A stretch of 59,118 nucleotides of DNA, taken from assembly GCA_016928835.1 (NCBI GenBank), contig JAFGJW010000017.1:1-59118 (forward strand). Reading direction: 5' to 3'. Both the position numbers and the translations under genes were made by a program. Source of the DNA: Candidatus Woesearchaeota archaeon. GTDB lineage: Archaea; Nanobdellota; Nanobdellia; Woesearchaeales; GW2011-AR15. The notes below the pieces were generated by a model that was not told the origin of the DNA, ran no database searches, and was given only the letters and a program-made list of their open reading frames with translations. Below, one piece after another: positions 1-59,118 of this stretch (within the stretch, counting starts at the first letter, position 1; the number at the start of each line of letters is the position of its first letter).

Positions 1-34
1 ATATATAAACAAGTTATTAAATAATAAGTAGCAG

Positions 35-544
35 ATGGCCATTGGGGAAGGTATTCTAGATAAGCTAGAGAGTGACAAGGTAAGCGAAGCACTTGCTCTC
101 ATTGATAAGTATTTTAAAGAGAAATACAACTTGAAAACTCAGCAAGTTCTTGAGCTCTTGGATAGAAAGGAGATATTTATCCCTGTCTCCATATTCGACA
201 ATAAAGGTCTTGGTTCTCTAGAATTAGTCACAAAATATCTCAAAGAAGACCTCAACAAGACCTATCATGAGATAGCAAAATTGCTGAATAGAGATGACAG
301 AACAATCTGGTCGACATACAATAACGCAGTAAAAAAATTAAAGACTAGGCTTGCAATCACAGCTGCTTCTCATTATCTGCCAATCTCTATCTTCAAAGAG
401 CGAAAATTCAGTGTATTGGAATCAATAATACTCTATCTCAAAAAACAAGGTCTCTCTTTCACAAAGATTTCTTCCCTGCTTAACAGAGACTACCAGACAA
501 TATGGACAACATACAAGAAGGCTGAGGCAAAGAATGAGGAATAA
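35..544 (+). CDS. Tandem helix-turn-helix DNA-binding protein
   Basis: A 169-residue soluble protein built from two copies of one unit, about residues 49-103 and 115-166. Each copy starts with a PVSIF/PISIF segment and ends in an HTH whose second helix reads LLNRDDRTIW or LLNRDYQTIW. This resembles the HTH of sigma-region-4-like and response-regulator output domains, so it probably binds DNA as a pseudo-dimer. An in-frame TAG lies just upstream of ATG 35, so the gene is complete. Its last 11 bases overlap the start of the secreted-protein gene at 534, which suggests translational coupling and makes it a candidate regulator of that gene. DNA binding is inferred from the motif; the target is a guess from context. 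Confidence 0.8.
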   Translation: MAIGEGILDKLESDKVSEALALIDKYFKEKYNLKTQQVLELLDRKEIFIPVSIFDNKGLGSLELVTKYLKEDLNKTYHEIAKLLNRDDRTIWSTYNNAVKKLKTRLAITAASHYLPISIFKERKFSVLESIILYLKKQGLSFTKISSLLNRDYQTIWTTYKKAEAKNEE

Positions 545-1253
545 AAATAACCACTTGAATATTGTATTCCTGGTTCTGATAGTCTTAGCTACACTAGTCT
601 TAGCCATCGAGCCAGAAGGTGCAACTATATTATATAATGTATCTGAAACCAAGAATGCAAGCCCTGCAGGCTATGTCAATACCTCTGGAGGCACTTTCAC
701 AACACTGGTGCTCTATGCAGAGACACAGAACCCGAGATGGAAAGCTTATGCGGGTAATGTTACAGGTCTCTTAACGCTGGATGATGCAAACAACTACACT
801 ATATATCGATGGACTGATGTAGATATTACAGGTGAAGTTTATACAAGCAGAAGCAGTGACATAGACTGGATGGACATCAATTGCTCGAGTTACTCAAATA
901 TAACCTACGAGGAAGGGCAGCTGAACCATACTACAACAAGTGCAGACAGTATTAATAGCACATTCATGTATAAGATACATAAGAGCTTCTATGTTGGAGA
1001 GGTATTTATTAAAAACAGTACCTGCAGATCTACTGTCACATGGGTCAATAATACTGAACAGACCATAGCAGAAAATTCCTTATTCCAGGAGATATTGCTG
1101 TCTGATGGAAACAACCTTGTATATGCCACGCCAGTAGAGAACAATGTCATTGGATTCAACAATAAAACCTATGACTTCCAGATGATTGTGGCAGAGAATA
1201 CTGACTTTAACATGCCGAACACAGTATATTACTTTTATGTGGAGCTCGTGTAA
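534..1253 (+). CDS. Small secreted surface protein, paralogue 1 of 3
   Basis: A 239-residue protein with a hydrophobic signal segment at residues 9-24 ending in LVLA, then an all-extracellular domain with many N-x-S/T sequons. Shared landmarks with the proteins at 33176 and 33919 are W-K-A-Y-x-GN near residue 67, LDDA plus an aromatic-rich TIYRW, GEVYTSR, W-x-x-INC, YDFQMIVAE and a near C-terminal YYFYVEL. There is no C-terminal membrane anchor or sorting signal. It is likely an abundant secreted or fibre-forming surface subunit, but I do not recognise a named family. The start overlaps the upstream HTH gene by 11 bp. A peptidase gene follows after about 100 bp and has its own promoter. Confidence 0.8.
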   Translation: MRNKNNHLNIVFLVLIVLATLVLAIEPEGATILYNVSETKNASPAGYVNTSGGTFTTLVLYAETQNPRWKAYAGNVTGLLTLDDANNYTIYRWTDVDITGEVYTSRSSDIDWMDINCSSYSNITYEEGQLNHTTTSADSINSTFMYKIHKSFYVGEVFIKNSTCRSTVTWVNNTEQTIAENSLFQEILLSDGNNLVYATPVENNVIGFNNKTYDFQMIVAENTDFNMPNTVYYFYVELV

Positions 1254-1309
1254 GAATGAAAAAAAGATATAAGTTTGAGCATAGTAGTTATAGAATACAT
1301 CCAATCACA

Positions 1310-1320
1310 AAAATTAAATA
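1310..1320 (+). promoter_or_regulatory. TATA box for the signal peptidase operon
   Basis: AAATTAAATA preceded by A-rich sequence, about 40 nt before the start at 1361. The SD-like GAGGTG at 1346-1351 lies between the expected transcription start and ATG 1361. Confidence 0.4.
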
Positions 1321-1360
1321 CCCTAAATTAATTAAATAAATAAAAGAGGTGCCTAAAGTG

Positions 1361-1849
1361 ATGTTTGATAAAAACCAATTTTATTTCAACATTATATTTA
1401 CTGTTCTTTTCATGGGCCTAATCATTACCTGCCTTCTACTCTGTATTAATCTTGTTCAGGTAAAAAAAGGAATAATTAGCATGAACACTACCCTGGACAA
1501 AATTAGTATGAATCATATTCAGGCAGCGCACTACCAGCTGGATTATATGCTGACAACCGAAGGTTTTTTCATTAGAAGTGTCAATGACTTTGGAAATTTT
1601 GACGGCCCGAGTATGCAGCCAGCAATTTTTGATGACAATACACTGCTGCAGATTAAATACAATGAAAATGTAACTTTAGATGCCGGGCAGATTATACGAT
1701 ATATTAACGAAGATGGAATCGCTGTCATTCACAGGATTAGGGCAGTGTATCAGAATAGTGTGTTTGTACAAGGCGACAATCTCAAAGAAGGTGAAATTGT
1801 GGGCAAAGACAGAATTACTCATGTTATTGTGGGTGTTCTATTTACATGA
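1361..1849 (+). CDS. ER/archaeal-type signal peptidase I-like protein (S26)
   Basis: A 162-residue protein with one N-terminal membrane helix (about residues 10-33) and an extracytoplasmic catalytic domain. From ATG 1361, Ser84 lies in GPSMQP, His124 in VIHRI and Asp139 in QGDN. This is the Ser-His-Asp set of Sec11/SipW-type signal peptidases and not the Ser-Lys dyad of bacterial LepB. I chose ATG 1361 because GAGGTG at 1346-1351 is well spaced for it; an upstream in-frame GTG at 1349 lies inside that SD. The gene overlaps the next one by ATGA and sits downstream of a secreted protein, which suggests a dedicated processing role in the manner of SipW-TasA. The substrate is an inference. Confidence 0.75.
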   Translation: MFDKNQFYFNIIFTVLFMGLIITCLLLCINLVQVKKGIISMNTTLDKISMNHIQAAHYQLDYMLTTEGFFIRSVNDFGNFDGPSMQPAIFDDNTLLQIKYNENVTLDAGQIIRYINEDGIAVIHRIRAVYQNSVFVQGDNLKEGEIVGKDRITHVIVGVLFT

Positions 1850-2136
1850 ACCACGAAGAAATTGATGCATGGTATGAGGAAGAAAAGCAGAGACTTTATG
1901 AAAAATTTGAAAAAGAAGTGGCGAATAAGAAGAATAAAGAACGAGCAAAACAGAGATACAAAAAGGCAATGGATCAACTCCAGCAGAAGTTCAGCAGGCT
2001 CTCTAGCAAAACAACTAATAGTGACCTGCGCAAACATAAATTTAAAAGCTATTTTCATAGGAAGTTTATTAATTATAAGATGAGACTGGCAATTTTCAGA
2101 GAAAAATTTGGCTATAAAAATAAGGAGGAAGAATAA
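1846..2136 (+). CDS. Short charged coiled-coil protein
   Basis: A 96-residue, very Lys/Glu/Arg-rich protein with no signal or membrane segment. Residues 5-55 look like a continuous amphipathic coiled coil. It starts inside the stop of the signal peptidase gene (ATGA) and its own stop overlaps the start of the metalloprotease gene, so the three are almost certainly translated together. It may be a cytoplasmic adaptor for the two membrane proteases. I recognise no family. Confidence 0.65.
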   Translation: MNHEEIDAWYEEEKQRLYEKFEKEVANKKNKERAKQRYKKAMDQLQQKFSRLSSKTTNSDLRKHKFKSYFHRKFINYKMRLAIFREKFGYKNKEEE

Positions 2137-3191
2137 TGCTTTTTCTCTTCTCAGGCATTCTTGATTTTATCCTTGTCGGTATTATACTCTTTTTTGTAAT
2201 TAAGAAAAAGAAATCCTATTTGGATACCATATTTTATGTACTATCTACCTTTTACGGGATAGTGGCGTTTATGAATGTTCTCTGGCACTTTAGACCAGCT
2301 CTGCCACTTGCCAATGATGCTTTGATTCTTGAATCATTGTTCCTCGTTGGGAAGACTACTGTGCTCCTTATCATCTTTTCTTATCTTCTTGCTAAAAGAA
2401 ATATCCTTTTCTATCTCTTTTTATATATCATCTCAGCTCTTGCTCTCCAATTTAGTTTTCAGAAATTTTTCATAATTGTCAATTTTATTTCTTACTCACT
2501 TTTGATGCTCGGCTTTTTATTTTTGTTAGGTCTTGAAGATTCTGAGCTGGAGAGGTCAGCCATCTTCGGTTCCTTGTTTAGTTTCTTTTCGGTGCTGTTT
2601 ATTTTACTAAACAATTTTGGTGGATTGCAATTAAATATTTTCTTCATTTTGAATAAAATACTGCTGATAATATCAATATACTATCTCCTTTGTTATTTCT
2701 CTAAAAAAGGTTTAACTACCTCAAAGAAGAAAAAGAAAAATCCTGTTCTAGTTTATTTTAGTATTATCTTTTTCATTGTTATTAACCTAGTCCTTACTTT
2801 TATTACAGTGATATCCTTGCATGAGTTAGGCCACGCACTCGCAGGACAGTACTACCATTGTGAATATACCAAGGCAGTAATATATGATGCAAAATCGCTT
2901 CCTCACACAGAGCTTAGGTGCAGTATCCCTTCCAGTATACTAGTTATTTCATTTGCAGGAATAGTATTGCCCTTGTTTGTAGGAATTCTCTTGTTACTAT
3001 ACGGGAGGTCATATGTCCTGGGAAATGCATATCTAATAATCGGCTTTTCTTTTTATCTTTCCAAACATGATTTATCCTTGCTGAGCCTTTCACAGAATAT
3101 GCTTATAATAGTGTTAATAACAAGCTTTGTTTTTCTTTTTCTGGGAATAAAGACCATATTAGAATACATCTATAAGGAAGAACTAAGCTGA
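2136..3191 (+). CDS. Polytopic membrane metalloprotease with HELGH motif (M50-like)
   Basis: A 351-residue protein with about nine predicted membrane helices. The sequence ISLHELGHALAG places a zinc-binding HExxH at residues 229-233 in or beside a helix, as in site-2 proteases, and a later KHD in the penultimate helix region may supply the third ligand. It is the last gene of the signal peptidase-coiled coil-protease unit. An extracytoplasmic S26 peptidase plus an intramembrane metalloprotease is the layout of regulated intramembrane proteolysis, but no substrate is visible here. The 3' end overlaps the convergent antiporter gene by 9 bp. The M50 assignment rests on the motif and topology alone. 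Confidence 0.65.
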   Translation: MLFLFSGILDFILVGIILFFVIKKKKSYLDTIFYVLSTFYGIVAFMNVLWHFRPALPLANDALILESLFLVGKTTVLLIIFSYLLAKRNILFYLFLYIISALALQFSFQKFFIIVNFISYSLLMLGFLFLLGLEDSELERSAIFGSLFSFFSVLFILLNNFGGLQLNIFFILNKILLIISIYYLLCYFSKKGLTTSKKKKKNPVLVYFSIIFFIVINLVLTFITVISLHELGHALAGQYYHCEYTKAVIYDAKSLPHTELRCSIPSSILVISFAGIVLPLFVGILLLLYGRSYVLGNAYLIIGFSFYLSKHDLSLLSLSQNMLIIVLITSFVFLFLGIKTILEYIYKEELS

Positions 3192-4700
3192 TTCCCTCTC
3201 AATTTCACTGTTTATCTCGTTCATGACTTCCTCTGAAATTAGTCCTTTCCGAAAGCTTTCAAGGAGAGTGCTTTTTTTAACGATTTTGACAGCAGATAAT
3301 ACCTCCTCCCGTTGAGCATGTTGTAGTGAGGGATATTTTTTAATTATCTGGTTTATTTCCTTCTCAGCTTTTTCTCTCTTTGATTGATACTCTTTACTGT
3401 ATTTATTATATATCTTTCTTGAGATAATCTTGGAATCATATAATTTCTTGATCTCATTTTCTGCAGATGAATACATTATAGTATTGGCAACCAGTCTCTC
3501 GTATTGGAGATTTTTACCCTTGTCTCCTATCAGTTTTAAGTAATTTAGTAGAGGTGCCATTGTTAAACCCTGTAGCACCAGAGAAATAAAGACCACTCCA
3601 AATGCAATAGTGATAAGAAACTGGCGCTGGGGCAGAGCTTCTGGTATACTAAGGGCCAGAACCATGGAGAGTCCGCCATGAATCCCTCCCCAAACTATTA
3701 CATGCTGCCATTTTGATGGGATAGATTCATCTATCCTTGTTAGAAATCTTGTATCATCAATTTTATTAATAAGGAATGAGAGGCTGTACACAGCGATTGC
3801 CCTGGCAATAAGCACCACCAAAAAACCGATAAATATTGGTTTAATATGGTAAGCTAAATCAAAGACCTCGAATTCCTCGCCAATTAATAGAAATACAATA
3901 GAATTCATAATGAATCCCATGTATTCCCAGAAGGAAGCAATTGTGACTTTACTTATGGGAGAAATAAATCTACTACCGTAATTTCCTACCACGAGACCCG
4001 AGGTCACAACTGCAATGACTCCCGAAACATAGATATTCTCTGCTACAAGATAGGAGCCGTAAGCAAGTACCGTGGTGAGCGTAAGCTGGATAAAACTTTC
4101 CTGGATATTTTTTATTAACTTGGAAAATAAATAGGCCATTAGAAAGCCTAATGCAATTCCGCCAAACGCAACCCTAAAGAATTCAAGAAGGCCGGCTTTT
4201 ATGCTAACTTCTCCGGAAATAATTAATGCAAGGATTATCTTAAAAAACACGATTGCTGTTCCGTCATTAAAAAGGCTCTCGCCCTCAATTATTACAGAGA
4301 GATTCTTGGATATTCCTAGTTGCTTAAATATATTAAGCACTACTATCGGATCAGTTGGCACGATAATTGCCCCAAATAAAAATCCAATTGAAAGTGGCAA
4401 CTTAAATACATAATGCAGAACAACTCCGGTAAGAACTATGGCAATGCCGACACCAAAACTTGCGAAAAGTGAAATTGATTTGATTTTGCGTTGGAAATCC
4501 TGGATATCAATATTCATGGCTCCTTCGAAGAGCAGTGCTGGTAAGAATAAAGTCAATAGGAGTTCGGGCGTGAGCTTAATTCCCAGAGGTATCTTAAAAT
4601 AAGTTATCCCCAGCCCAGTCAAAAGAAGAGCAAGAGTATATGGCAATCTTATCCTTCTGACTGCGACAGCAACAATAGAAACAACAATAAGTAACCACAC
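3183..4700 (-). CDS. nhaP: Na+/H+ antiporter, CPA1/NhaP type
   Basis: A 505-residue protein with about 12 membrane helices and a cytoplasmic charged tail of roughly 100 residues. CPA1 hallmarks are VPTDP near residue 114, EGESLFNDGTA with the acidic pair N145/D146, and GIHGGLSMVLALSIP in a late helix. It exchanges Na+ (or K+) for protons at the cell membrane and would interact with the ion gradients used by the ATP synthase in this window. Start GTG 4700 has TGAGG just upstream; the first helix is short from this start. It is a stand-alone gene facing away from the 4830 gene. Confidence 0.9.
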   Translation of the reverse strand: MWLLIVVSIVAVAVRRIRLPYTLALLLTGLGITYFKIPLGIKLTPELLLTLFLPALLFEGAMNIDIQDFQRKIKSISLFASFGVGIAIVLTGVVLHYVFKLPLSIGFLFGAIIVPTDPIVVLNIFKQLGISKNLSVIIEGESLFNDGTAIVFFKIILALIISGEVSIKAGLLEFFRVAFGGIALGFLMAYLFSKLIKNIQESFIQLTLTTVLAYGSYLVAENIYVSGVIAVVTSGLVVGNYGSRFISPISKVTIASFWEYMGFIMNSIVFLLIGEEFEVFDLAYHIKPIFIGFLVVLIARAIAVYSLSFLINKIDDTRFLTRIDESIPSKWQHVIVWGGIHGGLSMVLALSIPEALPQRQFLITIAFGVVFISLVLQGLTMAPLLNYLKLIGDKGKNLQYERLVANTIMYSSAENEIKKLYDSKIISRKIYNKYSKEYQSKREKAEKEINQIIKKYPSLQHAQREEVLSAVKIVKKSTLLESFRKGLISEEVMNEINSEIERESA

Positions 4701-4797
4701 AATTGCCTCAATATTAATTGTTTGCGCTATACAGATCCCCCAATATTTCAGAAACGCACTCCTTATTAATATTTTTCGCTTTGCACAGAATCAAAAC

Positions 4798-4810
4798 TTT
4801 TTTATAATAG
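4798..4810 (+). promoter_or_regulatory. TATA box, leaderless promoter for the 4830 gene
   Basis: CTTTTTTATAATAG is centred about 26 nt before ATG 4830, so transcription is expected to begin at or next to the start codon. No SD is visible. Confidence 0.6.
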
Positions 4811-4829
4811 CATTACAAGATAAACTATA

Positions 4830-5141
4830 ATGGTCTTTGAAACTACTTATTCAAAAAAAGTGAAGCAAAGAATCTTGGTGCAGAATGTCCTTATTGTTGT
4901 CTGTTTGCTCTCAATTGCTGTCTTCTTCTATCTTAAACTAAGACCTAGCTTTGTGACATATGCAGTTAGAGATGAGTGCGGGCCCCTTGGGGGTACAATA
5001 AGCCATTCAATAGGAAGTGAAGATGAATGCGCCAATGCTTGTAAAGCAGCGTGCCAGTCCTATGAACAGAAATATAAAAATATGGAATTTAGCTCTAGCC
5101 CTGGAACGTGCAATAACTGTACATGCATATGCAAAGAATGA
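4830..5141 (+). CDS. Membrane-anchored Cys-rich small protein
   Basis: A 103-residue protein with one helix at residues 17-36 and an external domain holding eight cysteines, four of them in a C-terminal CNNCTCIC cluster. The pattern suggests a disulfide-bonded extracytoplasmic domain or a metal-binding knuckle. It has its own leaderless promoter and lies between the divergent antiporter gene and the convergent SdpI-like gene. Function is unknown. Confidence 0.65.
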   Translation: MVFETTYSKKVKQRILVQNVLIVVCLLSIAVFFYLKLRPSFVTYAVRDECGPLGGTISHSIGSEDECANACKAACQSYEQKYKNMEFSSSPGTCNNCTCICKE

Positions 5142-5162
5142 ACCTATTTATTGGATTGATAT

Positions 5163-5798
5163 TCATTTCTTTTCCTTTCTATACTCAATATATGAATAAA
5201 TAACTAGATATATGCTCACTGCTAATATTGGGACAATAATAAAAAAGATTGCGTATTCCCCAGTAAAAATTCCAATGAGAGAAATCACTGCGCATGTCTG
5301 ATAGGCTTTGCTTCCTAATTCATGTGTTTTGTTCCATACCTTGTCATTGCTTAATGTCCAAGGTGTTCTAATGCCAATAAACCAGTTTCTCTTGGCATGT
5401 TTCAAAAGAACACCAATGTAGTAAAAGAAAAATCCGAATGCTGGCACTATCATGCTGGTCATATTAAACCTAAAATTAAGGTTCCAGAACAAAGTCAATA
5501 TATATAAGTAGAACAAAAAGGCAACCAAGAGGAATATAAAGGTCTCGTAATACTCTCTGAATTTTTCGATATTCTTCTTCAATGGGTCAATATTTGGAAT
5601 GAAAATAAAGAGCAGGAACATTAATACTGAGATTAAAGGCATCAGGAACAAGCCCCAGAATTTTGACATATAGCCGTTGACCTCTCCTCTAGCATTCCAG
5701 TGCGAAGCCATTTGCTCAGGCATTCTTGGGTAGAGATATGTTGCAAGGATAAAGGAGAGTAGAATTATTGAGAGGATAGCAATATTGACTTTTTTCAT
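5163..5798 (-). CDS. SdpI/DUF1648 family membrane protein
   Basis: A 211-residue protein with six predicted helices. The segment P-E-Q-M-A-SHWNARGEVNGY near residue 27 is the DUF1648 signature, and GIRTPWTLSNDKVWNKTH near residue 142 is the SdpI signature. In Bacillus, SdpI gives immunity to the SDP toxin and acts as a signalling receptor, but archaeal members have no known role and no toxin gene is nearby. An AT-rich element about 26 nt upstream suggests a leaderless transcript. Confidence 0.8.
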   Translation of the reverse strand: MKKVNIAILSIILLSFILATYLYPRMPEQMASHWNARGEVNGYMSKFWGLFLMPLISVLMFLLFIFIPNIDPLKKNIEKFREYYETFIFLLVAFLFYLYILTLFWNLNFRFNMTSMIVPAFGFFFYYIGVLLKHAKRNWFIGIRTPWTLSNDKVWNKTHELGSKAYQTCAVISLIGIFTGEYAIFFIIVPILAVSIYLVIYSYIEYRKEKK

Positions 5799-5846
5799 AT
5801 CTAATATAATGAAGAGTTAGTTTAATAATCTTTTCAAAATCAAAAG

Positions 5847-5857
5847 ATTTATATAAA
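5847..5857 (+). promoter_or_regulatory. TATA box for the 5892 gene
   Basis: ATTTATATAAA preceded by AAAAG, predicting transcription from about 5877, some 15 nt before GTG 5892. Confidence 0.55.
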
Positions 5858-5891
5858 AAACTTATTTTAATTTCTTAGTAACATCGAGCGG

Positions 5892-7673
5892 GTGAAGGGG
5901 ACAAAATTGAATAAAAGGCTTACATTTTTACTGTTTATTCTCATTTTGGCATTTACAAGTGTAAAGGCTCAGCCTGGCTATATAATATCAAACTCCGCAA
6001 AATGGCAAGATGTGTATTCGTCTATGCTTTACTCAAACCTTATCAATGTACGTGGCTATTTTTTAGTGAGTGCACGACATTCCTCGCTCTTAATTTCACA
6101 GCTTGGTCCGGATTCTGAAATACTACTAGTTAGCTCAAGAAGAGATCCCTATGCTTTTGGATATAAATCAGTTCTTGAATCCAAAGGGCATCCAACTGAG
6201 GAGATTGCATCTGATGATGTCAACCTTGAGCTCGCATCAAGGCTTGATGAGATAAATAAGTATATCATTGTTGATGATGCGTATGGCTATAATTCCTTAT
6301 CTGTTGCATCTTATGCTGTCATCAACAGGATGTATGTTCTTTTTGCGAACAGGAGGAATATTAACAAAGTATATTCTTTCCTGGCAAACAGAGACATAGA
6401 TGAATTATTAATATATGGTCAGGTAGACAGGGAAGTGAAAGATAGGCTGGCAGAATTTGACCCGGAGATTATCTCAACGGGGAATAGATTTGATGACAAT
6501 CTGCAGATTGTTGAAAAATACCAGGAAGTATATAAGAAGCTGCATGGAGAGCCGAGAAAGCAGGCTATATTTACTAACGGCGAGTTTATTGAATCTGAAA
6601 TAATGTCAGGTGTTGAACCGGTTGTGTTTATCGGAAGAGCAAATGTGCCTGACCAAGTAAGGGAATACATCCCCGCCAGCGATATTGACATTGGAATTCT
6701 GATTGGGAATGAATTAATAGGTACTGCAACCTATGTTAGAAGACAGCTTGGTATCAGCGTTTTTGTTAAATTTGCTCAGAGCGCGCGGCAGCCAACAGGA
6801 CCTATCTCTGCTGTGGAGGACCTGGACAGATTCTATCTTCCGAGGTATATCCTGGACCTTGATATCTATAGGGTGAGATACAATAGACTTGCTAACAGAC
6901 TTGAGGTTACATATGAGAACAAAGTGGATTTGGCCGCATACTTAAAAGGAACTATTACATTAATGTATGGTGATGAAACCCAGACAGTTGGCGATATAGA
7001 CCCTGTTTTTATTGACAAAGGAGAGTTTAAGACTATTGTATATGACATTGATCCAATGAGCGGCAATATCACTGCAGAAGTATTCACAATCTATGGGGAA
7101 GCAAAGAATTCGCTTGAATATTCCCTCAGGAAAACCTTGGCAGTTGAGATTGTTGAAATTGCTGATAATTCTATGATAGAGATTTCCAGAGTTATGTATG
7201 ATAAAAGAAAAGGCCAATTTCTAGTGGAAGTGGTAAATACAGGAGAAGTGGACGTATTTGTGGATCTTGAGCTCGTTGATATCCTGATAAATGACGAGCT
7301 GGTGACCTATGGAACAGAGGGGGTAGTATTTATTCAGAAAGGAGATAAATTGCTGATTCCTATTGATGTCATTATGACTGATGAAGATATTGAAAACAAT
7401 CCAAGAGTAAGAATAACTGCCTACTTTGGAGAAAGGGAGAGAAGCCTCATCAATGTGCTTAGCGGCGAATACGAGTATACTCTTACTGGGTTTGGCTACC
7501 TAACAGGCCAGATAATAAAGGATCTGGGAAAACAAGCAGTCGTGTTTGGTCCATTAATAGTAATAATTATATTGCTAATACTGATACTCGGAATGAAAAA
7601 GAAATGTCCTCATTGCGGAGAGATCAATAATCTAAGGTCCAGCAAGTGCAAAAAATGTGGTGGTAAAATCTAG
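5892..7673 (+). CDS. Membrane-anchored surface protein with cytoplasmic zinc ribbon
   Basis: A 593-residue protein. A signal peptide (about residues 6-27, ending in VKA) is followed by a large external region. Residues 60-280 alternate strands and helices in a way loosely like cell-wall-binding repeats, and residues 330-535 look like beta-rich Ig-type domains. A single helix at about 545-570 leads into a short tail with CPHC and CKKC, a zinc ribbon that would face the cytoplasm. GTG 5892 and TTG 5907 are both possible starts; GGTGA and AAGGGG lie between them, favouring TTG 5907 if an SD is used. The zinc ribbon beneath an external domain could couple the surface to a cytoplasmic partner. I do not recognise a named family. 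Confidence 0.75.
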   Translation: MKGTKLNKRLTFLLFILILAFTSVKAQPGYIISNSAKWQDVYSSMLYSNLINVRGYFLVSARHSSLLISQLGPDSEILLVSSRRDPYAFGYKSVLESKGHPTEEIASDDVNLELASRLDEINKYIIVDDAYGYNSLSVASYAVINRMYVLFANRRNINKVYSFLANRDIDELLIYGQVDREVKDRLAEFDPEIISTGNRFDDNLQIVEKYQEVYKKLHGEPRKQAIFTNGEFIESEIMSGVEPVVFIGRANVPDQVREYIPASDIDIGILIGNELIGTATYVRRQLGISVFVKFAQSARQPTGPISAVEDLDRFYLPRYILDLDIYRVRYNRLANRLEVTYENKVDLAAYLKGTITLMYGDETQTVGDIDPVFIDKGEFKTIVYDIDPMSGNITAEVFTIYGEAKNSLEYSLRKTLAVEIVEIADNSMIEISRVMYDKRKGQFLVEVVNTGEVDVFVDLELVDILINDELVTYGTEGVVFIQKGDKLLIPIDVIMTDEDIENNPRVRITAYFGERERSLINVLSGEYEYTLTGFGYLTGQIIKDLGKQAVVFGPLIVIIILLILILGMKKKCPHCGEINNLRSSKCKKCGGKI

Positions 7674-7735
7674 CTTAGGTGATATAAATCAATTATCTAA
7701 TTTATTCTTTAATAGCCACCACTATTGTTAGCCTG

Positions 7736-8428
7736 TTGTCTGTTGTAGGCATCTTTTTTATAGCTGTCAACAGAAAGATATTTCAGAGAATTATACTCTC
7801 CTTGGTAGGTTTTTCAGCTGGAGCACTGATAGGAGGAGCTTTTCTCCACTTGATACCAGAGGCGATAGGCGATTGTGACTGTAATTACATATTTTTTTAT
7901 GTTATTCTTGGAATTGCACTCTTTTTCCTCTTGGAAAGGATTTTACACTGGCACCATTGCCACGAGGGTGTCTGCGATGTACATACCTTCACTTATATGA
8001 ATCTTTTTGGAGACGGACTGCATAATTTTATAGATGGATTGGTTATACTTACAGCTTTCAAACTAAGCTATTCCCTTGGCTTAACTACTACTCTCATGGT
8101 TATTACTCATGAGCTGCCACAGGAAATTGGGGACTATGCTGTTCTTATCCACGGCGGTTTTTCTAGAGTAAAAGCACTTAGTTATAATTTTTTATCAGCA
8201 CTGACAGCCATACTTGGTGCTTTAGTTGGATATTTTTTATTCCCGCTGATTGGTAAATTATCAGAATTCCTGCTTCCGTTTGCAGCTGGAGGCTTTATCT
8301 ATATAGCAATGTCAGATTTAGTTCCAGAGCTGCATAAAGAGAAAGATTTGTCAAAATCGCTTGTGCATTTTGGTCTGTTTAGTCTTGGAATTGGATTCAT
8401 GATTCTAGTAAAAATAATTGGTGAATAA
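7736..8428 (+). CDS. ZIP family metal transporter
   Basis: A 230-residue polytopic protein with the ZIP signatures HNFIDG (residues 96-101) and HELPQE (125-130), which form the binuclear metal site, and a His/Cys-rich loop (HWHHCHEGVCDVH) before them. It probably imports Zn2+ or a similar divalent metal. TTG 7736 cuts the first helix. In-frame codons upstream back to a stop at 7685 encode I-A-T-T-I-V-S-L-L, which would complete it, but contain no ATG, GTG or TTG. GGTGA at 7678-7682 fits a start near 7688, so a non-standard start is possible. Confidence 0.85.
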   Translation: MSVVGIFFIAVNRKIFQRIILSLVGFSAGALIGGAFLHLIPEAIGDCDCNYIFFYVILGIALFFLLERILHWHHCHEGVCDVHTFTYMNLFGDGLHNFIDGLVILTAFKLSYSLGLTTTLMVITHELPQEIGDYAVLIHGGFSRVKALSYNFLSALTAILGALVGYFLFPLIGKLSEFLLPFAAGGFIYIAMSDLVPELHKEKDLSKSLVHFGLFSLGIGFMILVKIIGE

Positions 8429-8490
8429 ATCTCTCTTACTTTATATTTCAAATTTCCATTATTGAAATATTATTTTCAAAAATGAAAAGA

Positions 8491-8500
8491 TTTTTATAAT
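8491..8500 (+). promoter_or_regulatory. TATA box, leaderless promoter for the 8521 regulator
   Basis: TTTTTATAAT is centred about 25 nt before ATG 8521. No SD precedes the ATG, so the HTH gene is likely leaderless and the following surface genes would be read from the same transcript. Confidence 0.6.
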
Positions 8501-8520
8501 ACAACTATAAGATAATTCCT

Positions 8521-8772
8521 ATGGATCTCTTTAAGGGGATTATTGAGGCAAAGACTTTAGCTATATTAAGATTGTTCCTGGATTCTTCTGATGAATACTT
8601 CCATATTAATCTTGTGAGCCAGAAGACTAAGGTGCCTCTTGCAACAGCATTCCGTATTATTAAAAAACTGGAGCAACACGATTTTATTGAGCACAAGATT
8701 ATCTCAAAATTCAAAATTTATAGACTCAAACCAAATAAAAAAACCAAGATATTAGGAAGATTCATAAAATGA
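8521..8772 (+). CDS. Small winged-helix DNA-binding protein
   Basis: An 83-residue single-domain winged HTH. Residues 10-65 match the MarR/ArsR-type pattern, with recognition helix LATAFRIIKKLE followed by a short wing ending in KIYRL. There is no effector domain. Its stop overlaps the ATG of the surface gene at 8769 (ATGA), so it is translationally coupled to that gene and is a candidate regulator of the operon 8769-12004. The regulatory link is inferred from overlap alone. Confidence 0.8.
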   Translation: MDLFKGIIEAKTLAILRLFLDSSDEYFHINLVSQKTKVPLATAFRIIKKLEQHDFIEHKIISKFKIYRLKPNKKTKILGRFIK

Positions 8773-9449
8773 CAAAAAGGATTGGAATTATCTTATCTGC
8801 GCTCACGGTATTCTTATTCCTATTTTATACTATCTGGGCTCTTTTAAACATTTTCCAAGCAAGCATAACAGGATTTGCCACAACAGCTGATGTTCCAACT
8901 TATCTGGTAATATTAAATGTGACAAGTGCACAGTGTAATTTTACAATGGAACAGGGCTGGAATCTAGTTTCTATTCCATGTCTGCCACAGAATGAGCCGG
9001 TAGACAATGTTACCACTACTATAAACACAAGCGTTTTGTCAATCCATTCATACACTCCTGGATCCGCTGATCCATGGAACGCCTATAATCCTTCACTTCC
9101 TTGGTGGGTTGTTAATGATTTAGTTGAGTTTGACAGAAAAAAAGGATACTGGATAAATTTGAATGAAAGTGCCTTTTTTTATTTAGACAGAGGGACAGCA
9201 TCACCTAATGTTATCGGTCTATCAGCAGGCTGGAACTTGGTTGGATACCCGACCATGACTATAAGAAATATTAATGATTCCCTGGCAAATATTTATCCTA
9301 ATTATTTAATTGTCTATAGGTATAATACATCGGCTGATTCCTGGTTTGAGTATAACATCAGTGCTGGAGGAAATCTTTACAACTTATCACCTTATCAGGG
9401 TTATTGGGTTCAAATGAACATATCAGACACTTGGATTATTGACTGGTAG
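8769..9449 (+). CDS. Secreted/anchored protein with two GWNL-type repeats
   Basis: A 226-residue protein with an N-terminal hydrophobic segment (residues 6-30) acting as signal or anchor, then two copies of an about 85-residue module. Each begins GWNLVSIP or GWNLVGYP, has a W/Y-rich middle and ends GYWI or GYWV. The same module ends the giant protein at 16715, so these are probably shared surface-binding or ligand-binding units. Several N-x-S/T sequons are present. It is coupled by ATGA to the upstream HTH and lies 2 nt before the 9452 gene. Confidence 0.75.
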   Translation: MTKRIGIILSALTVFLFLFYTIWALLNIFQASITGFATTADVPTYLVILNVTSAQCNFTMEQGWNLVSIPCLPQNEPVDNVTTTINTSVLSIHSYTPGSADPWNAYNPSLPWWVVNDLVEFDRKKGYWINLNESAFFYLDRGTASPNVIGLSAGWNLVGYPTMTIRNINDSLANIYPNYLIVYRYNTSADSWFEYNISAGGNLYNLSPYQGYWVQMNISDTWIIDW

Positions 9450-9451
9450 AA

Positions 9452-12004
9452 ATGAAAATGCAGAACAACATTATCAACAGAAAAACATCTAGAGCTATTC
9501 TCACTATGTTCTTATTAACCATCGTTATATACAGTGTAAAAGCCCATCCGTACACAGACACAATCCCTTTTATCCCAACTGAATTCTACGGTACGGTGAC
9601 ATGGTATGATGTAAACTCAACACCCTTCCCAGTAGGTACTAAGGTTGACTCATATGCAGGAAGCCAGTGGTGCGGAACTTTCTACATTGTGAACCAAGGC
9701 TATTATGGCCTGCTTTCCTGCAATGCAGATGATCTCGACACAAATGTGACAGAAGGAGCCATCCAGGGCCAGAATATTCTCTTTAGGATTGAAAATGGAA
9801 CAACTCTGGCAATTGGAGATACTGTATGGTACAGAGGTGAGTTTCACAGAGTTGATATTTATCCTGAGCCTCACTGCGGCAATGGTCATTGCGAACTTAC
9901 AGAATCTTGCATAACCTGCCCCGAAGATTGTGGTGTGTGTCCTCCTGAGGGACCAGGAGAGGGCACTGGAGGGGAAGGTGGAGAAGGAGGCGGTGGAGGC
10001 GGAGGCGCGGGCGGTGGAGGCGCAGCAGGTGGTGCTGGATTAGTTGGTAGAGAAGTAAGTATGCAAGTATGCCAGGAGGACTGGATATGTACTGACTGGT
10101 TCCCTGAAGTTTGTCCAATTAATGAAACACAAACACGAATCTGCATTGATAGAAACAATTGTGGCACTGAATACAATAAGCCAGATGCTACAAGAAAATG
10201 CCAATATCTAGGTACCTGCTTTGATTTCTTTGTGAATCAGGATGAGACAGATATTGACTGTGGTGGTCTGATATGCCAGCCCTGCGACATAGGGAAACAC
10301 TGTCTTTTTGACACAGACTGTAAATCAGGCTTCTGCCATCCTATCGAGGAAGTATGCAGATTGCCAACCTGCGATGATGGTTTCAAGAATCAAGGAGAAG
10401 AGGATATCGACTGCGGCGGCCCATGCCCGCCATGCCCGATGCCTCCTTTGCGTATTGAACAGCCAGGCGCAATCCTTAACTTTTTATTGATAGGCTGCGG
10501 TCCGTTTCCTTGGATATTTGTGCTTGTATCATCAATGCTATTGCTGATTATATACTTATTTTACAATTACTATATCCAGAAAATCCAGGAAACAAAGAAA
10601 TTCAAGAAACTAACTAAATTAGAACAGCTGCAGAGATTATATTCAATGAAAAGAAATCTGAACATGTTAGTATTGATTGGGATTGTCTTAATGGGTGCCA
10701 TTGCTCTCTACTTTTACTATCTCTGCCAAGTCATTGTCTGGATGTTTATTCTTATCCTGCTAATAATACCTCTGCTTGCTGCAGTTATTATCAAATATTT
10801 AGTATATGATGAGAAGAGAAAACAGCTAAAAATGAAACTGCTTCTGCACACCCATGAAGAGCAACTGAGAAGGATAATACAGTTGGAAAAGGAAGAGGTA
10901 TCAAGACTAAGGCAGAACCTAATACCTAAGATACAAAAGCAACTTGAATCAAAAAAACTAGATAAATCTGTTCAAAATCCATTAGAAAAAATATTAAAAG
11001 TATTGCAGTCACTCGAATCAGATAATCCAATAGAGGAAAAAAAGGCCATTGATGAGATTGAAGCAATAAAAAAAGAGGAAATAACAAACAAATTCAACAC
11101 AATTGATCTAAGGCAGATATATGATTCACTGCTTCTAATTCAAAGAATATATGATGATAAAAATAAGCTAAGAGAACAGCTCAAACAGGATATAGAAATT
11201 GAGCATAAGTTAGAAGAAAGTAAAGTGGTCACAGAGAAGTTCAAAGAAGATGAAATACCCTTGATACACAAAGAGGAAAAGCCGGAGGTTGGTGACAATA
11301 AAGAGGAGGAATTTATTGATAGTGAGATACAAGAAATAAAGAAAAGAGCTGTAAAGAATGAATCTATCTTCAAGAAACTCCTCCTAAGAAAAAAAAAGGA
11401 TGAAGAAACTGAAACAAAAAAAGAAATACCTGGTGCTGTGACGCCTCAACAAGACAGCAGCACAGAGGCGAATAAGCAGCCTGCAAAAGAAGCTAATAAA
11501 GGAGATACTGTAGATAAAGAAGCAAGTACTGGAGAGGAAGTAGTACACAGAGACAAGATAGATGAACTTGTAGAAGAATACAACAATTATTCAAAAAGCA
11601 ATGGAGAAAACGGCAAAGAAGAGCACGTAGATACAGAACAAGGTAAAAATTTTATTGTGCAAAAAGCAGCCAAACAACTTGAGAAGGAACGCGAGGAGGA
11701 AAATCTCTCTGAGAAAAAAGAAGAGCACCATGTAAATCTAATCGATTTCACAAAAGTATGTCCACCAGACAAATACTTTATTCTACACAACGGGGTAATG
11801 CTTAAGAGTATCAAAGAGCTGTATCAGGAATTAAAAATAATAAATGAAGATGTATTCAATCATCATGTAAACGCACAAAAGAATGATTTTGCCACATGGT
11901 TAAAGGATGTTTTTGAAGAACAAGAATTGGCTGAGGCTCTCCGCAATACTAAGTCAAAAAAAGAGATGATGGAAGTCCTAGAGAAATACAGAAAAGTGGA
12001 ATGA
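9452..12004 (+). CDS. Large surface protein with Cys-rich repeats and cytoplasmic coiled-coil tail
   Basis: An 850-residue protein. The order is: signal peptide (about 1-32), external domain to about 130, Cys-rich C-G-N-G-H-C-E segment, Gly-rich linker (about 170-195), then Cys-rich repeats including two copies of N-x-x-E-x-D-I-D-C-G-G. Three membrane helices follow (about 345-370, 405-425, 430-452). The tail is cytoplasmic: a Lys/Glu coiled coil (about 455-640), a low-complexity charged stretch, and a C-terminal 75-residue domain with DFATWL. That last domain is shared with the 12629 protein and resembles the DUF5752 family. The topology suggests transfer of mechanical or sensory information across the membrane. 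Third gene of the 8521 operon. Confidence 0.75.
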   Translation: MKMQNNIINRKTSRAILTMFLLTIVIYSVKAHPYTDTIPFIPTEFYGTVTWYDVNSTPFPVGTKVDSYAGSQWCGTFYIVNQGYYGLLSCNADDLDTNVTEGAIQGQNILFRIENGTTLAIGDTVWYRGEFHRVDIYPEPHCGNGHCELTESCITCPEDCGVCPPEGPGEGTGGEGGEGGGGGGGAGGGGAAGGAGLVGREVSMQVCQEDWICTDWFPEVCPINETQTRICIDRNNCGTEYNKPDATRKCQYLGTCFDFFVNQDETDIDCGGLICQPCDIGKHCLFDTDCKSGFCHPIEEVCRLPTCDDGFKNQGEEDIDCGGPCPPCPMPPLRIEQPGAILNFLLIGCGPFPWIFVLVSSMLLLIIYLFYNYYIQKIQETKKFKKLTKLEQLQRLYSMKRNLNMLVLIGIVLMGAIALYFYYLCQVIVWMFILILLIIPLLAAVIIKYLVYDEKRKQLKMKLLLHTHEEQLRRIIQLEKEEVSRLRQNLIPKIQKQLESKKLDKSVQNPLEKILKVLQSLESDNPIEEKKAIDEIEAIKKEEITNKFNTIDLRQIYDSLLLIQRIYDDKNKLREQLKQDIEIEHKLEESKVVTEKFKEDEIPLIHKEEKPEVGDNKEEEFIDSEIQEIKKRAVKNESIFKKLLLRKKKDEETETKKEIPGAVTPQQDSSTEANKQPAKEANKGDTVDKEASTGEEVVHRDKIDELVEEYNNYSKSNGENGKEEHVDTEQGKNFIVQKAAKQLEKEREEENLSEKKEEHHVNLIDFTKVCPPDKYFILHNGVMLKSIKELYQELKIINEDVFNHHVNAQKNDFATWLKDVFEEQELAEALRNTKSKKEMMEVLEKYRKVE

Positions 12005-12006
12005 AA

Positions 12007-12288
12007 TCACTTTAAACTAAAAAAAACTTTCTGGGCCAGGTATAAAACAATGATACCATTAACAATATTATTTTTTACTCCAAGGGTAATGGTTAGAGCA
12101 TAAAATCCGCATATTATATCAATCATGCTGGCAATATCCCTGCTCATTACAGTAAAGAGGGTGCCTTTTATTATGAGATAAGCTGCTACCACATAAAGCA
12201 ATATATGTTTCACTCCAAAAAAAGCAGACAGGACAAACAAAATTACAGCGAGCAGATCAATTATGCCAAACAGCTTCAATAGTACCAT
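12007..12288 (-). CDS. Small membrane protein, three to four helices
   Basis: A 93-residue, almost wholly hydrophobic protein with three or four predicted helices and few charged residues. It ends 3 nt from the convergent 9452 gene and points away from the RHH gene at 12468. No motif identifies a function. Confidence 0.55.
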   Translation of the reverse strand: MVLLKLFGIIDLLAVILFVLSAFFGVKHILLYVVAAYLIIKGTLFTVMSRDIASMIDIICGFYALTITLGVKNNIVNGIIVLYLAQKVFFSLK

Positions 12289-12391
12289 CTAAGGCAATAA
12301 TAACAATTCTTATAAAAAATTTTTTAAAGGTATTCTACTATAATATCGACAAATATTATAATTATAATTTATATTATAGAAAATGGAAAAG

Positions 12392-12402
12392 TATATAAAT
12401 AA
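12392..12402 (+). promoter_or_regulatory. TATA box for the RHH-surface protein operon
   Basis: TATATAAATA preceded by GGAAAAG (BRE-like). Predicted transcription start is near 12421, giving a leader of about 47 nt that contains TGTATACTAA at 12436-12445, a motif shared with two other leaders in the window. Confidence 0.6.
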
Positions 12403-12467
12403 GATGTATTACAATTATAACATAGTAGCCATTTTTGTATACTAAGATTATATTAACTCGTGGTTTT

Positions 12468-12632
12468 ATGGCAGAAAAAAAAAAGGTTCACCTAGCCCTT
12501 GATGAGAACACTCACATTAAGGCTAAGGTTATAGCAGTTCTCAAAAATATTACTCTTAACGAGTTTTTTGAAAAGGCAATAGAAGATGCTATAGATAAAG
12601 ACAAACATATTTTGGACAAGATGAAAAAATGA
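12468..12632 (+). CDS. Ribbon-helix-helix DNA-binding protein
   Basis: A 54-residue protein starting MAEKKKVHLALDE. The strand KVHLAL followed by HIKAKVIAVLKNIT and LNEFFEKAIEDAI has the ribbon-helix-helix pattern of small dimeric repressors such as CopG and VapB. An in-frame TTG 11 codons upstream is less likely because ATG 12468 matches the family's length. Its stop overlaps the ATG of the 12629 surface gene (ATGA). No toxin gene is adjacent, so regulation of the surface operon is a better guess than toxin-antitoxin. Confidence 0.75.
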   Translation: MAEKKKVHLALDENTHIKAKVIAVLKNITLNEFFEKAIEDAIDKDKHILDKMKK

Positions 12633-15508
12633 AAAAATTACCAGGCTTGCTGTCTTGCATATTTTTGTTATTTGTAGGTATTGTCTACAGCCTTGGCTCA
12701 ATCCAAACCCAAATAATGCATCCTTCGCAAATTGACCTATGCGGAAATTACCAGCAATATGTAACCATAACTGCAAGCAATATATATAACAAAGAGAATA
12801 CAACTATTACAAATGTAGTAGCGGAATTAGTTATACCTGGCTCAGCAGGACTAAACTTTGTATCCTCAAAGTTCTTTTCAATTGGTAATATTAACGCTCT
12901 GTCCTATTCATCTTTAAATCCCTCCTGGACAATACAGTGCAACTCACCGGTTCAAGGTGTATACTCGGCTTATGTTAACTATTCCTCATCGAACAACTAT
13001 AGAGGGAGTTCCATTGACGAAGTGAACACAGTATTAGTTGTTCATGAGGCAACACCACTTGATGCGGATATTAGTATTATTGAGGGAACTCCCACCACCC
13101 CCACCGAGGAAAACATACCTGTGATAGCTGATAATACTCCCACAATTGTAGTATATACTAATAGGGATGCGATATGCAAAGGCTCGCTCGATAAAGATGA
13201 GCTATATGAAGATCTTGATTTTGTCTTTTATGGAACTAGCACCTATCATAACTACACTTTTGTAAATCCAATACAAGATGGAGAGCATACTGTATTTGTA
13301 CGGTGCAAGGACAGCTTGAATAATATTATGCCTGTATCATCAAAAATAAACTTTATTATAGACACAGCTCCGCCTGAAATTACTTTGCTTGCGCCACAAT
13401 CAGTTGTTCTTGACACGTTCACCAAGTTTGAAATTCAGACAAATGAAGAATCAGACTGCGTATATAGTGATGATGATGATGATGATTTTGACGACATGAT
13501 AGATTTCGATACTGTTACTGGAAATACTTTCACAACAACACTCTATGATGTAAGAAATGGAGAAGAAAAATACTATGTTAAATGCAAAGATTTAATCAAC
13601 AACCTCGCTTCAGCATCATTCATAATAAAAATCGAAGAAGCACCAAGTGCTGAAATAATTATCAGTCAGAAACCTCCACTCAAGGAGGGCACGTATCAAT
13701 TAAGGCTAATGCCTTCAAAAAAATTAAGGAGCATACCCTTTCTTTCTTATTCATTTACAGACGAGCCTAGCTTTAACAGGGAAATATCCTTAATAAAAGA
13801 GGACAGCTACTACAAAGGCTATCTGATTCTTGATTCATATGAAACAAACAGGGTCGGCTTTTTTAGGTTTGAGGGTTATGATATCAGTGGCAATAGAGGA
13901 ACTGAAATTACAGAAGGTTCGTTATTCTTGGTTGACACAATCAAACCAGGACCAGTAAATAGCATAGAGATAAGTGCAGTGGCAGACGACTTCATAGCTT
14001 TACGTTGGTATTATGAAGGAGAAGAAGAGGACCACTTCATTGTCTATAAATCGACTTCATCAGGAGTTGACTATATACATAATTATGACACTGCTGCGTC
14101 TGAGGAATTTGAAGATGAGGATGTACAGCCTGGTGTTACATATTACTATAGAGTTGCTGCAGTTGACAGTGCTGGAAACATTGGGCCTTTGTCCAGAGAA
14201 ATCAGTGGCACAGCAACAGGCCAGGCGCAAGAAACACAGAGCACAGTTCAAGTGGATAAACCAAAAACAGATACCTTATATCAATATAATAAGACTCTTA
14301 AAAGCATTGAATCATTGTATATTGATATTGAGTGGGCAAAAAATAATCTTAATGAGCTAAGGACAAAAGAGTCAGCAGTGGATGAGCTTAATCTGTTGAA
14401 AGACATTAGTGATGCAAGTGAGGAACTTGATAAGCTGAAAAACCAGCTCAATAATGTATTTAGATTATCTCCTACAGATACAGAACTGAAACAAGTTATA
14501 ACAAAAGCCGAGCAAAGTCTTGCCACAATCAAAAAAACTACTCCGCAGAAAATTGAGGTCAGCAAGAAATCGACACAGGTGCAGCCGAATGATGAGATGT
14601 CTATTGACACAGCAATTCAAGAACTGCTTAAAAATACCAATTATACCGAAAAACAGATTAGAAAATATGCTGAGGTGAATAATGAGATCCAATCAGATGT
14701 TAAGGTTGAATCGGAAATTAAAACGCTGACAATTGAATATCTTAATGGTGATTCATCAGTTCAAACATTTATTATTAAGAAAGTAAGCTATGAAAGTCCC
14801 GACTCTTTAAATAGTGTGAAACTTGTTGAGATAATCCCGAAAACCGTTGCCTCAGATATCTCAACTATTGACTTCAGAACACCTGATTATATTATAGTTA
14901 ATGAGGATCCGGTCGTGATGTGGGACTTGGATCAGCTCAGCTATGAAAAGAGAGAGTTGCAATACATAATCTTCTCAGAAGATAAATCTGAGTCTGCAAA
15001 AAGCGCCAGAACAATTGTTCTTCTTAATCCAGAGGATGCAATTGAAGATGATGGAAATATAATCACTGGTTTCACTACACTTATTTCAGGGATTACTGCT
15101 TTTAGTGTAATTCAAAGTGTTGGCATATTTATTGGCATTTTATTGGTAATCGGACTACTGCTTTATTATATTATTGTCGTAAAGGAAGTGCCTATGCCTG
15201 CTATTACAAACAGAATTAATATATTCAAAAAAAATGAGGAAGTTCAAAAAATAGATGATAATCTTATTACCTCTCCCCATCATTATTTTTACCTTCAGAA
15301 TGGAGATGTCATAAGGAGTCTGAGTGAGCTGCTTGCTGTAGTATCTCAGCTCGAAGATGTTATATATTATTATCATGCCAATGACCAAAAAAATGATTTT
15401 GTCAATTGGATTCGTGCAGTGTTTAATAAGAATGATTTAGCTGATGCTCTTCAAAATGCCAAATCAAGAGAAGAATTTGTAAATTTACTTCAAAAATACC
15501 TATTATGA
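12629..15508 (+). CDS. Large surface protein with Ig/FN3 domains, membrane helix and shared cytoplasmic domain
   Basis: A 959-residue protein: signal peptide (about 1-22), several beta-sandwich domains, and an FN3-like domain at about 437-530 (ALRWYYEGEEEDHFIVYKS, then YYYRVAAVDSAGNIGP). A helical region (about 550-690) is followed by a further beta domain. One membrane helix lies at about 823-850. The cytoplasmic C-terminus of about 100 residues ends in the DFVNWI-containing domain shared with the 9452 protein. A run of six Asp, encoded by a GAT repeat near 13470, lies in one Ig-like domain. It is translationally coupled to the RHH gene. It is probably a surface receptor or adhesin. Confidence 0.75.
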   Translation: MKKLPGLLSCIFLLFVGIVYSLGSIQTQIMHPSQIDLCGNYQQYVTITASNIYNKENTTITNVVAELVIPGSAGLNFVSSKFFSIGNINALSYSSLNPSWTIQCNSPVQGVYSAYVNYSSSNNYRGSSIDEVNTVLVVHEATPLDADISIIEGTPTTPTEENIPVIADNTPTIVVYTNRDAICKGSLDKDELYEDLDFVFYGTSTYHNYTFVNPIQDGEHTVFVRCKDSLNNIMPVSSKINFIIDTAPPEITLLAPQSVVLDTFTKFEIQTNEESDCVYSDDDDDDFDDMIDFDTVTGNTFTTTLYDVRNGEEKYYVKCKDLINNLASASFIIKIEEAPSAEIIISQKPPLKEGTYQLRLMPSKKLRSIPFLSYSFTDEPSFNREISLIKEDSYYKGYLILDSYETNRVGFFRFEGYDISGNRGTEITEGSLFLVDTIKPGPVNSIEISAVADDFIALRWYYEGEEEDHFIVYKSTSSGVDYIHNYDTAASEEFEDEDVQPGVTYYYRVAAVDSAGNIGPLSREISGTATGQAQETQSTVQVDKPKTDTLYQYNKTLKSIESLYIDIEWAKNNLNELRTKESAVDELNLLKDISDASEELDKLKNQLNNVFRLSPTDTELKQVITKAEQSLATIKKTTPQKIEVSKKSTQVQPNDEMSIDTAIQELLKNTNYTEKQIRKYAEVNNEIQSDVKVESEIKTLTIEYLNGDSSVQTFIIKKVSYESPDSLNSVKLVEIIPKTVASDISTIDFRTPDYIIVNEDPVVMWDLDQLSYEKRELQYIIFSEDKSESAKSARTIVLLNPEDAIEDDGNIITGFTTLISGITAFSVIQSVGIFIGILLVIGLLLYYIIVVKEVPMPAITNRINIFKKNEEVQKIDDNLITSPHHYFYLQNGDVIRSLSELLAVVSQLEDVIYYYHANDQKNDFVNWIRAVFNKNDLADALQNAKSREEFVNLLQKYLL

Positions 15509-15524
15509 AAATTGGGAGGGATTC

Positions 15525-16439
15525 ATGATGAAACTTAGGAGAAAGGAAGGAGTAGTATTAGCTTTGCTTGCACTCTATTCGCTTGTCTTTGCCTGGATAT
15601 TTATTGGCATGGGCCCGTATCTTAGCATAGCAGACATTAATGATACAGCAGAAATCAATACAACCGTAAATATTACGAACTCTGCTCCTGAAGTCAGAGA
15701 GGTCTTTCTGCCGACGACCATATCACTTGAAGCTTATGGAAACAGGACTGTGCAATGTAATGTTACTGTGTATGACTATGACAATAATGTGGATAGGGTG
15801 AATGCCACCCTTTACTATTACCTGAACAATTCGAATGATCAAGATGACAATAACGTCCATTATTCAAATGCTTCTTGTGTAAACGTTACTGGTGATGGTG
15901 TTGCCAGGAATTTCACTTGCACATTTTCTGTTGCATTCTACGCAAATAATGGTACCTGGTATTGTAATGCTACAGCGGCTGATGATTATGATGCTACAGG
16001 TGACAATCGTTCAAATGCAGCTATAGTAAACTCTCTTGTAGCCATATATGTGCCAGGGATTATTGATTTTGGCGAAATGACCAAAGGAGATATAACTATT
16101 ACACCTGTGGAGGCCAATCTCACTAATGCAGGTAACAGGCGAATCAACATTAGTGTGGAAGGATGGGGAGAATCCAAGGCAGACGGATTAGCGATGAACT
16201 GCACTTACGGAAATATAGCGAGGCAGTATGAGAAATATAACATCACAAGTGAACCTTATACAAGTATGTATGAGCTTCAGACATCTCCCACAATGATTCC
16301 TGATTTTTATATTCTTAAAAGGACATCAGCATCCTCAGATTCGACGAATAAAACATACTGGAGGCTGGAGATTCCCTCAGGAGCAGGAGGTATCTGCACA
16401 GGCAAAGTACTTTTTACAGCAAGTGATTATTCAGGCTAA
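15525..16439 (+). CDS. Secreted N-glycosylation-rich surface protein
   Basis: A 304-residue protein with an N-terminal hydrophobic segment (about residues 12-30), then a two-part external region. Residues about 50-300 align with the C-terminal half of the 30374 protein: shared features are R-V/A-N-A-T-L, N-G-T/S-W-x-C-N, I-x-FG/YGD/E, LAMNC, TYW-(R/K)-L-(E/K)-IP and GGIC-(T/N)-GK. About 15 N-x-S/T sequons are present. There is no C-terminal anchor. It follows the 12629 gene by 16 nt with GGAGGG before ATG 15525, so it is the third gene of the RHH operon. Confidence 0.75.
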   Translation: MMKLRRKEGVVLALLALYSLVFAWIFIGMGPYLSIADINDTAEINTTVNITNSAPEVREVFLPTTISLEAYGNRTVQCNVTVYDYDNNVDRVNATLYYYLNNSNDQDDNNVHYSNASCVNVTGDGVARNFTCTFSVAFYANNGTWYCNATAADDYDATGDNRSNAAIVNSLVAIYVPGIIDFGEMTKGDITITPVEANLTNAGNRRINISVEGWGESKADGLAMNCTYGNIARQYEKYNITSEPYTSMYELQTSPTMIPDFYILKRTSASSDSTNKTYWRLEIPSGAGGICTGKVLFTASDYSG

Positions 16440-16549
16440 AAGCTATTCCAAATATTGCAGCAATATTTTACAAACCAAGCATATATCCAACAATCTTTTC
16501 TTCGCTTTTTTCTTGTTTTCAAGCAGGTATAGCGACTAACAATCCAAAG

Positions 16550-16559
16550 ATTTATATAG
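16550..16559 (+). promoter_or_regulatory. TATA box for the giant surface protein unit
   Basis: ATTTATATAG, predicting a start near 16580 and a leader of about 130 nt. A strong SD-like GGGGTGA near 16591 is followed by TTG and only three more codons before TAA, a possible minimal leader ORF. The rest of 16440-16714 shows no gene. Confidence 0.5.
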
Positions 16560-16714
16560 GAGAAACGCAACTATTTTCTTATATCTTACTGGGGTGATTT
16601 TGTCATTAGAATAATTAGCGATTTTGAGAGATTATTCTGGAGTGTGTATTTTATTTTTAATATAGGATACTCAATAAAGGACTAAGTATAACCACTGTTT
16701 AACAAGGAAATAAT

Positions 16715-19700
16715 ATGAAGTTAAGGAAGATTTTCTTAGTTATAGGAACATTTTTAGCTGCAGCTATAATACTCTCCTCTTCACAAAGCGATCAAAAGGC
16801 AATCTTCCTTGACAAGGAAAATTATGGACTCTATGAAATAGTACAGGTACATCTGAATTATAGTAATTTTAAAAACACCAGACTGGAAATTAGTTCCCAG
16901 GCTAAAAAGTTTGTTTACCCTAATCCAGTCAACATAATAAAATATGTCCCTAGTATATATGGTACATATAATATTAGCTTTTTTAAGGACTCTGTTCTTA
17001 TTGACAGTACAGAATTCCACGTTATTAGTGAGGATATGGAAAGAGAGACAGATTTTGAAAAACCTAAAATTGTTATCTCAACAGACAAACAGCAATATGA
17101 TTTAAATGAGCTAATTGTTATTATGATTTGCGGTGGAGACGATTTTACAGGTTACGAACTTGAACATATTGATAATCAAAGGACATACAAATTTTTTGAT
17201 TTAGATAGTAGTCCAATAAGAATTTTAGCATCAAATCCAGGCAAGCACTTAGTCATTCTTACTAGAAACAATGAAGTCGTATCAGAGACTTCTTTTTATG
17301 TCAACGGCAGCTTATCATCAGTATTGAGTGATGAGACTAAGAAGTTGGAACAAAAATTGTCTACAGAGAATAAATCTGAAGATGTGTCTCTTGGAGTAAT
17401 TACTTCTGAGAATGTCACACAGGAACAACTGCCTTTTAAACTGGTCAATGCTAAGAACCAGTCAAGGAAATTTACAATAGTGTCTGCTACTCTTAAGGAG
17501 GGTGCTTCGTTGACTCTTCAGCAAAAAAAATTACACAAGGTTATTATTTCAATTGAAGAATCTTCTATTAAAAGAATTGAATTCAACAACTTAAATGTTG
17601 ATGGAGATTTGACTTTAGGACTAGATGAAATTGATGATTCTTTCTTTGTTAACAATAAAAAGACTGTTAGTTCTTATGCCTTAGATCCTGCTCAATTATC
17701 ATTTGAAGACGCATTAGTTACAGTGACAGCGAGAGGAACAGAGCTATGGAAGTGCAAAGACTGGAATTTTGCTCAGCAAGCCTGCCTTGGGTCTTGGGTA
17801 AAAATTAAGGACATCACTCCAGGCAAGAATTATTCGTTCTTATTAACAACCCAAGATCCGGGCTTTGCTGAGACAGGTATTGCAACAGTTAATACAAACA
17901 AACCAATCTATCATACTAGTGAGACCGCAGAGATTATTATGGTTGTCCTAGACAATAAGGGGCATTTAGTGGACAATGCTGAAGTACATATAAATATAAC
18001 CACTCCAAATAATATTACTTTTACTTTTGCAACTCAGGATAATGAGGTTATCAAAACACAAAGGGGGATATATGAAATTAGTTTCTCTTATACCAATACT
18101 GAAGGGAATTATTCAATGTTTGTTACAGCTGTTGGCAATAATGTCAATCAGACCATGAGCTCATATTTCTTTGTTAAAGACTTTTATGAGTTTGATATCA
18201 TAAGAGAAACGCCGGCAGTTACAGATCCTTGGAGGGGAGCATTTGAATCAAAAGTGAAGATAGTCCCTTTTAACTATGAAGGTGAGTATAGTTTTACCGA
18301 GGTTCTGCCATCAAGTTTTGAGGTTAGTAATTTCGGGGACGCAATACAAAGCATAACAGGTAACTCAGTCTTATTAACATGGACTAATCTACAGAGTAAC
18401 TCAATTGTTTCTTACACTGCACTGCCGCCTAAAAAAAGCCCGGAACTATATGCAATAGGTCCATCTTATATAACCTATAACTCTCAAAAATTTTATGAGG
18501 CAAGGTCTTGGTATTTAGCAATTGACCCAACAGTTTACTTTAGAATTGAGGCTCAAAGATTAGATAATGTGGGAGAAAATTGGATACAAGTCAATTTCTC
18601 AAATGCATATTATGATCCAATTGTTATAGCTACTCTGGAAATATCTTCTTCCCAGACCCCTAGCGATACACCAACAGGCGTAAGAATAACCAACGTTTCA
18701 TCTACAAGTGTTGAAATAAGAGCTATGAAAGTATCTGAAAACGGCACCCAGTCAGTTGCTCCAGATAACACTGTTTTTCTGATGGTTGCAGAATCAGGAT
18801 ATTGGGATATTTCCGGTTTTCCCACAATTGAAGCTGGAGAACACACAACATCAAATATTGCATACAAGACTAGTTGGACTGCGGATCCAATAACTATGGA
18901 TGCAGGATGGGCTGGTAATGCTGAGTTCTTTCATAATCCTGTTACAACAAACGATCTGGATTTTATTGAAACATATGCCCGGGGAAGCGCTCAAGCTGAT
19001 GCGCCAACTGTTACTAACTTCAATCTTGCATTAAATGCTATGGAGATAGATAAGGAATTTACTCATTCAAGCGAGACAGTCCATTATATTGTTATAGAGA
19101 GAACAAGCGGTTCTTTTATAGATGGGGGCGGCAGAAGCATTGAATACTCTGTGGAAAGATCAGCTGACCAAATACAGCAATACGGCTCAGGAAATAATCC
19201 TGAACCCCACAGCCTTAGCCAGACACCTGCCTGGGGCATAGTAGATATGATAGGTGAAGACGGCGGCGACGGCCACTTTGATAACTGGGAGGATTCCCCT
19301 TTCGGAGCCTCTAATGTTGTCCCTTATTCTCAGGAAGATGTGTACAGAGACACGGAAACAACTCACACTGCTGAGGAGGTCAGCTTTTTTATTGTAAATG
19401 ATACTTTCTATTACGATCAGAACAAGCCGCCTAATGTTACTTCCTTGAATTATCCGCCTAACGGAGCAAATATTTCGTCCCCTGTCGATTTTAATTTTAC
19501 AGTTGTTGATGATTTTGGTATTGAGAACTGCAGCCTCTACATGAACATCTCCGGCTGGACAATCCAGGGCAGTAATTCAAATGTACTGAACAATACTAAT
19601 ACAAACATTACAATTAGTGTGCCGGATGGCCGTTATAGATGGAATGTAAAATGTATTGATGATGCACTTCCATTCAAGTATGGCTGGCATGATGTAAACT

Positions 19701-22700
19701 ACACTATAACCGCGGATTCCTCTGCTCCAAATGTTACTAATCTACAGTTTAATCCAAGCTCACAGATTGTAAATCTTCCTGTAAACATCACAGTTGATAT
19801 AACTGAATTTATTGGTACCGATGCTGTAATTGCAAAAATCGTCCTGCCAAATTCCACTCAGTTTAATCTCACTATGAGCGATACTGAGGGAGACGGGGTA
19901 TTTAATCTTACTTTTGTGTATACCGGTCTTGTTGGCCAGTATAATGTTACCATATTAGCTAACGACACCCTGGGAAGCCTGAATGACACTGTGACTGCCG
20001 GATTTAATGTCTCTCTTGAAGATCTGTCTCTAGTGACAGACAAACCTGAATATGTTGTCGGAGAAATGGTCTACATATTCGGAACCGGGTTTAATTACAC
20101 TGAGAATATCACATTAGTAATCTATAATCCTACAAACGACCCAGTCAATGAATCGTTGTATCCAAAAGACGTAATCTCAAACTTGACTGGCGGTATAAAT
20201 GATTCATGGTATATCCCAACAGATCAGATGCTTGGTACTTATCGCATAAATGCCACGGATAAAACTAACCCCGGGAGGTCTATTGAGGTTACATTTGAGA
20301 TAGTATCAGCGATAATCACAACTGACCAGTCAGGCTATGAGCAGGGCAACTGGGCTAATATTACTGGCTATAACTGGGATAGCGGGGTTAATGTTACTAT
20401 GAACATTACCGATGAAAATGGCCGACTAGTCTATGGGCCGGTAAATGTGACCAGCAATGCTTCCGGCTGGATAAATGATTCCTGGTTTGTTCCTTACAAC
20501 GCAACAATTGGAGATCATATTATAGCGGCTTATGAACCTTCTTATCCTGCTAAACTGGATGATTACACTTTCGCAGTAACGGCCAGGACTGTGACTCTAT
20601 CAGTAGATTATCCTTGGTACAAGGAAGGAGAACAGATTAATATAACTGGAACTGGATTTTCACCAAATGCTAATATTACAATCAATATATTTAATAGTAC
20701 TGGTCAGTCTGTGTCTGGATACCCGGGAGATGTAACCAGCAATTCAACCGGGCACATAAACTGCAGTATTATTATGTCTGGTTTACCAGAAGGAACCTAC
20801 ACAATAAACGCAACTGACCAGAATTACACTAATCTCAATGCTTATACAACCTTTGAGGTAGTTGTTGCGCAGATACTCGCGGACAAATCTAGTTATAATG
20901 ATGGCGAGACAGTATACTTGACCGGTAGCTACTGGGACCGTTTTGTTAATGTCACAATTGATATTGTTAATATAACCGGACAATCAGAAACAGGTTATCC
21001 TCAAAATGTTTCAAGCAATATCACGGGCGGTTTTGATCATACATGGGTGGCCAGAGCTATAGGACTTACAGAAGTAGTCTATAATGTTAGTGCATGGCAA
21101 CCAGACGATGTTACAGAGGATGCTTCAACAAATTTTTCAGTTTTTAGGCAGGCAGTGATAGAAACTGACAAAAACTTCTATGTACAAAAAGAGGTCGTAA
21201 ATATCACAGGAAGACTATATATGCCAAATGACTATATAACTCTTTGGATAAAAAGCCTGAATAATGGCGGTACTGCTCTTGGTTACCCAAAAATTCTCCC
21301 GACAGATACAGGCGGAAATCTGGATCATTTATTCAATATTAGCATTTATTGTGAGGGAGAGTACACTGTAATTGGCACAGACCAGACTTTTCCTGTCCTG
21401 CTTAATGATAGTAAAAATTTTACAGTCAGACCGTGGTGGAACTCGTCCTGGGAAAAAAGGAGGCCTATTATGCTGACTAACCCTGATAATGAAGACTATG
21501 CAGAGATAGGAATTGAGTTGAATATTACTGGACTGGATGGGTATGTCTCGAGCTGCATGGATGAATTAAGGATTATTTCAACAATGACAGGTCAAATAAT
21601 TAACCTAAATCATCTTGGCGGTGATGACAGCACTTATTGTGAAGTGCGTTTCATTGCAAATATTAGTGCAAATGCAGTAAATGAGAGCAACTATTATGTT
21701 TATTACAATAACTCCCAGGCAGCATATCCGAATTACACGAATATTATTCTGCCATATGGTACTGGGAAGGATGGTGATTTGCTGGTCTCTTCACTGGATA
21801 CTATTATCAACAACTATACATTCATAAACCAGAATCAGAGCGCAGGAAGTTGGAATATTAGTGTGAATGATTCTTCTGAATTCAGTGTTGGTGACGAAAT
21901 ATTATTAATTCAGGTCCAGAACGGGACCACTGCCTGCGGTGCAGGGGATTATGAATTTCATATAATAAAGGCAATCTGCGGGAATAACCTGACACTCACA
22001 ACCCCGATTGAGAATGATTACTGTTACAATAACCCTAATACAGTTTCAACAGACTGTACAGACACTATAAGCGGATTTGATTCAGCTTTAGCACAGGTTG
22101 TCAAGGTTCCCCATTACAGAAATGTCACTGTTCAAAGCAGTGCTTCTATTACTGCTCCTAACTGGACAGGATACGAGGGGGGAATTCTGGTTTTCAGGGT
22201 TCTTGGCAATACTACTGTTTTTGGAGAGATAAATGTAACCGGCAGAGGTTTTCGCGGAGGACAGGACGGGACTAATGATGATTCTGAGGGCGGAACCGGT
22301 GAAGGCATAGCAGGATGGGGGTATAACCCTGAGGCAGGGGACTACCCCTCAGGGGACTGGGAAGTTTCAGGGGACTGCATGCAGGACCCGAATGGCATCG
22401 GCGGAGCAGGTTCATGGTGCAGTAATGATAACGGCGGAGACCCGGGTGCTGGGGGGGGTTATGGAACAGTTGGACAGTCTGTAGTTCAAGACCAAGGACA
22501 ATCTCTGTCTGAAGGAGGTGTAGAAATTGGTTATTCTGATTTGTCAAGAATGTATTTTGGAGGTGGAGGGGGAGCTGGAAGCGATAACGACAATGCCAAT
22601 CCAGAAGGGGACGGTGGCCGTGGAGGGGGAATAATCTACATTGTCTCGAAGAATCTGGACGGGAGCATAATCTCATCTGATGGCCACGAGGGATATGGTG

Positions 22701-25700
22701 ACTCAGGTGTTACTACTTCTGCAACAGGAGGCGGGGGGGCTGGCGGAACAATCTGGCTGAGTGCAAATAATCTAGTCTTTCAGACAGTTAGTGCCTCCGG
22801 CGGCTTAGGAGGCGATGATGGAAGTGAACCAGGAGGAATAGGGGGAAATGGAAGGATAAGGCTGGATTACAACACAAAAACAGGCACGTCTAACCCCAAC
22901 CCAGGCTATGAGGGTTCAGCTCCAACACAATATTACTCAACAGATGTTGATGCCATAGTAGGATCTGTTCAGCAATACTTTATCTGTGAACCAATTGATG
23001 CAGTGACGCCAAATATCACAGTTAACTCGCCCCCCAATTATTACAATACAACCGACTCAACACCAGAAATAAATTTCACAATAACAGATGATTTAGACAC
23101 TATCTTGAATTATACTGTCTTTATTGATTATATTGTTAATGGACAAAATGGTACTGTGAACAATGGAACTTCAAAAACACTGAATATATCCACTTTGACA
23201 CAAGGACCACATACAATACTTATTGAAGGAAAAGATGATTATTCAAATGCAAAGAATTCTTCTGTCTTATACATAACAATTGATTATACAGGTCCCAGCA
23301 CCAATATTACTGATCCTATCAACTTTACAAACACTTCTGAAGATACATATACGGTAGTGGCAAATGCAGCAGACCAATACCTATATGTTGATACAACTAC
23401 CTTCTTATATAGGGAAAATAATACTGCTTCATGGAAACCGGCGTGCAATGACCACCAAGTAATTGGCGGATCCGCACAGTGCATATGGGATCTGACATTG
23501 TTGACAGATGGCGACTCATATCAACTAAGGGCCTACTCGAATGACACTCTTGGCAATGTTGGGGATAATTATACGGTCTACAATCTTACAATTGACCGGC
23601 AGGGTCCAATATCAAATTTGACTGCTCCAGTGAATTATACAAATATAACCTCTGATTATAATGTTGTTGCGGTTTCTTCAGATTTGTACTCAGGGATTGA
23701 TACTGTAGTATTTGAATACAGAGAAAATTCAACCACCACATGGAAGTTGATTGGAAAAGACGAGCAAGCACCTTATTCCTCAACATGGCATATCTCTTCT
23801 CTTCCAGATGGAAACACATACCAGATTAGGGCTTATGCAAATGACACCCTCGGCAATATTGGGAATTATGATGTAAGCTATAATATAACCCTGGATAGAA
23901 CACCGCCCAATATTCAAAATCTGCAGGCAGTACCTTCTCCTCAAAAACTTGGTTTAGGAGTTGATATAACTGCAAATATCACAGATCTCTACAGTCAAAT
24001 CAGTAATGTTGAAGCAAGAATTGTCCTGCCGAACTCATCACAAATTAACCTAACCATGACTGATCCGGAGAGCGATTCTGTTTACAATGCCCATTTTACA
24101 GGAACCCTTATTATTGGCATGTATAATGTCACCATTTTTGTCAATGATTCTCTTGGGAATTCAAACATATCTGAAAAAATAAATTTTGCAGTAGAATATT
24201 ATACACTCTCGCTTTCGACTGATAAAGAAAGCTATATTGTACAAGAAACAGTTTATGTTGTTGGAAGAGGGTTTTCATCTTACTCAAATATAACAGTGAA
24301 TGTATTTAATTCCACTGGACAGAGTATTGGGGTATATCCTTATGATATATTGTCAAATGCAACTGGAGACATTAACAACTCTTGGTATATCCCTTTTGGC
24401 CAGACATTGGGAGCTTATACAATAAATGCTACAGATAAAGAGGATAGTTCACGTTCCATCATAACAACTTTTGATATAGTAACAGCAGTAATTGAATCAG
24501 ATAAATGGATTTACCAACAAGGCGAAATGGTGAATATTACCGGCTATAACTGGGATCCTGGGTTTGATGTCACTATCAACATTACAGACCAAAATGGACA
24601 ATTAGCCTATGGCCCCATTAATGTTACTGGCAATGCTTCTGGTTGGATAAATCATTCGTGGTTCAGTGACTATAATGCCACTCTCGGTGTCCATACAATC
24701 TATGCTTACGAGCCAAGTGCTCCAAGCAAAAATGATGACTACAGTTTTACTATAACTCAGAGACCTGTTTATTTGCAGCTTGACTACCCTTGGTACAAAG
24801 AGGGGCAGCAAGTAAATATTACAGGATTTGGGTTTTCTCCATATACCAATGTAACAATTAAAGTCTATAATTCAACAGGACAATCGATTTCTGATTACCC
24901 TAAAAATATATCAAGTAATAATACTGGAGCTATTAACAATTCTTTCACAATAAACAATCTTCAGCTTGGGAATTACACCATAAATGCATCTGATATTATG
25001 TATGAGAACCTCAATAATTACACCCTATTTGAGATTGTAAACCAGACACTATCAACAAATAAAAATCAATATGTGAATGGAGAAAATGTGCTAATCATTG
25101 GTCAATATTGGTCGCGACTAACTAATATAACTGTTCTTATTATTAATTCTACAGGACAATCTCTACCAGGATACCCAAAAAATGTCACAACAACTGCTAA
25201 TGGAATTCTTAGTGACTCATGTCTTGCTGAGACTTTGATACAAGGAACAGAGCTGTTTAATTTGACTGCCTATAATCCATATACTCCCTCAGAAAATGCC
25301 TCAACTAATTTTACAGTCATGAGAGTGGCAATTCTTGATACTGACAAGAATGAATATCATCAGTATGAGTTAGTTAACATAACAGGTCTTTACTACACTA
25401 ATCATGGCGAAGTCCAGCTAATTATTAGAACACTTGATGGAACAAAATATGCTTACTACTATCCAAAAACAATAATGGCCGACTCAGAAGGAGAGATTAA
25501 TCATTTATTCAACAATACAGATATTTGTTCTGGGGAATACATTGTTGAAGCACACGACTTGACAGTATCTTCATTAGCAGCAAATGCAACCTTTAATATT
25601 ACAATCCTTAAAGACAACTCCTCACTACAGACTGCAAATAGTTCAGCCCCATATGGAAGCTATAACCTTTATGCAGGACCCTATGTTAATACAACTGCTT

Positions 25701-28339
25701 CTGATAATAAATGGGAATACCTCGGAGGAGAGGACTATGGTCAGACAACAGGAAATTTTGACGCTTTTATTAATTATAGCTTTAACATTTCTGAGCTTGG
25801 TCTTTCAATAAACAGAATTCAGAATCTATCCTTTAAAATTGAATACTGTCATTCCGGAGACACTGCCAATCCTGAATGTAACCAGCTAAATGAGCAGCAT
25901 GAAGGTGTTGCTAATGGCCCGCAAAGCATCGGAATTTACAATTTCTCAGGAGGTTCGTGGCTGAACATATCTGAGCTACCAGTTGACAATGATACAAATA
26001 ATGAGCAGAACCATTCTTTTTACACTGATAACTCACTACTGGATTGTATTCAGAATAATATTGTTATGATACGGTTTGAAGTTGATTTCAACCAAACAGG
26101 CTATCAGGATGACATTCTTGTTATTGATTTTCTTCAATTGAATATTTCTTATGGATCTGAGGATCCAGAAGCTGCCTGCACAGATTATGACGATAAATTT
26201 TTGCAGGTTATCAATTATAATGAGTTTTTTGTGATTATCGAAGATACGCAGATTGAGATATATAATTTCTCCAACAACAATCTACTGGACTCGGATAATG
26301 GGACGTATTTTAGATACCTTCCATTGGAACAATTAAAAGTTCATGTATTTGCTCCTCTTTCAATAGATAACATCACTTACACTATCTTTGATTTGAATTA
26401 TTCAAGCAGTGTTAACTTAACTTCAGAAGTGATTGAAAATTATTCTTATACCCTGCCCAGTCTTATTACCAATGTTACATCGATAGTGGCTGTCAACGAC
26501 ACTTTAATCCAGTATAACAAGACACAGTTAAAAATCCCAACACAGGGTCTAGAAGTAAATACAATATTACACTGTCTGGACTTTGATTATTCAAATGCCC
26601 AATGTCAGCAATGGGAACTGGATGAAACTGGTGACTTTGAGTACTATAATGACTCTTCATATATCTATTTTAATGTTTCTTCCTTTGATGCTTTTGGAGG
26701 TGGCCCGGGGGATACGTTGCCCAATTTAACTTCAATTAACATCTATAATGTAACTGGTCTAAGTGGCACACATAAAGGCGGCACTTTGATTGGGCAGGGG
26801 CTCAATGAGACCTTTTATCTAACACCAAACAACCTTTACAGAGCAGAATTTGTTATAATAAATGATGGGCGTAAATGGATAATAGGCGAAGAAGACACTG
26901 CGTATCATAACGGGCTGAATCAAAGCTGGGATATTACCTGGGGAGACATCTGGTATGTGGACGGAGCTAATGCCACAAATTTCACTGGAGGCAACTTCAG
27001 CAATGGCAAAGTCAGTTGGAACCTAAGCTTAGGCGGAACATACGATTCTGGAGACACAGGCGCATTTTACTATGTTGTGAATATTACTACAACACACTCT
27101 AAGAACTATTCTGTATACTTTTACTTGAATGATACTTCAAAAAATAGCGGCAGTACAGATAACTCTGCTTACTTTGTTAGAGATATTTTTGGACCAGGAA
27201 TTACTTTAAATAATCCGGGCAATGAGTATAATTTTTCAGCAGGCCCAATTAATTTCAATTGGACAGCCAAGGATAATGGACCAGATAATTTAAGTTGTGA
27301 TATATTGATTAATGATGTTATTAACCAGACTAACATTACCAGCGAGAATAATGTTCCTAGAGACTACTCTGTCGATAATTTTAAGTCCGGAAAGTATAAT
27401 TGGAGTATTAACTGTACTGATACAAGCGGGAATTTTAACATAAGCGACACAATAAACTTCACAGTGATTGAAGGTCCATTTGATATTTCTATTAGTATAA
27501 GCAGTGACAATCATAGTATTGACCTGAATTGGAGCAGCGCAGCATATGCGATTTCATACAATTTGTATATCATAACAAACTACTCCCAGAACTTTTCATC
27601 AATACCAAATGCTACAGGAATCACTGATTTGAATTGGACAGATTCTGCTGCGAACCTCTCTTTTGAAAGATATTACAAAATAGGAGCAGTCAGAGGCAGT
27701 GCTATTGCTGTCAGTGATAAGACAGCAGGGATGCACAAAAAAGAGCTTGATATTAACTGGAATTTACTAAGTATACCATTTGAGCAACCAAATTGGTTGC
27801 TTTACAATGGAACAAATAATGGCAGAGACATCTTTACTGAACCAGGCAATTGTCTTATCTCTCTTTGGAGATTAAATGCATCAAACCAATCATTTGAAAG
27901 GACAGACTATGATGGCACAGTATGGTTGCCAGCTACAGGTTCAGAAAAATTTACTGGGATAGAGCCAGCTCGTGGATATTGGTTTGAAACTAATCAGCCC
28001 TGTAATGTCACTTTTGTTGGGGTTGTCCCTGAATACAATATATCTGTTGACCTTAAGGAGTATTTTAATGTTGTGGGATGGTTTTCTGGAAAGACAGCAT
28101 TACTTGGAGATGAGACAATACAAAAACCAATAGATGTAGCTCCCTCAGATAGTGTGTGGATCATACATCGCTATGATGAAATAACTGACTGGTTTGAGGT
28201 TACAGTGCACTGGTCAGGTTATGGATGGGTGCCAGCATGGAACAACACAAATTTTACATCAATTCAACCGTTCAAGGGTTATTATTTTGATGCGGTTGAA
28301 GACGCAATATGGAATCTTAATCCGGAGATTGGAACTTAA
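16715..28339 (+). CDS. Giant multi-domain surface protein (3874 residues)
   Basis: Signal peptide at residues 1-26, then an entirely extracellular chain with very many N-x-S/T sequons and no membrane anchor. Visible parts in order: an MG2/Ig-like domain near 385-480; a lectin-like beta domain about 608-790; a six-module Ig-like block about 1002-1568; a segment beginning WWNSSWEKRRPI (1573 on) that resembles DUF2341; a Gly-rich domain about 1846-2052; two tandem domains about 2192-2394; a second copy of the six-module block about 2395-2966; more beta domains; and a GWNL-like C-terminal pair about 3680-3874. The likely role is adhesion or formation of a surface coat. It is followed after 2 nt by the 28342 gene, so 16715-32128 is one long unit. 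Confidence 0.85.
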   Translation: MKLRKIFLVIGTFLAAAIILSSSQSDQKAIFLDKENYGLYEIVQVHLNYSNFKNTRLEISSQAKKFVYPNPVNIIKYVPSIYGTYNISFFKDSVLIDSTEFHVISEDMERETDFEKPKIVISTDKQQYDLNELIVIMICGGDDFTGYELEHIDNQRTYKFFDLDSSPIRILASNPGKHLVILTRNNEVVSETSFYVNGSLSSVLSDETKKLEQKLSTENKSEDVSLGVITSENVTQEQLPFKLVNAKNQSRKFTIVSATLKEGASLTLQQKKLHKVIISIEESSIKRIEFNNLNVDGDLTLGLDEIDDSFFVNNKKTVSSYALDPAQLSFEDALVTVTARGTELWKCKDWNFAQQACLGSWVKIKDITPGKNYSFLLTTQDPGFAETGIATVNTNKPIYHTSETAEIIMVVLDNKGHLVDNAEVHINITTPNNITFTFATQDNEVIKTQRGIYEISFSYTNTEGNYSMFVTAVGNNVNQTMSSYFFVKDFYEFDIIRETPAVTDPWRGAFESKVKIVPFNYEGEYSFTEVLPSSFEVSNFGDAIQSITGNSVLLTWTNLQSNSIVSYTALPPKKSPELYAIGPSYITYNSQKFYEARSWYLAIDPTVYFRIEAQRLDNVGENWIQVNFSNAYYDPIVIATLEISSSQTPSDTPTGVRITNVSSTSVEIRAMKVSENGTQSVAPDNTVFLMVAESGYWDISGFPTIEAGEHTTSNIAYKTSWTADPITMDAGWAGNAEFFHNPVTTNDLDFIETYARGSAQADAPTVTNFNLALNAMEIDKEFTHSSETVHYIVIERTSGSFIDGGGRSIEYSVERSADQIQQYGSGNNPEPHSLSQTPAWGIVDMIGEDGGDGHFDNWEDSPFGASNVVPYSQEDVYRDTETTHTAEEVSFFIVNDTFYYDQNKPPNVTSLNYPPNGANISSPVDFNFTVVDDFGIENCSLYMNISGWTIQGSNSNVLNNTNTNITISVPDGRYRWNVKCIDDALPFKYGWHDVNYTITADSSAPNVTNLQFNPSSQIVNLPVNITVDITEFIGTDAVIAKIVLPNSTQFNLTMSDTEGDGVFNLTFVYTGLVGQYNVTILANDTLGSLNDTVTAGFNVSLEDLSLVTDKPEYVVGEMVYIFGTGFNYTENITLVIYNPTNDPVNESLYPKDVISNLTGGINDSWYIPTDQMLGTYRINATDKTNPGRSIEVTFEIVSAIITTDQSGYEQGNWANITGYNWDSGVNVTMNITDENGRLVYGPVNVTSNASGWINDSWFVPYNATIGDHIIAAYEPSYPAKLDDYTFAVTARTVTLSVDYPWYKEGEQINITGTGFSPNANITINIFNSTGQSVSGYPGDVTSNSTGHINCSIIMSGLPEGTYTINATDQNYTNLNAYTTFEVVVAQILADKSSYNDGETVYLTGSYWDRFVNVTIDIVNITGQSETGYPQNVSSNITGGFDHTWVARAIGLTEVVYNVSAWQPDDVTEDASTNFSVFRQAVIETDKNFYVQKEVVNITGRLYMPNDYITLWIKSLNNGGTALGYPKILPTDTGGNLDHLFNISIYCEGEYTVIGTDQTFPVLLNDSKNFTVRPWWNSSWEKRRPIMLTNPDNEDYAEIGIELNITGLDGYVSSCMDELRIISTMTGQIINLNHLGGDDSTYCEVRFIANISANAVNESNYYVYYNNSQAAYPNYTNIILPYGTGKDGDLLVSSLDTIINNYTFINQNQSAGSWNISVNDSSEFSVGDEILLIQVQNGTTACGAGDYEFHIIKAICGNNLTLTTPIENDYCYNNPNTVSTDCTDTISGFDSALAQVVKVPHYRNVTVQSSASITAPNWTGYEGGILVFRVLGNTTVFGEINVTGRGFRGGQDGTNDDSEGGTGEGIAGWGYNPEAGDYPSGDWEVSGDCMQDPNGIGGAGSWCSNDNGGDPGAGGGYGTVGQSVVQDQGQSLSEGGVEIGYSDLSRMYFGGGGGAGSDNDNANPEGDGGRGGGIIYIVSKNLDGSIISSDGHEGYGDSGVTTSATGGGGAGGTIWLSANNLVFQTVSASGGLGGDDGSEPGGIGGNGRIRLDYNTKTGTSNPNPGYEGSAPTQYYSTDVDAIVGSVQQYFICEPIDAVTPNITVNSPPNYYNTTDSTPEINFTITDDLDTILNYTVFIDYIVNGQNGTVNNGTSKTLNISTLTQGPHTILIEGKDDYSNAKNSSVLYITIDYTGPSTNITDPINFTNTSEDTYTVVANAADQYLYVDTTTFLYRENNTASWKPACNDHQVIGGSAQCIWDLTLLTDGDSYQLRAYSNDTLGNVGDNYTVYNLTIDRQGPISNLTAPVNYTNITSDYNVVAVSSDLYSGIDTVVFEYRENSTTTWKLIGKDEQAPYSSTWHISSLPDGNTYQIRAYANDTLGNIGNYDVSYNITLDRTPPNIQNLQAVPSPQKLGLGVDITANITDLYSQISNVEARIVLPNSSQINLTMTDPESDSVYNAHFTGTLIIGMYNVTIFVNDSLGNSNISEKINFAVEYYTLSLSTDKESYIVQETVYVVGRGFSSYSNITVNVFNSTGQSIGVYPYDILSNATGDINNSWYIPFGQTLGAYTINATDKEDSSRSIITTFDIVTAVIESDKWIYQQGEMVNITGYNWDPGFDVTINITDQNGQLAYGPINVTGNASGWINHSWFSDYNATLGVHTIYAYEPSAPSKNDDYSFTITQRPVYLQLDYPWYKEGQQVNITGFGFSPYTNVTIKVYNSTGQSISDYPKNISSNNTGAINNSFTINNLQLGNYTINASDIMYENLNNYTLFEIVNQTLSTNKNQYVNGENVLIIGQYWSRLTNITVLIINSTGQSLPGYPKNVTTTANGILSDSCLAETLIQGTELFNLTAYNPYTPSENASTNFTVMRVAILDTDKNEYHQYELVNITGLYYTNHGEVQLIIRTLDGTKYAYYYPKTIMADSEGEINHLFNNTDICSGEYIVEAHDLTVSSLAANATFNITILKDNSSLQTANSSAPYGSYNLYAGPYVNTTASDNKWEYLGGEDYGQTTGNFDAFINYSFNISELGLSINRIQNLSFKIEYCHSGDTANPECNQLNEQHEGVANGPQSIGIYNFSGGSWLNISELPVDNDTNNEQNHSFYTDNSLLDCIQNNIVMIRFEVDFNQTGYQDDILVIDFLQLNISYGSEDPEAACTDYDDKFLQVINYNEFFVIIEDTQIEIYNFSNNNLLDSDNGTYFRYLPLEQLKVHVFAPLSIDNITYTIFDLNYSSSVNLTSEVIENYSYTLPSLITNVTSIVAVNDTLIQYNKTQLKIPTQGLEVNTILHCLDFDYSNAQCQQWELDETGDFEYYNDSSYIYFNVSSFDAFGGGPGDTLPNLTSINIYNVTGLSGTHKGGTLIGQGLNETFYLTPNNLYRAEFVIINDGRKWIIGEEDTAYHNGLNQSWDITWGDIWYVDGANATNFTGGNFSNGKVSWNLSLGGTYDSGDTGAFYYVVNITTTHSKNYSVYFYLNDTSKNSGSTDNSAYFVRDIFGPGITLNNPGNEYNFSAGPINFNWTAKDNGPDNLSCDILINDVINQTNITSENNVPRDYSVDNFKSGKYNWSINCTDTSGNFNISDTINFTVIEGPFDISISISSDNHSIDLNWSSAAYAISYNLYIITNYSQNFSSIPNATGITDLNWTDSAANLSFERYYKIGAVRGSAIAVSDKTAGMHKKELDINWNLLSIPFEQPNWLLYNGTNNGRDIFTEPGNCLISLWRLNASNQSFERTDYDGTVWLPATGSEKFTGIEPARGYWFETNQPCNVTFVGVVPEYNISVDLKEYFNVVGWFSGKTALLGDETIQKPIDVAPSDSVWIIHRYDEITDWFEVTVHWSGYGWVPAWNNTNFTSIQPFKGYYFDAVEDAIWNLNPEIGT
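19719..21416 (+). repeat. First copy of the duplicated six-module block in the giant gene
   Basis: It encodes about residues 1002-1568. Modules of about 95 residues run in the same order as in 23897-25607. Matching landmarks include NLQFNPS/NLQAVPS, DKPEYVVGE/DKESYIVQE, ITGYNWD, YPWYKEG and INHLF-type ends. The similarity is clear at protein level; DNA identity is lower, so the duplication is not recent. Confidence 0.8.
22250..22870 (+). other. Gly-rich domain segment with G8 and G7 tracts inside the giant gene
   Basis: It encodes about residues 1846-2052, dominated by GG and GGG runs with Asp, Asn and Ser, and is much more G-rich than the flanking DNA. A run of eight G lies at 22451-22458 and a run of seven at 22733-22739. 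It follows the DUF2341-like segment. Similar Gly-rich stretches are seen in other very large secreted proteins. Confidence 0.7.
23897..25607 (+). repeat. Second copy of the duplicated six-module block in the giant gene
   Basis: It encodes about residues 2395-2966 and aligns in order with 19719-21416. The strongest pair is the YPWYKEG module, with ITGTGFSPNANITI in copy one against ITGFGFSPYTNVTI in copy two. Confidence 0.8.
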
Positions 28340-28341
28340 AA

Positions 28342-30384
28342 ATGAAAAAAAGGCTAGTAAAATCTAATTTGTTAAACATAGGAAAATTGATTTTAATCTT
28401 TATGAATTTAATTTTTCTATCTACTTCTGTATTTGCTGTGCCGCTGCCTCATGGTATTGATGGGACTGTTTATGAGTTGGATGGGATTACCCAAGTACCT
28501 TCAACAGTCATGTTCAGTGTCAATGATACAACATCAGGCTATTTTATCAGCGGCTATGTTGGTAGAGGAAAAAACACTGGAAAATATTCTGTTGTTATAA
28601 ATGGAGAGGATAATGATGTTATTGAGATTATGGCATGGAACAGAGAACATATTGCTAACAGAACTGTTGTTTTGAAAGGAGTAATGCACAATATCAGTCT
28701 TACTCTGAATATGACCTATGCAAACAATGCCCCGAATATCACATCTACTCCTGTTGTTAATGCAACAGTTGGAGTACTTTATTGGTATGATGTTGAGGCT
28801 GTCGATGCAGATAATGACATACTAAATTATTCTTTATTACACAAACCAGACGGAATGAACATGGACTCTTATACAGGAGTTATTACTTGGACACCTACGT
28901 TTTCCCAAGTTGGTGAAAATAATATCACTGTTAGAGTAAGTGACGGTTTTGCACATACAGAGCAAAGTTTTTGTATATATGTTAATCAAGTAATTAATCA
29001 TAATCCAGAAATAGTCTCTGAACCTATCCTTACTGTTACCGAAGATACCTCTTATAAATATCAGGTAGAGGCTTTTGATGAGGACAATGACACACTTCGA
29101 TACTATCTTATAGCACGTCCTGTAGGCATGAGTATCAACCAGACAGATGGGATGATAAATTGGCTGCCAACAAATGATAATGTTGGTTCACATTATATTA
29201 TGATACTTGTCATAGATAGCATGTTTGGTTCTGCCACACAGGAATACAACTTAACTGTTCTTAATGTTAATGACCCCCCTGAGATTGTCTCAGAGCCAAA
29301 AACTACTGCTTACCTTCAAAGACTCTATTTTTACGATGTAGATGCTGTTGATCCAGATAATGACAACCTTGTCTATTCACTGCTGGAGTCTCCTGATGGA
29401 ATGAGGATCAATAGAAAGACAGGGTGGCTTATGTGGGTGCCAAGGACAAACCCAAATACTTGGCATAAAGTGATTGTTCAGGCATCAGATGGTGAATTTA
29501 GTGCTACCCAGGAATTTGAAATTTATGTTATTAGAACCAAAAAAAATTGGTTCAAAAAGGAGAAAAATATTTTTACTGTCTCCCCAGAAGAAGACATGGC
29601 AGTTGTTAATGTGAAATTCTATACAGAACAGGATTTAGAGGATATGGATATTAATATTGGTATCCTTTCGCAAAAACCAAAGGAAATTGAGAGTATACCA
29701 AAAAAGGTCTACAAATATCTTAGATTTGAAAAAGATAGAGAGTTTGATTTTGACAAGGTAATAATAGAGTTTAAAGTGCTTAATGGATGGCTGAATGACT
29801 ATAAAATCTACCCGGAGGATATTACCCTCTACAGGTACTTGAACGATTGGACACCACTTTCAACTAAATTAACATCAATTGAAAATGAGTACACATACTA
29901 TGAAGCGGAATCATCTGGCTTTAGTTATTTTGCCATAATTGCTGAAAAAGCTGAATATGCTGAACCTGAGATAGATGAGGATGCCTTACTAAAGAATCCA
30001 TTTGTGATCCTTGGTGAAGTCTATTATAAAGATGGTGAGCCATTAGATGAAAACATGGAATTCAGCCTAGTAAATAACAGAACTAAGCAGGAAGTGCATG
30101 GAGAAACCGGTTTACCCAACTCAAATAATTACCAGGCAGTTATCCATGGCAACAAGGATGATATTGCTGTGATCTCTATGGGTGAGAATGATCAAAAGGT
30201 AATATCATTAATAAAATTAACAGGGGATGTAATTAAAAAAGACATTCTGCTTAATATCACCAAAGAAGAGTATCAAAAACTTAAAAAAAGATTATCTAAC
30301 AAAATATTAATAATCAGTATAGTATTATTAAACCTCGGGGTGCTAGCTGTCGTTGGTTATAGGACATTTAAAAATGAGAAATAA
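28342..30384 (+). CDS. Anchored surface protein with three cadherin-like Ig domains and a PGF-pre-PGF-like domain
   Basis: A 680-residue protein. A signal segment (about 10-32) is followed by an N-terminal domain (GTVYELDGITQVPS) shared with the next gene. Three tandem domains of about 90 residues carry the YDVEAVDADND and PDGM...TGVI-W-PT pattern of putative Ig/dystroglycan-type modules. Residues about 410-545 resemble the PGF-pre-PGF domain, ending GFSYFAIIAEK. Another GEVYYKDGE domain follows, then a C-terminal helix (about 655-672) with a short basic tail. It lies 2 nt after the giant gene and overlaps the next gene by 11 bp. Confidence 0.8.
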   Translation: MKKRLVKSNLLNIGKLILIFMNLIFLSTSVFAVPLPHGIDGTVYELDGITQVPSTVMFSVNDTTSGYFISGYVGRGKNTGKYSVVINGEDNDVIEIMAWNREHIANRTVVLKGVMHNISLTLNMTYANNAPNITSTPVVNATVGVLYWYDVEAVDADNDILNYSLLHKPDGMNMDSYTGVITWTPTFSQVGENNITVRVSDGFAHTEQSFCIYVNQVINHNPEIVSEPILTVTEDTSYKYQVEAFDEDNDTLRYYLIARPVGMSINQTDGMINWLPTNDNVGSHYIMILVIDSMFGSATQEYNLTVLNVNDPPEIVSEPKTTAYLQRLYFYDVDAVDPDNDNLVYSLLESPDGMRINRKTGWLMWVPRTNPNTWHKVIVQASDGEFSATQEFEIYVIRTKKNWFKKEKNIFTVSPEEDMAVVNVKFYTEQDLEDMDINIGILSQKPKEIESIPKKVYKYLRFEKDREFDFDKVIIEFKVLNGWLNDYKIYPEDITLYRYLNDWTPLSTKLTSIENEYTYYEAESSGFSYFAIIAEKAEYAEPEIDEDALLKNPFVILGEVYYKDGEPLDENMEFSLVNNRTKQEVHGETGLPNSNNYQAVIHGNKDDIAVISMGENDQKVISLIKLTGDVIKKDILLNITKEEYQKLKKRLSNKILIISIVLLNLGVLAVVGYRTFKNEK

Positions 30385-32128
30385 TTACTTTTGTGCGTTG
30401 TGTGTAGTACTAGTTATAGTCTTTTCCAGGCTGGTTGCTAGCCCGCCTCCTGAGCCGAAGACAGTGTATGGAACAGTATACATGTCAGATGAAGTTACAC
30501 AAGCGCCCTCTGGTACAGATATTATGATAAACAACACAAATCTGTCTCAGGTTACTTATGCAAAAACATATGGTCCTCCAACCCAGACAGGCAGATATTC
30601 TGCAGTTATACTTGCTTCTGAAGGAGACTTGATATATGTGAGGGCATGGAATGCTACCCAGTATGGTTATAATACAGGTACAATGGGCCCAACAAGAGTT
30701 AATGTTGATATAACTCTCAATATTTCTCGTCCAAGTGAAACCAATGTTACAATTACAGTGCCCCAAGACCATTCATTTTATAATATGGGCGCTGACTTTA
30801 ATGTAACTGCATTTATTCAAGTCTTGGGAAATAATGGCTTGGATTGTAATGCCACCATTAGCTTTTCCAATAGCAGTGTAATTGTCTTATTTTCAGGCGA
30901 AAACAATGATATTGATCTAGGTAATATCTTGCTTTGGGATTCTGTTACTGTTGTATGGAATGTTACTGCAAATCAAACAGGTTTTACTAATATCGCAGTA
31001 GATGCTTCTTGCGGCTCGGACGGTATAAATCTTGAAGGATTAAATAGTGATACTGTTATAAATATCTCTTCTTCAGACTATCTTGCCCCAAACATTACCT
31101 TGATTGCACCAGAAAATAACACAAGGCAGAACAACCCAGTCGTCTTCTATTACAATGTAACTGATGGTTCTCCTATTATGAACTGTTCTCTTATAGTTGA
31201 TAATGTTATTGTTGCTACCACACCGAATCCCTTGAGAAATGCCTTATTAAATTTTACTCAGACAATATCCACTAAGAACAACTGGTGGGCTATAAATTGC
31301 ACAGATTCTTCCTCAAGTCATAATACAGGCAGTGCAGGCTTTTATAACCTCACAATCAATAGTTTTCCTAGTGTTTCAGTAATAGATATCCTGGATCCAA
31401 TAGACCTGTTTGCTGCATCTGCAAGAACTATTATATGTAATGGGACAATTTTTGATGAGGACGGATATCCTGATATAGCAAATGTGAATGCTACCCTTTT
31501 CAACATAGATTATGGCAGTTATCATGAGGATAGTGATAATAATAGTATACACTACACAGATACAAGCTGCACTATTTATAATCAAGTGGGGAATATGGCT
31601 GACTTTAATTGTAGTTTTGATGTGGTGTACTATGCCTTAAACGGAAGCTGGGTTTGTAATGTTACTGTGGGTGATTTGATAAATGCCAGTAACAGTTCTG
31701 AGGTTTATGCAACAGTTAATGAATTACTGGCAATAGGTGCAGATCCCTCCTTTATTAACTATGGTGATTTGGGGATAACAGAGGAGTCTCCAATGGATCT
31801 GATTGTAAATATCACCAACTATGGGAACATACTGTTGGATTTGGAGCTGTATGGTTATGCAATCGATGACAATGATGGGCTGGCAATGAATTGTACAAAA
31901 AGCAATATCTCTGTTGACTGGGAAAGATTTGATTTGGATTCTGGAACAGACTATGCTCTGATGACAGCTTTGCAGAACAAGTCTTCTCCAAATTCAATTA
32001 ATTTTAACCTCCCGCCAAGAACAGAGATTCAGGAATCTGCTAAGGAAACATATTGGAAGTTGAAAATTCCAGAATTGACAGGCGGTATTTGCAATGGGAA
32101 GATAGTTTTTACAGCTGTCCCAGACTGA
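30374..32128 (+). CDS. Secreted surface protein, N-terminal domain as in 28342 and C-terminal domain as in 15525
   Basis: From ATG 30374 (MRNNYF) it has 584 residues; an upstream in-frame GTG at 30353 would add seven residues before the signal peptide and is less likely. A signal peptide (about 4-22) is followed by GTVYMSDEVTQAPSG, the same type of domain that starts the 28342 protein. Ig-like domains follow, and a C-terminal region from about residue 330 aligns with the 15525 protein (LAMNC, TYWKLKIP, GGICNGKI). There is no C-terminal anchor. It is the last gene of the giant-protein unit. Confidence 0.75.
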   Translation: MRNNYFCALCVVLVIVFSRLVASPPPEPKTVYGTVYMSDEVTQAPSGTDIMINNTNLSQVTYAKTYGPPTQTGRYSAVILASEGDLIYVRAWNATQYGYNTGTMGPTRVNVDITLNISRPSETNVTITVPQDHSFYNMGADFNVTAFIQVLGNNGLDCNATISFSNSSVIVLFSGENNDIDLGNILLWDSVTVVWNVTANQTGFTNIAVDASCGSDGINLEGLNSDTVINISSSDYLAPNITLIAPENNTRQNNPVVFYYNVTDGSPIMNCSLIVDNVIVATTPNPLRNALLNFTQTISTKNNWWAINCTDSSSSHNTGSAGFYNLTINSFPSVSVIDILDPIDLFAASARTIICNGTIFDEDGYPDIANVNATLFNIDYGSYHEDSDNNSIHYTDTSCTIYNQVGNMADFNCSFDVVYYALNGSWVCNVTVGDLINASNSSEVYATVNELLAIGADPSFINYGDLGITEESPMDLIVNITNYGNILLDLELYGYAIDDNDGLAMNCTKSNISVDWERFDLDSGTDYALMTALQNKSSPNSINFNLPPRTEIQESAKETYWKLKIPELTGGICNGKIVFTAVPD

Positions 32129-32366
32129 TTCTTTGCGGTGTTTTTTACAGTTTCTCGTCTAATGAATGTTTAAATAATTAATTAAATAGTTATGTTAATT
32201 AGATAGTGTATTAAATTATTTCAAGTAAATTATAATATTTTAAAAATAATAATCTTAAATTACATATAAATAAATTTAAGATATTATTAATTATGGATAA
32301 TAACTTTAACAATTATATAATCTAGTATACATGCTTATTTCTAGTAGTTAATTAAAAAAACGAAAT

Positions 32367-32376
32367 GTTTAAATAC
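32367..32376 (+). promoter_or_regulatory. BRE/TATA promoter for the ArsR-type regulator
   Basis: GTTTAAATAC preceded by CGAAAT (BRE-like). Predicted transcription start is near 32400. Confidence 0.6.
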
Positions 32377-32401
32377 TAGTTGTATAATTATATTACTTAA
32401 C

Positions 32402-32415
32402 ATACAAATTTGTAT
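32402..32415. promoter_or_regulatory. 14-bp perfect palindrome, candidate operator
   Basis: ATACAAATTTGTAT is a perfect inverted repeat placed at the predicted transcription start. It is where a dimeric ArsR-type repressor encoded at 32459 could bind to control its own unit. Its right half runs into TGTATACTAA. Confidence 0.5.
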
Positions 32416-32458
32416 ACTAATGGGGTTAAAATAACAAAAAGGGGAAAAGGATACAACA

Positions 32459-33055
32459 ATGGAGCTAGAGTCTTTATTTAGCAGTACACGGTGGGAAATT
32501 CTAAAAGCATTATCCAAAAAAAGTTATTCTCCTATTGAACTTTCTGAACTCCTAAACACAACCCCAGCAAATATCAGCCAGCAGTTAAGACTGCTTGAAT
32601 TGGCGGGGTTAGTGGCCAGTGAGAGGGCATCTACTGCAGAGAGAGGTAAGCCCAGAGTACTATATTCTCTGGCAAATAATTTCTCATATCTTATCCTAAC
32701 ATCAAAATCATTTGCAGATAAAAGGTTGCTTCCGCTAACAACATACCACAATTTTATACTTAAATCCTGGTTTTTAGACAATGTTGAGCACCATACTATA
32801 ATTTCAAAATTCTATTGGGAGCTTGAGCCATATTTGGATTATATAAGATCAGTTGTACTTAATCTGAGTAAAAGAGAACTTGAAATAATTGTTATTGCAG
32901 ATGAACCTGAAAAAGTGAAGATTACATCCAAAGAGGTGAGAACTACCATTCTTACAAGTAATGAGTTTTCTAATCTTAATCTTTCAAAATATGAATTGCA
33001 TGTATTATATGATCCTGAACAGTTAGTTTTGGGGAAAAAGAGGGATAAAAGATGA
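32459..33055 (+). CDS. ArsR-type winged-helix transcriptional regulator
   Basis: A 198-residue protein. Residues 1-75 are an ArsR-like winged HTH: RWEILKALSKKSYSPIELS, then recognition helix TTPANISQQLRLLELAGL, then a wing ending in PRVLYSL. The remaining 120 residues form an alpha/beta region of unknown role, possibly an effector or dimer domain; the cysteine metal site of classical ArsR is absent. It overlaps the 33052 small ORF by ATGA and lies upstream of two secreted paralogues, so it is a candidate regulator of them. Confidence 0.85.
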   Translation: MELESLFSSTRWEILKALSKKSYSPIELSELLNTTPANISQQLRLLELAGLVASERASTAERGKPRVLYSLANNFSYLILTSKSFADKRLLPLTTYHNFILKSWFLDNVEHHTIISKFYWELEPYLDYIRSVVLNLSKRELEIIVIADEPEKVKITSKEVRTTILTSNEFSNLNLSKYELHVLYDPEQLVLGKKRDKR

Positions 33056-33153
33056 ACATAAACAGGATTTGGGAGCATCCAATTACTGTTGAGTTCATTG
33101 AAGAGCTGACATTTATGCAGCTCAAGAGCTTATGCTCTAAATTAGAACATTAA
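33052..33153 (+). CDS. 33-residue small ORF coupled to the ArsR gene
   Basis: ATG 33052 overlaps the regulator's stop (ATGA). The product begins MNINRIWEHP and ends in SLCSKLEH, with one amphipathic helical stretch. It ends 22 nt before the surface gene and immediately ahead of that gene's strong SD. It could be a real small protein or a spacer ORF that maintains translational coupling. Nothing else identifies it. Confidence 0.4.
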   Translation: MNINRIWEHPITVEFIEELTFMQLKSLCSKLEH

Positions 33154-33175
33154 GAGGAAGGAGGTTTGAGAAAAA

Positions 33176-33871
33176 ATGAAAGAAAGGGCAAAAATAGTAG
33201 CAGTAATGACAGTAGTGCTTTTGTTGAGCGTCTTAGCAGTAATTGCAGATCCTTTGGGCACAGATTTGACGTATGTCAATTCGAGCAGGCGCACTGCACA
33301 AAGTCCACAGACCCAGGATGCTCAGGCTGGCAATGTCACAAGACTAGACATTAACCAGACAAAGATAACAGATGTATGGCAGGGCTTCTATGGTAATATC
33401 TCAGGTAGTATTACCTTAGATGATGCAGGAAACCACACATTCTATGACTGGTCAATGACAGCAATAACAGGAGAAGTCTATGCTACTCGAGAGACGGTAG
33501 CTGATTGGGCGACCATAAACTGCTCCAACTCTACATACATGGATAATGAGCACTCAGGTCTTGGAATAACAGGAACCTGGGCAGACAGTATCAACAATAC
33601 CTATACGTCGACATCACATGACGCGTTCAGTGTTGGTAACAGACCAATGGCAAGTTGTCCATCAACACAGGCATATGACTCCACAGGAGCCGGCGCATTT
33701 TGGAATGTGATGCTGGCAGTGTACGCAACAGGAAATCCAGTGTATACAACAATTATCAATGAAGACAATGATGGATTTGACGGATATAACTGGGATTTTG
33801 AACTGTTAGTTCCAACGAACTACACAAATGGAGGTACAGCAACATACTACTTTTATGTAGAGCTGAACTAA
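33176..33871 (+). CDS. Small secreted surface protein, paralogue 2 of 3
   Basis: A 231-residue protein with a signal peptide (about 6-23, ending VIA) and an external domain. It shares SGSITLDDAGNHTFYDW, GEVYATRE, W-A-T-INC and the C-terminal YYFYVEL with the proteins at 534 and 33919, but is the most diverged of the three. A very strong SD, GGAGG at 33160-33164, precedes ATG 33176, which suggests high expression. There is no anchor. It is probably a secreted structural subunit. Confidence 0.8.
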   Translation: MKERAKIVAVMTVVLLLSVLAVIADPLGTDLTYVNSSRRTAQSPQTQDAQAGNVTRLDINQTKITDVWQGFYGNISGSITLDDAGNHTFYDWSMTAITGEVYATRETVADWATINCSNSTYMDNEHSGLGITGTWADSINNTYTSTSHDAFSVGNRPMASCPSTQAYDSTGAGAFWNVMLAVYATGNPVYTTIINEDNDGFDGYNWDFELLVPTNYTNGGTATYYFYVELN

Positions 33872-33893
33872 ACCTTTTTTTTTATCTTTTTTA
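33872..33893 (+). terminator. Poly-T archaeal-type terminator
   Basis: Directly after the stop codon, runs of nine and six T separated by AC. This matches the oligo-T termination signals of archaeal RNA polymerase. Partial read-through into 33919 is possible because no clear promoter separates the two genes. Confidence 0.5.
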
Positions 33894-33918
33894 GGTATAA
33901 AATAAAGGAAAGACAAAA

Positions 33919-34680
33919 ATGACAAACAAAAAGTTAGCAAGGGCAAAAGGAGAAGCACTACTTGCAGCTCTCCTGTTAGTGCTAACTCTCCTCGCCTTTG
34001 TTAATACAGTATTTGCAGTGGATCCAACTGGGGCTGTAGTAACCAACTATACTACTTCTCAAAAAAATACATCAGCTCCGGGTCAAAGGAATGATTCCAG
34101 AGGAACAATAACAACAGTATTACTCACAGGTATTCAGCAGGATACAAAGTGGAAAGCGTATGTAGGAAATGTCTCGGCAACATTTACTCTTGATGACAGC
34201 GCTGACTACACAATCTACAGCTGGAACATAAATAGCTTTACAGGACAGGTGTATGCAAGCAGGAACAGCTCAATAACTTGGAGCACCATTAATTGTACAG
34301 AAGTTGCTGAAAAAACAGCAGAGGGGCTTAGTGTAAATCATTCCGCAAGCTCAGAGGATGGCCTCAACAGAACATTCACAAGCCAGATTCATAGAGAATT
34401 TTATGTGGGAGATTTGTATATAAAAAACAGCAGCTGCTATTCTATAGCTACTTATGTTAACGATGCTTCACAAAGTCTAACAGAATCAGTATCATTCCAG
34501 GAAGTCTTGCTTTCTGACGGTAGTGGAAGAATGGTTTATACAACTTTTGTTGAGAATGACATACCTGGTTATAGGAGCGATGGTACAACTTATGACTTCC
34601 AGATGATAGTTGCAGAAGATCCACGAGGCAGCATTCCAATAACTCCTTATTACTTCTATGTAGAACTGACTGGAAACTAG
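33919..34680 (+). CDS. Small secreted surface protein, paralogue 3 of 3
   Basis: A 253-residue protein with a longer basic N-terminus and signal segment (about 12-33, ending VFA). The external domain is closest to the 534 protein: KWKAYVGNVSATFTLDD, GQVYASRNSSITWSTINC, FYVGDLYIKNSSC, SFQEVLLSDG, TYDFQMIVAE and YYFYVELTGN. SD-like AAGGAA precedes ATG 33919. There is no anchor. Its closer match to the distant 534 copy than to its neighbour suggests the family expanded before the present gene order. Confidence 0.8.
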   Translation: MTNKKLARAKGEALLAALLLVLTLLAFVNTVFAVDPTGAVVTNYTTSQKNTSAPGQRNDSRGTITTVLLTGIQQDTKWKAYVGNVSATFTLDDSADYTIYSWNINSFTGQVYASRNSSITWSTINCTEVAEKTAEGLSVNHSASSEDGLNRTFTSQIHREFYVGDLYIKNSSCYSIATYVNDASQSLTESVSFQEVLLSDGSGRMVYTTFVENDIPGYRSDGTTYDFQMIVAEDPRGSIPITPYYFYVELTGN

Positions 34681-34716
34681 GTTTAATTCCTTAATCTAAA
34701 AAAAAGAGAAAGAGGG

Positions 34717-35469
34717 TTAGAGTCTTCTCTGTCTCAAGACTTCTGGTTCTCGACGCATGTATTTTGGGACAATTGCTTCCACACATGATGCACCCAATCG
34801 TGCGAGAGTTTTATTTAGATCTTTTTCACCTTCATTCTTATGTGTTTCCTCTATTTTCTTGTATTCACTATTAATAAAAGCAGTTCCTTGTCTCTGAGCA
34901 TATACCTCCTCAAGCTGGTCAATTTCTCTTTCTAATTTTCGACCCGCTCCTGCAGCATAGTGACCACAGTCTGGATGCTTCATAAGATAAACACATATGT
35001 CCTCATTAGGCACATTCGAAAATCCAAATAGTGCTTCAATCAACTCATGTGCCACCCGCGGGGGGGCATTTTTTGTTCCGAATCCAAAACCGTCGCCACT
35101 AAATCTGAATGCCCCAGCATCTCCGGCTATACCAACAACAACCATTCCATCTCTATATGCTAACTGAATAAAACCCTCTTGTAAATATTTATGTGCTCTC
35201 TGCTCCAATTTATCCTTAGGTCTGTTGACAGCTAACTGTCTTCGATCAACTATCTCAAACTCTGTTCCGTTATATCTCAGTGCAACAAGAGTCCACGTAG
35301 AATCTGCTCTTTGTATATGTGCGTCATCATAGTATACTCCAATCTCTTCAAACCCATTTCCCAAACATGTTCCGGGATATTTAGAATCTACACACATTAA
35401 CACTATTTCATCAATAGTCTTTGGGATCTTTCCCTGAAGTATCTTTTTTATATTATTTATAATACTCAT
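34717..35469 (-). CDS. Soluble protein of unknown function
   Basis: A 250-residue protein without signal or membrane segments. The N-terminal 100 residues look like an alpha/beta or beta domain with two cysteines (MCVDSKYPGTC), and the C-terminal part is helical and charged. HELIEAL near residue 140 is not an HExxH metalloprotease motif. A C7 tract in the coding strand encodes A-P-P near residue 134. A TATA-like element about 26 nt upstream of ATG 35469 suggests a nearly leaderless transcript. The 3' end faces the 33919 gene. Confidence 0.6.
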   Translation of the reverse strand: MSIINNIKKILQGKIPKTIDEIVLMCVDSKYPGTCLGNGFEEIGVYYDDAHIQRADSTWTLVALRYNGTEFEIVDRRQLAVNRPKDKLEQRAHKYLQEGFIQLAYRDGMVVVGIAGDAGAFRFSGDGFGFGTKNAPPRVAHELIEALFGFSNVPNEDICVYLMKHPDCGHYAAGAGRKLEREIDQLEEVYAQRQGTAFINSEYKKIEETHKNEGEKDLNKTLARLGASCVEAIVPKYMRREPEVLRQRRL

Positions 35470-35518
35470 CTCACATCACACTCCATTTTCTATATTTAAC
35501 AAATATACTGCTGACTTA

Positions 35519-35548
35519 ACCTCTTTTTTGAGGTGGTAGAAGTACCAC
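35519..35548. promoter_or_regulatory. Two adjacent perfect hairpins
   Basis: ACCTC-TTTTTT-GAGGT (35519-35534) shares its last bases with GTGGTA-GAAG-TACCAC (35533-35548), so the two stems are mutually exclusive by two bases. They lie between the vapC stop and the 34717 gene start on the minus strand, and could be a transcript end for vapBC or a regulatory site. Confidence 0.4.
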
Positions 35549-35636
35549 ACATTAGACGGAAAATTAGCTTTTATTTTTAAAGATTATTGTTTTTTACTCT
35601 CCTCTTTCCAAATAAATGGATTATAATCGATAAACT

Positions 35637-36035
35637 TTAATCTTCAGAAACAATAATCTTTTTTAATTTAGAGATTTTTTTGAAATGCTCGTCTGTTGTG
35701 ATCAAAGTCATGTCCCTATCAATAGCAATGCTGGCAATAATCAAGTCAAAAATTGGAATTGGTTTGCCTTTTCTCTCTAACTCTAATTTTAGTTCAGCAC
35801 AGATTCTGGCGCTGTTTTTTGTAGTGCCCACAAGCGGAGTCTCGTTTAGATTATGGAGTTTTATTTCCTTATCTGAGCTTCTCTTTAATATCCCGTAGTA
35901 AACTTCACTGTACGTCGGAGATGAGATGAACAAAAAACTCTTCTGCTTTGCTGAAATCTCAATAATCTTTTCAAGAATTCTCTTATTCTCCCTTTCCATC
36001 TCTATGTATATAGAAGTGTCCAGTATGAAATTCAT
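35637..36035 (-). CDS. vapC: PIN-domain ribonuclease toxin (VapC-like)
   Basis: A 132-residue single PIN domain with the acidic active-site set Asp6 (FILDTS), Glu44 (YSEVYYG), Asp97 (IFDLIIA) and Asp115 (TTDEHF). Enzymes of this family cut RNA, often tRNA, using Mg2+. Its ATG overlaps the stop of the antitoxin-like gene by ATGA, the usual order of antitoxin first. All catalytic residues are present, so it is likely active. Confidence 0.9.
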   Translation of the reverse strand: MNFILDTSIYIEMERENKRILEKIIEISAKQKSFLFISSPTYSEVYYGILKRSSDKEIKLHNLNETPLVGTTKNSARICAELKLELERKGKPIPIFDLIIASIAIDRDMTLITTDEHFKKISKLKKIIVSED

Positions 36036-36280
36036 TTTGTTTTTCTGAACTCAGTTTCTTTCCTGAACTCCTTCATTCCTTCTCTAATAACCATTACATC
36101 TTTGTCATCCAGACTTTTTTTCCTGTAGACCAATTTCTTCCAGTTTCCTTCTTCATTCCCCTCCTTATATTCGTTTACCATTTTGGAAAACATCTCTCCG
36201 GTCTTAAGATTATTTTTTGCAGCCTCTACTTTGAACGCTATCCAATCTTCGTCATTTACTTTCTTTATGCAAACATCCAT
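36032..36280 (-). CDS. vapB: VapB-like antitoxin
   Basis: An 82-residue protein starting MDVCIKKVNDEDW, with an N-terminal strand and helices of ribbon-helix-helix type (about 1-45) and a charged, probably flexible C-terminus (about 50-82) that would occupy the VapC active site. ATG 36280 is preceded by GGTGA at suitable spacing; an in-frame GTG further upstream is less likely. It partners the PIN gene. Autoregulation through the promoter at 36313-36323 is expected for the family. Confidence 0.8.
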   Translation of the reverse strand: MDVCIKKVNDEDWIAFKVEAAKNNLKTGEMFSKMVNEYKEGNEEGNWKKLVYRKKSLDDKDVMVIREGMKEFRKETEFRKTK

Positions 36281-36312
36281 GGCTTTCACCAACACAATAG
36301 AAAATGTTTAAC

Positions 36313-36323
36313 TATTTAAACTT
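36313..36323 (-). promoter_or_regulatory. TATA box for the vapBC pair
   Basis: On the minus strand AGTTTAAATAG is centred about 26 nt before a predicted start near 36291, giving an about 11-nt leader with GGTGA before ATG 36280. The rest of 36324-36507 shows no gene. Confidence 0.55.
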
Positions 36324-36507
36324 TTCTAACTTTTATAACAAGTTTGAAAAATAATTACTAAGAAATATACAAAAAATTCTATGCTAGCATTGGACCTACA
36401 GCATTAATCCTAGCTTTCAATTGTAAGATTTCCATTAGCCATTGTCTTTCACAATAGGAGTCTCGAGTAAAATTTAGTCACGTGGTGACAAGAACTAACA
36501 TACAAAC

Positions 36508-37122
36508 CTATCTCTTGCTCTTAATCCTCTTAGTCCTGAAAATGGATTCTCTCTCCTGCTCCTCTAATCTTAGCGAAATAAAATTGCTTAGCTTGATCAT
36601 CTTTGGGATTACATCAAATTCCAGAGCGTTTACTCTTCTCTTGGTTTTCTCTATCTCTCCCAGCAGCTTTTTTATGCTTGTCTCAACTTCTGCTACAAGG
36701 AGAATGTATTCAAGCAGCTCAGCATAGGCCCTTGTTGCTTCCATAACTGCGATGGAAGTGGTAACAGTGCCATATCCTTCTTCACCATATCTTCTTTTTT
36801 CAATTGTGCTTTCAATTCGCGGCACAATAACACCCATAATATTTCTTGTTTCTACAATTATCTCAGGTTTGTCTTTGATTGCCATTGCCGCTGACCGTAT
36901 CTCAATATCAGATGCCAGTAGCCGGGCCATATTAAGCTTATGCCTGGCCTCTTTATACTTCTCAGTTAGTTCCTTTCTTACTGTTTTTGTTTTTTTAAGA
37001 ATCTCAAAGAATTCAAGGATCAAACCATCTCTCTTTTTCTTCAGCAATTTATAACCAGACCTAGCCAATTTAATCTTTTTCTTAAGCTTCATTAACTCTG
37101 AACGTGTGGGTTTGATTTCCAT
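36508..37122 (-). CDS. atpD: A-type ATP synthase subunit D
   Basis: A 204-residue helical protein forming the central rotor stalk. Recognised from P-T-R-S-E-L-M-K-L-K-K-K at the N-terminus, the long coiled coil at residues 1-70, and the family's RRVNALEFDVIP segment near residue 166. It is the last gene of the operon, displaced from atpB by the carbonic anhydrase gene. It ends in a Lys/Arg-rich tail. Confidence 0.95.
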   Translation of the reverse strand: MEIKPTRSELMKLKKKIKLARSGYKLLKKKRDGLILEFFEILKKTKTVRKELTEKYKEARHKLNMARLLASDIEIRSAAMAIKDKPEIIVETRNIMGVIVPRIESTIEKRRYGEEGYGTVTTSIAVMEATRAYAELLEYILLVAEVETSIKKLLGEIEKTKRRVNALEFDVIPKMIKLSNFISLRLEEQERESIFRTKRIKSKR

Positions 37123-37196
37123 TTTTAAGCAATTTGGAGGACTTCATGTCCTCATTGATTAGTTTTGTCCTCTCTTTTGTTTGTTTAAGCAGAGCA

Positions 37197-37856
37197 TTAC
37201 GTCAACCTTTTGACCCTTACCTCTTTAAACTCATCCTCTAGCTCAGATAACACTTCATGCTCTTTCAACTTAACAGCATCCCTTACTCCATTAATATTAA
37301 TGACAATAATTGCACCATTTCCGGCCCCATATACATTATGTATGTCATACACTGCTCCAACAATAGTTGTATCTTTTCCTTTATAGAGTCTCATAGCATC
37401 CTTAACCTGCTCGTCTACATTAAGCTCAGTATATTTAGCCTTATACTCATTTTTATTATCGCCAAACTCTTTTATTTTTGAATGGGTAATCACACTAAGT
37501 GAGGCTAATTCTCTTATTATTCCGGCAGTTTCATTAGTGAAATCTGCAAGAGATGCTTTAATTGCACCGCAATCAGTGTGTCCCAAAACCAAGAGCACAG
37601 GGGTCCTGCAATGCAAAACTCCATAATCAATGCTTCCCTCTGAGTTTGATATCTGGTTGCCAATGTTTCGAATATGAAATACATGGTTTGTAAGATCCTT
37701 ATTCATAATATGCCCGCCAACTCTTGAATCAGAGCAGCAGACCATTGTAATCTTCGGCTTCTGACCCTCTTTTATATTTTCCCAAATTTCATGATTCACT
37801 TCATTCATGTAGTCTTCATTTCCCTTGAGCATATCTTTGACTATTTTCTTTGCCAT
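37197..37856 (-). CDS. Beta-carbonic anhydrase
   Basis: A 219-residue protein with the beta-class zinc site: Cys41, with Asp43 and Arg45 in CSDSR, then His93 and Cys96 in GHTDCG. It would interconvert CO2 and bicarbonate plus H+ in the cytoplasm. ATG 37856 has GAGGTGA just upstream and is preferred over the GTG two codons earlier. It lies 20 nt after atpB and 74 nt before atpD, inside the ATP synthase operon, and is probably co-transcribed. That placement is unusual; a link to pH or bicarbonate balance near the enzyme is only a hypothesis. Confidence 0.9.
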   Translation of the reverse strand: MAKKIVKDMLKGNEDYMNEVNHEIWENIKEGQKPKITMVCCSDSRVGGHIMNKDLTNHVFHIRNIGNQISNSEGSIDYGVLHCRTPVLLVLGHTDCGAIKASLADFTNETAGIIRELASLSVITHSKIKEFGDNKNEYKAKYTELNVDEQVKDAMRLYKGKDTTIVGAVYDIHNVYGAGNGAIIVININGVRDAVKLKEHEVLSELEDEFKEVRVKRLT

Positions 37857-37876
37857 ATTCACCTCACCCTTGGATC

Positions 37877-39247
37877 TTACTTATCATAATACTTATCTTT
37901 AAACTCAGGTTTAATTCTGATTAAATCCTTCTTTGGCATCATCCTCATAAGATCCCAGCCAATGCCAAGCGTACCTTTAATATCCCTGTCCTCGTGTTTT
38001 CCCTGCCTGACAAATCTCTTTTCAAACTCATCAGCAAATTTCAATAATTTCTTGTCCTTGTCAGACAACGCTTCCTCACCAACAATAGCCACCAACCCTC
38101 TTAAATCTCTTCCTTCAGCATAGTTGGCATAGAGCTGGTCAGAAACCTGTTTGTGGTCTTCTCTTGTCTTTGTTGGTCCAATGCCTGCATTCATTAATCT
38201 AGAAAGAGAAGGCAGTATGTCAATTGGGGGATAGATATTCTTTCTATGCAATTCTCTGCTCAGTACAATCTGTCCCTCTGTGATATATCCAGTAAGATCA
38301 GGAATAGGATGTGTAATGTCGTCTCCCATCATAGTTAATATGGGAATCTGTGTTATAGAACCATTTTTGCCATGAATCATTCCGGCTCGCTCATAGATCG
38401 TGGCAAGGTCAGTGTACATATACCCTGGATAACCTCGTCTTCCTGGGATTTCTTCCCTAGCTGCACCAATCTCTCTTAAGGATTCACAGTAATTAGTTAA
38501 GTCTGTTAAAATCACGAGTACATGCATGTCATGCTCGAATGCCAGGTACTCAGCTGCAGTTAAAGCCATCCTTGGAGTAATTAGTCTTTCAGAGGCAGGA
38601 TCACTTGCTAGGTTTAAAAAAACAACTGCTCTCTGCAACGCGCCTGTCTGCTCAAAATCTTTCATAAAATACTGTGCTTCTTCATTTGTAATACCCATTG
38701 CAGCGAAAATAACTGCAAAAGCCTGCTCTTTTCCAGGGACTTTTGCCTGGCGAGCAATCTGCAGTGCGATCTCATTATGAGGCAGCCCACTTCCAGAGAA
38801 GATCGGCAATTTCTGCCCTCTGACAAGGGTGTTGCACGCATCTATTGTGCTTATGCCCGTCTGGATAAACTCTGCTGGTGATTTTCTGGAATATGGGTTA
38901 ATAGCAGCCCCTGTTATATCTAATTTTTTCTCAGGAATTACCTCTGGACCTCCGTCTATCGGTTTTCCAGCTCCGCTTAGAATTCTCCCAAGCATATTTT
39001 TTGAAACATTAAGCTTTATTGTATCTCCAAGGAACTTAACCCAGGTATTTTTTCTGTCAATACCCCTGGTTCCTTCAAAAACCTGGACAACAACGATATC
39101 TTCGCTTGTGTCAAGCACCTGTCCCATCTTAATACTTCCATCTGAAAGCTTTATCTGCACCAGGTCAGCATAACCAACTGCATCTGTCTTCTCCGTAAAA
39201 ATAAGAGGACCAGCCACCTTTGTTATAGTTCTATATTCCTTAAGCAT
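37877..39247 (-). CDS. atpB: A-type ATP synthase subunit B
   Basis: A 456-residue regulatory subunit of the A1 hexamer. Family segments include the [12 protein letters not shown] region (degenerate P-loop), [44 protein letters not shown] and [11 protein letters not shown]. It does not hydrolyse ATP itself. ATG 39247 follows AGGTGAT and is preferred over the GTG three codons upstream, which overlaps the atpA stop. Normal length. Confidence 0.97.
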
Positions 39248-39252
39248 TAATA

Positions 39253-40995
39253 TCACCTGAATTTGTCAAATTCTCTATCCATATCTAGTTTAATCTTGGC
39301 AAGCTCTTTCTTGTAATCTTTAATGAACTTTATATTTGCAATAGTTTCTTTTGATTCCATATTAATAAGAGACTGGATCCCAGCTCCCTGGTCAAGCGCG
39401 AGATTTGCCTGATTAGCATAATGTAATATTGTCTCCATTAACATATACATCTTATCCATTTGGCAGTAAGTGTCAACTTCATGAAATGCATTCTGCTGCA
39501 AAAAGAACTCTCGTATCATCCTGGCAATTTCAAGAGTAAGCTGCTGCTTAGCTGGCAGAGCGTCGCTTCCAACAAGCTGCACAATCTCTAACAGTTTTTC
39601 TTCCTCCTGTAAATATGCCATCAGCTCATTCACCATCTCAACCCATCTTGCTCCCACATTATCAACAAACCAATTCTCCAAAGTATCCTTATAAAGGCTG
39701 TATGAGGTAAGCCAGTTGATAGCAGGGAAATGCCTTCTTTGCGCTAATCTCGGATCAAGTGCCCAGAAGGTTTTTATGACTCTTAATGTATTCTGAGTAA
39801 CTGGTTCTGAGAAGTCTCCCCCTGGCGGGCTGACAGCGCCAATAACAGTGATTGAGCCTATCTCTTTTGATAAGGTATTTACTCTGCCAGCTCTTTCATA
39901 AAACTCGGCAAGCCTTGTGGCTAGATAAGCTGGATAACCCTCTTCGCCTGGCATCTCTTCAAGTCTTGAAGATATTTCTCTCATTGCCTCAGCCCATCTT
40001 GAGGTTGAGTCAGCCATTAGGGCAACATTATATCCCATATCTCGATAATATTCTGCAATAGTCATGCCCGTGTAAACAGAAGCCTCTCTTGCAGCAACAG
40101 GCATGTTTGATGTATTTGCGATAAGTACAGTTCTGTTCATCAGAGGTCTTCCTGTTCTTGGGTCTTTCAGCTCTGGGAATTCTTTTAATACCTCAGTCAT
40201 CTCATTGCCTCGCTCTCCACAGCCGATATATACAATAATGTCTGCATCAGACCATTTTGCTAAGGTTTGTTGAGCAACTGTCTTTCCAGTTCCAAAACCT
40301 CCAGGGATTGCAGCCATTCCTCCTTTTGCCAGCGGGAATAATGCATCAAATATCCTTTGTCCTGTAATGAATGGGACCTCTGCCTGGAGTTTGTTTGTAA
40401 ATTTTCGCGGGGTTCTTACCGGCCACTTTTGGCTCAGTTTAAGTTCAGCTCCATTATCCAATTTTCCAATAGGCTCTTCAACATTAAATTTTCCAGCTTT
40501 TATCTCGGCGACTTTTCCTGTATACTCAGGCAGTGGAGGCAGAATGATTTTATGTATTAGCCCGGGCATCTCTTCAACCTCCCCAATAATTGTGCCTGGT
40601 TTTACACTCTCCCCCTTATTAACACTAGGCTTAAACTCCCATTTTTTTTCTAAATTAAGACCTGGGGCTTCAACACCCCTCTTAATGTATTCTCCCATCT
40701 GCTTGGTAAGCACTGGAAGAGGTCGCTGGATCCCGTCATAAATACTATCAAGCAAGCCGGGGCCGAGCAATACACTTAGTGGCTCTCCTGTATTCTCGAC
40801 TACTTCTCCCGGTTTAAGACCAGAAGTATCTTCATAAACCTGAATTGTTGTCTTCTCACCCTGAATCTGGATTACCTCGCCCATTAGTTTTTCATTTCCT
40901 ACTTTGACTAGGTCATACATTCTAGCACTAATACCCGTTGCAGTGACAACAGGTCCAGCAATCCTGTAGATTCTACCAATTTTTTCCTTGCTCAT
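39253..40995 (-). CDS. atpA: A-type ATP synthase catalytic subunit A
   Basis: A 580-residue catalytic subunit. The Walker A motif GGFGTGKT lies at about residues 232-239, the non-homologous region lies at about 115-185, and [16 protein letters not shown] and [13 protein letters not shown] follow. All are intact. ATG 40995 follows GGTGATATT and is preferred over the ATG at 41016, which overlaps the end of atpF. It makes or hydrolyses ATP in the A1 head, coupled to ion flow through AtpI/AtpK. Confidence 0.98.
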
Positions 40996-41008
40996 GATAA
41001 TATCACCA

Positions 41009-41323
41009 TCACGCATTCAATAAATCAACGCCTATTGATTTTTTGATCATTTCCCTCAAATTATCCTGTGCCGTATCCTTCTCGGAGAGCACAACAGTTA
41101 TAGGTTTTACTGATGTTTCAATCTCCTTTCTCAAGCTTTGGCTGATTGAGCCCACTGTGTCCTCATCAGTAACAATTACTCCCACAGTCGAATCCTGCAT
41201 GAGCTGCTTAACTTCTCTTTCAGGCTTCTCGCCAACTGTATAGATGCGTTCTATTCCGACTAACTTAAATCCAAGTACAAACTCTTCCTGGCCCAGCACA
41301 ACAAGATCTGCTATTTGAATCAC
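41009..41323 (-). CDS. atpF: A-type ATP synthase subunit F
   Basis: A 104-residue Rossmann-like central-stalk subunit, with [16 protein letters not shown] at the N-terminus and GVIVTDED in the middle. The GTG start at 41323 overlaps the stop of atpC (GTGA). The length is typical. Confidence 0.93.
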
Positions 41324-42351
41324 CCAGCAATCAAATTCTCTTTAATGAAAGATTCTGGCATACGCATCTGCTTGGCTTTGGCAAGCATAAGTAAATTCCT
41401 TATCTCAATCTCTTTTCCGAACATGTACAGCAATATTGTATCAGTGGATAAAGGGAATATATTTGGTGTATCCAAAATTTTCTTATACATAAATTTGTCC
41501 ATCTCAAGCTCAATTTGTGCTAAATCTTTCTTTTTGTGATAAGCTTCAAGCGTACTACCAAGCATCCTGCCATAACAGCTTTTCTTAAGGATTTTAATAA
41601 GAGAGGAAGTGTCTTTTAGCTTAACAAGCTCTTTTAATTGAAGTCTAGAGCCAGGATAAATCATGAACTCACCAAGATCAATTTCAAGCGCTCTGGATTT
41701 TATTAAATTTTTAATATTTAGAAAATCAACTTCTATCTCGAGAAATTGCTTTAAGACTCTTCCCTGCTCAGGGAGGGATCTGCTGAACTGCAGTAAATCA
41801 TTATAATAATGCATATCTAAAAGGTTTTCAATCAATGCCAAACTATTATTTTTTTTATAAAATTCATATCCTCTTTCTAAATAACTATAATTTATGAATT
41901 TTAAACTTTGCAGTATCTTTTTTACACTCTCATGCCTAACCAGCAAGTTTAGGTCATGGCTGTTAAGGGTGCCGGCGGGCAACAGCATTTTTATAATATC
42001 CTCTTTTGATTTTTTTGCGTATCTTCCCCGGATAATGGTCTTGACATTCCATACGTCCATTCTTTTTAGATATTGCATAATCAAAACCTGAGTGCTTGCA
42101 TTAGATATGGTTTTCAATCTATTGAAGACTTTGACAAGATTTTTTCGTAATGCATTTTCTAATAGCTCAACTCCCGAGTACTCTAGGCCGAGCTTGTCGA
42201 TTTCCTCTTTGTATTCATGTTCCTGAAGATACTGCGTCATTTCCATCAGTCTCATTTTAGCAAGGCGCTCATATTCTATAGGTTTAATTAGCTTTGATCT
42301 CATTACACACACTCTTGCATAGGTATAGGTGCTAAACGTTATCTTATCCAT
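41320..42351 (-). CDS. atpC: A-type ATP synthase subunit C
   Basis: A 343-residue helical funnel subunit that sits on the c ring and connects it to the stalk. Recognised from the YARVCVMRSKLI start, NVKTIIRGRYA near residue 105 and the repeated helical V-ATPase d/AC39 pattern. ATG 42351 follows GGTGA and lies inside the last codons of atpE (8-bp overlap). TTG at 42360 is an alternative. Confidence 0.93.
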   Translation of the reverse strand: MDKITFSTYTYARVCVMRSKLIKPIEYERLAKMRLMEMTQYLQEHEYKEEIDKLGLEYSGVELLENALRKNLVKVFNRLKTISNASTQVLIMQYLKRMDVWNVKTIIRGRYAKKSKEDIIKMLLPAGTLNSHDLNLLVRHESVKKILQSLKFINYSYLERGYEFYKKNNSLALIENLLDMHYYNDLLQFSRSLPEQGRVLKQFLEIEVDFLNIKNLIKSRALEIDLGEFMIYPGSRLQLKELVKLKDTSSLIKILKKSCYGRMLGSTLEAYHKKKDLAQIELEMDKFMYKKILDTPNIFPLSTDTILLYMFGKEIEIRNLLMLAKAKQMRMPESFIKENLIAG

Positions 42352-42898
42352 CTTCACCAAACAAGATATTTGAAACCTCCTTCAGATATTTGTTGAATAT
42401 GTCATTGATCATTGTGTCATAGCTGTAATCTATCCTTACTGTCCTATCCTTGTTCAGTACAATAATCCCTCCAATAATATCTGCCTTTCTGCATTCATAT
42501 TCCTTGACTAGACCCATATCCCTTTGGTTGCATAATACTATATCTACGCTCACTGTTTTTTTTGCATCTTTAATCATGTATTCTATATGCTCTTTTCTCT
42601 TATCTTTATCCAGTTTAGTAAGTTTCTCCTTTGTTGCTTCCATTACTTTCTCAAGTACTCTCTTCTCCATATTGAACCTGCTTCTTTTTATCTTAAATCC
42701 GAGGGATGCAGTATTTTTAGTCTTATAGTCGCTTACAATCCTTTCTTGTTGCTTCTTTAGTTCATCTTCTGCTCCGTTAAGCTCTCTCCTAGCTATTTCA
42801 CTGATTTTCTTGCACTCTGCTTTGCCATCTGCAGTAATCTTGCTTGCCTGCTTTTTAGCATTGTCCAAGATTTCTTGTTTAACTTCTTTTAGTCCCAT
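42344..42898 (-). CDS. atpE: A-type ATP synthase subunit E
   Basis: A 184-residue peripheral-stalk subunit: an N-terminal helix of about 100 residues rich in Lys and Glu, then a globular alpha/beta C-terminal domain with ADIIGGIIVLNKDRTVRID, the family signature. It pairs with AtpH. It overlaps atpC by 8 bp. Confidence 0.93.
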   Translation of the reverse strand: MGLKEVKQEILDNAKKQASKITADGKAECKKISEIARRELNGAEDELKKQQERIVSDYKTKNTASLGFKIKRSRFNMEKRVLEKVMEATKEKLTKLDKDKRKEHIEYMIKDAKKTVSVDIVLCNQRDMGLVKEYECRKADIIGGIIVLNKDRTVRIDYSYDTMINDIFNKYLKEVSNILFGEDG

Positions 42899-42904
42899 TT
42901 TGCG

Positions 42905-43135
42905 TTAGTGCGCAGCTAGTCCAATTATAAGTATGGCTACAACTAATCCGAAGATAACCAATGACTCAGGGATGACCGTTAAGATTAACCCCTTACCAAA
43001 GAGTTCGTCTTTTTCAGCCATTGCTCCGACTGCTGCAGCGCCAATTGTCTGTTCAGCTAATGCTGCGGCGATCGCACTTAAACCAATAGCCAAACCAGCA
43101 CCAATTGCAATCAATCCTGTACTTATATCCGCCAT
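42905..43135 (-). CDS. atpK: A-type ATP synthase proteolipid (c subunit, K)
   Basis: A 76-residue single hairpin of two Gly/Ala-rich helices. Glu57 in VIPESLVIFGL is the ion-carrying carboxylate, and the loop carries AEKDELFGKG. The single-hairpin form gives a full set of binding sites, suitable for ATP synthesis. Gln29 is a polar residue in helix 1, but H+ versus Na+ use cannot be settled by eye. The gene lies 14 nt after atpI and starts with an SD, AGGAGG, near 43148. Confidence 0.95.
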   Translation of the reverse strand: MADISTGLIAIGAGLAIGLSAIAAALAEQTIGAAAVGAMAEKDELFGKGLILTVIPESLVIFGLVVAILIIGLAAH

Positions 43136-43149
43136 TTTGTTTTTCCTCC

Positions 43150-45048
43150 TTATTCTTTTCTGCCAAATGAAATGTATCTAGTGCCTCCTCCTTTGAAGAA
43201 TTTTGTAAAGAACTCAACATAATGGAGTCTTAGAGAATGTAGGAAGGGGCTTAGAATGCCCAGTGCAATATTTATTGTGTGTCCAATAATGAGTATGAGA
43301 ACCGCAACCAGGATTCCTATAACACCCGTCTGGAATAGTTCTCCTGCCATCTCATTAACAACAGCTGCCAGACTGACCGAGGCAAGACCAACAGCCATAA
43401 GCCTCCCATAAGATAGGATATTGCTTAGAATTCCCGGGATCTCTATTGCTCCCCTTGTTCCTTCTCCAATGAGTATAATAACAAAACCGACACCAGCAAG
43501 AAGTCCGTTTATACCCAGAGAAGGGAGTATAGAGTTTACAAAATCTGCATAAGGTCCAGTTATTATCTTAAGAAATGAAGACATTAGCCATAGCAAGATT
43601 GGTAGCAATAATAACCAGCCTGCCTTTTCCATGAAAGCATGCTTTAATCCATGGTGTTTGTAAATATTCACAAATCCAATTAGGATGCCAATAGCGACAT
43701 GGATTACTCCGATAAGAACAGATAAACTTAATAAATCATTGATCTGATGCATCCTGCTCATCACTCTTGGGAAGTCATATATAACATTATTTAGTGTGAA
43801 GGTTTCAATGCCAAAATATTCTCCGAAGAGCAGCCCAAAGAAAATAGTTGACAAGGAGGCAAATATCATAGCATTCAATAGACCTTTTGCTTCAGGGCTC
43901 TCCATCTTTCTTTTTATGATTAAAAACAGCACCAGTGTAATGAGCCCATAACCAACGTCCCCGAGCATGAACCCGAAAAATAGCGGGAACGTCAGGAACA
44001 TAAAGAATGACGGATCAATTTCTCCATAACTGGGCAGGGTATAGAGATTCATAAAAAATTGGAACGGCTCAACAATCTTAGGGTGTTTAAATGCAACTGG
44101 CACTTTATCATGCTTATCTGGCATCTCTGCTTTAAAATGTACTTTCTTTTTTGTTGCTTTATTAAGCTCGCTCTCCAATTTGCTGCACTTCTTTTTGGGC
44201 ACCCATCCTGTGATGATAAAACTGTTTTCAGACGTAGCAAATTTTAATGGGGCCTCAGCAATCTCAACCTTCATAGTCAAGTGATTCTCAACTTCCAGGA
44301 TAAAATCTTGGTTATCTTTTTTTATATCTTCAATCTTGCCATTAAGTTCATCTTTCAGCTTGTGCAACATATTAAGCTGTTTACCCTTCTGTATTTTCAT
44401 TCCGGGACCAGCCTTAAGGTCAGGAAACATAGTTGTAACATGTTCCTCCTCAATAGGAGAAAAAGAATGTTCTGCCAGAATTTGTCTAGCTTTGTCCTTA
44501 TTCTTAGTGTCAACAAAAAGTCCAATCAGCTTAACATTATCTATATTTAGGGAGTACAATTCATAGCCATGAACCTTAGAGGAAATCTCTTCCTCGATAT
44601 CATCATCAACAAAACCAAAAAAGTGGCTCTGCTTACTATAATCTGCATCGAGTTTCAGCTGGAAACCTGCCTCCTTCAGCAGCTTAGCCTGTTCTGGATA
44701 CAGCTCTATGACTTTGTCATAATACTTGAGTTTCTTCTGAAGAGCAGATATATCCTCATATAGCTTATTAAGCCTTATTTTAATCTTATTAGTATCAGTG
44801 TCTTTTTTTAACTTAACTCTTCGTGGAGTTATATTAAGAAAGGAAGCAATTGCCCTAGTTTTGACAATCATGTCAGCATATTCTTCGCCTTCTTCAAGGG
44901 GCTTGCCGATATCAAATACATCTTCCTCGCTCTTCAAATGCTCGGTAATATGCAAAACATTCAATCTATAAAGAACCTCTATTGTCTCTTTCATTAAGGA
45001 TTTTGGTCCAGCAATCTCTACCTTAAGCATTCGTTCTGATTCAAGCAT
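43150..45048 (-). CDS. atpI: A-type ATP synthase subunit I (a)
   Basis: A 632-residue protein. The N-terminal cytoplasmic half (about 1-330) is a long alpha-helical arm, and the C-terminal half has about seven to eight membrane helices. The essential stator arginine lies in LSYGRLMAVGLA. GEYFGIETF and FPLFFGFMLGDVGYG are family landmarks. It forms the ion half-channels beside the c ring and the attachment for the peripheral stalk. It lies 1 nt after atpH. Confidence 0.95.
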   Translation of the reverse strand: MLESERMLKVEIAGPKSLMKETIEVLYRLNVLHITEHLKSEEDVFDIGKPLEEGEEYADMIVKTRAIASFLNITPRRVKLKKDTDTNKIKIRLNKLYEDISALQKKLKYYDKVIELYPEQAKLLKEAGFQLKLDADYSKQSHFFGFVDDDIEEEISSKVHGYELYSLNIDNVKLIGLFVDTKNKDKARQILAEHSFSPIEEEHVTTMFPDLKAGPGMKIQKGKQLNMLHKLKDELNGKIEDIKKDNQDFILEVENHLTMKVEIAEAPLKFATSENSFIITGWVPKKKCSKLESELNKATKKKVHFKAEMPDKHDKVPVAFKHPKIVEPFQFFMNLYTLPSYGEIDPSFFMFLTFPLFFGFMLGDVGYGLITLVLFLIIKRKMESPEAKGLLNAMIFASLSTIFFGLLFGEYFGIETFTLNNVIYDFPRVMSRMHQINDLLSLSVLIGVIHVAIGILIGFVNIYKHHGLKHAFMEKAGWLLLLPILLWLMSSFLKIITGPYADFVNSILPSLGINGLLAGVGFVIILIGEGTRGAIEIPGILSNILSYGRLMAVGLASVSLAAVVNEMAGELFQTGVIGILVAVLILIIGHTINIALGILSPFLHSLRLHYVEFFTKFFKGGGTRYISFGRKE

Positions 45049-45049
45049 T

Positions 45050-45376
45050 TTACAACCCTCTTATATAATTGTCAACTTGTTGAAATATGAAGTCTGAGGC
45101 ACTTGATATTTTTTGCTTTGACATATCTTCGATGTCAGCCAGTTGCTTCTCATTTGCCAGTTCATGCTTTTCCAGCTGTCTGTCAATCTCTTTCTTTTCT
45201 CTTTTGATTTCTTTCTCGATATTCTGCTCAATCTCTTGTTTTTTTAGTGTAATCCCTTTGGCAGCATCCTCTCTTGCCTTTTTTATACTTTCTTCCCTCG
45301 CTGTTTTTGCATCTTCTATTATCTTGTGCGCCTGTTTCTCAACTTCAGAAAGTTCAGTTTTTAGATTATTTGTCAT
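45050..45376 (-). CDS. atpH: A-type ATP synthase subunit H (peripheral stalk)
   Basis: A 108-residue, nearly all-helical protein rich in Glu and Lys (coiled coil over most of its length), first gene of the operon. It pairs with AtpE in the peripheral stalk. ATG 45376 is preceded by a tiny four-codon ORF with an SD, which overlaps it by ATGA. Confidence 0.85.
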   Translation of the reverse strand: MTNNLKTELSEVEKQAHKIIEDAKTAREESIKKAREDAAKGITLKKQEIEQNIEKEIKREKKEIDRQLEKHELANEKQLADIEDMSKQKISSASDFIFQQVDNYIRGL

Positions 45377-45387
45377 GTTATTAGCAT
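45373..45387 (-). other. Four-codon leader ORF overlapping atpH
   Basis: On the minus strand, GGTG is followed 8 nt later by an ATG encoding M-L-I-T and a TGA that overlaps the atpH ATG. The only well-placed SD in the leader serves this ATG first, so ribosomes may terminate and re-initiate at atpH. It is too short to judge by coding signal. Confidence 0.3.
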
Positions 45388-45588
45388 GGGGAAAACACCA
45401 ACTTAATAAATACTTAATCTAAGTACTTTTAGTAGAATACTTATATTAACTGATAAAAATACTAAATACTCTATGAGAAAGAAATAGAATAGTTATTTAT
45501 GAGATATTCTGATAAACATTTATGGTATTTGCCATCTATATAACATTTGGATGAACCTTATAATTGGTATATTGTTAGTTCTCTATAT

Positions 45589-45762
45589 ATGCAATTTGTA
45601 GTAGATGGTATCTATTACCTATGTGTTTTCCTAATCGGTGTAATCCTAGGCAGAATCTCAATGGCAGCTCAATTTGCTGTTATGGCATATAAAAATGTAG
45701 ATTATGCAAAAAAAGAGGATCTAGGCTCCTTGATAAAGAATTTCAGTAAAACTTTTAAATAG
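45589..45762 (+). CDS. Small single-pass membrane protein
   Basis: From ATG 45589 it has 57 residues with one helix (about 6-28) and a basic C-terminus. CTTATAATTG at 45558-45567 is centred about 27 nt upstream, supporting a leaderless start here; a longer TTG start at 45547 would fall upstream of transcription. Its stop region contains the TATA box of the next gene. Function is unknown. Confidence 0.5.
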   Translation: MQFVVDGIYYLCVFLIGVILGRISMAAQFAVMAYKNVDYAKKEDLGSLIKNFSKTFK

Positions 45763-45819
45763 TATTCCGTTACCATATATTACTAAATAGGGGGTATTTG
45801 GTTTTTATAAGTGTGGAAA

Positions 45820-46710
45820 ATGGATGTTAGGAGTATTCAAAAAACAGGGAATATGTACTATATGTATCTTCCCTCTTCTTGGTGCAAAAAGCATAAGATA
45901 GTCTCACAGTCAAAAGTAATTGTAAATGAGGATAATCAGGGTATTTTGACTGTGTCAGCAAGGATTGAGGACAAAAAAGCAAAAGATATAGAGATTAACT
46001 TAAAAGAAGATAATCTTGATGTGATCCAGAAAGTAATTATGGGGTGCTATGTCAATCCGACTAATTCTTTTACAATAAACCTAGAAAAGAAAATGGATGT
46101 GGCAAAGCTCCTCCAGCAAAGGAAGCTCATTAGCCTTGCATTAGTAGAATGTTGTGAAAATACTATCTCCTGCGAATCAAATGTCTCTATTGAGAATCCA
46201 TTATCCTTATTAATAACTATGCTAAAAAAAACAAGAAATTTGATATACTTAATGATAGAAAACTATGATTCTGAGTTGATCAACCGCTACGAAGAAGAAA
46301 TTGATGAGAGTAAAATTTTAATTGAGAAATCAGTGATAGCTTCTTTTACCTACCATAAAGTTCCCAAACTGAAAACAATTGAAATATACTATATCTCCCA
46401 AATTTCAAAAGACTTGGAAAGATTTGTTGACCATCTGATTCAGCTAACTCCTAGCGAGTCCAAGATATTGAATGTTCTAATAAAGATAATAGATAAATTA
46501 AAGGAAATAATTGTCTCTTTAAAAAATCCTGATACAAACTTAAATAATGGTACCTGTGTTGATTTCGTACATATGTTAAAATCAATACCTGATATAAACG
46601 TAGATGATAGTAAGAAATATAATGTCCATAGAATCAAAGGAACATTAACAGGCATTAGCGAGGTTCTAATGGATTGGTCAGTAACTCAGAGGTTAGAAGA
46701 AAGCAGATAG
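45820..46710 (+). CDS. AbrB-PhoU family regulator, paralogue 1
   Basis: A 296-residue protein. Residues 1-45 (MDVRSIQKTGNMYYMYLPSS) form a SpoVT/AbrB-like swapped-hairpin domain, and residues about 80-290 are a helical PhoU-like domain. This archaeal fusion is usually linked to phosphate uptake control. ATG 45820 is chosen because its product aligns from residue 1 with the 46686 paralogue (MDTRKIQRSG); a GTG three codons upstream exists. No Pst transporter is in the window. It overlaps its convergent paralogue by 25 bp. Confidence 0.85.
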   Translation: MDVRSIQKTGNMYYMYLPSSWCKKHKIVSQSKVIVNEDNQGILTVSARIEDKKAKDIEINLKEDNLDVIQKVIMGCYVNPTNSFTINLEKKMDVAKLLQQRKLISLALVECCENTISCESNVSIENPLSLLITMLKKTRNLIYLMIENYDSELINRYEEEIDESKILIEKSVIASFTYHKVPKLKTIEIYYISQISKDLERFVDHLIQLTPSESKILNVLIKIIDKLKEIIVSLKNPDTNLNNGTCVDFVHMLKSIPDINVDDSKKYNVHRIKGTLTGISEVLMDWSVTQRLEESR

Positions 46711-47573
46711 TCTTTGTCTACTTCATTTGATATCAGCCAATCAGAAAATATCTCGCCAATGTGAGCAAGGAGAGAGACAATCCTCTCCCTGTAAAAGGTT
46801 TTCTCATCTTTTACATGAATTTTTTCAAACCTTGAAAGCTGCTTAATATAAGAAATTACTGACTGCTGATTGAGGTTATTCAGAACCTCTTCTAATCTTT
46901 TTAAGGATACTAAAAAATTGTCCAATATCTTCTCTTCCTTATCTAGTTTAATTAATATGTCATTTACCTGCTCTAATGTTCTAGAAAGCATCCCAATATA
47001 GAAAAGGTCAATATGCCTCAGTTCAGTGTCCTTTTTATACATCAGTGAGCTGATTATTGATTTTCTAATCATAAGATTGCTTTTGTCGATCTCTTCTTCA
47101 TACTTCTCTATTAGCTCGGGCGTCTCAGCTTCTTTAATCAGCCTGATGCTACTTATCATCTTCTTAATCATTGTACTTATCATTAGCTTGGGATTCTCTA
47201 AGGTTATTGTGGTGTTGCATGAAATTGAGTTGGAGTCAAATTCAATAAGCTCTAATCCGCCCAAAATCTTTTTATGCGCCAGAATTTGCCGTGAGGTCAA
47301 CTCATCTTTTAATAGTATATCAAATTTCTTAACTGGGTTGATATAAGATGCAACAGTTATCTTATTAATCACTTCTGGAGTAGTCTCTTCCAGTTCCAAG
47401 CTTAAACTTGGGAGCTCTGGTCTTTTACTATCAGTATTAATGACCAAACCTCCTGACGAAGATCTGCTCAATCTGACCTTTGATTTTGTTGTTATCTTGT
47501 TCTCCCTGCACCAGGATGCTGGCAAATACACATAGTAGGTTGCACCAGATCTTTGAATCTTTCTAGTATCCAT
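46686..47573 (-). CDS. AbrB-PhoU family regulator, paralogue 2
   Basis: A 295-residue protein with the same layout as its neighbour: AbrB-like residues 1-50 (TYYVYLPASWCRENKI) and a PhoU-like helical domain. The two align along their whole length but face each other tail to tail, with the last eight codons overlapping. The transcript is probably leaderless (TATA at 47593-47607). The pair may form heterodimers or respond to different signals; this is inference. Confidence 0.85.
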   Translation of the reverse strand: MDTRKIQRSGATYYVYLPASWCRENKITTKSKVRLSRSSSGGLVINTDSKRPELPSLSLELEETTPEVINKITVASYINPVKKFDILLKDELTSRQILAHKKILGGLELIEFDSNSISCNTTITLENPKLMISTMIKKMISSIRLIKEAETPELIEKYEEEIDKSNLMIRKSIISSLMYKKDTELRHIDLFYIGMLSRTLEQVNDILIKLDKEEKILDNFLVSLKRLEEVLNNLNQQSVISYIKQLSRFEKIHVKDEKTFYRERIVSLLAHIGEIFSDWLISNEVDKDYLLSSNL

Positions 47574-47592
47574 ATTTTATGGAAAATACATA

Positions 47593-47607
47593 GATATATT
47601 TAAAGTT
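47593..47607 (-). promoter_or_regulatory. TATA box, leaderless promoter of the 46686 gene
   Basis: On the minus strand AACTTTAAATATATC is centred about 27 nt before ATG 47573. Confidence 0.6.
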
Positions 47608-47739
47608 AATCTGATTTTTCAATAATGATTAATTATTTACATTGTAAAATTATTTCATTTTATAAATTATTTTATGTCTTTAATTATTGTAATAAATTAA
47701 TTAATTACTTAATTACTCTCTCTTTGTTTTTTCAAAACC

Positions 47740-47748
47740 CTTAAATAG
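47740..47748 (+). promoter_or_regulatory. TATA box, leaderless promoter of pyrH
   Basis: CTTAAATAG preceded by AAAACC, centred 26 nt before ATG 47771. The 130 bp between the two divergent promoters is almost pure A/T with no gene. Confidence 0.65.
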
Positions 47749-47770
47749 TGCCTTGGTTTATCTCTAGTAT

Positions 47771-48448
47771 ATGCATATCCACATCCTTTCTGTTGGCGGC
47801 TCCTTAATAGTCCCGGATGAGATCGATTATTTTTTTCTAAAAGAATTTAAGAATCTTATTTTAAAATATGTTAGCAAGGGCCACAGATTTATTATTCTTT
47901 GCGGCGGTGGCAAGTTGAACTCAAAATACAATCAGGCAGCTTGTAGAGTGTCAAATATTGAAAAAGAAGACTTAGACTGGATAGGGATAAAAGCAACACA
48001 GCTCAATGCAGAGTTGATGAGAGCAGTATTTGGCGGAATCGCGTATGAAAAAGTGATAACAAACCCCACAGAAAAGATAAGAACAAAAAAACACATTATC
48101 CTAGGGGGTGGGTGGAAACCAGGCTGGAGCACAGACTATGATGCTGTATTGGTTTCAAAACAATATAGCTCAAGAGAGATAATTAATCTGACAAATATTG
48201 ATTATGTGTATGACAGAGATCCAAGAACAAATAAAGACGCAAAAAAATTCGAGAGCCTTACTTGGGTACAATACAGGAAACTGATAACAGATAAATGGTC
48301 ACCCCGGCTGAGCACACCTTTTGATCCAATAGCAGCAAAAGAAGCTGAAAAATCAAAACAAAAAGTAGTGATTCTAAATGGGAAAAATATTAGAAATTTA
48401 GAAAATTATTTTGAAGGAAAACACTTTGAGGGTACGATTATTCAATAA
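47771..48448 (+). CDS. pyrH: UMP kinase (archaeal type)
   Basis: A 225-residue amino-acid-kinase-fold enzyme that phosphorylates UMP to UDP with ATP. Recognised from SVGGSLIVPDEID, ILCGGGKL, LGGGWKPGWSTDYDAVL and NIDYVYDRDPR, the last being the typical nucleotide-binding region. Length and motifs fit the archaeal enzyme. It has its own leaderless promoter. Confidence 0.92.
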   Translation: MHIHILSVGGSLIVPDEIDYFFLKEFKNLILKYVSKGHRFIILCGGGKLNSKYNQAACRVSNIEKEDLDWIGIKATQLNAELMRAVFGGIAYEKVITNPTEKIRTKKHIILGGGWKPGWSTDYDAVLVSKQYSSREIINLTNIDYVYDRDPRTNKDAKKFESLTWVQYRKLITDKWSPRLSTPFDPIAAKEAEKSKQKVVILNGKNIRNLENYFEGKHFEGTIIQ

Positions 48449-48450
48449 AA

Positions 48451-48460
48451 TATTTAAAGT
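48451..48460 (+). promoter_or_regulatory. TATA box, leaderless promoter of the pilin-like pair
   Basis: TATTTAAAGT is centred 26 nt before ATG 48481. TAATTCCTTGTTA at 48469-48481 lies at the predicted start and recurs at 50830-50842. Confidence 0.6.
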
Positions 48461-48480
48461 CCAAATCTTAATTCCTTGTT

Positions 48481-49734
48481 ATGCAAAAAAGAGCTACTTC
48501 TCAGATAGACTGGGCCATAAGTCTTGGTGTTTTTGTTTTATTCATTGCGTGGTTCTTTGTCTTTGTCCAGCCGAATCTTCAACAAAGATACAACAAACAA
48601 ACGCTTATGATGGTTGTGAGAAACAACTTTGAAAGAGACTATCTATATACCGTAGAAAATCTTCCTCTATTCATAACCTCTGCTTCACTGGGAGAGTATA
48701 AGCCAGTCACCGCTGAGTTCTATTATAAGTGGGATAATTTCAAATTTAAGACCGATGAGGATTATTTTTATGATGGAGAAAAATTAGTGTTCCTAGCAAA
48801 CCTTACAGATACAAAGACTGTCTTTTGGATCCAAAACAATATTAACTATTCATTGTCGTCAGAGAGATATGATCTAATGGCTACTGAGGACTGGGCGACC
48901 ACCTCAAAAAACCTAAGTGTATATATTACAGATAGTATGGTGGATGATGTATATTATAAGGGAAGAGCCAAAATCAATAATTCAAGGATTTACCTGAATG
49001 ACATACTTTACAGCCCCATAAATATCTCTTTCAACGAATCTCCTATCATGGCAAAATATCGAGCAAACTCACCTTCCCTAAATTTTACGACTTATGTGTA
49101 TACAAAAAATTCTATACTTGACACATATGTTGACTTGAACGATTTGGAAAATAATTATACTGTTGCCATAACCTTCAATGGAAATAACTATCTGAGCTAT
49201 TACACAGACAATGACCACTATGATAATCTAACCTCATCTATAGAAACTAATGCTTCTTATAATGCAGACCAGATCACCTTCTATGATACAGAAGGTGCGC
49301 TTTCTGTCTTCTTTGATAGGAATGTCAGCCTCAATCTTAGTTATGCCAGCAACAATGTTGAGTTCTATGCAACATTTATTATAAATGATTCAGCACGCTA
49401 TTTATTTGTTTTCCATGAAGGGGACTATCAGAATGCTACAAGAGAAGATAAAACAATAGAATATGGGATAATTGAGAAGATAGAGGGCTATTCACTTTCT
49501 GCTCTTGAGAGCCTAAACTATACATATCTTAAAGAGCAGTGGGATTATCCTCCTGAAAGAGACTTTGCGGTATCAGTAAGAAATACCACAAAGATCAATG
49601 AGTCGGAACTTTTACTTAGAATAGGAAAACTACCAACAAAATATGCAATAAGCTATTCTGAGGAAGAATACACAGTTCTAATTTCAGAAGAGGGAGAAAC
49701 AATACCTATACTATTAACCTATGTTGTGTGGTAA
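48481..49734 (+). CDS. Pilin-like membrane-anchored surface protein
   Basis: A 417-residue protein. The N-terminus is basic (MQKRATSQIDW) followed by a helix (about 13-31), resembling a class III (type IV pilin) signal in which KRA precedes T-S-Q-I-D, with an acidic residue at +5. The large beta-rich external domain has many N-x-S/T sequons. It is followed after 1 nt by another pilin-like protein. It could be a minor pilin or pseudopilin. No prepilin peptidase or secretion ATPase is in the window, so the assignment is tentative. Confidence 0.6.
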   Translation: MQKRATSQIDWAISLGVFVLFIAWFFVFVQPNLQQRYNKQTLMMVVRNNFERDYLYTVENLPLFITSASLGEYKPVTAEFYYKWDNFKFKTDEDYFYDGEKLVFLANLTDTKTVFWIQNNINYSLSSERYDLMATEDWATTSKNLSVYITDSMVDDVYYKGRAKINNSRIYLNDILYSPINISFNESPIMAKYRANSPSLNFTTYVYTKNSILDTYVDLNDLENNYTVAITFNGNNYLSYYTDNDHYDNLTSSIETNASYNADQITFYDTEGALSVFFDRNVSLNLSYASNNVEFYATFIINDSARYLFVFHEGDYQNATREDKTIEYGIIEKIEGYSLSALESLNYTYLKEQWDYPPERDFAVSVRNTTKINESELLLRIGKLPTKYAISYSEEEYTVLISEEGETIPILLTYVVW

Positions 49735-49735
49735 A

Positions 49736-50116
49736 ATGGACTCAAAAGGATTCATGAAAACAATGGAAGTGTTCTTGGCAATTATTATGGCGACTGTTTT
49801 TATATTTTACCTTCTTCCTCAATTCACAGGAGTCCAGACTACTGAACAAAGTATACGCGTGCTTAAGAACCTTGAGAAAAACGACGAATTCAGGAATTTT
49901 GTAACTAGAAACACTGGTTGTTATAATAATACAAATACTACGGTGGACAGCTTCATGCAAAGCTACCTGTCTGAAGACTATGAGTACCAGTTCTGCATAG
50001 CAGCCACCCCAGATGCACTACCCAATGTCAAAGTCCCAGTGGACACTTTATTTATGACTGGCAATCTTACAGACTATTCCCCCAGGATTGTAAGACTATA
50101 TTATTGGACTGAATGA
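49736..50116 (+). CDS. Small pilin-like protein
   Basis: A 126-residue protein from ATG 49736. It begins MDSKGFMKTMEVFLAIIMAT, where G-F precedes M-K-T-M-E and a hydrophobic helix (about 10-30), as in type IV pilins (acidic residue at +5 or +6). The external domain has two cysteines (TGCYNN and QFCIA). An in-frame start 15 nt earlier lies inside the previous gene. It is tightly coupled to the 48481 gene, so the two probably assemble together. Confidence 0.6.
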   Translation: MDSKGFMKTMEVFLAIIMATVFIFYLLPQFTGVQTTEQSIRVLKNLEKNDEFRNFVTRNTGCYNNTNTTVDSFMQSYLSEDYEYQFCIAATPDALPNVKVPVDTLFMTGNLTDYSPRIVRLYYWTE

Positions 50117-50152
50117 AATTGTGTTTTTGGCAGAATAACAAAGGTGATAACA

Positions 50153-50362
50153 ATGGAGATAAAAATTGATACAAAAAAAGATTCAAAGGAAGATATTGAG
50201 AAAGCAATTGTCTTTCTGCAACAATTTGTTGACAGTGAGGCCTTGAGCAATATGCCTGAAGTTAATGACGGTGCATTTAACATATTTAACAAGGAAACAG
50301 ATAAATCCGCAGAAATTAAGAAAGACGATGAAGAAATTAATATCCGGCCAATACTTTATTAA
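50153..50362 (+). CDS. Small acidic helical protein
   Basis: A 69-residue protein starting MEIKIDTKKDSKEDI. AGGTGATAACA precedes ATG 50153, which is chosen over an in-frame ATA/ATG context at 50144. The protein has one long helix and an acidic tail. It follows the pilin-like pair by 36 nt and precedes archease, but archease has its own promoter. I recognise no function. Confidence 0.6.
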   Translation: MEIKIDTKKDSKEDIEKAIVFLQQFVDSEALSNMPEVNDGAFNIFNKETDKSAEIKKDDEEINIRPILY

Positions 50363-50365
50363 TAA

Positions 50366-50374
50366 TATTTAAAT
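50366..50374 (+). promoter_or_regulatory. TATA box, leaderless promoter of archease
   Basis: TATTTAAAT is centred about 27 nt before ATG 50398. Confidence 0.6.
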
Positions 50375-50397
50375 TAATTGCCATTTTCCTTTAAATT

Positions 50398-50808
50398 ATG
50401 AAATTCAAATACCTCGATCATACAGCAGACCTAAAGCTGCAGGCATTTGGTAAAACAATAGAAAAAGCATTTGTGAATTCTGCACTGGGCGCATTTAATT
50501 ACTTACACAATACTGATGAGATTAGGCCAGTTATAAAAAAGCAAATTAAAATATCAGCAAAAAGAATTGAGTCTTTGCTCTATGATTTCTTAGAAGAACT
50601 ACTTTTCTTGCTTGACACTGAGGGGTTTCTTTTAAATAAAATTGAAGATATGAAAATAAGTAAAGAATATGAATTAGAATGTACTGCATATGGCGACTCA
50701 TTTCAAAACTACGACATTCATGGCAATATTAAATCTGTGACTTATAGTGATATGTTTATTAAGAAAGAGGACAACCAATACGTTGTTCAAGTTGTTCTTG
50801 ACTTATAA
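50398..50808 (+). CDS. Archease
   Basis: A 136-residue protein with the archease hallmarks: FKYLDHTADLKLQAFG at the N-terminus, SLLYDFLEELLFLLD in the middle and V-QVVLDL at the end. It activates the RtcB tRNA ligase and broadens its nucleotide use during tRNA splicing. No rtcB is in the window. It has a leaderless promoter. Confidence 0.95.
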   Translation: MKFKYLDHTADLKLQAFGKTIEKAFVNSALGAFNYLHNTDEIRPVIKKQIKISAKRIESLLYDFLEELLFLLDTEGFLLNKIEDMKISKEYELECTAYGDSFQNYDIHGNIKSVTYSDMFIKKEDNQYVVQVVLDL

Positions 50809-50817
50809 AAACAAAAA

Positions 50818-50829
50818 TTTTATATAATC
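50818..50829 (+). promoter_or_regulatory. TATA box for the 50874 gene
   Basis: TTTTATATAATC, predicting a start near 50850 and a short leader with GGTG before ATG 50874. Confidence 0.6.
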
Positions 50830-50873
50830 TAATTCCTTGTTAACATAAAATAATAGCAATTTGGTGTAAAGTA

Positions 50874-51176
50874 ATGATAGAGCTCGGGGGCAACATAGAA
50901 CTTGTCGGTTTTAGTGAACTGGAGCCTGCTTCTATGATAGTTTTAAAGAAAATTATTGGTAATTATGCCCGGCGATATACGGAGCTTTCGAGTGAATATG
51001 AAAAACTTTCTCTAACTTTAAAACCAGTTCATCAGATAGAAGGCTCACAGAAATATGAGATCCATGCAAAGGTATTAAAAGCAGGAAAACCAGTTACTAG
51101 TGAGATTACAGATAAAAACTTGTATTATGCGATTGATTCAGTTCTTAAAAAAATAGAGAAAATGCTTTCCAAATGA
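50874..51176 (+). CDS. Conserved-looking 100-residue protein
   Basis: It begins MIELGGNIELVGFSELEP and continues with a helix (MIVLKKIIGNYARRYTE) and a beta-rich middle (LSLTLKPVHQ). The strand-helix-strand pattern resembles small ribosome-associated proteins such as HPF, and the gene lies beside ribosomal protein genes, but this is weak. SD GGTG precedes ATG 50874. It ends 1 bp from the convergent L31e gene. Confidence 0.65.
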   Translation: MIELGGNIELVGFSELEPASMIVLKKIIGNYARRYTELSSEYEKLSLTLKPVHQIEGSQKYEIHAKVLKAGKPVTSEITDKNLYYAIDSVLKKIEKMLSK

Positions 51177-51788
51177 CTATTTCTTCCTTGACTTATTTTT
51201 AGGTTTGGTAGTTTCCTTTGTATTGCTTTTCTTTTTAGAAGTGCTCTGTTTTTTCACCGTTTTCTTCTTAGTTGGCTTCTTAGATGGTTTTTTGCTGACC
51301 TTTTTTACTGCCTTCTTAGTCTTTGTTGCTTTCTTTTTCTCCTTATCTACTGTTTTTTTCCCGGCTTTCATTTTCTGTGTTGGTTCTTTTTCTTCTTTCT
51401 TCTCATCCTTGACTTCCAATGCACTCTCCAAATCACTTACTTCCTTTTCTTCTTTCTCTTTTGTTATTTCTTTTTTCTCCTTCTTCTCTTTTACTTTTTC
51501 CATGTCCTCTTTTGTTAATTCCTCATACTTGTAACCAAATAATTCTGCTTTGACCAAACCATCTTCTTCCTTGACTAAAGTAACTTTTACGTGGTGGGGC
51601 GGTCTCTTAATACCCTTCTCCCATAATTTTTGATTGAGATGCTTGCCTATTTTGATATTATCAGACTTCATGTGGCGTTCAATAAATTGTCTTAGAGCTC
51701 TGACAGCTTTATTTGTTCTCTTGTATATAGGGGCTTTTATAAATTCCTTCCTTAGTGGTATATTATAAACCCTTTCTAGTTTTGCCAT
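51177..51788 (-). CDS. rpl31e: Ribosomal protein L31e with long Lys/Glu C-terminal extension
   Basis: Residues 1-95 are a complete L31e (MAKLERVYNIPLRKEFI, then a middle with HLNQKLWEKGIKRPPHHV). L31e is a large-subunit protein at the exit tunnel. A further 108 residues are almost only Lys, Glu, Thr and Ser (KK, KKATKTKKAVKKVSKKPS), which normal L31e lacks. The SD GAGGTGA lies in the stem of a perfect hairpin directly upstream. The gene is last in the S19e-L39e cluster and preceded by a 35-codon ORF ending 1 nt before its ATG. Confidence 0.95.
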   Translation of the reverse strand: MAKLERVYNIPLRKEFIKAPIYKRTNKAVRALRQFIERHMKSDNIKIGKHLNQKLWEKGIKRPPHHVKVTLVKEEDGLVKAELFGYKYEELTKEDMEKVKEKKEKKEITKEKEEKEVSDLESALEVKDEKKEEKEPTQKMKAGKKTVDKEKKKATKTKKAVKKVSKKPSKKPTKKKTVKKQSTSKKKSNTKETTKPKNKSRKK

Positions 51789-51789
51789 G

Positions 51790-51897
51790 CTAAAGAATCA
51801 CCTCTGTGATTCCACAAAAATCTTTTGATTTTTGGGACCAAAAAAGCTTCGCTTTTTGAGGTTTCTGCATACAAATAATTTCTTTAATATTCTTCAT
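51790..51897 (-). CDS. 35-residue ORF between L39e and L31e
   Basis: On the minus strand ATG 51897 opens a frame of 35 codons. It starts 6 nt after the L39e stop and ends with a TAG 1 nt before the L31e ATG. The product starts MKNIKEIICM and ends in GITEVIL. All three perfect hairpins of this interval lie within the ORF, so translating it would open them and expose the L31e SD. It may be a coupling leader ORF and not a functional protein. Confidence 0.45.
   Translation of the reverse strand: MKNIKEIICMQKPQKAKLFWSQKSKDFCGITEVIL
51795..51857 (-). promoter_or_regulatory. Three tandem perfect hairpins upstream of L31e
   Basis: GAATCAC-CTCT-GTGATTC (51795-51812), CAAAAATC-TTTT-GATTTTTG (51815-51834) and AAAAAGC-TTC-GCTTTTT (51841-51857), all with perfect arms. 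In the mRNA (minus) sense, the last hairpin before the gene contains GAGGTGA, the L31e SD, in its loop and 3' arm, 6 nt before the ATG. This is a plausible translational control element (autoregulation, thermosensor or coupling). Confidence 0.6.
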
Positions 51898-51903
51898 TGT
51901 TTT

Positions 51904-52077
51904 TTATGCCCTAGTTTTTCTTCTTCTCCAGTGCCGTTTGACATGCGTTTTTCTTCCTGGATGGATTTTTCTGTTCTTTCCAAATATTTTTAGGACAGTC
52001 CAAAAAGGTGCCCAGCGTGTCTGTTTGGCATGTTTTGCCAGACGCTTTTTTTTTGAAGGATGTTTATATCTTGCCAT
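51904..52077 (-). CDS. rpl39e: Ribosomal protein L39e
   Basis: A 57-residue basic protein, MARYKHPSKKKRLAKHAKQ then WAPFW and a C-terminal HWRRRKTRA, the unmistakable L39e pattern at the exit tunnel of the large subunit. Start ATG 52077 is 3 nt after the S19e stop. Typical length. Confidence 0.95.
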   Translation of the reverse strand: MARYKHPSKKKRLAKHAKQTRWAPFWTVLKIFGKNRKIHPGRKTHVKRHWRRRKTRA

Positions 52078-52079
52078 TT

Positions 52080-52784
52080 TTATTTCTTGGTTGATTTAGT
52101 GCTTTTCTTCTTTTCTTTTATTTTCTCTTCTTTTTTTGTACCTTCCTTTTTCTCCTTCTTTACTTCTTCTTTTTTTGGTTTTTCTTCTTTAGGCTTATGT
52201 TCCGGCTGTTCTTCTGTTTTCTTCTCTTCCTCTTTGTCTGTTTTTTTCTTTTTTACTTCTACTTTCTTTTCTTCTTGCTCAACTTGACTCTTTGCTTCTG
52301 CTTTGTGTTTAACAGGTGTTTTATCTTTTTCTTCTTTTTGTTTTTGTAGATTTAGAGGAGCTTTATACAGACTACTTGCCACCTTATCTAAAAATGATTT
52401 GCCCTGCGCTGTGATGACTCTTCCTTTATGAACTCCCTTTTGTTCCTGCTTAACAAAACCAACAAGCTCAAGTTTTTGCATTATCTTTCTAATAATATTG
52501 CCAGAGCCCTTATATGTCCTATCAGGAGCCATACCTCTATTTCGCCTGCCACCATATTTGGTTCTTAATTTAGAAACACCAACAGGACCTAATTTGTATA
52601 TATTTCTTAGAACAGCAGCAGATCTTACATACCACCAATCCTCTCTGGCAGGCGGCCTTTCATTGTGCCTTCCTGTTTTTACATAAGCTGCCCACACAGG
52701 TGGGGCCATTTCAGGCATTTTTTTCAATTCTTTTGCAGCTTCTTCTATCAGACTCGTAGGGTCAACATCAAGTACACTAGCCAT
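52080..52784 (-). CDS. rps19e: Ribosomal protein S19e with Lys/Glu C-terminal extension
   Basis: Residues 1-142 are a full S19e: VLDVDPTSLIEEAAKELK, PARPPAREDWWY-like segment (RPPAREDWWYVRSAAVLR), SKLRTKYGGRRNRG and a C-terminal winged-helix-like part. About 90 extra residues consist of Lys/Glu/Pro repeats (KPKEEKPKKEEVKKEKKEG), absent from normal S19e and like the tail on L31e. First gene of the cluster, with SD GAGGTTA and its own promoter. Confidence 0.95.
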   Translation of the reverse strand: MASVLDVDPTSLIEEAAKELKKMPEMAPPVWAAYVKTGRHNERPPAREDWWYVRSAAVLRNIYKLGPVGVSKLRTKYGGRRNRGMAPDRTYKGSGNIIRKIMQKLELVGFVKQEQKGVHKGRVITAQGKSFLDKVASSLYKAPLNLQKQKEEKDKTPVKHKAEAKSQVEQEEKKVEVKKKKTDKEEEKKTEEQPEHKPKEEKPKKEEVKKEKKEGTKKEEKIKEKKKSTKSTKK

Positions 52785-52847
52785 TTTTTAACCTCAATTA
52801 ATCTCTCCAAGAACCTCTAAAACCCATATTGTCAGGAAAGTTAAACT

Positions 52848-52858
52848 GTTTATAAAGG
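52848..52858 (-). promoter_or_regulatory. TATA box of the S19e-L39e-L31e cluster
   Basis: On the minus strand CCTTTATAAAC, predicting a start near 52826 and a leader of about 40 nt with GAGGTTA before ATG 52784. Confidence 0.6.
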
Positions 52859-52878
52859 TTTCTTTTTTAAAAACGCAA

Positions 52879-52891
52879 GGCTTAAAAATAG
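52879..52891 (+). promoter_or_regulatory. TATA box for the 52934 gene
   Basis: GGCTTAAAAATAG, predicting a start near 52910. GGGGTGAGG at 52920-52928 is a strong SD for ATG 52934. Confidence 0.6.
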
Positions 52892-52933
52892 TGGGAACAA
52901 TTCCAGAAGAAAATATTACGGGGTGAGGAAATA

Positions 52934-53296
52934 ATGACAGCATATTGTCCGCCAATGCAAAATCCGCCATACGATTTACAGAGATTTGTTGAATTAGGAA
53001 GAGAGGTTTTTCGTAGGTTATTTGGGTCTATCTCCACATATCTCTCAATAGATAAGGCTGCCACTAACTATGTTTGGGGCAATGCAAGTCTTGTTACTAC
53101 TTTGGATGATTTGACAAATTCCGCATTTATAGATAGAAATGCTGAGGTAAATGAACTGGCTTCATTGAATTATCTCCCCTGCCCTCCTGAACTTGATTCT
53201 AATTATTTTTTAATGGGAAAGAGACAAGGTCCAAAAAAAAAACCAAAGATTAGAAAGACAAGAGATGGGAGAAAAACAAGAGGAGGCAGGTATTAA
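52934..53296 (+). CDS. 120-residue protein with basic C-terminal tail
   Basis: The first 93 residues form a helical domain (RFVELGREVFRRLF) with Cys-Pro near both ends (YCPPM and PCPPEL). The last 27 are strongly basic (KKKPKIRKTRDGRKTRGG), suggesting RNA or DNA binding. The very strong SD suggests good expression. There is no signal or membrane segment. It lies opposite ribosomal protein genes. I do not recognise the family. Confidence 0.65.
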   Translation: MTAYCPPMQNPPYDLQRFVELGREVFRRLFGSISTYLSIDKAATNYVWGNASLVTTLDDLTNSAFIDRNAEVNELASLNYLPCPPELDSNYFLMGKRQGPKKKPKIRKTRDGRKTRGGRY

Positions 53297-53326
53297 TATA
53301 ACCTTATTCTTCCGATCACCAAAAAC

Positions 53327-53336
53327 TATATATATC
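53327..53336 (+). promoter_or_regulatory. TATA box for the MTAP gene
   Basis: CTATATATAT, predicting a start near 53356, about 20 nt before ATG 53377. Confidence 0.55.
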
Positions 53337-53376
53337 ACTTATTCAAATAAATAATGTAGTGGGTGGTTTACAGAGG

Positions 53377-54156
53377 ATGGCAATTGGGATTATTGGGGGT
53401 ACAGGGGTTTATGATCCTAAATTGATGACTAATGTTGTAAAGAAAAAGATACACACACCATACGGGGCAACTTCTGATTTAGTAACTATCGGGAAATTTA
53501 AAGGCAAGAAGGTAGTCTTTATACCAAGACATGGAAGCAATCACGAGTACCCCCCCCATCAAGTAAACTACAGAGCAAACATCTGGGCTATGCAGAAACT
53601 AGGTGTAACAAGAATATTGGCTCCAGGCGCAGTTGGCTCATTGAAAAAGGAAATAAAACCAGGGGATTTTGTTTTTTCTGATCAATTTATCGATAGAACC
53701 TATGGGAGAGGGCACACATTTTATGAGCAGGGCCAAATATGTCATATAAGTGTTGCAGAGCCATTTTGCCCGGAATTGAGACAATTACTGGTATCAGCAG
53801 CTAGCAGACTTAAGGTTAGCTTCCATGAAAAAGGTATATGTATCGTAATCAATGGACCAAGATTCTCAACAAAAGCAGAATCTCATCTCTACAGAAGCTG
53901 GGATGCTGATATTATAAATATGACAATGTGCCCAGAGGTTGTACTCGCACGGGAAGCAGAGATCTGCTATGCAAATATTGCAATGGTAACCGACTATGAC
54001 TGCTGGTATGAGCACCACGTTACTTCAGATGAAGTTGTGGAAACCATGAAACAGAATATTGAAAAGGTAAAAAGGTTGCTTACTGAGATAATTCCCTTGA
54101 TAAGCGAGGAAAGAAAATGCGCCTGCAAAGACGCATTACAAGGCGCTCTTCTTTAG
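53377..54156 (+). CDS. mtnP: 5'-Methylthioadenosine phosphorylase
   Basis: A 259-residue enzyme that cleaves methylthioadenosine with phosphate to adenine and methylthioribose-1-phosphate, a purine and methionine salvage step. Motifs are GIIGGTGVYDP, PRHGSNHEYPPHQVNYRAN, APGAVGSLK, NGPRFSTKAES and NMTMCPEVVLAREAEICYA. ATG 53377 begins MAIGIIGGTG, as in the family; a GTG six codons upstream exists. A run of eight C at 53550-53557 lies in the YPPHQ codons. It overlaps the convergent 54153 gene by 4 bp. Some archaeal members also accept inosine or guanosine. Confidence 0.92.
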   Translation: MAIGIIGGTGVYDPKLMTNVVKKKIHTPYGATSDLVTIGKFKGKKVVFIPRHGSNHEYPPHQVNYRANIWAMQKLGVTRILAPGAVGSLKKEIKPGDFVFSDQFIDRTYGRGHTFYEQGQICHISVAEPFCPELRQLLVSAASRLKVSFHEKGICIVINGPRFSTKAESHLYRSWDADIINMTMCPEVVLAREAEICYANIAMVTDYDCWYEHHVTSDEVVETMKQNIEKVKRLLTEIIPLISEERKCACKDALQGALL

Positions 54157-54410
54157 TCTTCTAAATACTTATCCTTTACTTCAATATAGAATGTTGCCAA
54201 TAGCACTACCAAAACCATCAGTATTAGAGTAATGCTAAAAAGCAGGCCTGTGGTAATTACCTTGTAGCTGTTGTCATCCAATGCTACAACTGAGGTAATT
54301 TTGGTAGACAAAAAATATCCAAACACAACCAGCATAACCATAATTGCACCGATAAGCCATTTGTGGCTTGTATGTGTCTTAATAATGTAATGCTTTTTAT
54401 GATGTGTCAT
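54153..54410 (-). CDS. Small two-helix membrane protein
   Basis: An 85-residue protein with a His-rich N-terminus (MTHHKKHYIIKTHTSH) and two membrane helices (about 19-37 and 54-76). AAGAGGTGAGAGC gives a strong SD before ATG 54410. Function is unknown. Confidence 0.6.
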   Translation of the reverse strand: MTHHKKHYIIKTHTSHKWLIGAIMVMLVVFGYFLSTKITSVVALDDNSYKVITTGLLFSITLILMVLVVLLATFYIEVKDKYLED

Positions 54411-54445
54411 GCTCTCACCTCTTATCCAAAGTGAATCAATTCGGT

Positions 54446-54456
54446 ATTTAAATTTT
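54446..54456 (-). promoter_or_regulatory. TATA box for the 54153 gene
   Basis: On the minus strand AAAATTTAAAT, centred about 26 nt before a predicted start near 54425. Confidence 0.5.
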
Positions 54457-54566
54457 TCCTAAATTCAATTATACACTTATCATATAAGTTTATTGTAGCA
54501 ACAGGATTATAAATTTTATCCAATGTTTTAAATATTAACATTTTTTCATCAATAAGTTACACTAAA

Positions 54567-54577
54567 AATTTAAATAA
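54567..54577 (+). promoter_or_regulatory. TATA box and leader of the 54684 gene
   Basis: AATTTAAATAA, predicting a start near 54596. The 85-nt leader opens with TGTATACTAA (54599-54608) and contains a 16-codon ORF at 54613-54663 before the SD GGGGTGGG. Confidence 0.55.
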
Positions 54578-54683
54578 TTGCCCATTTTTAGATTTTCGTG
54601 TATACTAATGAAATGAATTTGGACCTCTTGATCCTTAGTTGGTTGAGTCATTCTTTTCATTAGGCATAAAAGGGGTGGGATCT

Positions 54684-55286
54684 ATGAAGAGAGCTACGGT
54701 ATTCCTAATGTTATTGGTGGTGGTTAAGCTTGCGTGTTCTGAAATTGTTGTAACAGAAATCATGTACGATGTCTCTGGCTCAGAATCTGGAAGAGAGTGG
54801 ATTGAGCTCTATAATTCTGCAAACACTGAAAAGGATATTACAGGCTGGAAGTTAAATGAAAGCAACAAACTACATACATTGTCTTCCTCGTCTTATATCC
54901 TTTCCAGCAAGTCCTATGCAATTATTACATATAATAAAGCAAAATTTCTGATAGACTACCCATACTTTAAAGGCAACATATTTGAAACTTCAGGTTATAT
55001 GCAGCTGAGCAATGGTGGTGAAAAAATAATTATTGAAAATAGCCAAAGGCAGATAATGGACTCTGTTGAATATGCTGATCTTGCAGATGAAGACCATTCA
55101 ATTGAGCTGAAGTGCTGGAATTTGAACAATAGTTATATGGAGCACTGGGCTATGAGTACGGAGAAAGGCACGCCTGGTTATGGATCAATTGATTGCGAAA
55201 ATGATGGCATTCCTGAATTCAATACTTTTGGAATAAGTATGGTAATATTGGGAATAGTTGTTGCTGTTAAGAAAAGGCTATCTTAA
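54684..55286 (+). CDS. Secreted lamin-tail-domain protein
   Basis: A 200-residue protein from ATG 54684 (MKRATVFLMLLVVV), preceded by the SD GGGGTGGG; an in-frame GTG-type start at 54639 lies upstream. A signal peptide (about 3-19) is followed by a lamin-tail (LTD) beta-sandwich with IVVTEIMYD, EWIELYN and DITGWKL, then a C-terminal helix (about 180-197) ending KKRLS as an anchor. LTD domains occur in many secreted bacterial and archaeal proteins; the ligand is unknown. It overlaps the convergent 55278 gene by 9 bp. Confidence 0.8.
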   Translation: MKRATVFLMLLVVVKLACSEIVVTEIMYDVSGSESGREWIELYNSANTEKDITGWKLNESNKLHTLSSSSYILSSKSYAIITYNKAKFLIDYPYFKGNIFETSGYMQLSNGGEKIIIENSQRQIMDSVEYADLADEDHSIELKCWNLNNSYMEHWAMSTEKGTPGYGSIDCENDGIPEFNTFGISMVILGIVVAVKKRLS

Positions 55287-55535
55287 AGCTGAGTCTTCAA
55301 GAGGTTCTTTCAAGCTCACATAATATCTCTTTGGTCCAGGCTTGAGGTTTTCCTGCTCAACATCTTTTATGAGCTTTTGAATCTCTGCTCGATCCCAGTG
55401 GGAGAGCTCTTCTATAATCTTGTCAGAGGAATACTTTTGAATATTAATATAATATCTTACTAGTTTTAATTTTTCAAGTGTAGTCACATCAGCTTTCTCT
55501 TTTATACTTTGCATCTTTTCTTTAATATCATCCAT
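55278..55535 (-). CDS. Small helical protein of unknown function
   Basis: An 85-residue protein from ATG 55535 (MDDIKEKMQS), preceded by AAGGTGAGG. It has a charged N-terminal helix, then a helix pair with SSDKIIEELSHWDRAEIQKLI of winged-helix or UBA-like character, and a short Pro-rich tail. No family is recognised. It shares a divergent promoter with Taw3. Confidence 0.55.
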   Translation of the reverse strand: MDDIKEKMQSIKEKADVTTLEKLKLVRYYINIQKYSSDKIIEELSHWDRAEIQKLIKDVEQENLKPGPKRYYVSLKEPLEDSALR

Positions 55536-55564
55536 AACCCTCACCTTCTCTTACAAATATGCTT

Positions 55565-55579
55565 AAGTTTTAAAAACTT
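55565..55579. promoter_or_regulatory. Palindromic TATA region shared by two divergent genes
   Basis: AAGTTTT-A-AAAACTT is a perfect inverted repeat around one base. Read either way it gives a TATA-like box about 26 nt from a plausible start: near 55546 for the 55278 gene and near 55598 for Taw3. Confidence 0.5.
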
Positions 55580-55631
55580 TGCTAAACTCCATTATAATAA
55601 GTGAATGAAAATAATAAAATCTGGAGCCAAC

Positions 55632-56225
55632 ATGTGGTTTGATAAGCAAAAAGCTGAGACAATAAAAAAGATGTTGTCAGATGACAGATCAAAAAAAGGA
55701 AGTGTTGATGAAGACATAAAATATTTGGTAGATTCTTTCAACAGCCATGACAATTTCTATACAACAAGTTCATGCTCAGGAAGAATAATGTTGCTCAAGA
55801 AGCAGGGGGAGAGCAAGAAATGTGAATGCGAGTGGCTTTTTTGTACGCACAGCCCAATACAATACAAAGATATCTCAAAATTGCTGGATACTCTTCCGAG
55901 CGAGACAATATATTTTAGGATGGAATCTCCAATTATTCATCTCTGTGCCCGTGACCTCAGCTCAGCCGAATATCTTCTTAAGAGCGCTAATAATGCCGGG
56001 CTAAGAAGATGTGCTGTTATTGCACTGGGAAAAAGAATAATTATTGAAATCTCACCTTTGGACAGGATAGATGTGCCTGTTGCTGAAAATTCTAGATTAT
56101 TGGTGGATAAAGTGTATATTGACTATCTTATTGATAGAGCCAATAGGCTGCTCATAAAAACAAGAAAAAAGATGAAAAGATTATACAAGGAATTATTTTC
56201 TGACCAGCACTGCGACCAACACTAA
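55632..56225 (+). CDS. taw3: tRNA wybutosine-synthesis methyltransferase Taw3 (TYW3)
   Basis: A 197-residue protein from ATG 55632 (MWFDKQKAETIKKML). Family motifs are DDRSKKGSVDEDI, YTTSSCSGRIML, WLFCTHSP and LRRCAVIALGKR. It methylates the tricyclic wyosine intermediate at position 37 of tRNA-Phe using S-adenosylmethionine. GGAG precedes ATG 55632 and the family usually starts here; ATG 55605 would add nine residues and would be almost leaderless. The last 33 bp overlap the convergent S-layer-like gene. No other wyosine genes are nearby. Confidence 0.9.
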   Translation: MWFDKQKAETIKKMLSDDRSKKGSVDEDIKYLVDSFNSHDNFYTTSSCSGRIMLLKKQGESKKCECEWLFCTHSPIQYKDISKLLDTLPSETIYFRMESPIIHLCARDLSSAEYLLKSANNAGLRRCAVIALGKRIIIEISPLDRIDVPVAENSRLLVDKVYIDYLIDRANRLLIKTRKKMKRLYKELFSDQHCDQH

Positions 56226-57803
56226 TATAAGCATCAGCACAATGACTATCGCCACTATTAAAAGCAATATATACTCTTTCGACTCCATAAACCCTTGTTT
56301 TTGTATTGGCTGTCCATAGTATACTCCTGAACCAGGGGGATAATCTATAACTTTCAGTGTTGTTGTTACATAAGGCAGTGTTGTTGTAGTCTGGCACTCT
56401 TCCACACTTATTTTAAGTGAAACCCTGTCTGTTTCCTCATCATTGTCATAATAAGCAATAATATCAAAATAATAGGTCCCTGGCTCAGTATCCCAAGGAA
56501 GTGATACTTCAAAGTATTCAGTAGTTGAGTCCCCTTCATCCAGCTCAATTCTAGGGATGCTATCCAGAATGCCCAATCTCTCATTCTCAATATCTAATGT
56601 TACCTGGTCTTCATCTCTCTGTCCAGTATTTTCAATTGTGACTGTGACTCTAAAATCTCTTTCATCGCATTCCAGGGTGTTTGGTCTGGCAGAGTACTCC
56701 TCAATAAGAATCTCATGCCTCTCTCTTTCCACAGTCATATCAATTTCCCAATACTCACCATGTCTTGCGCCATTTTCATCATCACCAGTTAATTGGACAT
56801 ACATTGTAAATGTCCTATCATCAGCATCCTTATCTACTGAAAAAGACACGCTATCTTCATCATCATCTTCTGCATCAAGGTCTGAGAAATCAAGATCCTC
56901 ATCAACATCCCAGTCATCCTCATCAATTTCTATTGTTGCCTCAATATCATAAATCTCACAATTGGTCCCATCTGTGCTGCATTTTCCAGAATCATCAAAC
57001 CTATTCTCTACAATAGCCCTTATCTCAATATCATCTCCAGGGGACAATTCATCTACTTCATCTCCATCATCGACTCTGTCCTCATCACCATTGACAACAA
57101 CATAGAATTTCTGGAACTCAAGTTTGTTCTCTGCTTCCATAATGAGGTCAGCAGAAGTGCTAAAACCACCATTTGCATTAACAATAATATTTCCAATTTT
57201 ATAGGCAACCTTTTTCCCATCAATATCAACAGCATCAAAATCCAACGGCACATATCCTGTGACAGTCACAGTAGCCTGCTGTCCAGAGGCCAGAGACGAA
57301 GGCACATTTGCAAAAGCTATGCTGTATTTTGAATTGGCGTCAGAGCTGATTGAAATACCTGTAATAGTCTCTGAGCGAGTATTAGTGACTACAAAAGTTG
57401 AACTTATTGTTAGACCTCTATCCTGATTTTCATCGCCAAGTTTGGCGCTGGTTACAGAAATGCCCCCTAATGCCTGAACAATAACTGTAAAAGTGTCATC
57501 TCCGCCTTGATTACTATAATTATAGATTGTTATAGTAAAGGGATATTGTCCTGCATCTCCAGCTGCAGAGATAAAATGGAAAATATCTCCAGTTATTGCC
57601 TGGTCGTATCCAGAGCCATTTACCCAATAGCTTAAATTGTAATTCTCTTTTGCTTCAGCGAGCACTGCATAATCTGTCAAGTTAAAAAGAAGGTCCTCTC
57701 CCTCATTAATTGTAAATGATGCCGGGAGATCAATATCTGGATCTATAGCTGATACACCTGCAATCAAAAGCAAAGACAGCAAAATTATTAATACTTTTTT
57801 CAT
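56193..57803 (-). CDS. Asp-rich S-layer-like surface protein with C-terminal anchor
   Basis: A 536-residue protein. Signal peptide at residues 1-19 (ending VSA), then beta-sandwich domains including NEW3/CARDB-like repeats (about 115-215 and 375-465) and a very acidic region (about 235-330) with runs such as DLDAEDDDEDS that could bind Ca2+. A Thr-rich stretch (TTTTLPYVTTT) follows, then one membrane helix (about 512-534). The layout matches proteins annotated as putative S-layer proteins in DPANN genomes. A strong purine-rich SD precedes ATG 57803. Confidence 0.8.
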   Translation of the reverse strand: MKKVLIILLSLLLIAGVSAIDPDIDLPASFTINEGEDLLFNLTDYAVLAEAKENYNLSYWVNGSGYDQAITGDIFHFISAAGDAGQYPFTITIYNYSNQGGDDTFTVIVQALGGISVTSAKLGDENQDRGLTISSTFVVTNTRSETITGISISSDANSKYSIAFANVPSSLASGQQATVTVTGYVPLDFDAVDIDGKKVAYKIGNIIVNANGGFSTSADLIMEAENKLEFQKFYVVVNGDEDRVDDGDEVDELSPGDDIEIRAIVENRFDDSGKCSTDGTNCEIYDIEATIEIDEDDWDVDEDLDFSDLDAEDDDEDSVSFSVDKDADDRTFTMYVQLTGDDENGARHGEYWEIDMTVERERHEILIEEYSARPNTLECDERDFRVTVTIENTGQRDEDQVTLDIENERLGILDSIPRIELDEGDSTTEYFEVSLPWDTEPGTYYFDIIAYYDNDEETDRVSLKISVEECQTTTTLPYVTTTLKVIDYPPGSGVYYGQPIQKQGFMESKEYILLLIVAIVIVLMLILVLVAVLVRK

Positions 57804-57843
57804 TTTTATTACCCCCTCCCCTTTTTAGTGATACAATTATGTT

Positions 57844-57876
57844 ATTACTCCCGAGTAATCTTGTAAATATTTAAGC
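57844..57876 (-). promoter_or_regulatory. TATA box and 16-bp palindrome of the S-layer-like gene
   Basis: On the minus strand GCTTAAATATTT (57864-57876) predicts a start near 57844. ATTACTC-CC-GAGTAAT at 57844-57859 is a perfect inverted repeat covering that start. It could be an operator or, in RNA, a 5' hairpin. The SD GGGGAGGGGG lies at 57812-57821. Confidence 0.5.
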
Positions 57877-57929
57877 ATTATTGTTCTGCAGTATATAATT
57901 TACTTTTGGTCCGAAAAATATTTATTCTT

Positions 57930-58373
57930 TCAAAATAATAAATGGTATGCTCTAATAAGGGCGGCTAGTGGGCCGCTAAAGTCTGCAATCCATTGTAGGA
58001 TATCACATAGTGAGGTTTTTTTTAATTTAACATCTGATACTATTTCTAAAACACCAACAATACTACATAGTGTAAATCCTATTATAAAAGGAACCAAGGA
58101 AGGCGAATTGTAGAAATAATGTCCAAGAGCTCCTCCAACTGTTAGTGTGAAACCATATCCACATAATCCATGAGTTATAGCAGGAGCAATATGAGCATAA
58201 ATAGGAAACACTCTTGAAATAAGGTCACCAAGATTTAAGCCTCTACTATATGAAGTTCCAGTTGCGCGGTCATATTTTGGGATACCTTGATGAAAAGTGC
58301 CTCCTGCAGCAAATAATAATCCCTCATATAAAAGCGGGTCATATAATTGAGGGCTCCAGTAATCTTCTAACAT
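57930..58373 (-). CDS. Membrane protein of unknown function
   Basis: A 147-residue protein with three to four predicted helices over residues 55-145, and a soluble N-terminus rich in Tyr, Gly and Pro (YWSPQLYDPLLYEG). HGLCGYGFTLTVGGALGHYF is a Gly-rich helix pair. No charged catalytic motif is evident. It is isolated between the S-layer-like gene and the nucleotidyltransferase gene. Confidence 0.55.
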   Translation of the reverse strand: MLEDYWSPQLYDPLLYEGLLFAAGGTFHQGIPKYDRATGTSYSRGLNLGDLISRVFPIYAHIAPAITHGLCGYGFTLTVGGALGHYFYNSPSLVPFIIGFTLCSIVGVLEIVSDVKLKKTSLCDILQWIADFSGPLAALIRAYHLLF

Positions 58374-58474
58374 TTGTAATTAATATAAGATTAGGATAAT
58401 TTTAGTATATTTATTTCTATTTTTTTACTTTGGTAAAAAATGAAAATCCCTCCCCCTAAATATCGGGATATATT

Positions 58475-59118
58475 TTAATCTAATCTCTTTAACTTATCTT
58501 TCTCTTCTTTAAGGTTAAAATATTCTGCAAGTGTTTGCATCACTTCTTGAAAAGTAACTTCTTTGACAATTAAAGGAAGCATATCTTCATTCCAACGCTT
58601 ATAGAGTTTTTTGGCTTTATTGAACATCTTTATAATACTAGCATCAATATCAGTTTGCTTACATTTTTTTCTTACTAAGGACATATTAATGGGAATCTTG
58701 TGTTTAATAAGTTGATAAATATCAAAATGGTCTCTTGGCTTGTTTCTGCCAATAGCAGCAGCAACTTTTTCTGCAACCATCTCTTCCTTATTCAAGCAAG
58801 GAAAACTAAATTCAGGAATATTTGGATAAAAATGTTTTAATTTTAGATGTTCTGTAGCAAGAAATAGCTTTCCTCTTTCGTTCAAATCTATAAAGATAAT
58901 GTCATTACCAAGAACAGACTTATAGGGAACTATTAGCCTTATAAATTTGTCAACGTCCTTATCTCTTGTTACTTTACCAAATATTTTAGAATCATCAATA
59001 GCTAATTCTATCTTTTTTTGAATATCCTTAACAGGTTTATCAATAGTAAAATCAATATCTTCACTAATTCTAACATGATCAAGAATAGTTAATTGTATTG
59101 CAGTGCCTCCTTTAAAAT
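58475..59118 (-). CDS. AbiEii-type nucleotidyltransferase, 5' end outside the window
   Basis: The frame is open to the window edge, giving 214 codons, so TTG 58885 is not the true start. The first visible residues are F-K-G-G-T-A-I-Q-L, then RISEDIDF: the GG and D-x-D motifs of the nucleotidyltransferase fold as in AbiEii/MenT toxins. KPRDHFDIYQL near the middle is also typical. Such proteins act as toxins of abortive-infection or toxin-antitoxin pairs by adding nucleotides to tRNA. The cognate antitoxin, usually upstream, would lie past 59118. Confidence 0.85.
   Translation of the reverse strand, partial: FKGGTAIQLTILDHVRISEDIDFTIDKPVKDIQKKIELAIDDSKIFGKVTRDKDVDKFIRLIVPYKSVLGNDIIFIDLNERGKLFLATEHLKLKHFYPNIPEFSFPCLNKEEMVAEKVAAAIGRNKPRDHFDIYQLIKHKIPINMSLVRKKCKQTDIDASIIKMFNKAKKLYKRWNEDMLPLIVKEVTFQEVMQTLAEYFNLKEEKDKLKRLD

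Follow-up and report, generated by a model that had tools for sequence, protein, structure and literature searches.

The stretch of DNA analysed here (59,118 nucleotides from a Candidatus Woesearchaeota archaeon; hereafter the window) carries an A-type ATP synthase operon on the minus strand at positions 36508–45376. Its genes stand in the order H-I-K-E-C-F-A-B-D, as a preliminary description had read them, and Pfam and NCBIfam searches bore this order out. The operon encodes the peripheral stalk subunit H (atpH, 45050–45376), the membrane stator subunit I (atpI, 43150–45048; Pfam and NCBIfam), the 76-residue ion-binding ring subunit (atpK, 42905–43135; Pfam ATP-synt_C, E = 6.2e-18), subunit E (atpE, 42344–42898; vATP-synt_E), subunit C (atpC, 41320–42360; vATP-synt_AC39), subunit F (atpF, 41009–41323; ATP-synt_F), subunit A (atpA, 39253–41016; Pfam and NCBIfam), subunit B (atpB, 37877–39256; Pfam and NCBIfam) and subunit D (atpD, 36508–37122; ATP-synt_D, E = 3.3e-53), all on the minus strand. 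Subunits E, C, F, A, B, D, I and K passed the Pfam cut-offs, and H fell just below its own (V-ATPase_G, 27.1 bits against 28.6). The ring-subunit motif, with Q/K/T in helix 1 and PES/PET in helix 2, does not separate H+ from Na+. Neither Rfam nor tRNA scanning of the window gave a match.

Between atpB and atpD, on the same strand as the ATPase subunits, lies a complete β-carbonic anhydrase (CA) gene (37197–37862). Its open reading frame runs from an ATG at 37856 to a stop at 37197, with an in-frame GTG at 37862 as a possible start. The gap to atpB, counted from the ATG, is 20 nt (37857–37876, minus strand) and holds a ribosome-binding-like GAGGTG five nucleotides 5' of the ATG, in agreement with the spacing and the Shine–Dalgarno sequence described beforehand; on the other side, 74 nt separate the gene from atpD. 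The product matches Pfam Pro_CA (PF00484) with an E-value of 2.3e-23 and a score of 83.6 bits, where the cut-off is 25.7, and matches PDB β-CAs with a best E-value of 5.6e-22. The zinc site (CSDSR...GHTDCG), already described as intact, is so: the zinc and dyad residues C43, D45, R47, H95 and C98 are invariant in an alignment of seven operon CAs. The C-H-C zinc ligands and the Asp-Arg dyad are common to this protein and the β-class; its location in an ATP synthase operon, however, is a feature for which we found no precedent. No report of CA genes in ATP synthase operons was found in the open-access literature searched, and one may be in print elsewhere. By eye, the N-terminus has no evident signal peptide, and the enzyme should thus act in the cytoplasm. 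Judged from its sequence, the window protein should be a classical zinc β-CA, predicted to be soluble and cytoplasmic. It is the sole Pro_CA match in the 1.53-Mb, 95% complete genome of the window.

The surroundings of the operon hold several further genes. On the 3' side of atpD, a minus-strand gene at 34717–35469 encodes a 250-residue protein with the motif CVDSK...HPDCG (CxDxK...HxxCG) that has no Pfam, NCBIfam or PDB match; an AlphaFold model from the single sequence reached a pLDDT of 36, too low for use. Profile comparison gave no connection to β-CAs or to the LCIB type, and we therefore claim for it the zinc-like motif alone. Genome G006 of the same order (genomes and families are given here by G and f numbers) has a weak relative of this protein after atpD (E = 0.03) with a broken frame, and G005 encodes a 585-residue CSDSR...HFGCG protein two genes past atpD. 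Tentatively, the window protein and these proteins of G005 and G006 may be further CA-like members of the ATPase neighbourhood. Between atpD and the 34717–35469 gene lies a PIN-domain gene (35637–36295; Pfam PIN, E = 1e-14), which with a small upstream partner forms a VapBC-like pair. Flanking the start of the operon, positions 45811–47573 encode a protein that weakly matches PhoU and another that weakly matches MazE; proteins of similar appearance were read upstream of the ATPase genes in G001, G005, G013 and G480. Elsewhere in the window, a 3874-residue open frame with repeated segments (16715–28339) is, by eye, probably a surface protein.

The position of the CA gene recurs within the order, whose members are small archaea not yet in culture. 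A profile of the seven operon CAs was run over 352 genomes of the window's order and matched 16, of which 13 are credible β-CAs; those of G117, G092 and G620 were weak matches only (E = 1.6e-4 to 8.8e-4) and were dropped. Nine of the 13 fall precisely in the B–D gap and represent five families (five in f1 and one each in f5, f24, f39 and f10), and four lie at other places (G114, G426 and G596 of f38; G522 of f25). Nine out of 13 in one slot excludes chance placement, and the insertion is not unique to this genome, a possibility that the preliminary description had raised against its own reading. Within the window's family, f1, five of ten genomes have a CA, each time between B and D, and in G006 the stop codon of atpB overlaps the CA start (TAATG). 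Samples of the class (378 genomes) and of the phylum (371) gave CA matches in the window's order only, with no operon case outside it. Among 80 named loci in the matches listed, an ATPase was nearby, within the flanks, only in one from Candidatus Woesearchaeota (JAIPIC010000034.1). The operon β-CAs are neither resolved as one clade nor rejected as having one origin (AU test, p = 0.31). G032 (L045) has a tandem pair of A-type ATPase operons with a CA in the second only, which is the closer of the two to the window's operon.

The slot between B and D also receives other genes. We surveyed the atpB–atpD junction at 109 atpB reading frames in 107 genomes and could read it in 103; the survey genomes were partly picked for having a CA, so that the 23 filled slots among these 103 are not a frequency estimate. 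The remaining 80 hold no insert, and the CA is thus dispensable for the ATPase. β-CAs fill nine of the readable slots. The LCIB/C type of CA (LCIB_C_CA, PF18599) passed the Pfam cut-off in eight of the 352 genomes, with five in the slot (G109, G145, G509, G512 and G613; two in f10, two in f28 and one in f82) and three elsewhere; G614 fell under the cut-off and was dropped. The G109 slot protein matches a PtLCIB4 mutant entry (E = 4.8e-19). LCIB/C CAs are treated mainly in algae in the literature searched, whereas the five found here stand in archaeal ATPase operons. Both the β-CA and the LCIB kinds are present in G013 and G004.

Other slot proteins resemble CAs more distantly. Those of G493 and G516 are LCIB-like, with no Pfam match and a profile–profile probability of 91.5%. 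The G018 protein is β-CA-like; its Pro_CA score stays under the cut-off (12.6 against 25.7 bits), and hhalign compares it with β-CA at 70% with both zinc motifs aligned. The G112 protein is a left-handed β-helix with weak PDB matches to γ-CAs, and it scores 19.3 bits against the 250-bit cut-off of the γ-CA profile. In G478 and G560 the slot protein has a CxD/E...HxxC zinc-like motif, which is all that we claim for the two, as profile comparison found no connection to β-CA or LCIB. The slot further holds a CPA2 Na+/H+ antiporter in two genomes (G035 and G546) and, once in the survey, a six-gene cluster like complex I and group 4 hydrogenases (G558, L263:4272-11381), the genes of which match, in order, a NuoL/Mrp antiporter, NADHdh, nothing, a second NuoL/Mrp antiporter, and the 49/30-kDa and 20-kDa subunits of complex I. 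An evenly drawn sample of 145 genomes had an atpB match in 58 and a filled slot in eight of these (three β-CAs, two LCIB proteins and the inserts of G018, G112 and G035), and a further 80 genomes, 18 with a match, added no new filled slot. In family f10, matches were present in 33 of 36 genomes; 30 loci were read, and the ten filled slots among them hold five or more kinds of content. Some of the surveyed operons depart from the usual form in other respects. G509 has a second ring subunit (ATP-synt_C, L198:8515-8778) between atpB and its LCIB gene, with S replacing Q/K/T at the helix-1 position, and an amidotransferase-like reading frame between atpA and atpB. The atpA frames of G486, G472, G493, G150 and G079 are about 1000–1120 residues long against the usual 580, and possibly contain inteins.

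The neighbouring A–B junction served as a control. It was readable at 98 of the 109 loci and held a reading frame of at least 80 residues in six: three similar membrane proteins of f58, two glutamine-amidotransferase-like proteins (named by eye) and one 119-residue protein. No CA was read among these 98 junctions. The A–B junction is thus without the bias toward CO2 and proton genes of the B–D slot. Among the 868 reading frames of at least 180 residues in the archaeal loci, 19 contain the motif C.[DE]...H..C[GA], a count that reports positional enrichment within loci centred on ATPases and CAs and not a genome-wide rate. All 19 are β-CAs, the slot proteins of G018, G478 and G560, the window protein at 34717–35469 or the 585-residue protein of G005; LCIB proteins have their own pattern and fall outside this one. 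Slot states were mapped onto an AtpB tree with 108 rows, made by a quick method with many open forks and with unreadable slots scored as empty; this took at least 18 changes between filled and empty, at least 19 in content type, at least six for β-CA and at least six for LCIB. The slot states are scattered over this tree, and near neighbours within f10 differ.

Taken together, the pattern suggests that CO2/bicarbonate chemistry works together with the ion-driven ATP machine. We think it fairly probable that the B–D slot has been recurrently filled with genes that handle CO2, bicarbonate, protons or Na+, and that their co-expression with the ATPase would help to balance cytoplasmic pH and bicarbonate. 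Proton handling would be the common denominator that best fits a slot which also receives antiporters and a complex-I/hydrogenase-like cluster. Counting against the link to the slot, four of the order's β-CA genes and three of its LCIB genes are sited elsewhere.

A CA speeds the equilibrium between CO2, bicarbonate and protons and adds no free energy. Through the ATPase, protons leave the cytoplasm during hydrolysis and enter it during synthesis, and hydration by a cytoplasmic CA would release its protons on this side. A shared transcript would couple the level of the CA to that of the ATPase, and the enzyme would hold CO2 + H2O = HCO3- + H+ near equilibrium at the pace of ATPase ion movement. 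In the pump direction, in which ATP is spent and which is likely in fermenters, CO2 hydration would supply cytoplasmic protons; in the synthesis direction, bicarbonate dehydration would absorb incoming protons into CO2. The net effect would be a steadier cytoplasmic pH and bicarbonate level. It had been proposed beforehand that co-expression could tie proton-releasing CO2 hydration to ion-driven ATP synthesis. If this means that hydration protons drive synthesis, it is backwards for a cytoplasmic enzyme: since protons arrive in the cytoplasm during synthesis, hydration there would oppose synthesis and feed the pump direction only.

Related arrangements are known. Acid-secreting cells of animals use CA to supply or remove protons beside the V-ATPase; the proton supply beside a rotary ATPase is alike, but that cooperation is eukaryotic and relies on separate genes and α-CAs, with no known operon. 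DAB2 (DabA–DabB) is reported to include a β-CA-like protein coupled to the proton gradient (PMC13144422); it is a two-protein membrane complex, whereas the window CA is predicted to be a soluble classical β-CA, and no partner of the DAB2 kind was seen with it. For the archaeon Nitrosotalea, a cytoplasmic buffering role has been proposed for a CA in a separate gene cluster (PMC4836417). Woesearchaeota are described as being without complete electron transport chains and in some cases as having a V-type ATPase (PMC8421398); the term carbonic anhydrase is absent from the main text of that paper.

Other readings of the slot were weighed against these data. The first is that the CA provides carbamoyl-phosphate synthase or a biotin carboxylase with bicarbonate and that the ATPase operon merely offers a strong, constitutive transcript. 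We sought the CPSase_L_D2 domain in 55 chosen genomes and found matches in 44, including a strong one in eight of the nine β-CA genomes. Within f1, a CarB-size match is present in all five CA genomes and absent from the CA-less G001–G003; nevertheless, G008 and G009 have such a match without a CA. Moreover, five genomes with a CA or CA-like protein in the slot (G013, G109, G145, G613 and G112) match the domain weakly or not at all, a strong match goes with an empty slot in many genomes of f10, and the slot antiporters and complex-I-like cluster are left unexplained. Bicarbonate supply, which the preliminary description had also put forward, is therefore possible as a function but not sufficient: it may contribute but fails to account for the whole pattern, and as the full explanation we regard it as unlikely.

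Still less probable, in our judgement, is a docked CA, in which the slot CAs would bind A1 or the central stalk as an interchangeable accessory subunit with local proton exchange. The constant position between B and D favours such docking, as does a basic-Arg-hydrophobic tail seen, post hoc, in eight of nine operon β-CAs against two of 79 named non-operon rows among the matches listed. However, the unrelated CA types in the slot make a common docking surface less likely, and a similar tail occurs on the non-operon CA of G114. The weakest reading, a permissive site at which one old insertion was kept by drift and vertical inheritance with no functional link to the ATPase, is compatible with the AU result given above, but it is made very improbable by the different CA families and antiporters at the same position, the at least 19 changes of content on the AtpB tree and the differing content of the A–B junction.

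We thus return to a B–D slot that would serve CO2, bicarbonate and proton handling together with the ATPase. A bolder form of this proposal, which we offer as a speculation with the odds against it, is that CA is an exchangeable functional module of the archaeal rotary ATPase. Different types would have been repeatedly recruited to one slot because, in these minimal fermenters, a CO2/bicarbonate proton buffer is what the ATPase has to work against, possibly with the CA docked to it, and the CxD...HxxC slot proteins would represent new CA families. If true, CA would be linked by genome context alone to the rotary ATP synthase of cells that have very few bioenergetic components, and this link would have arisen by convergence rather than from one inherited gene pair. 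It would also offer a direct way to test proton and CO2 handling in such fermenters, and the slot would help to find candidates for new CA families.
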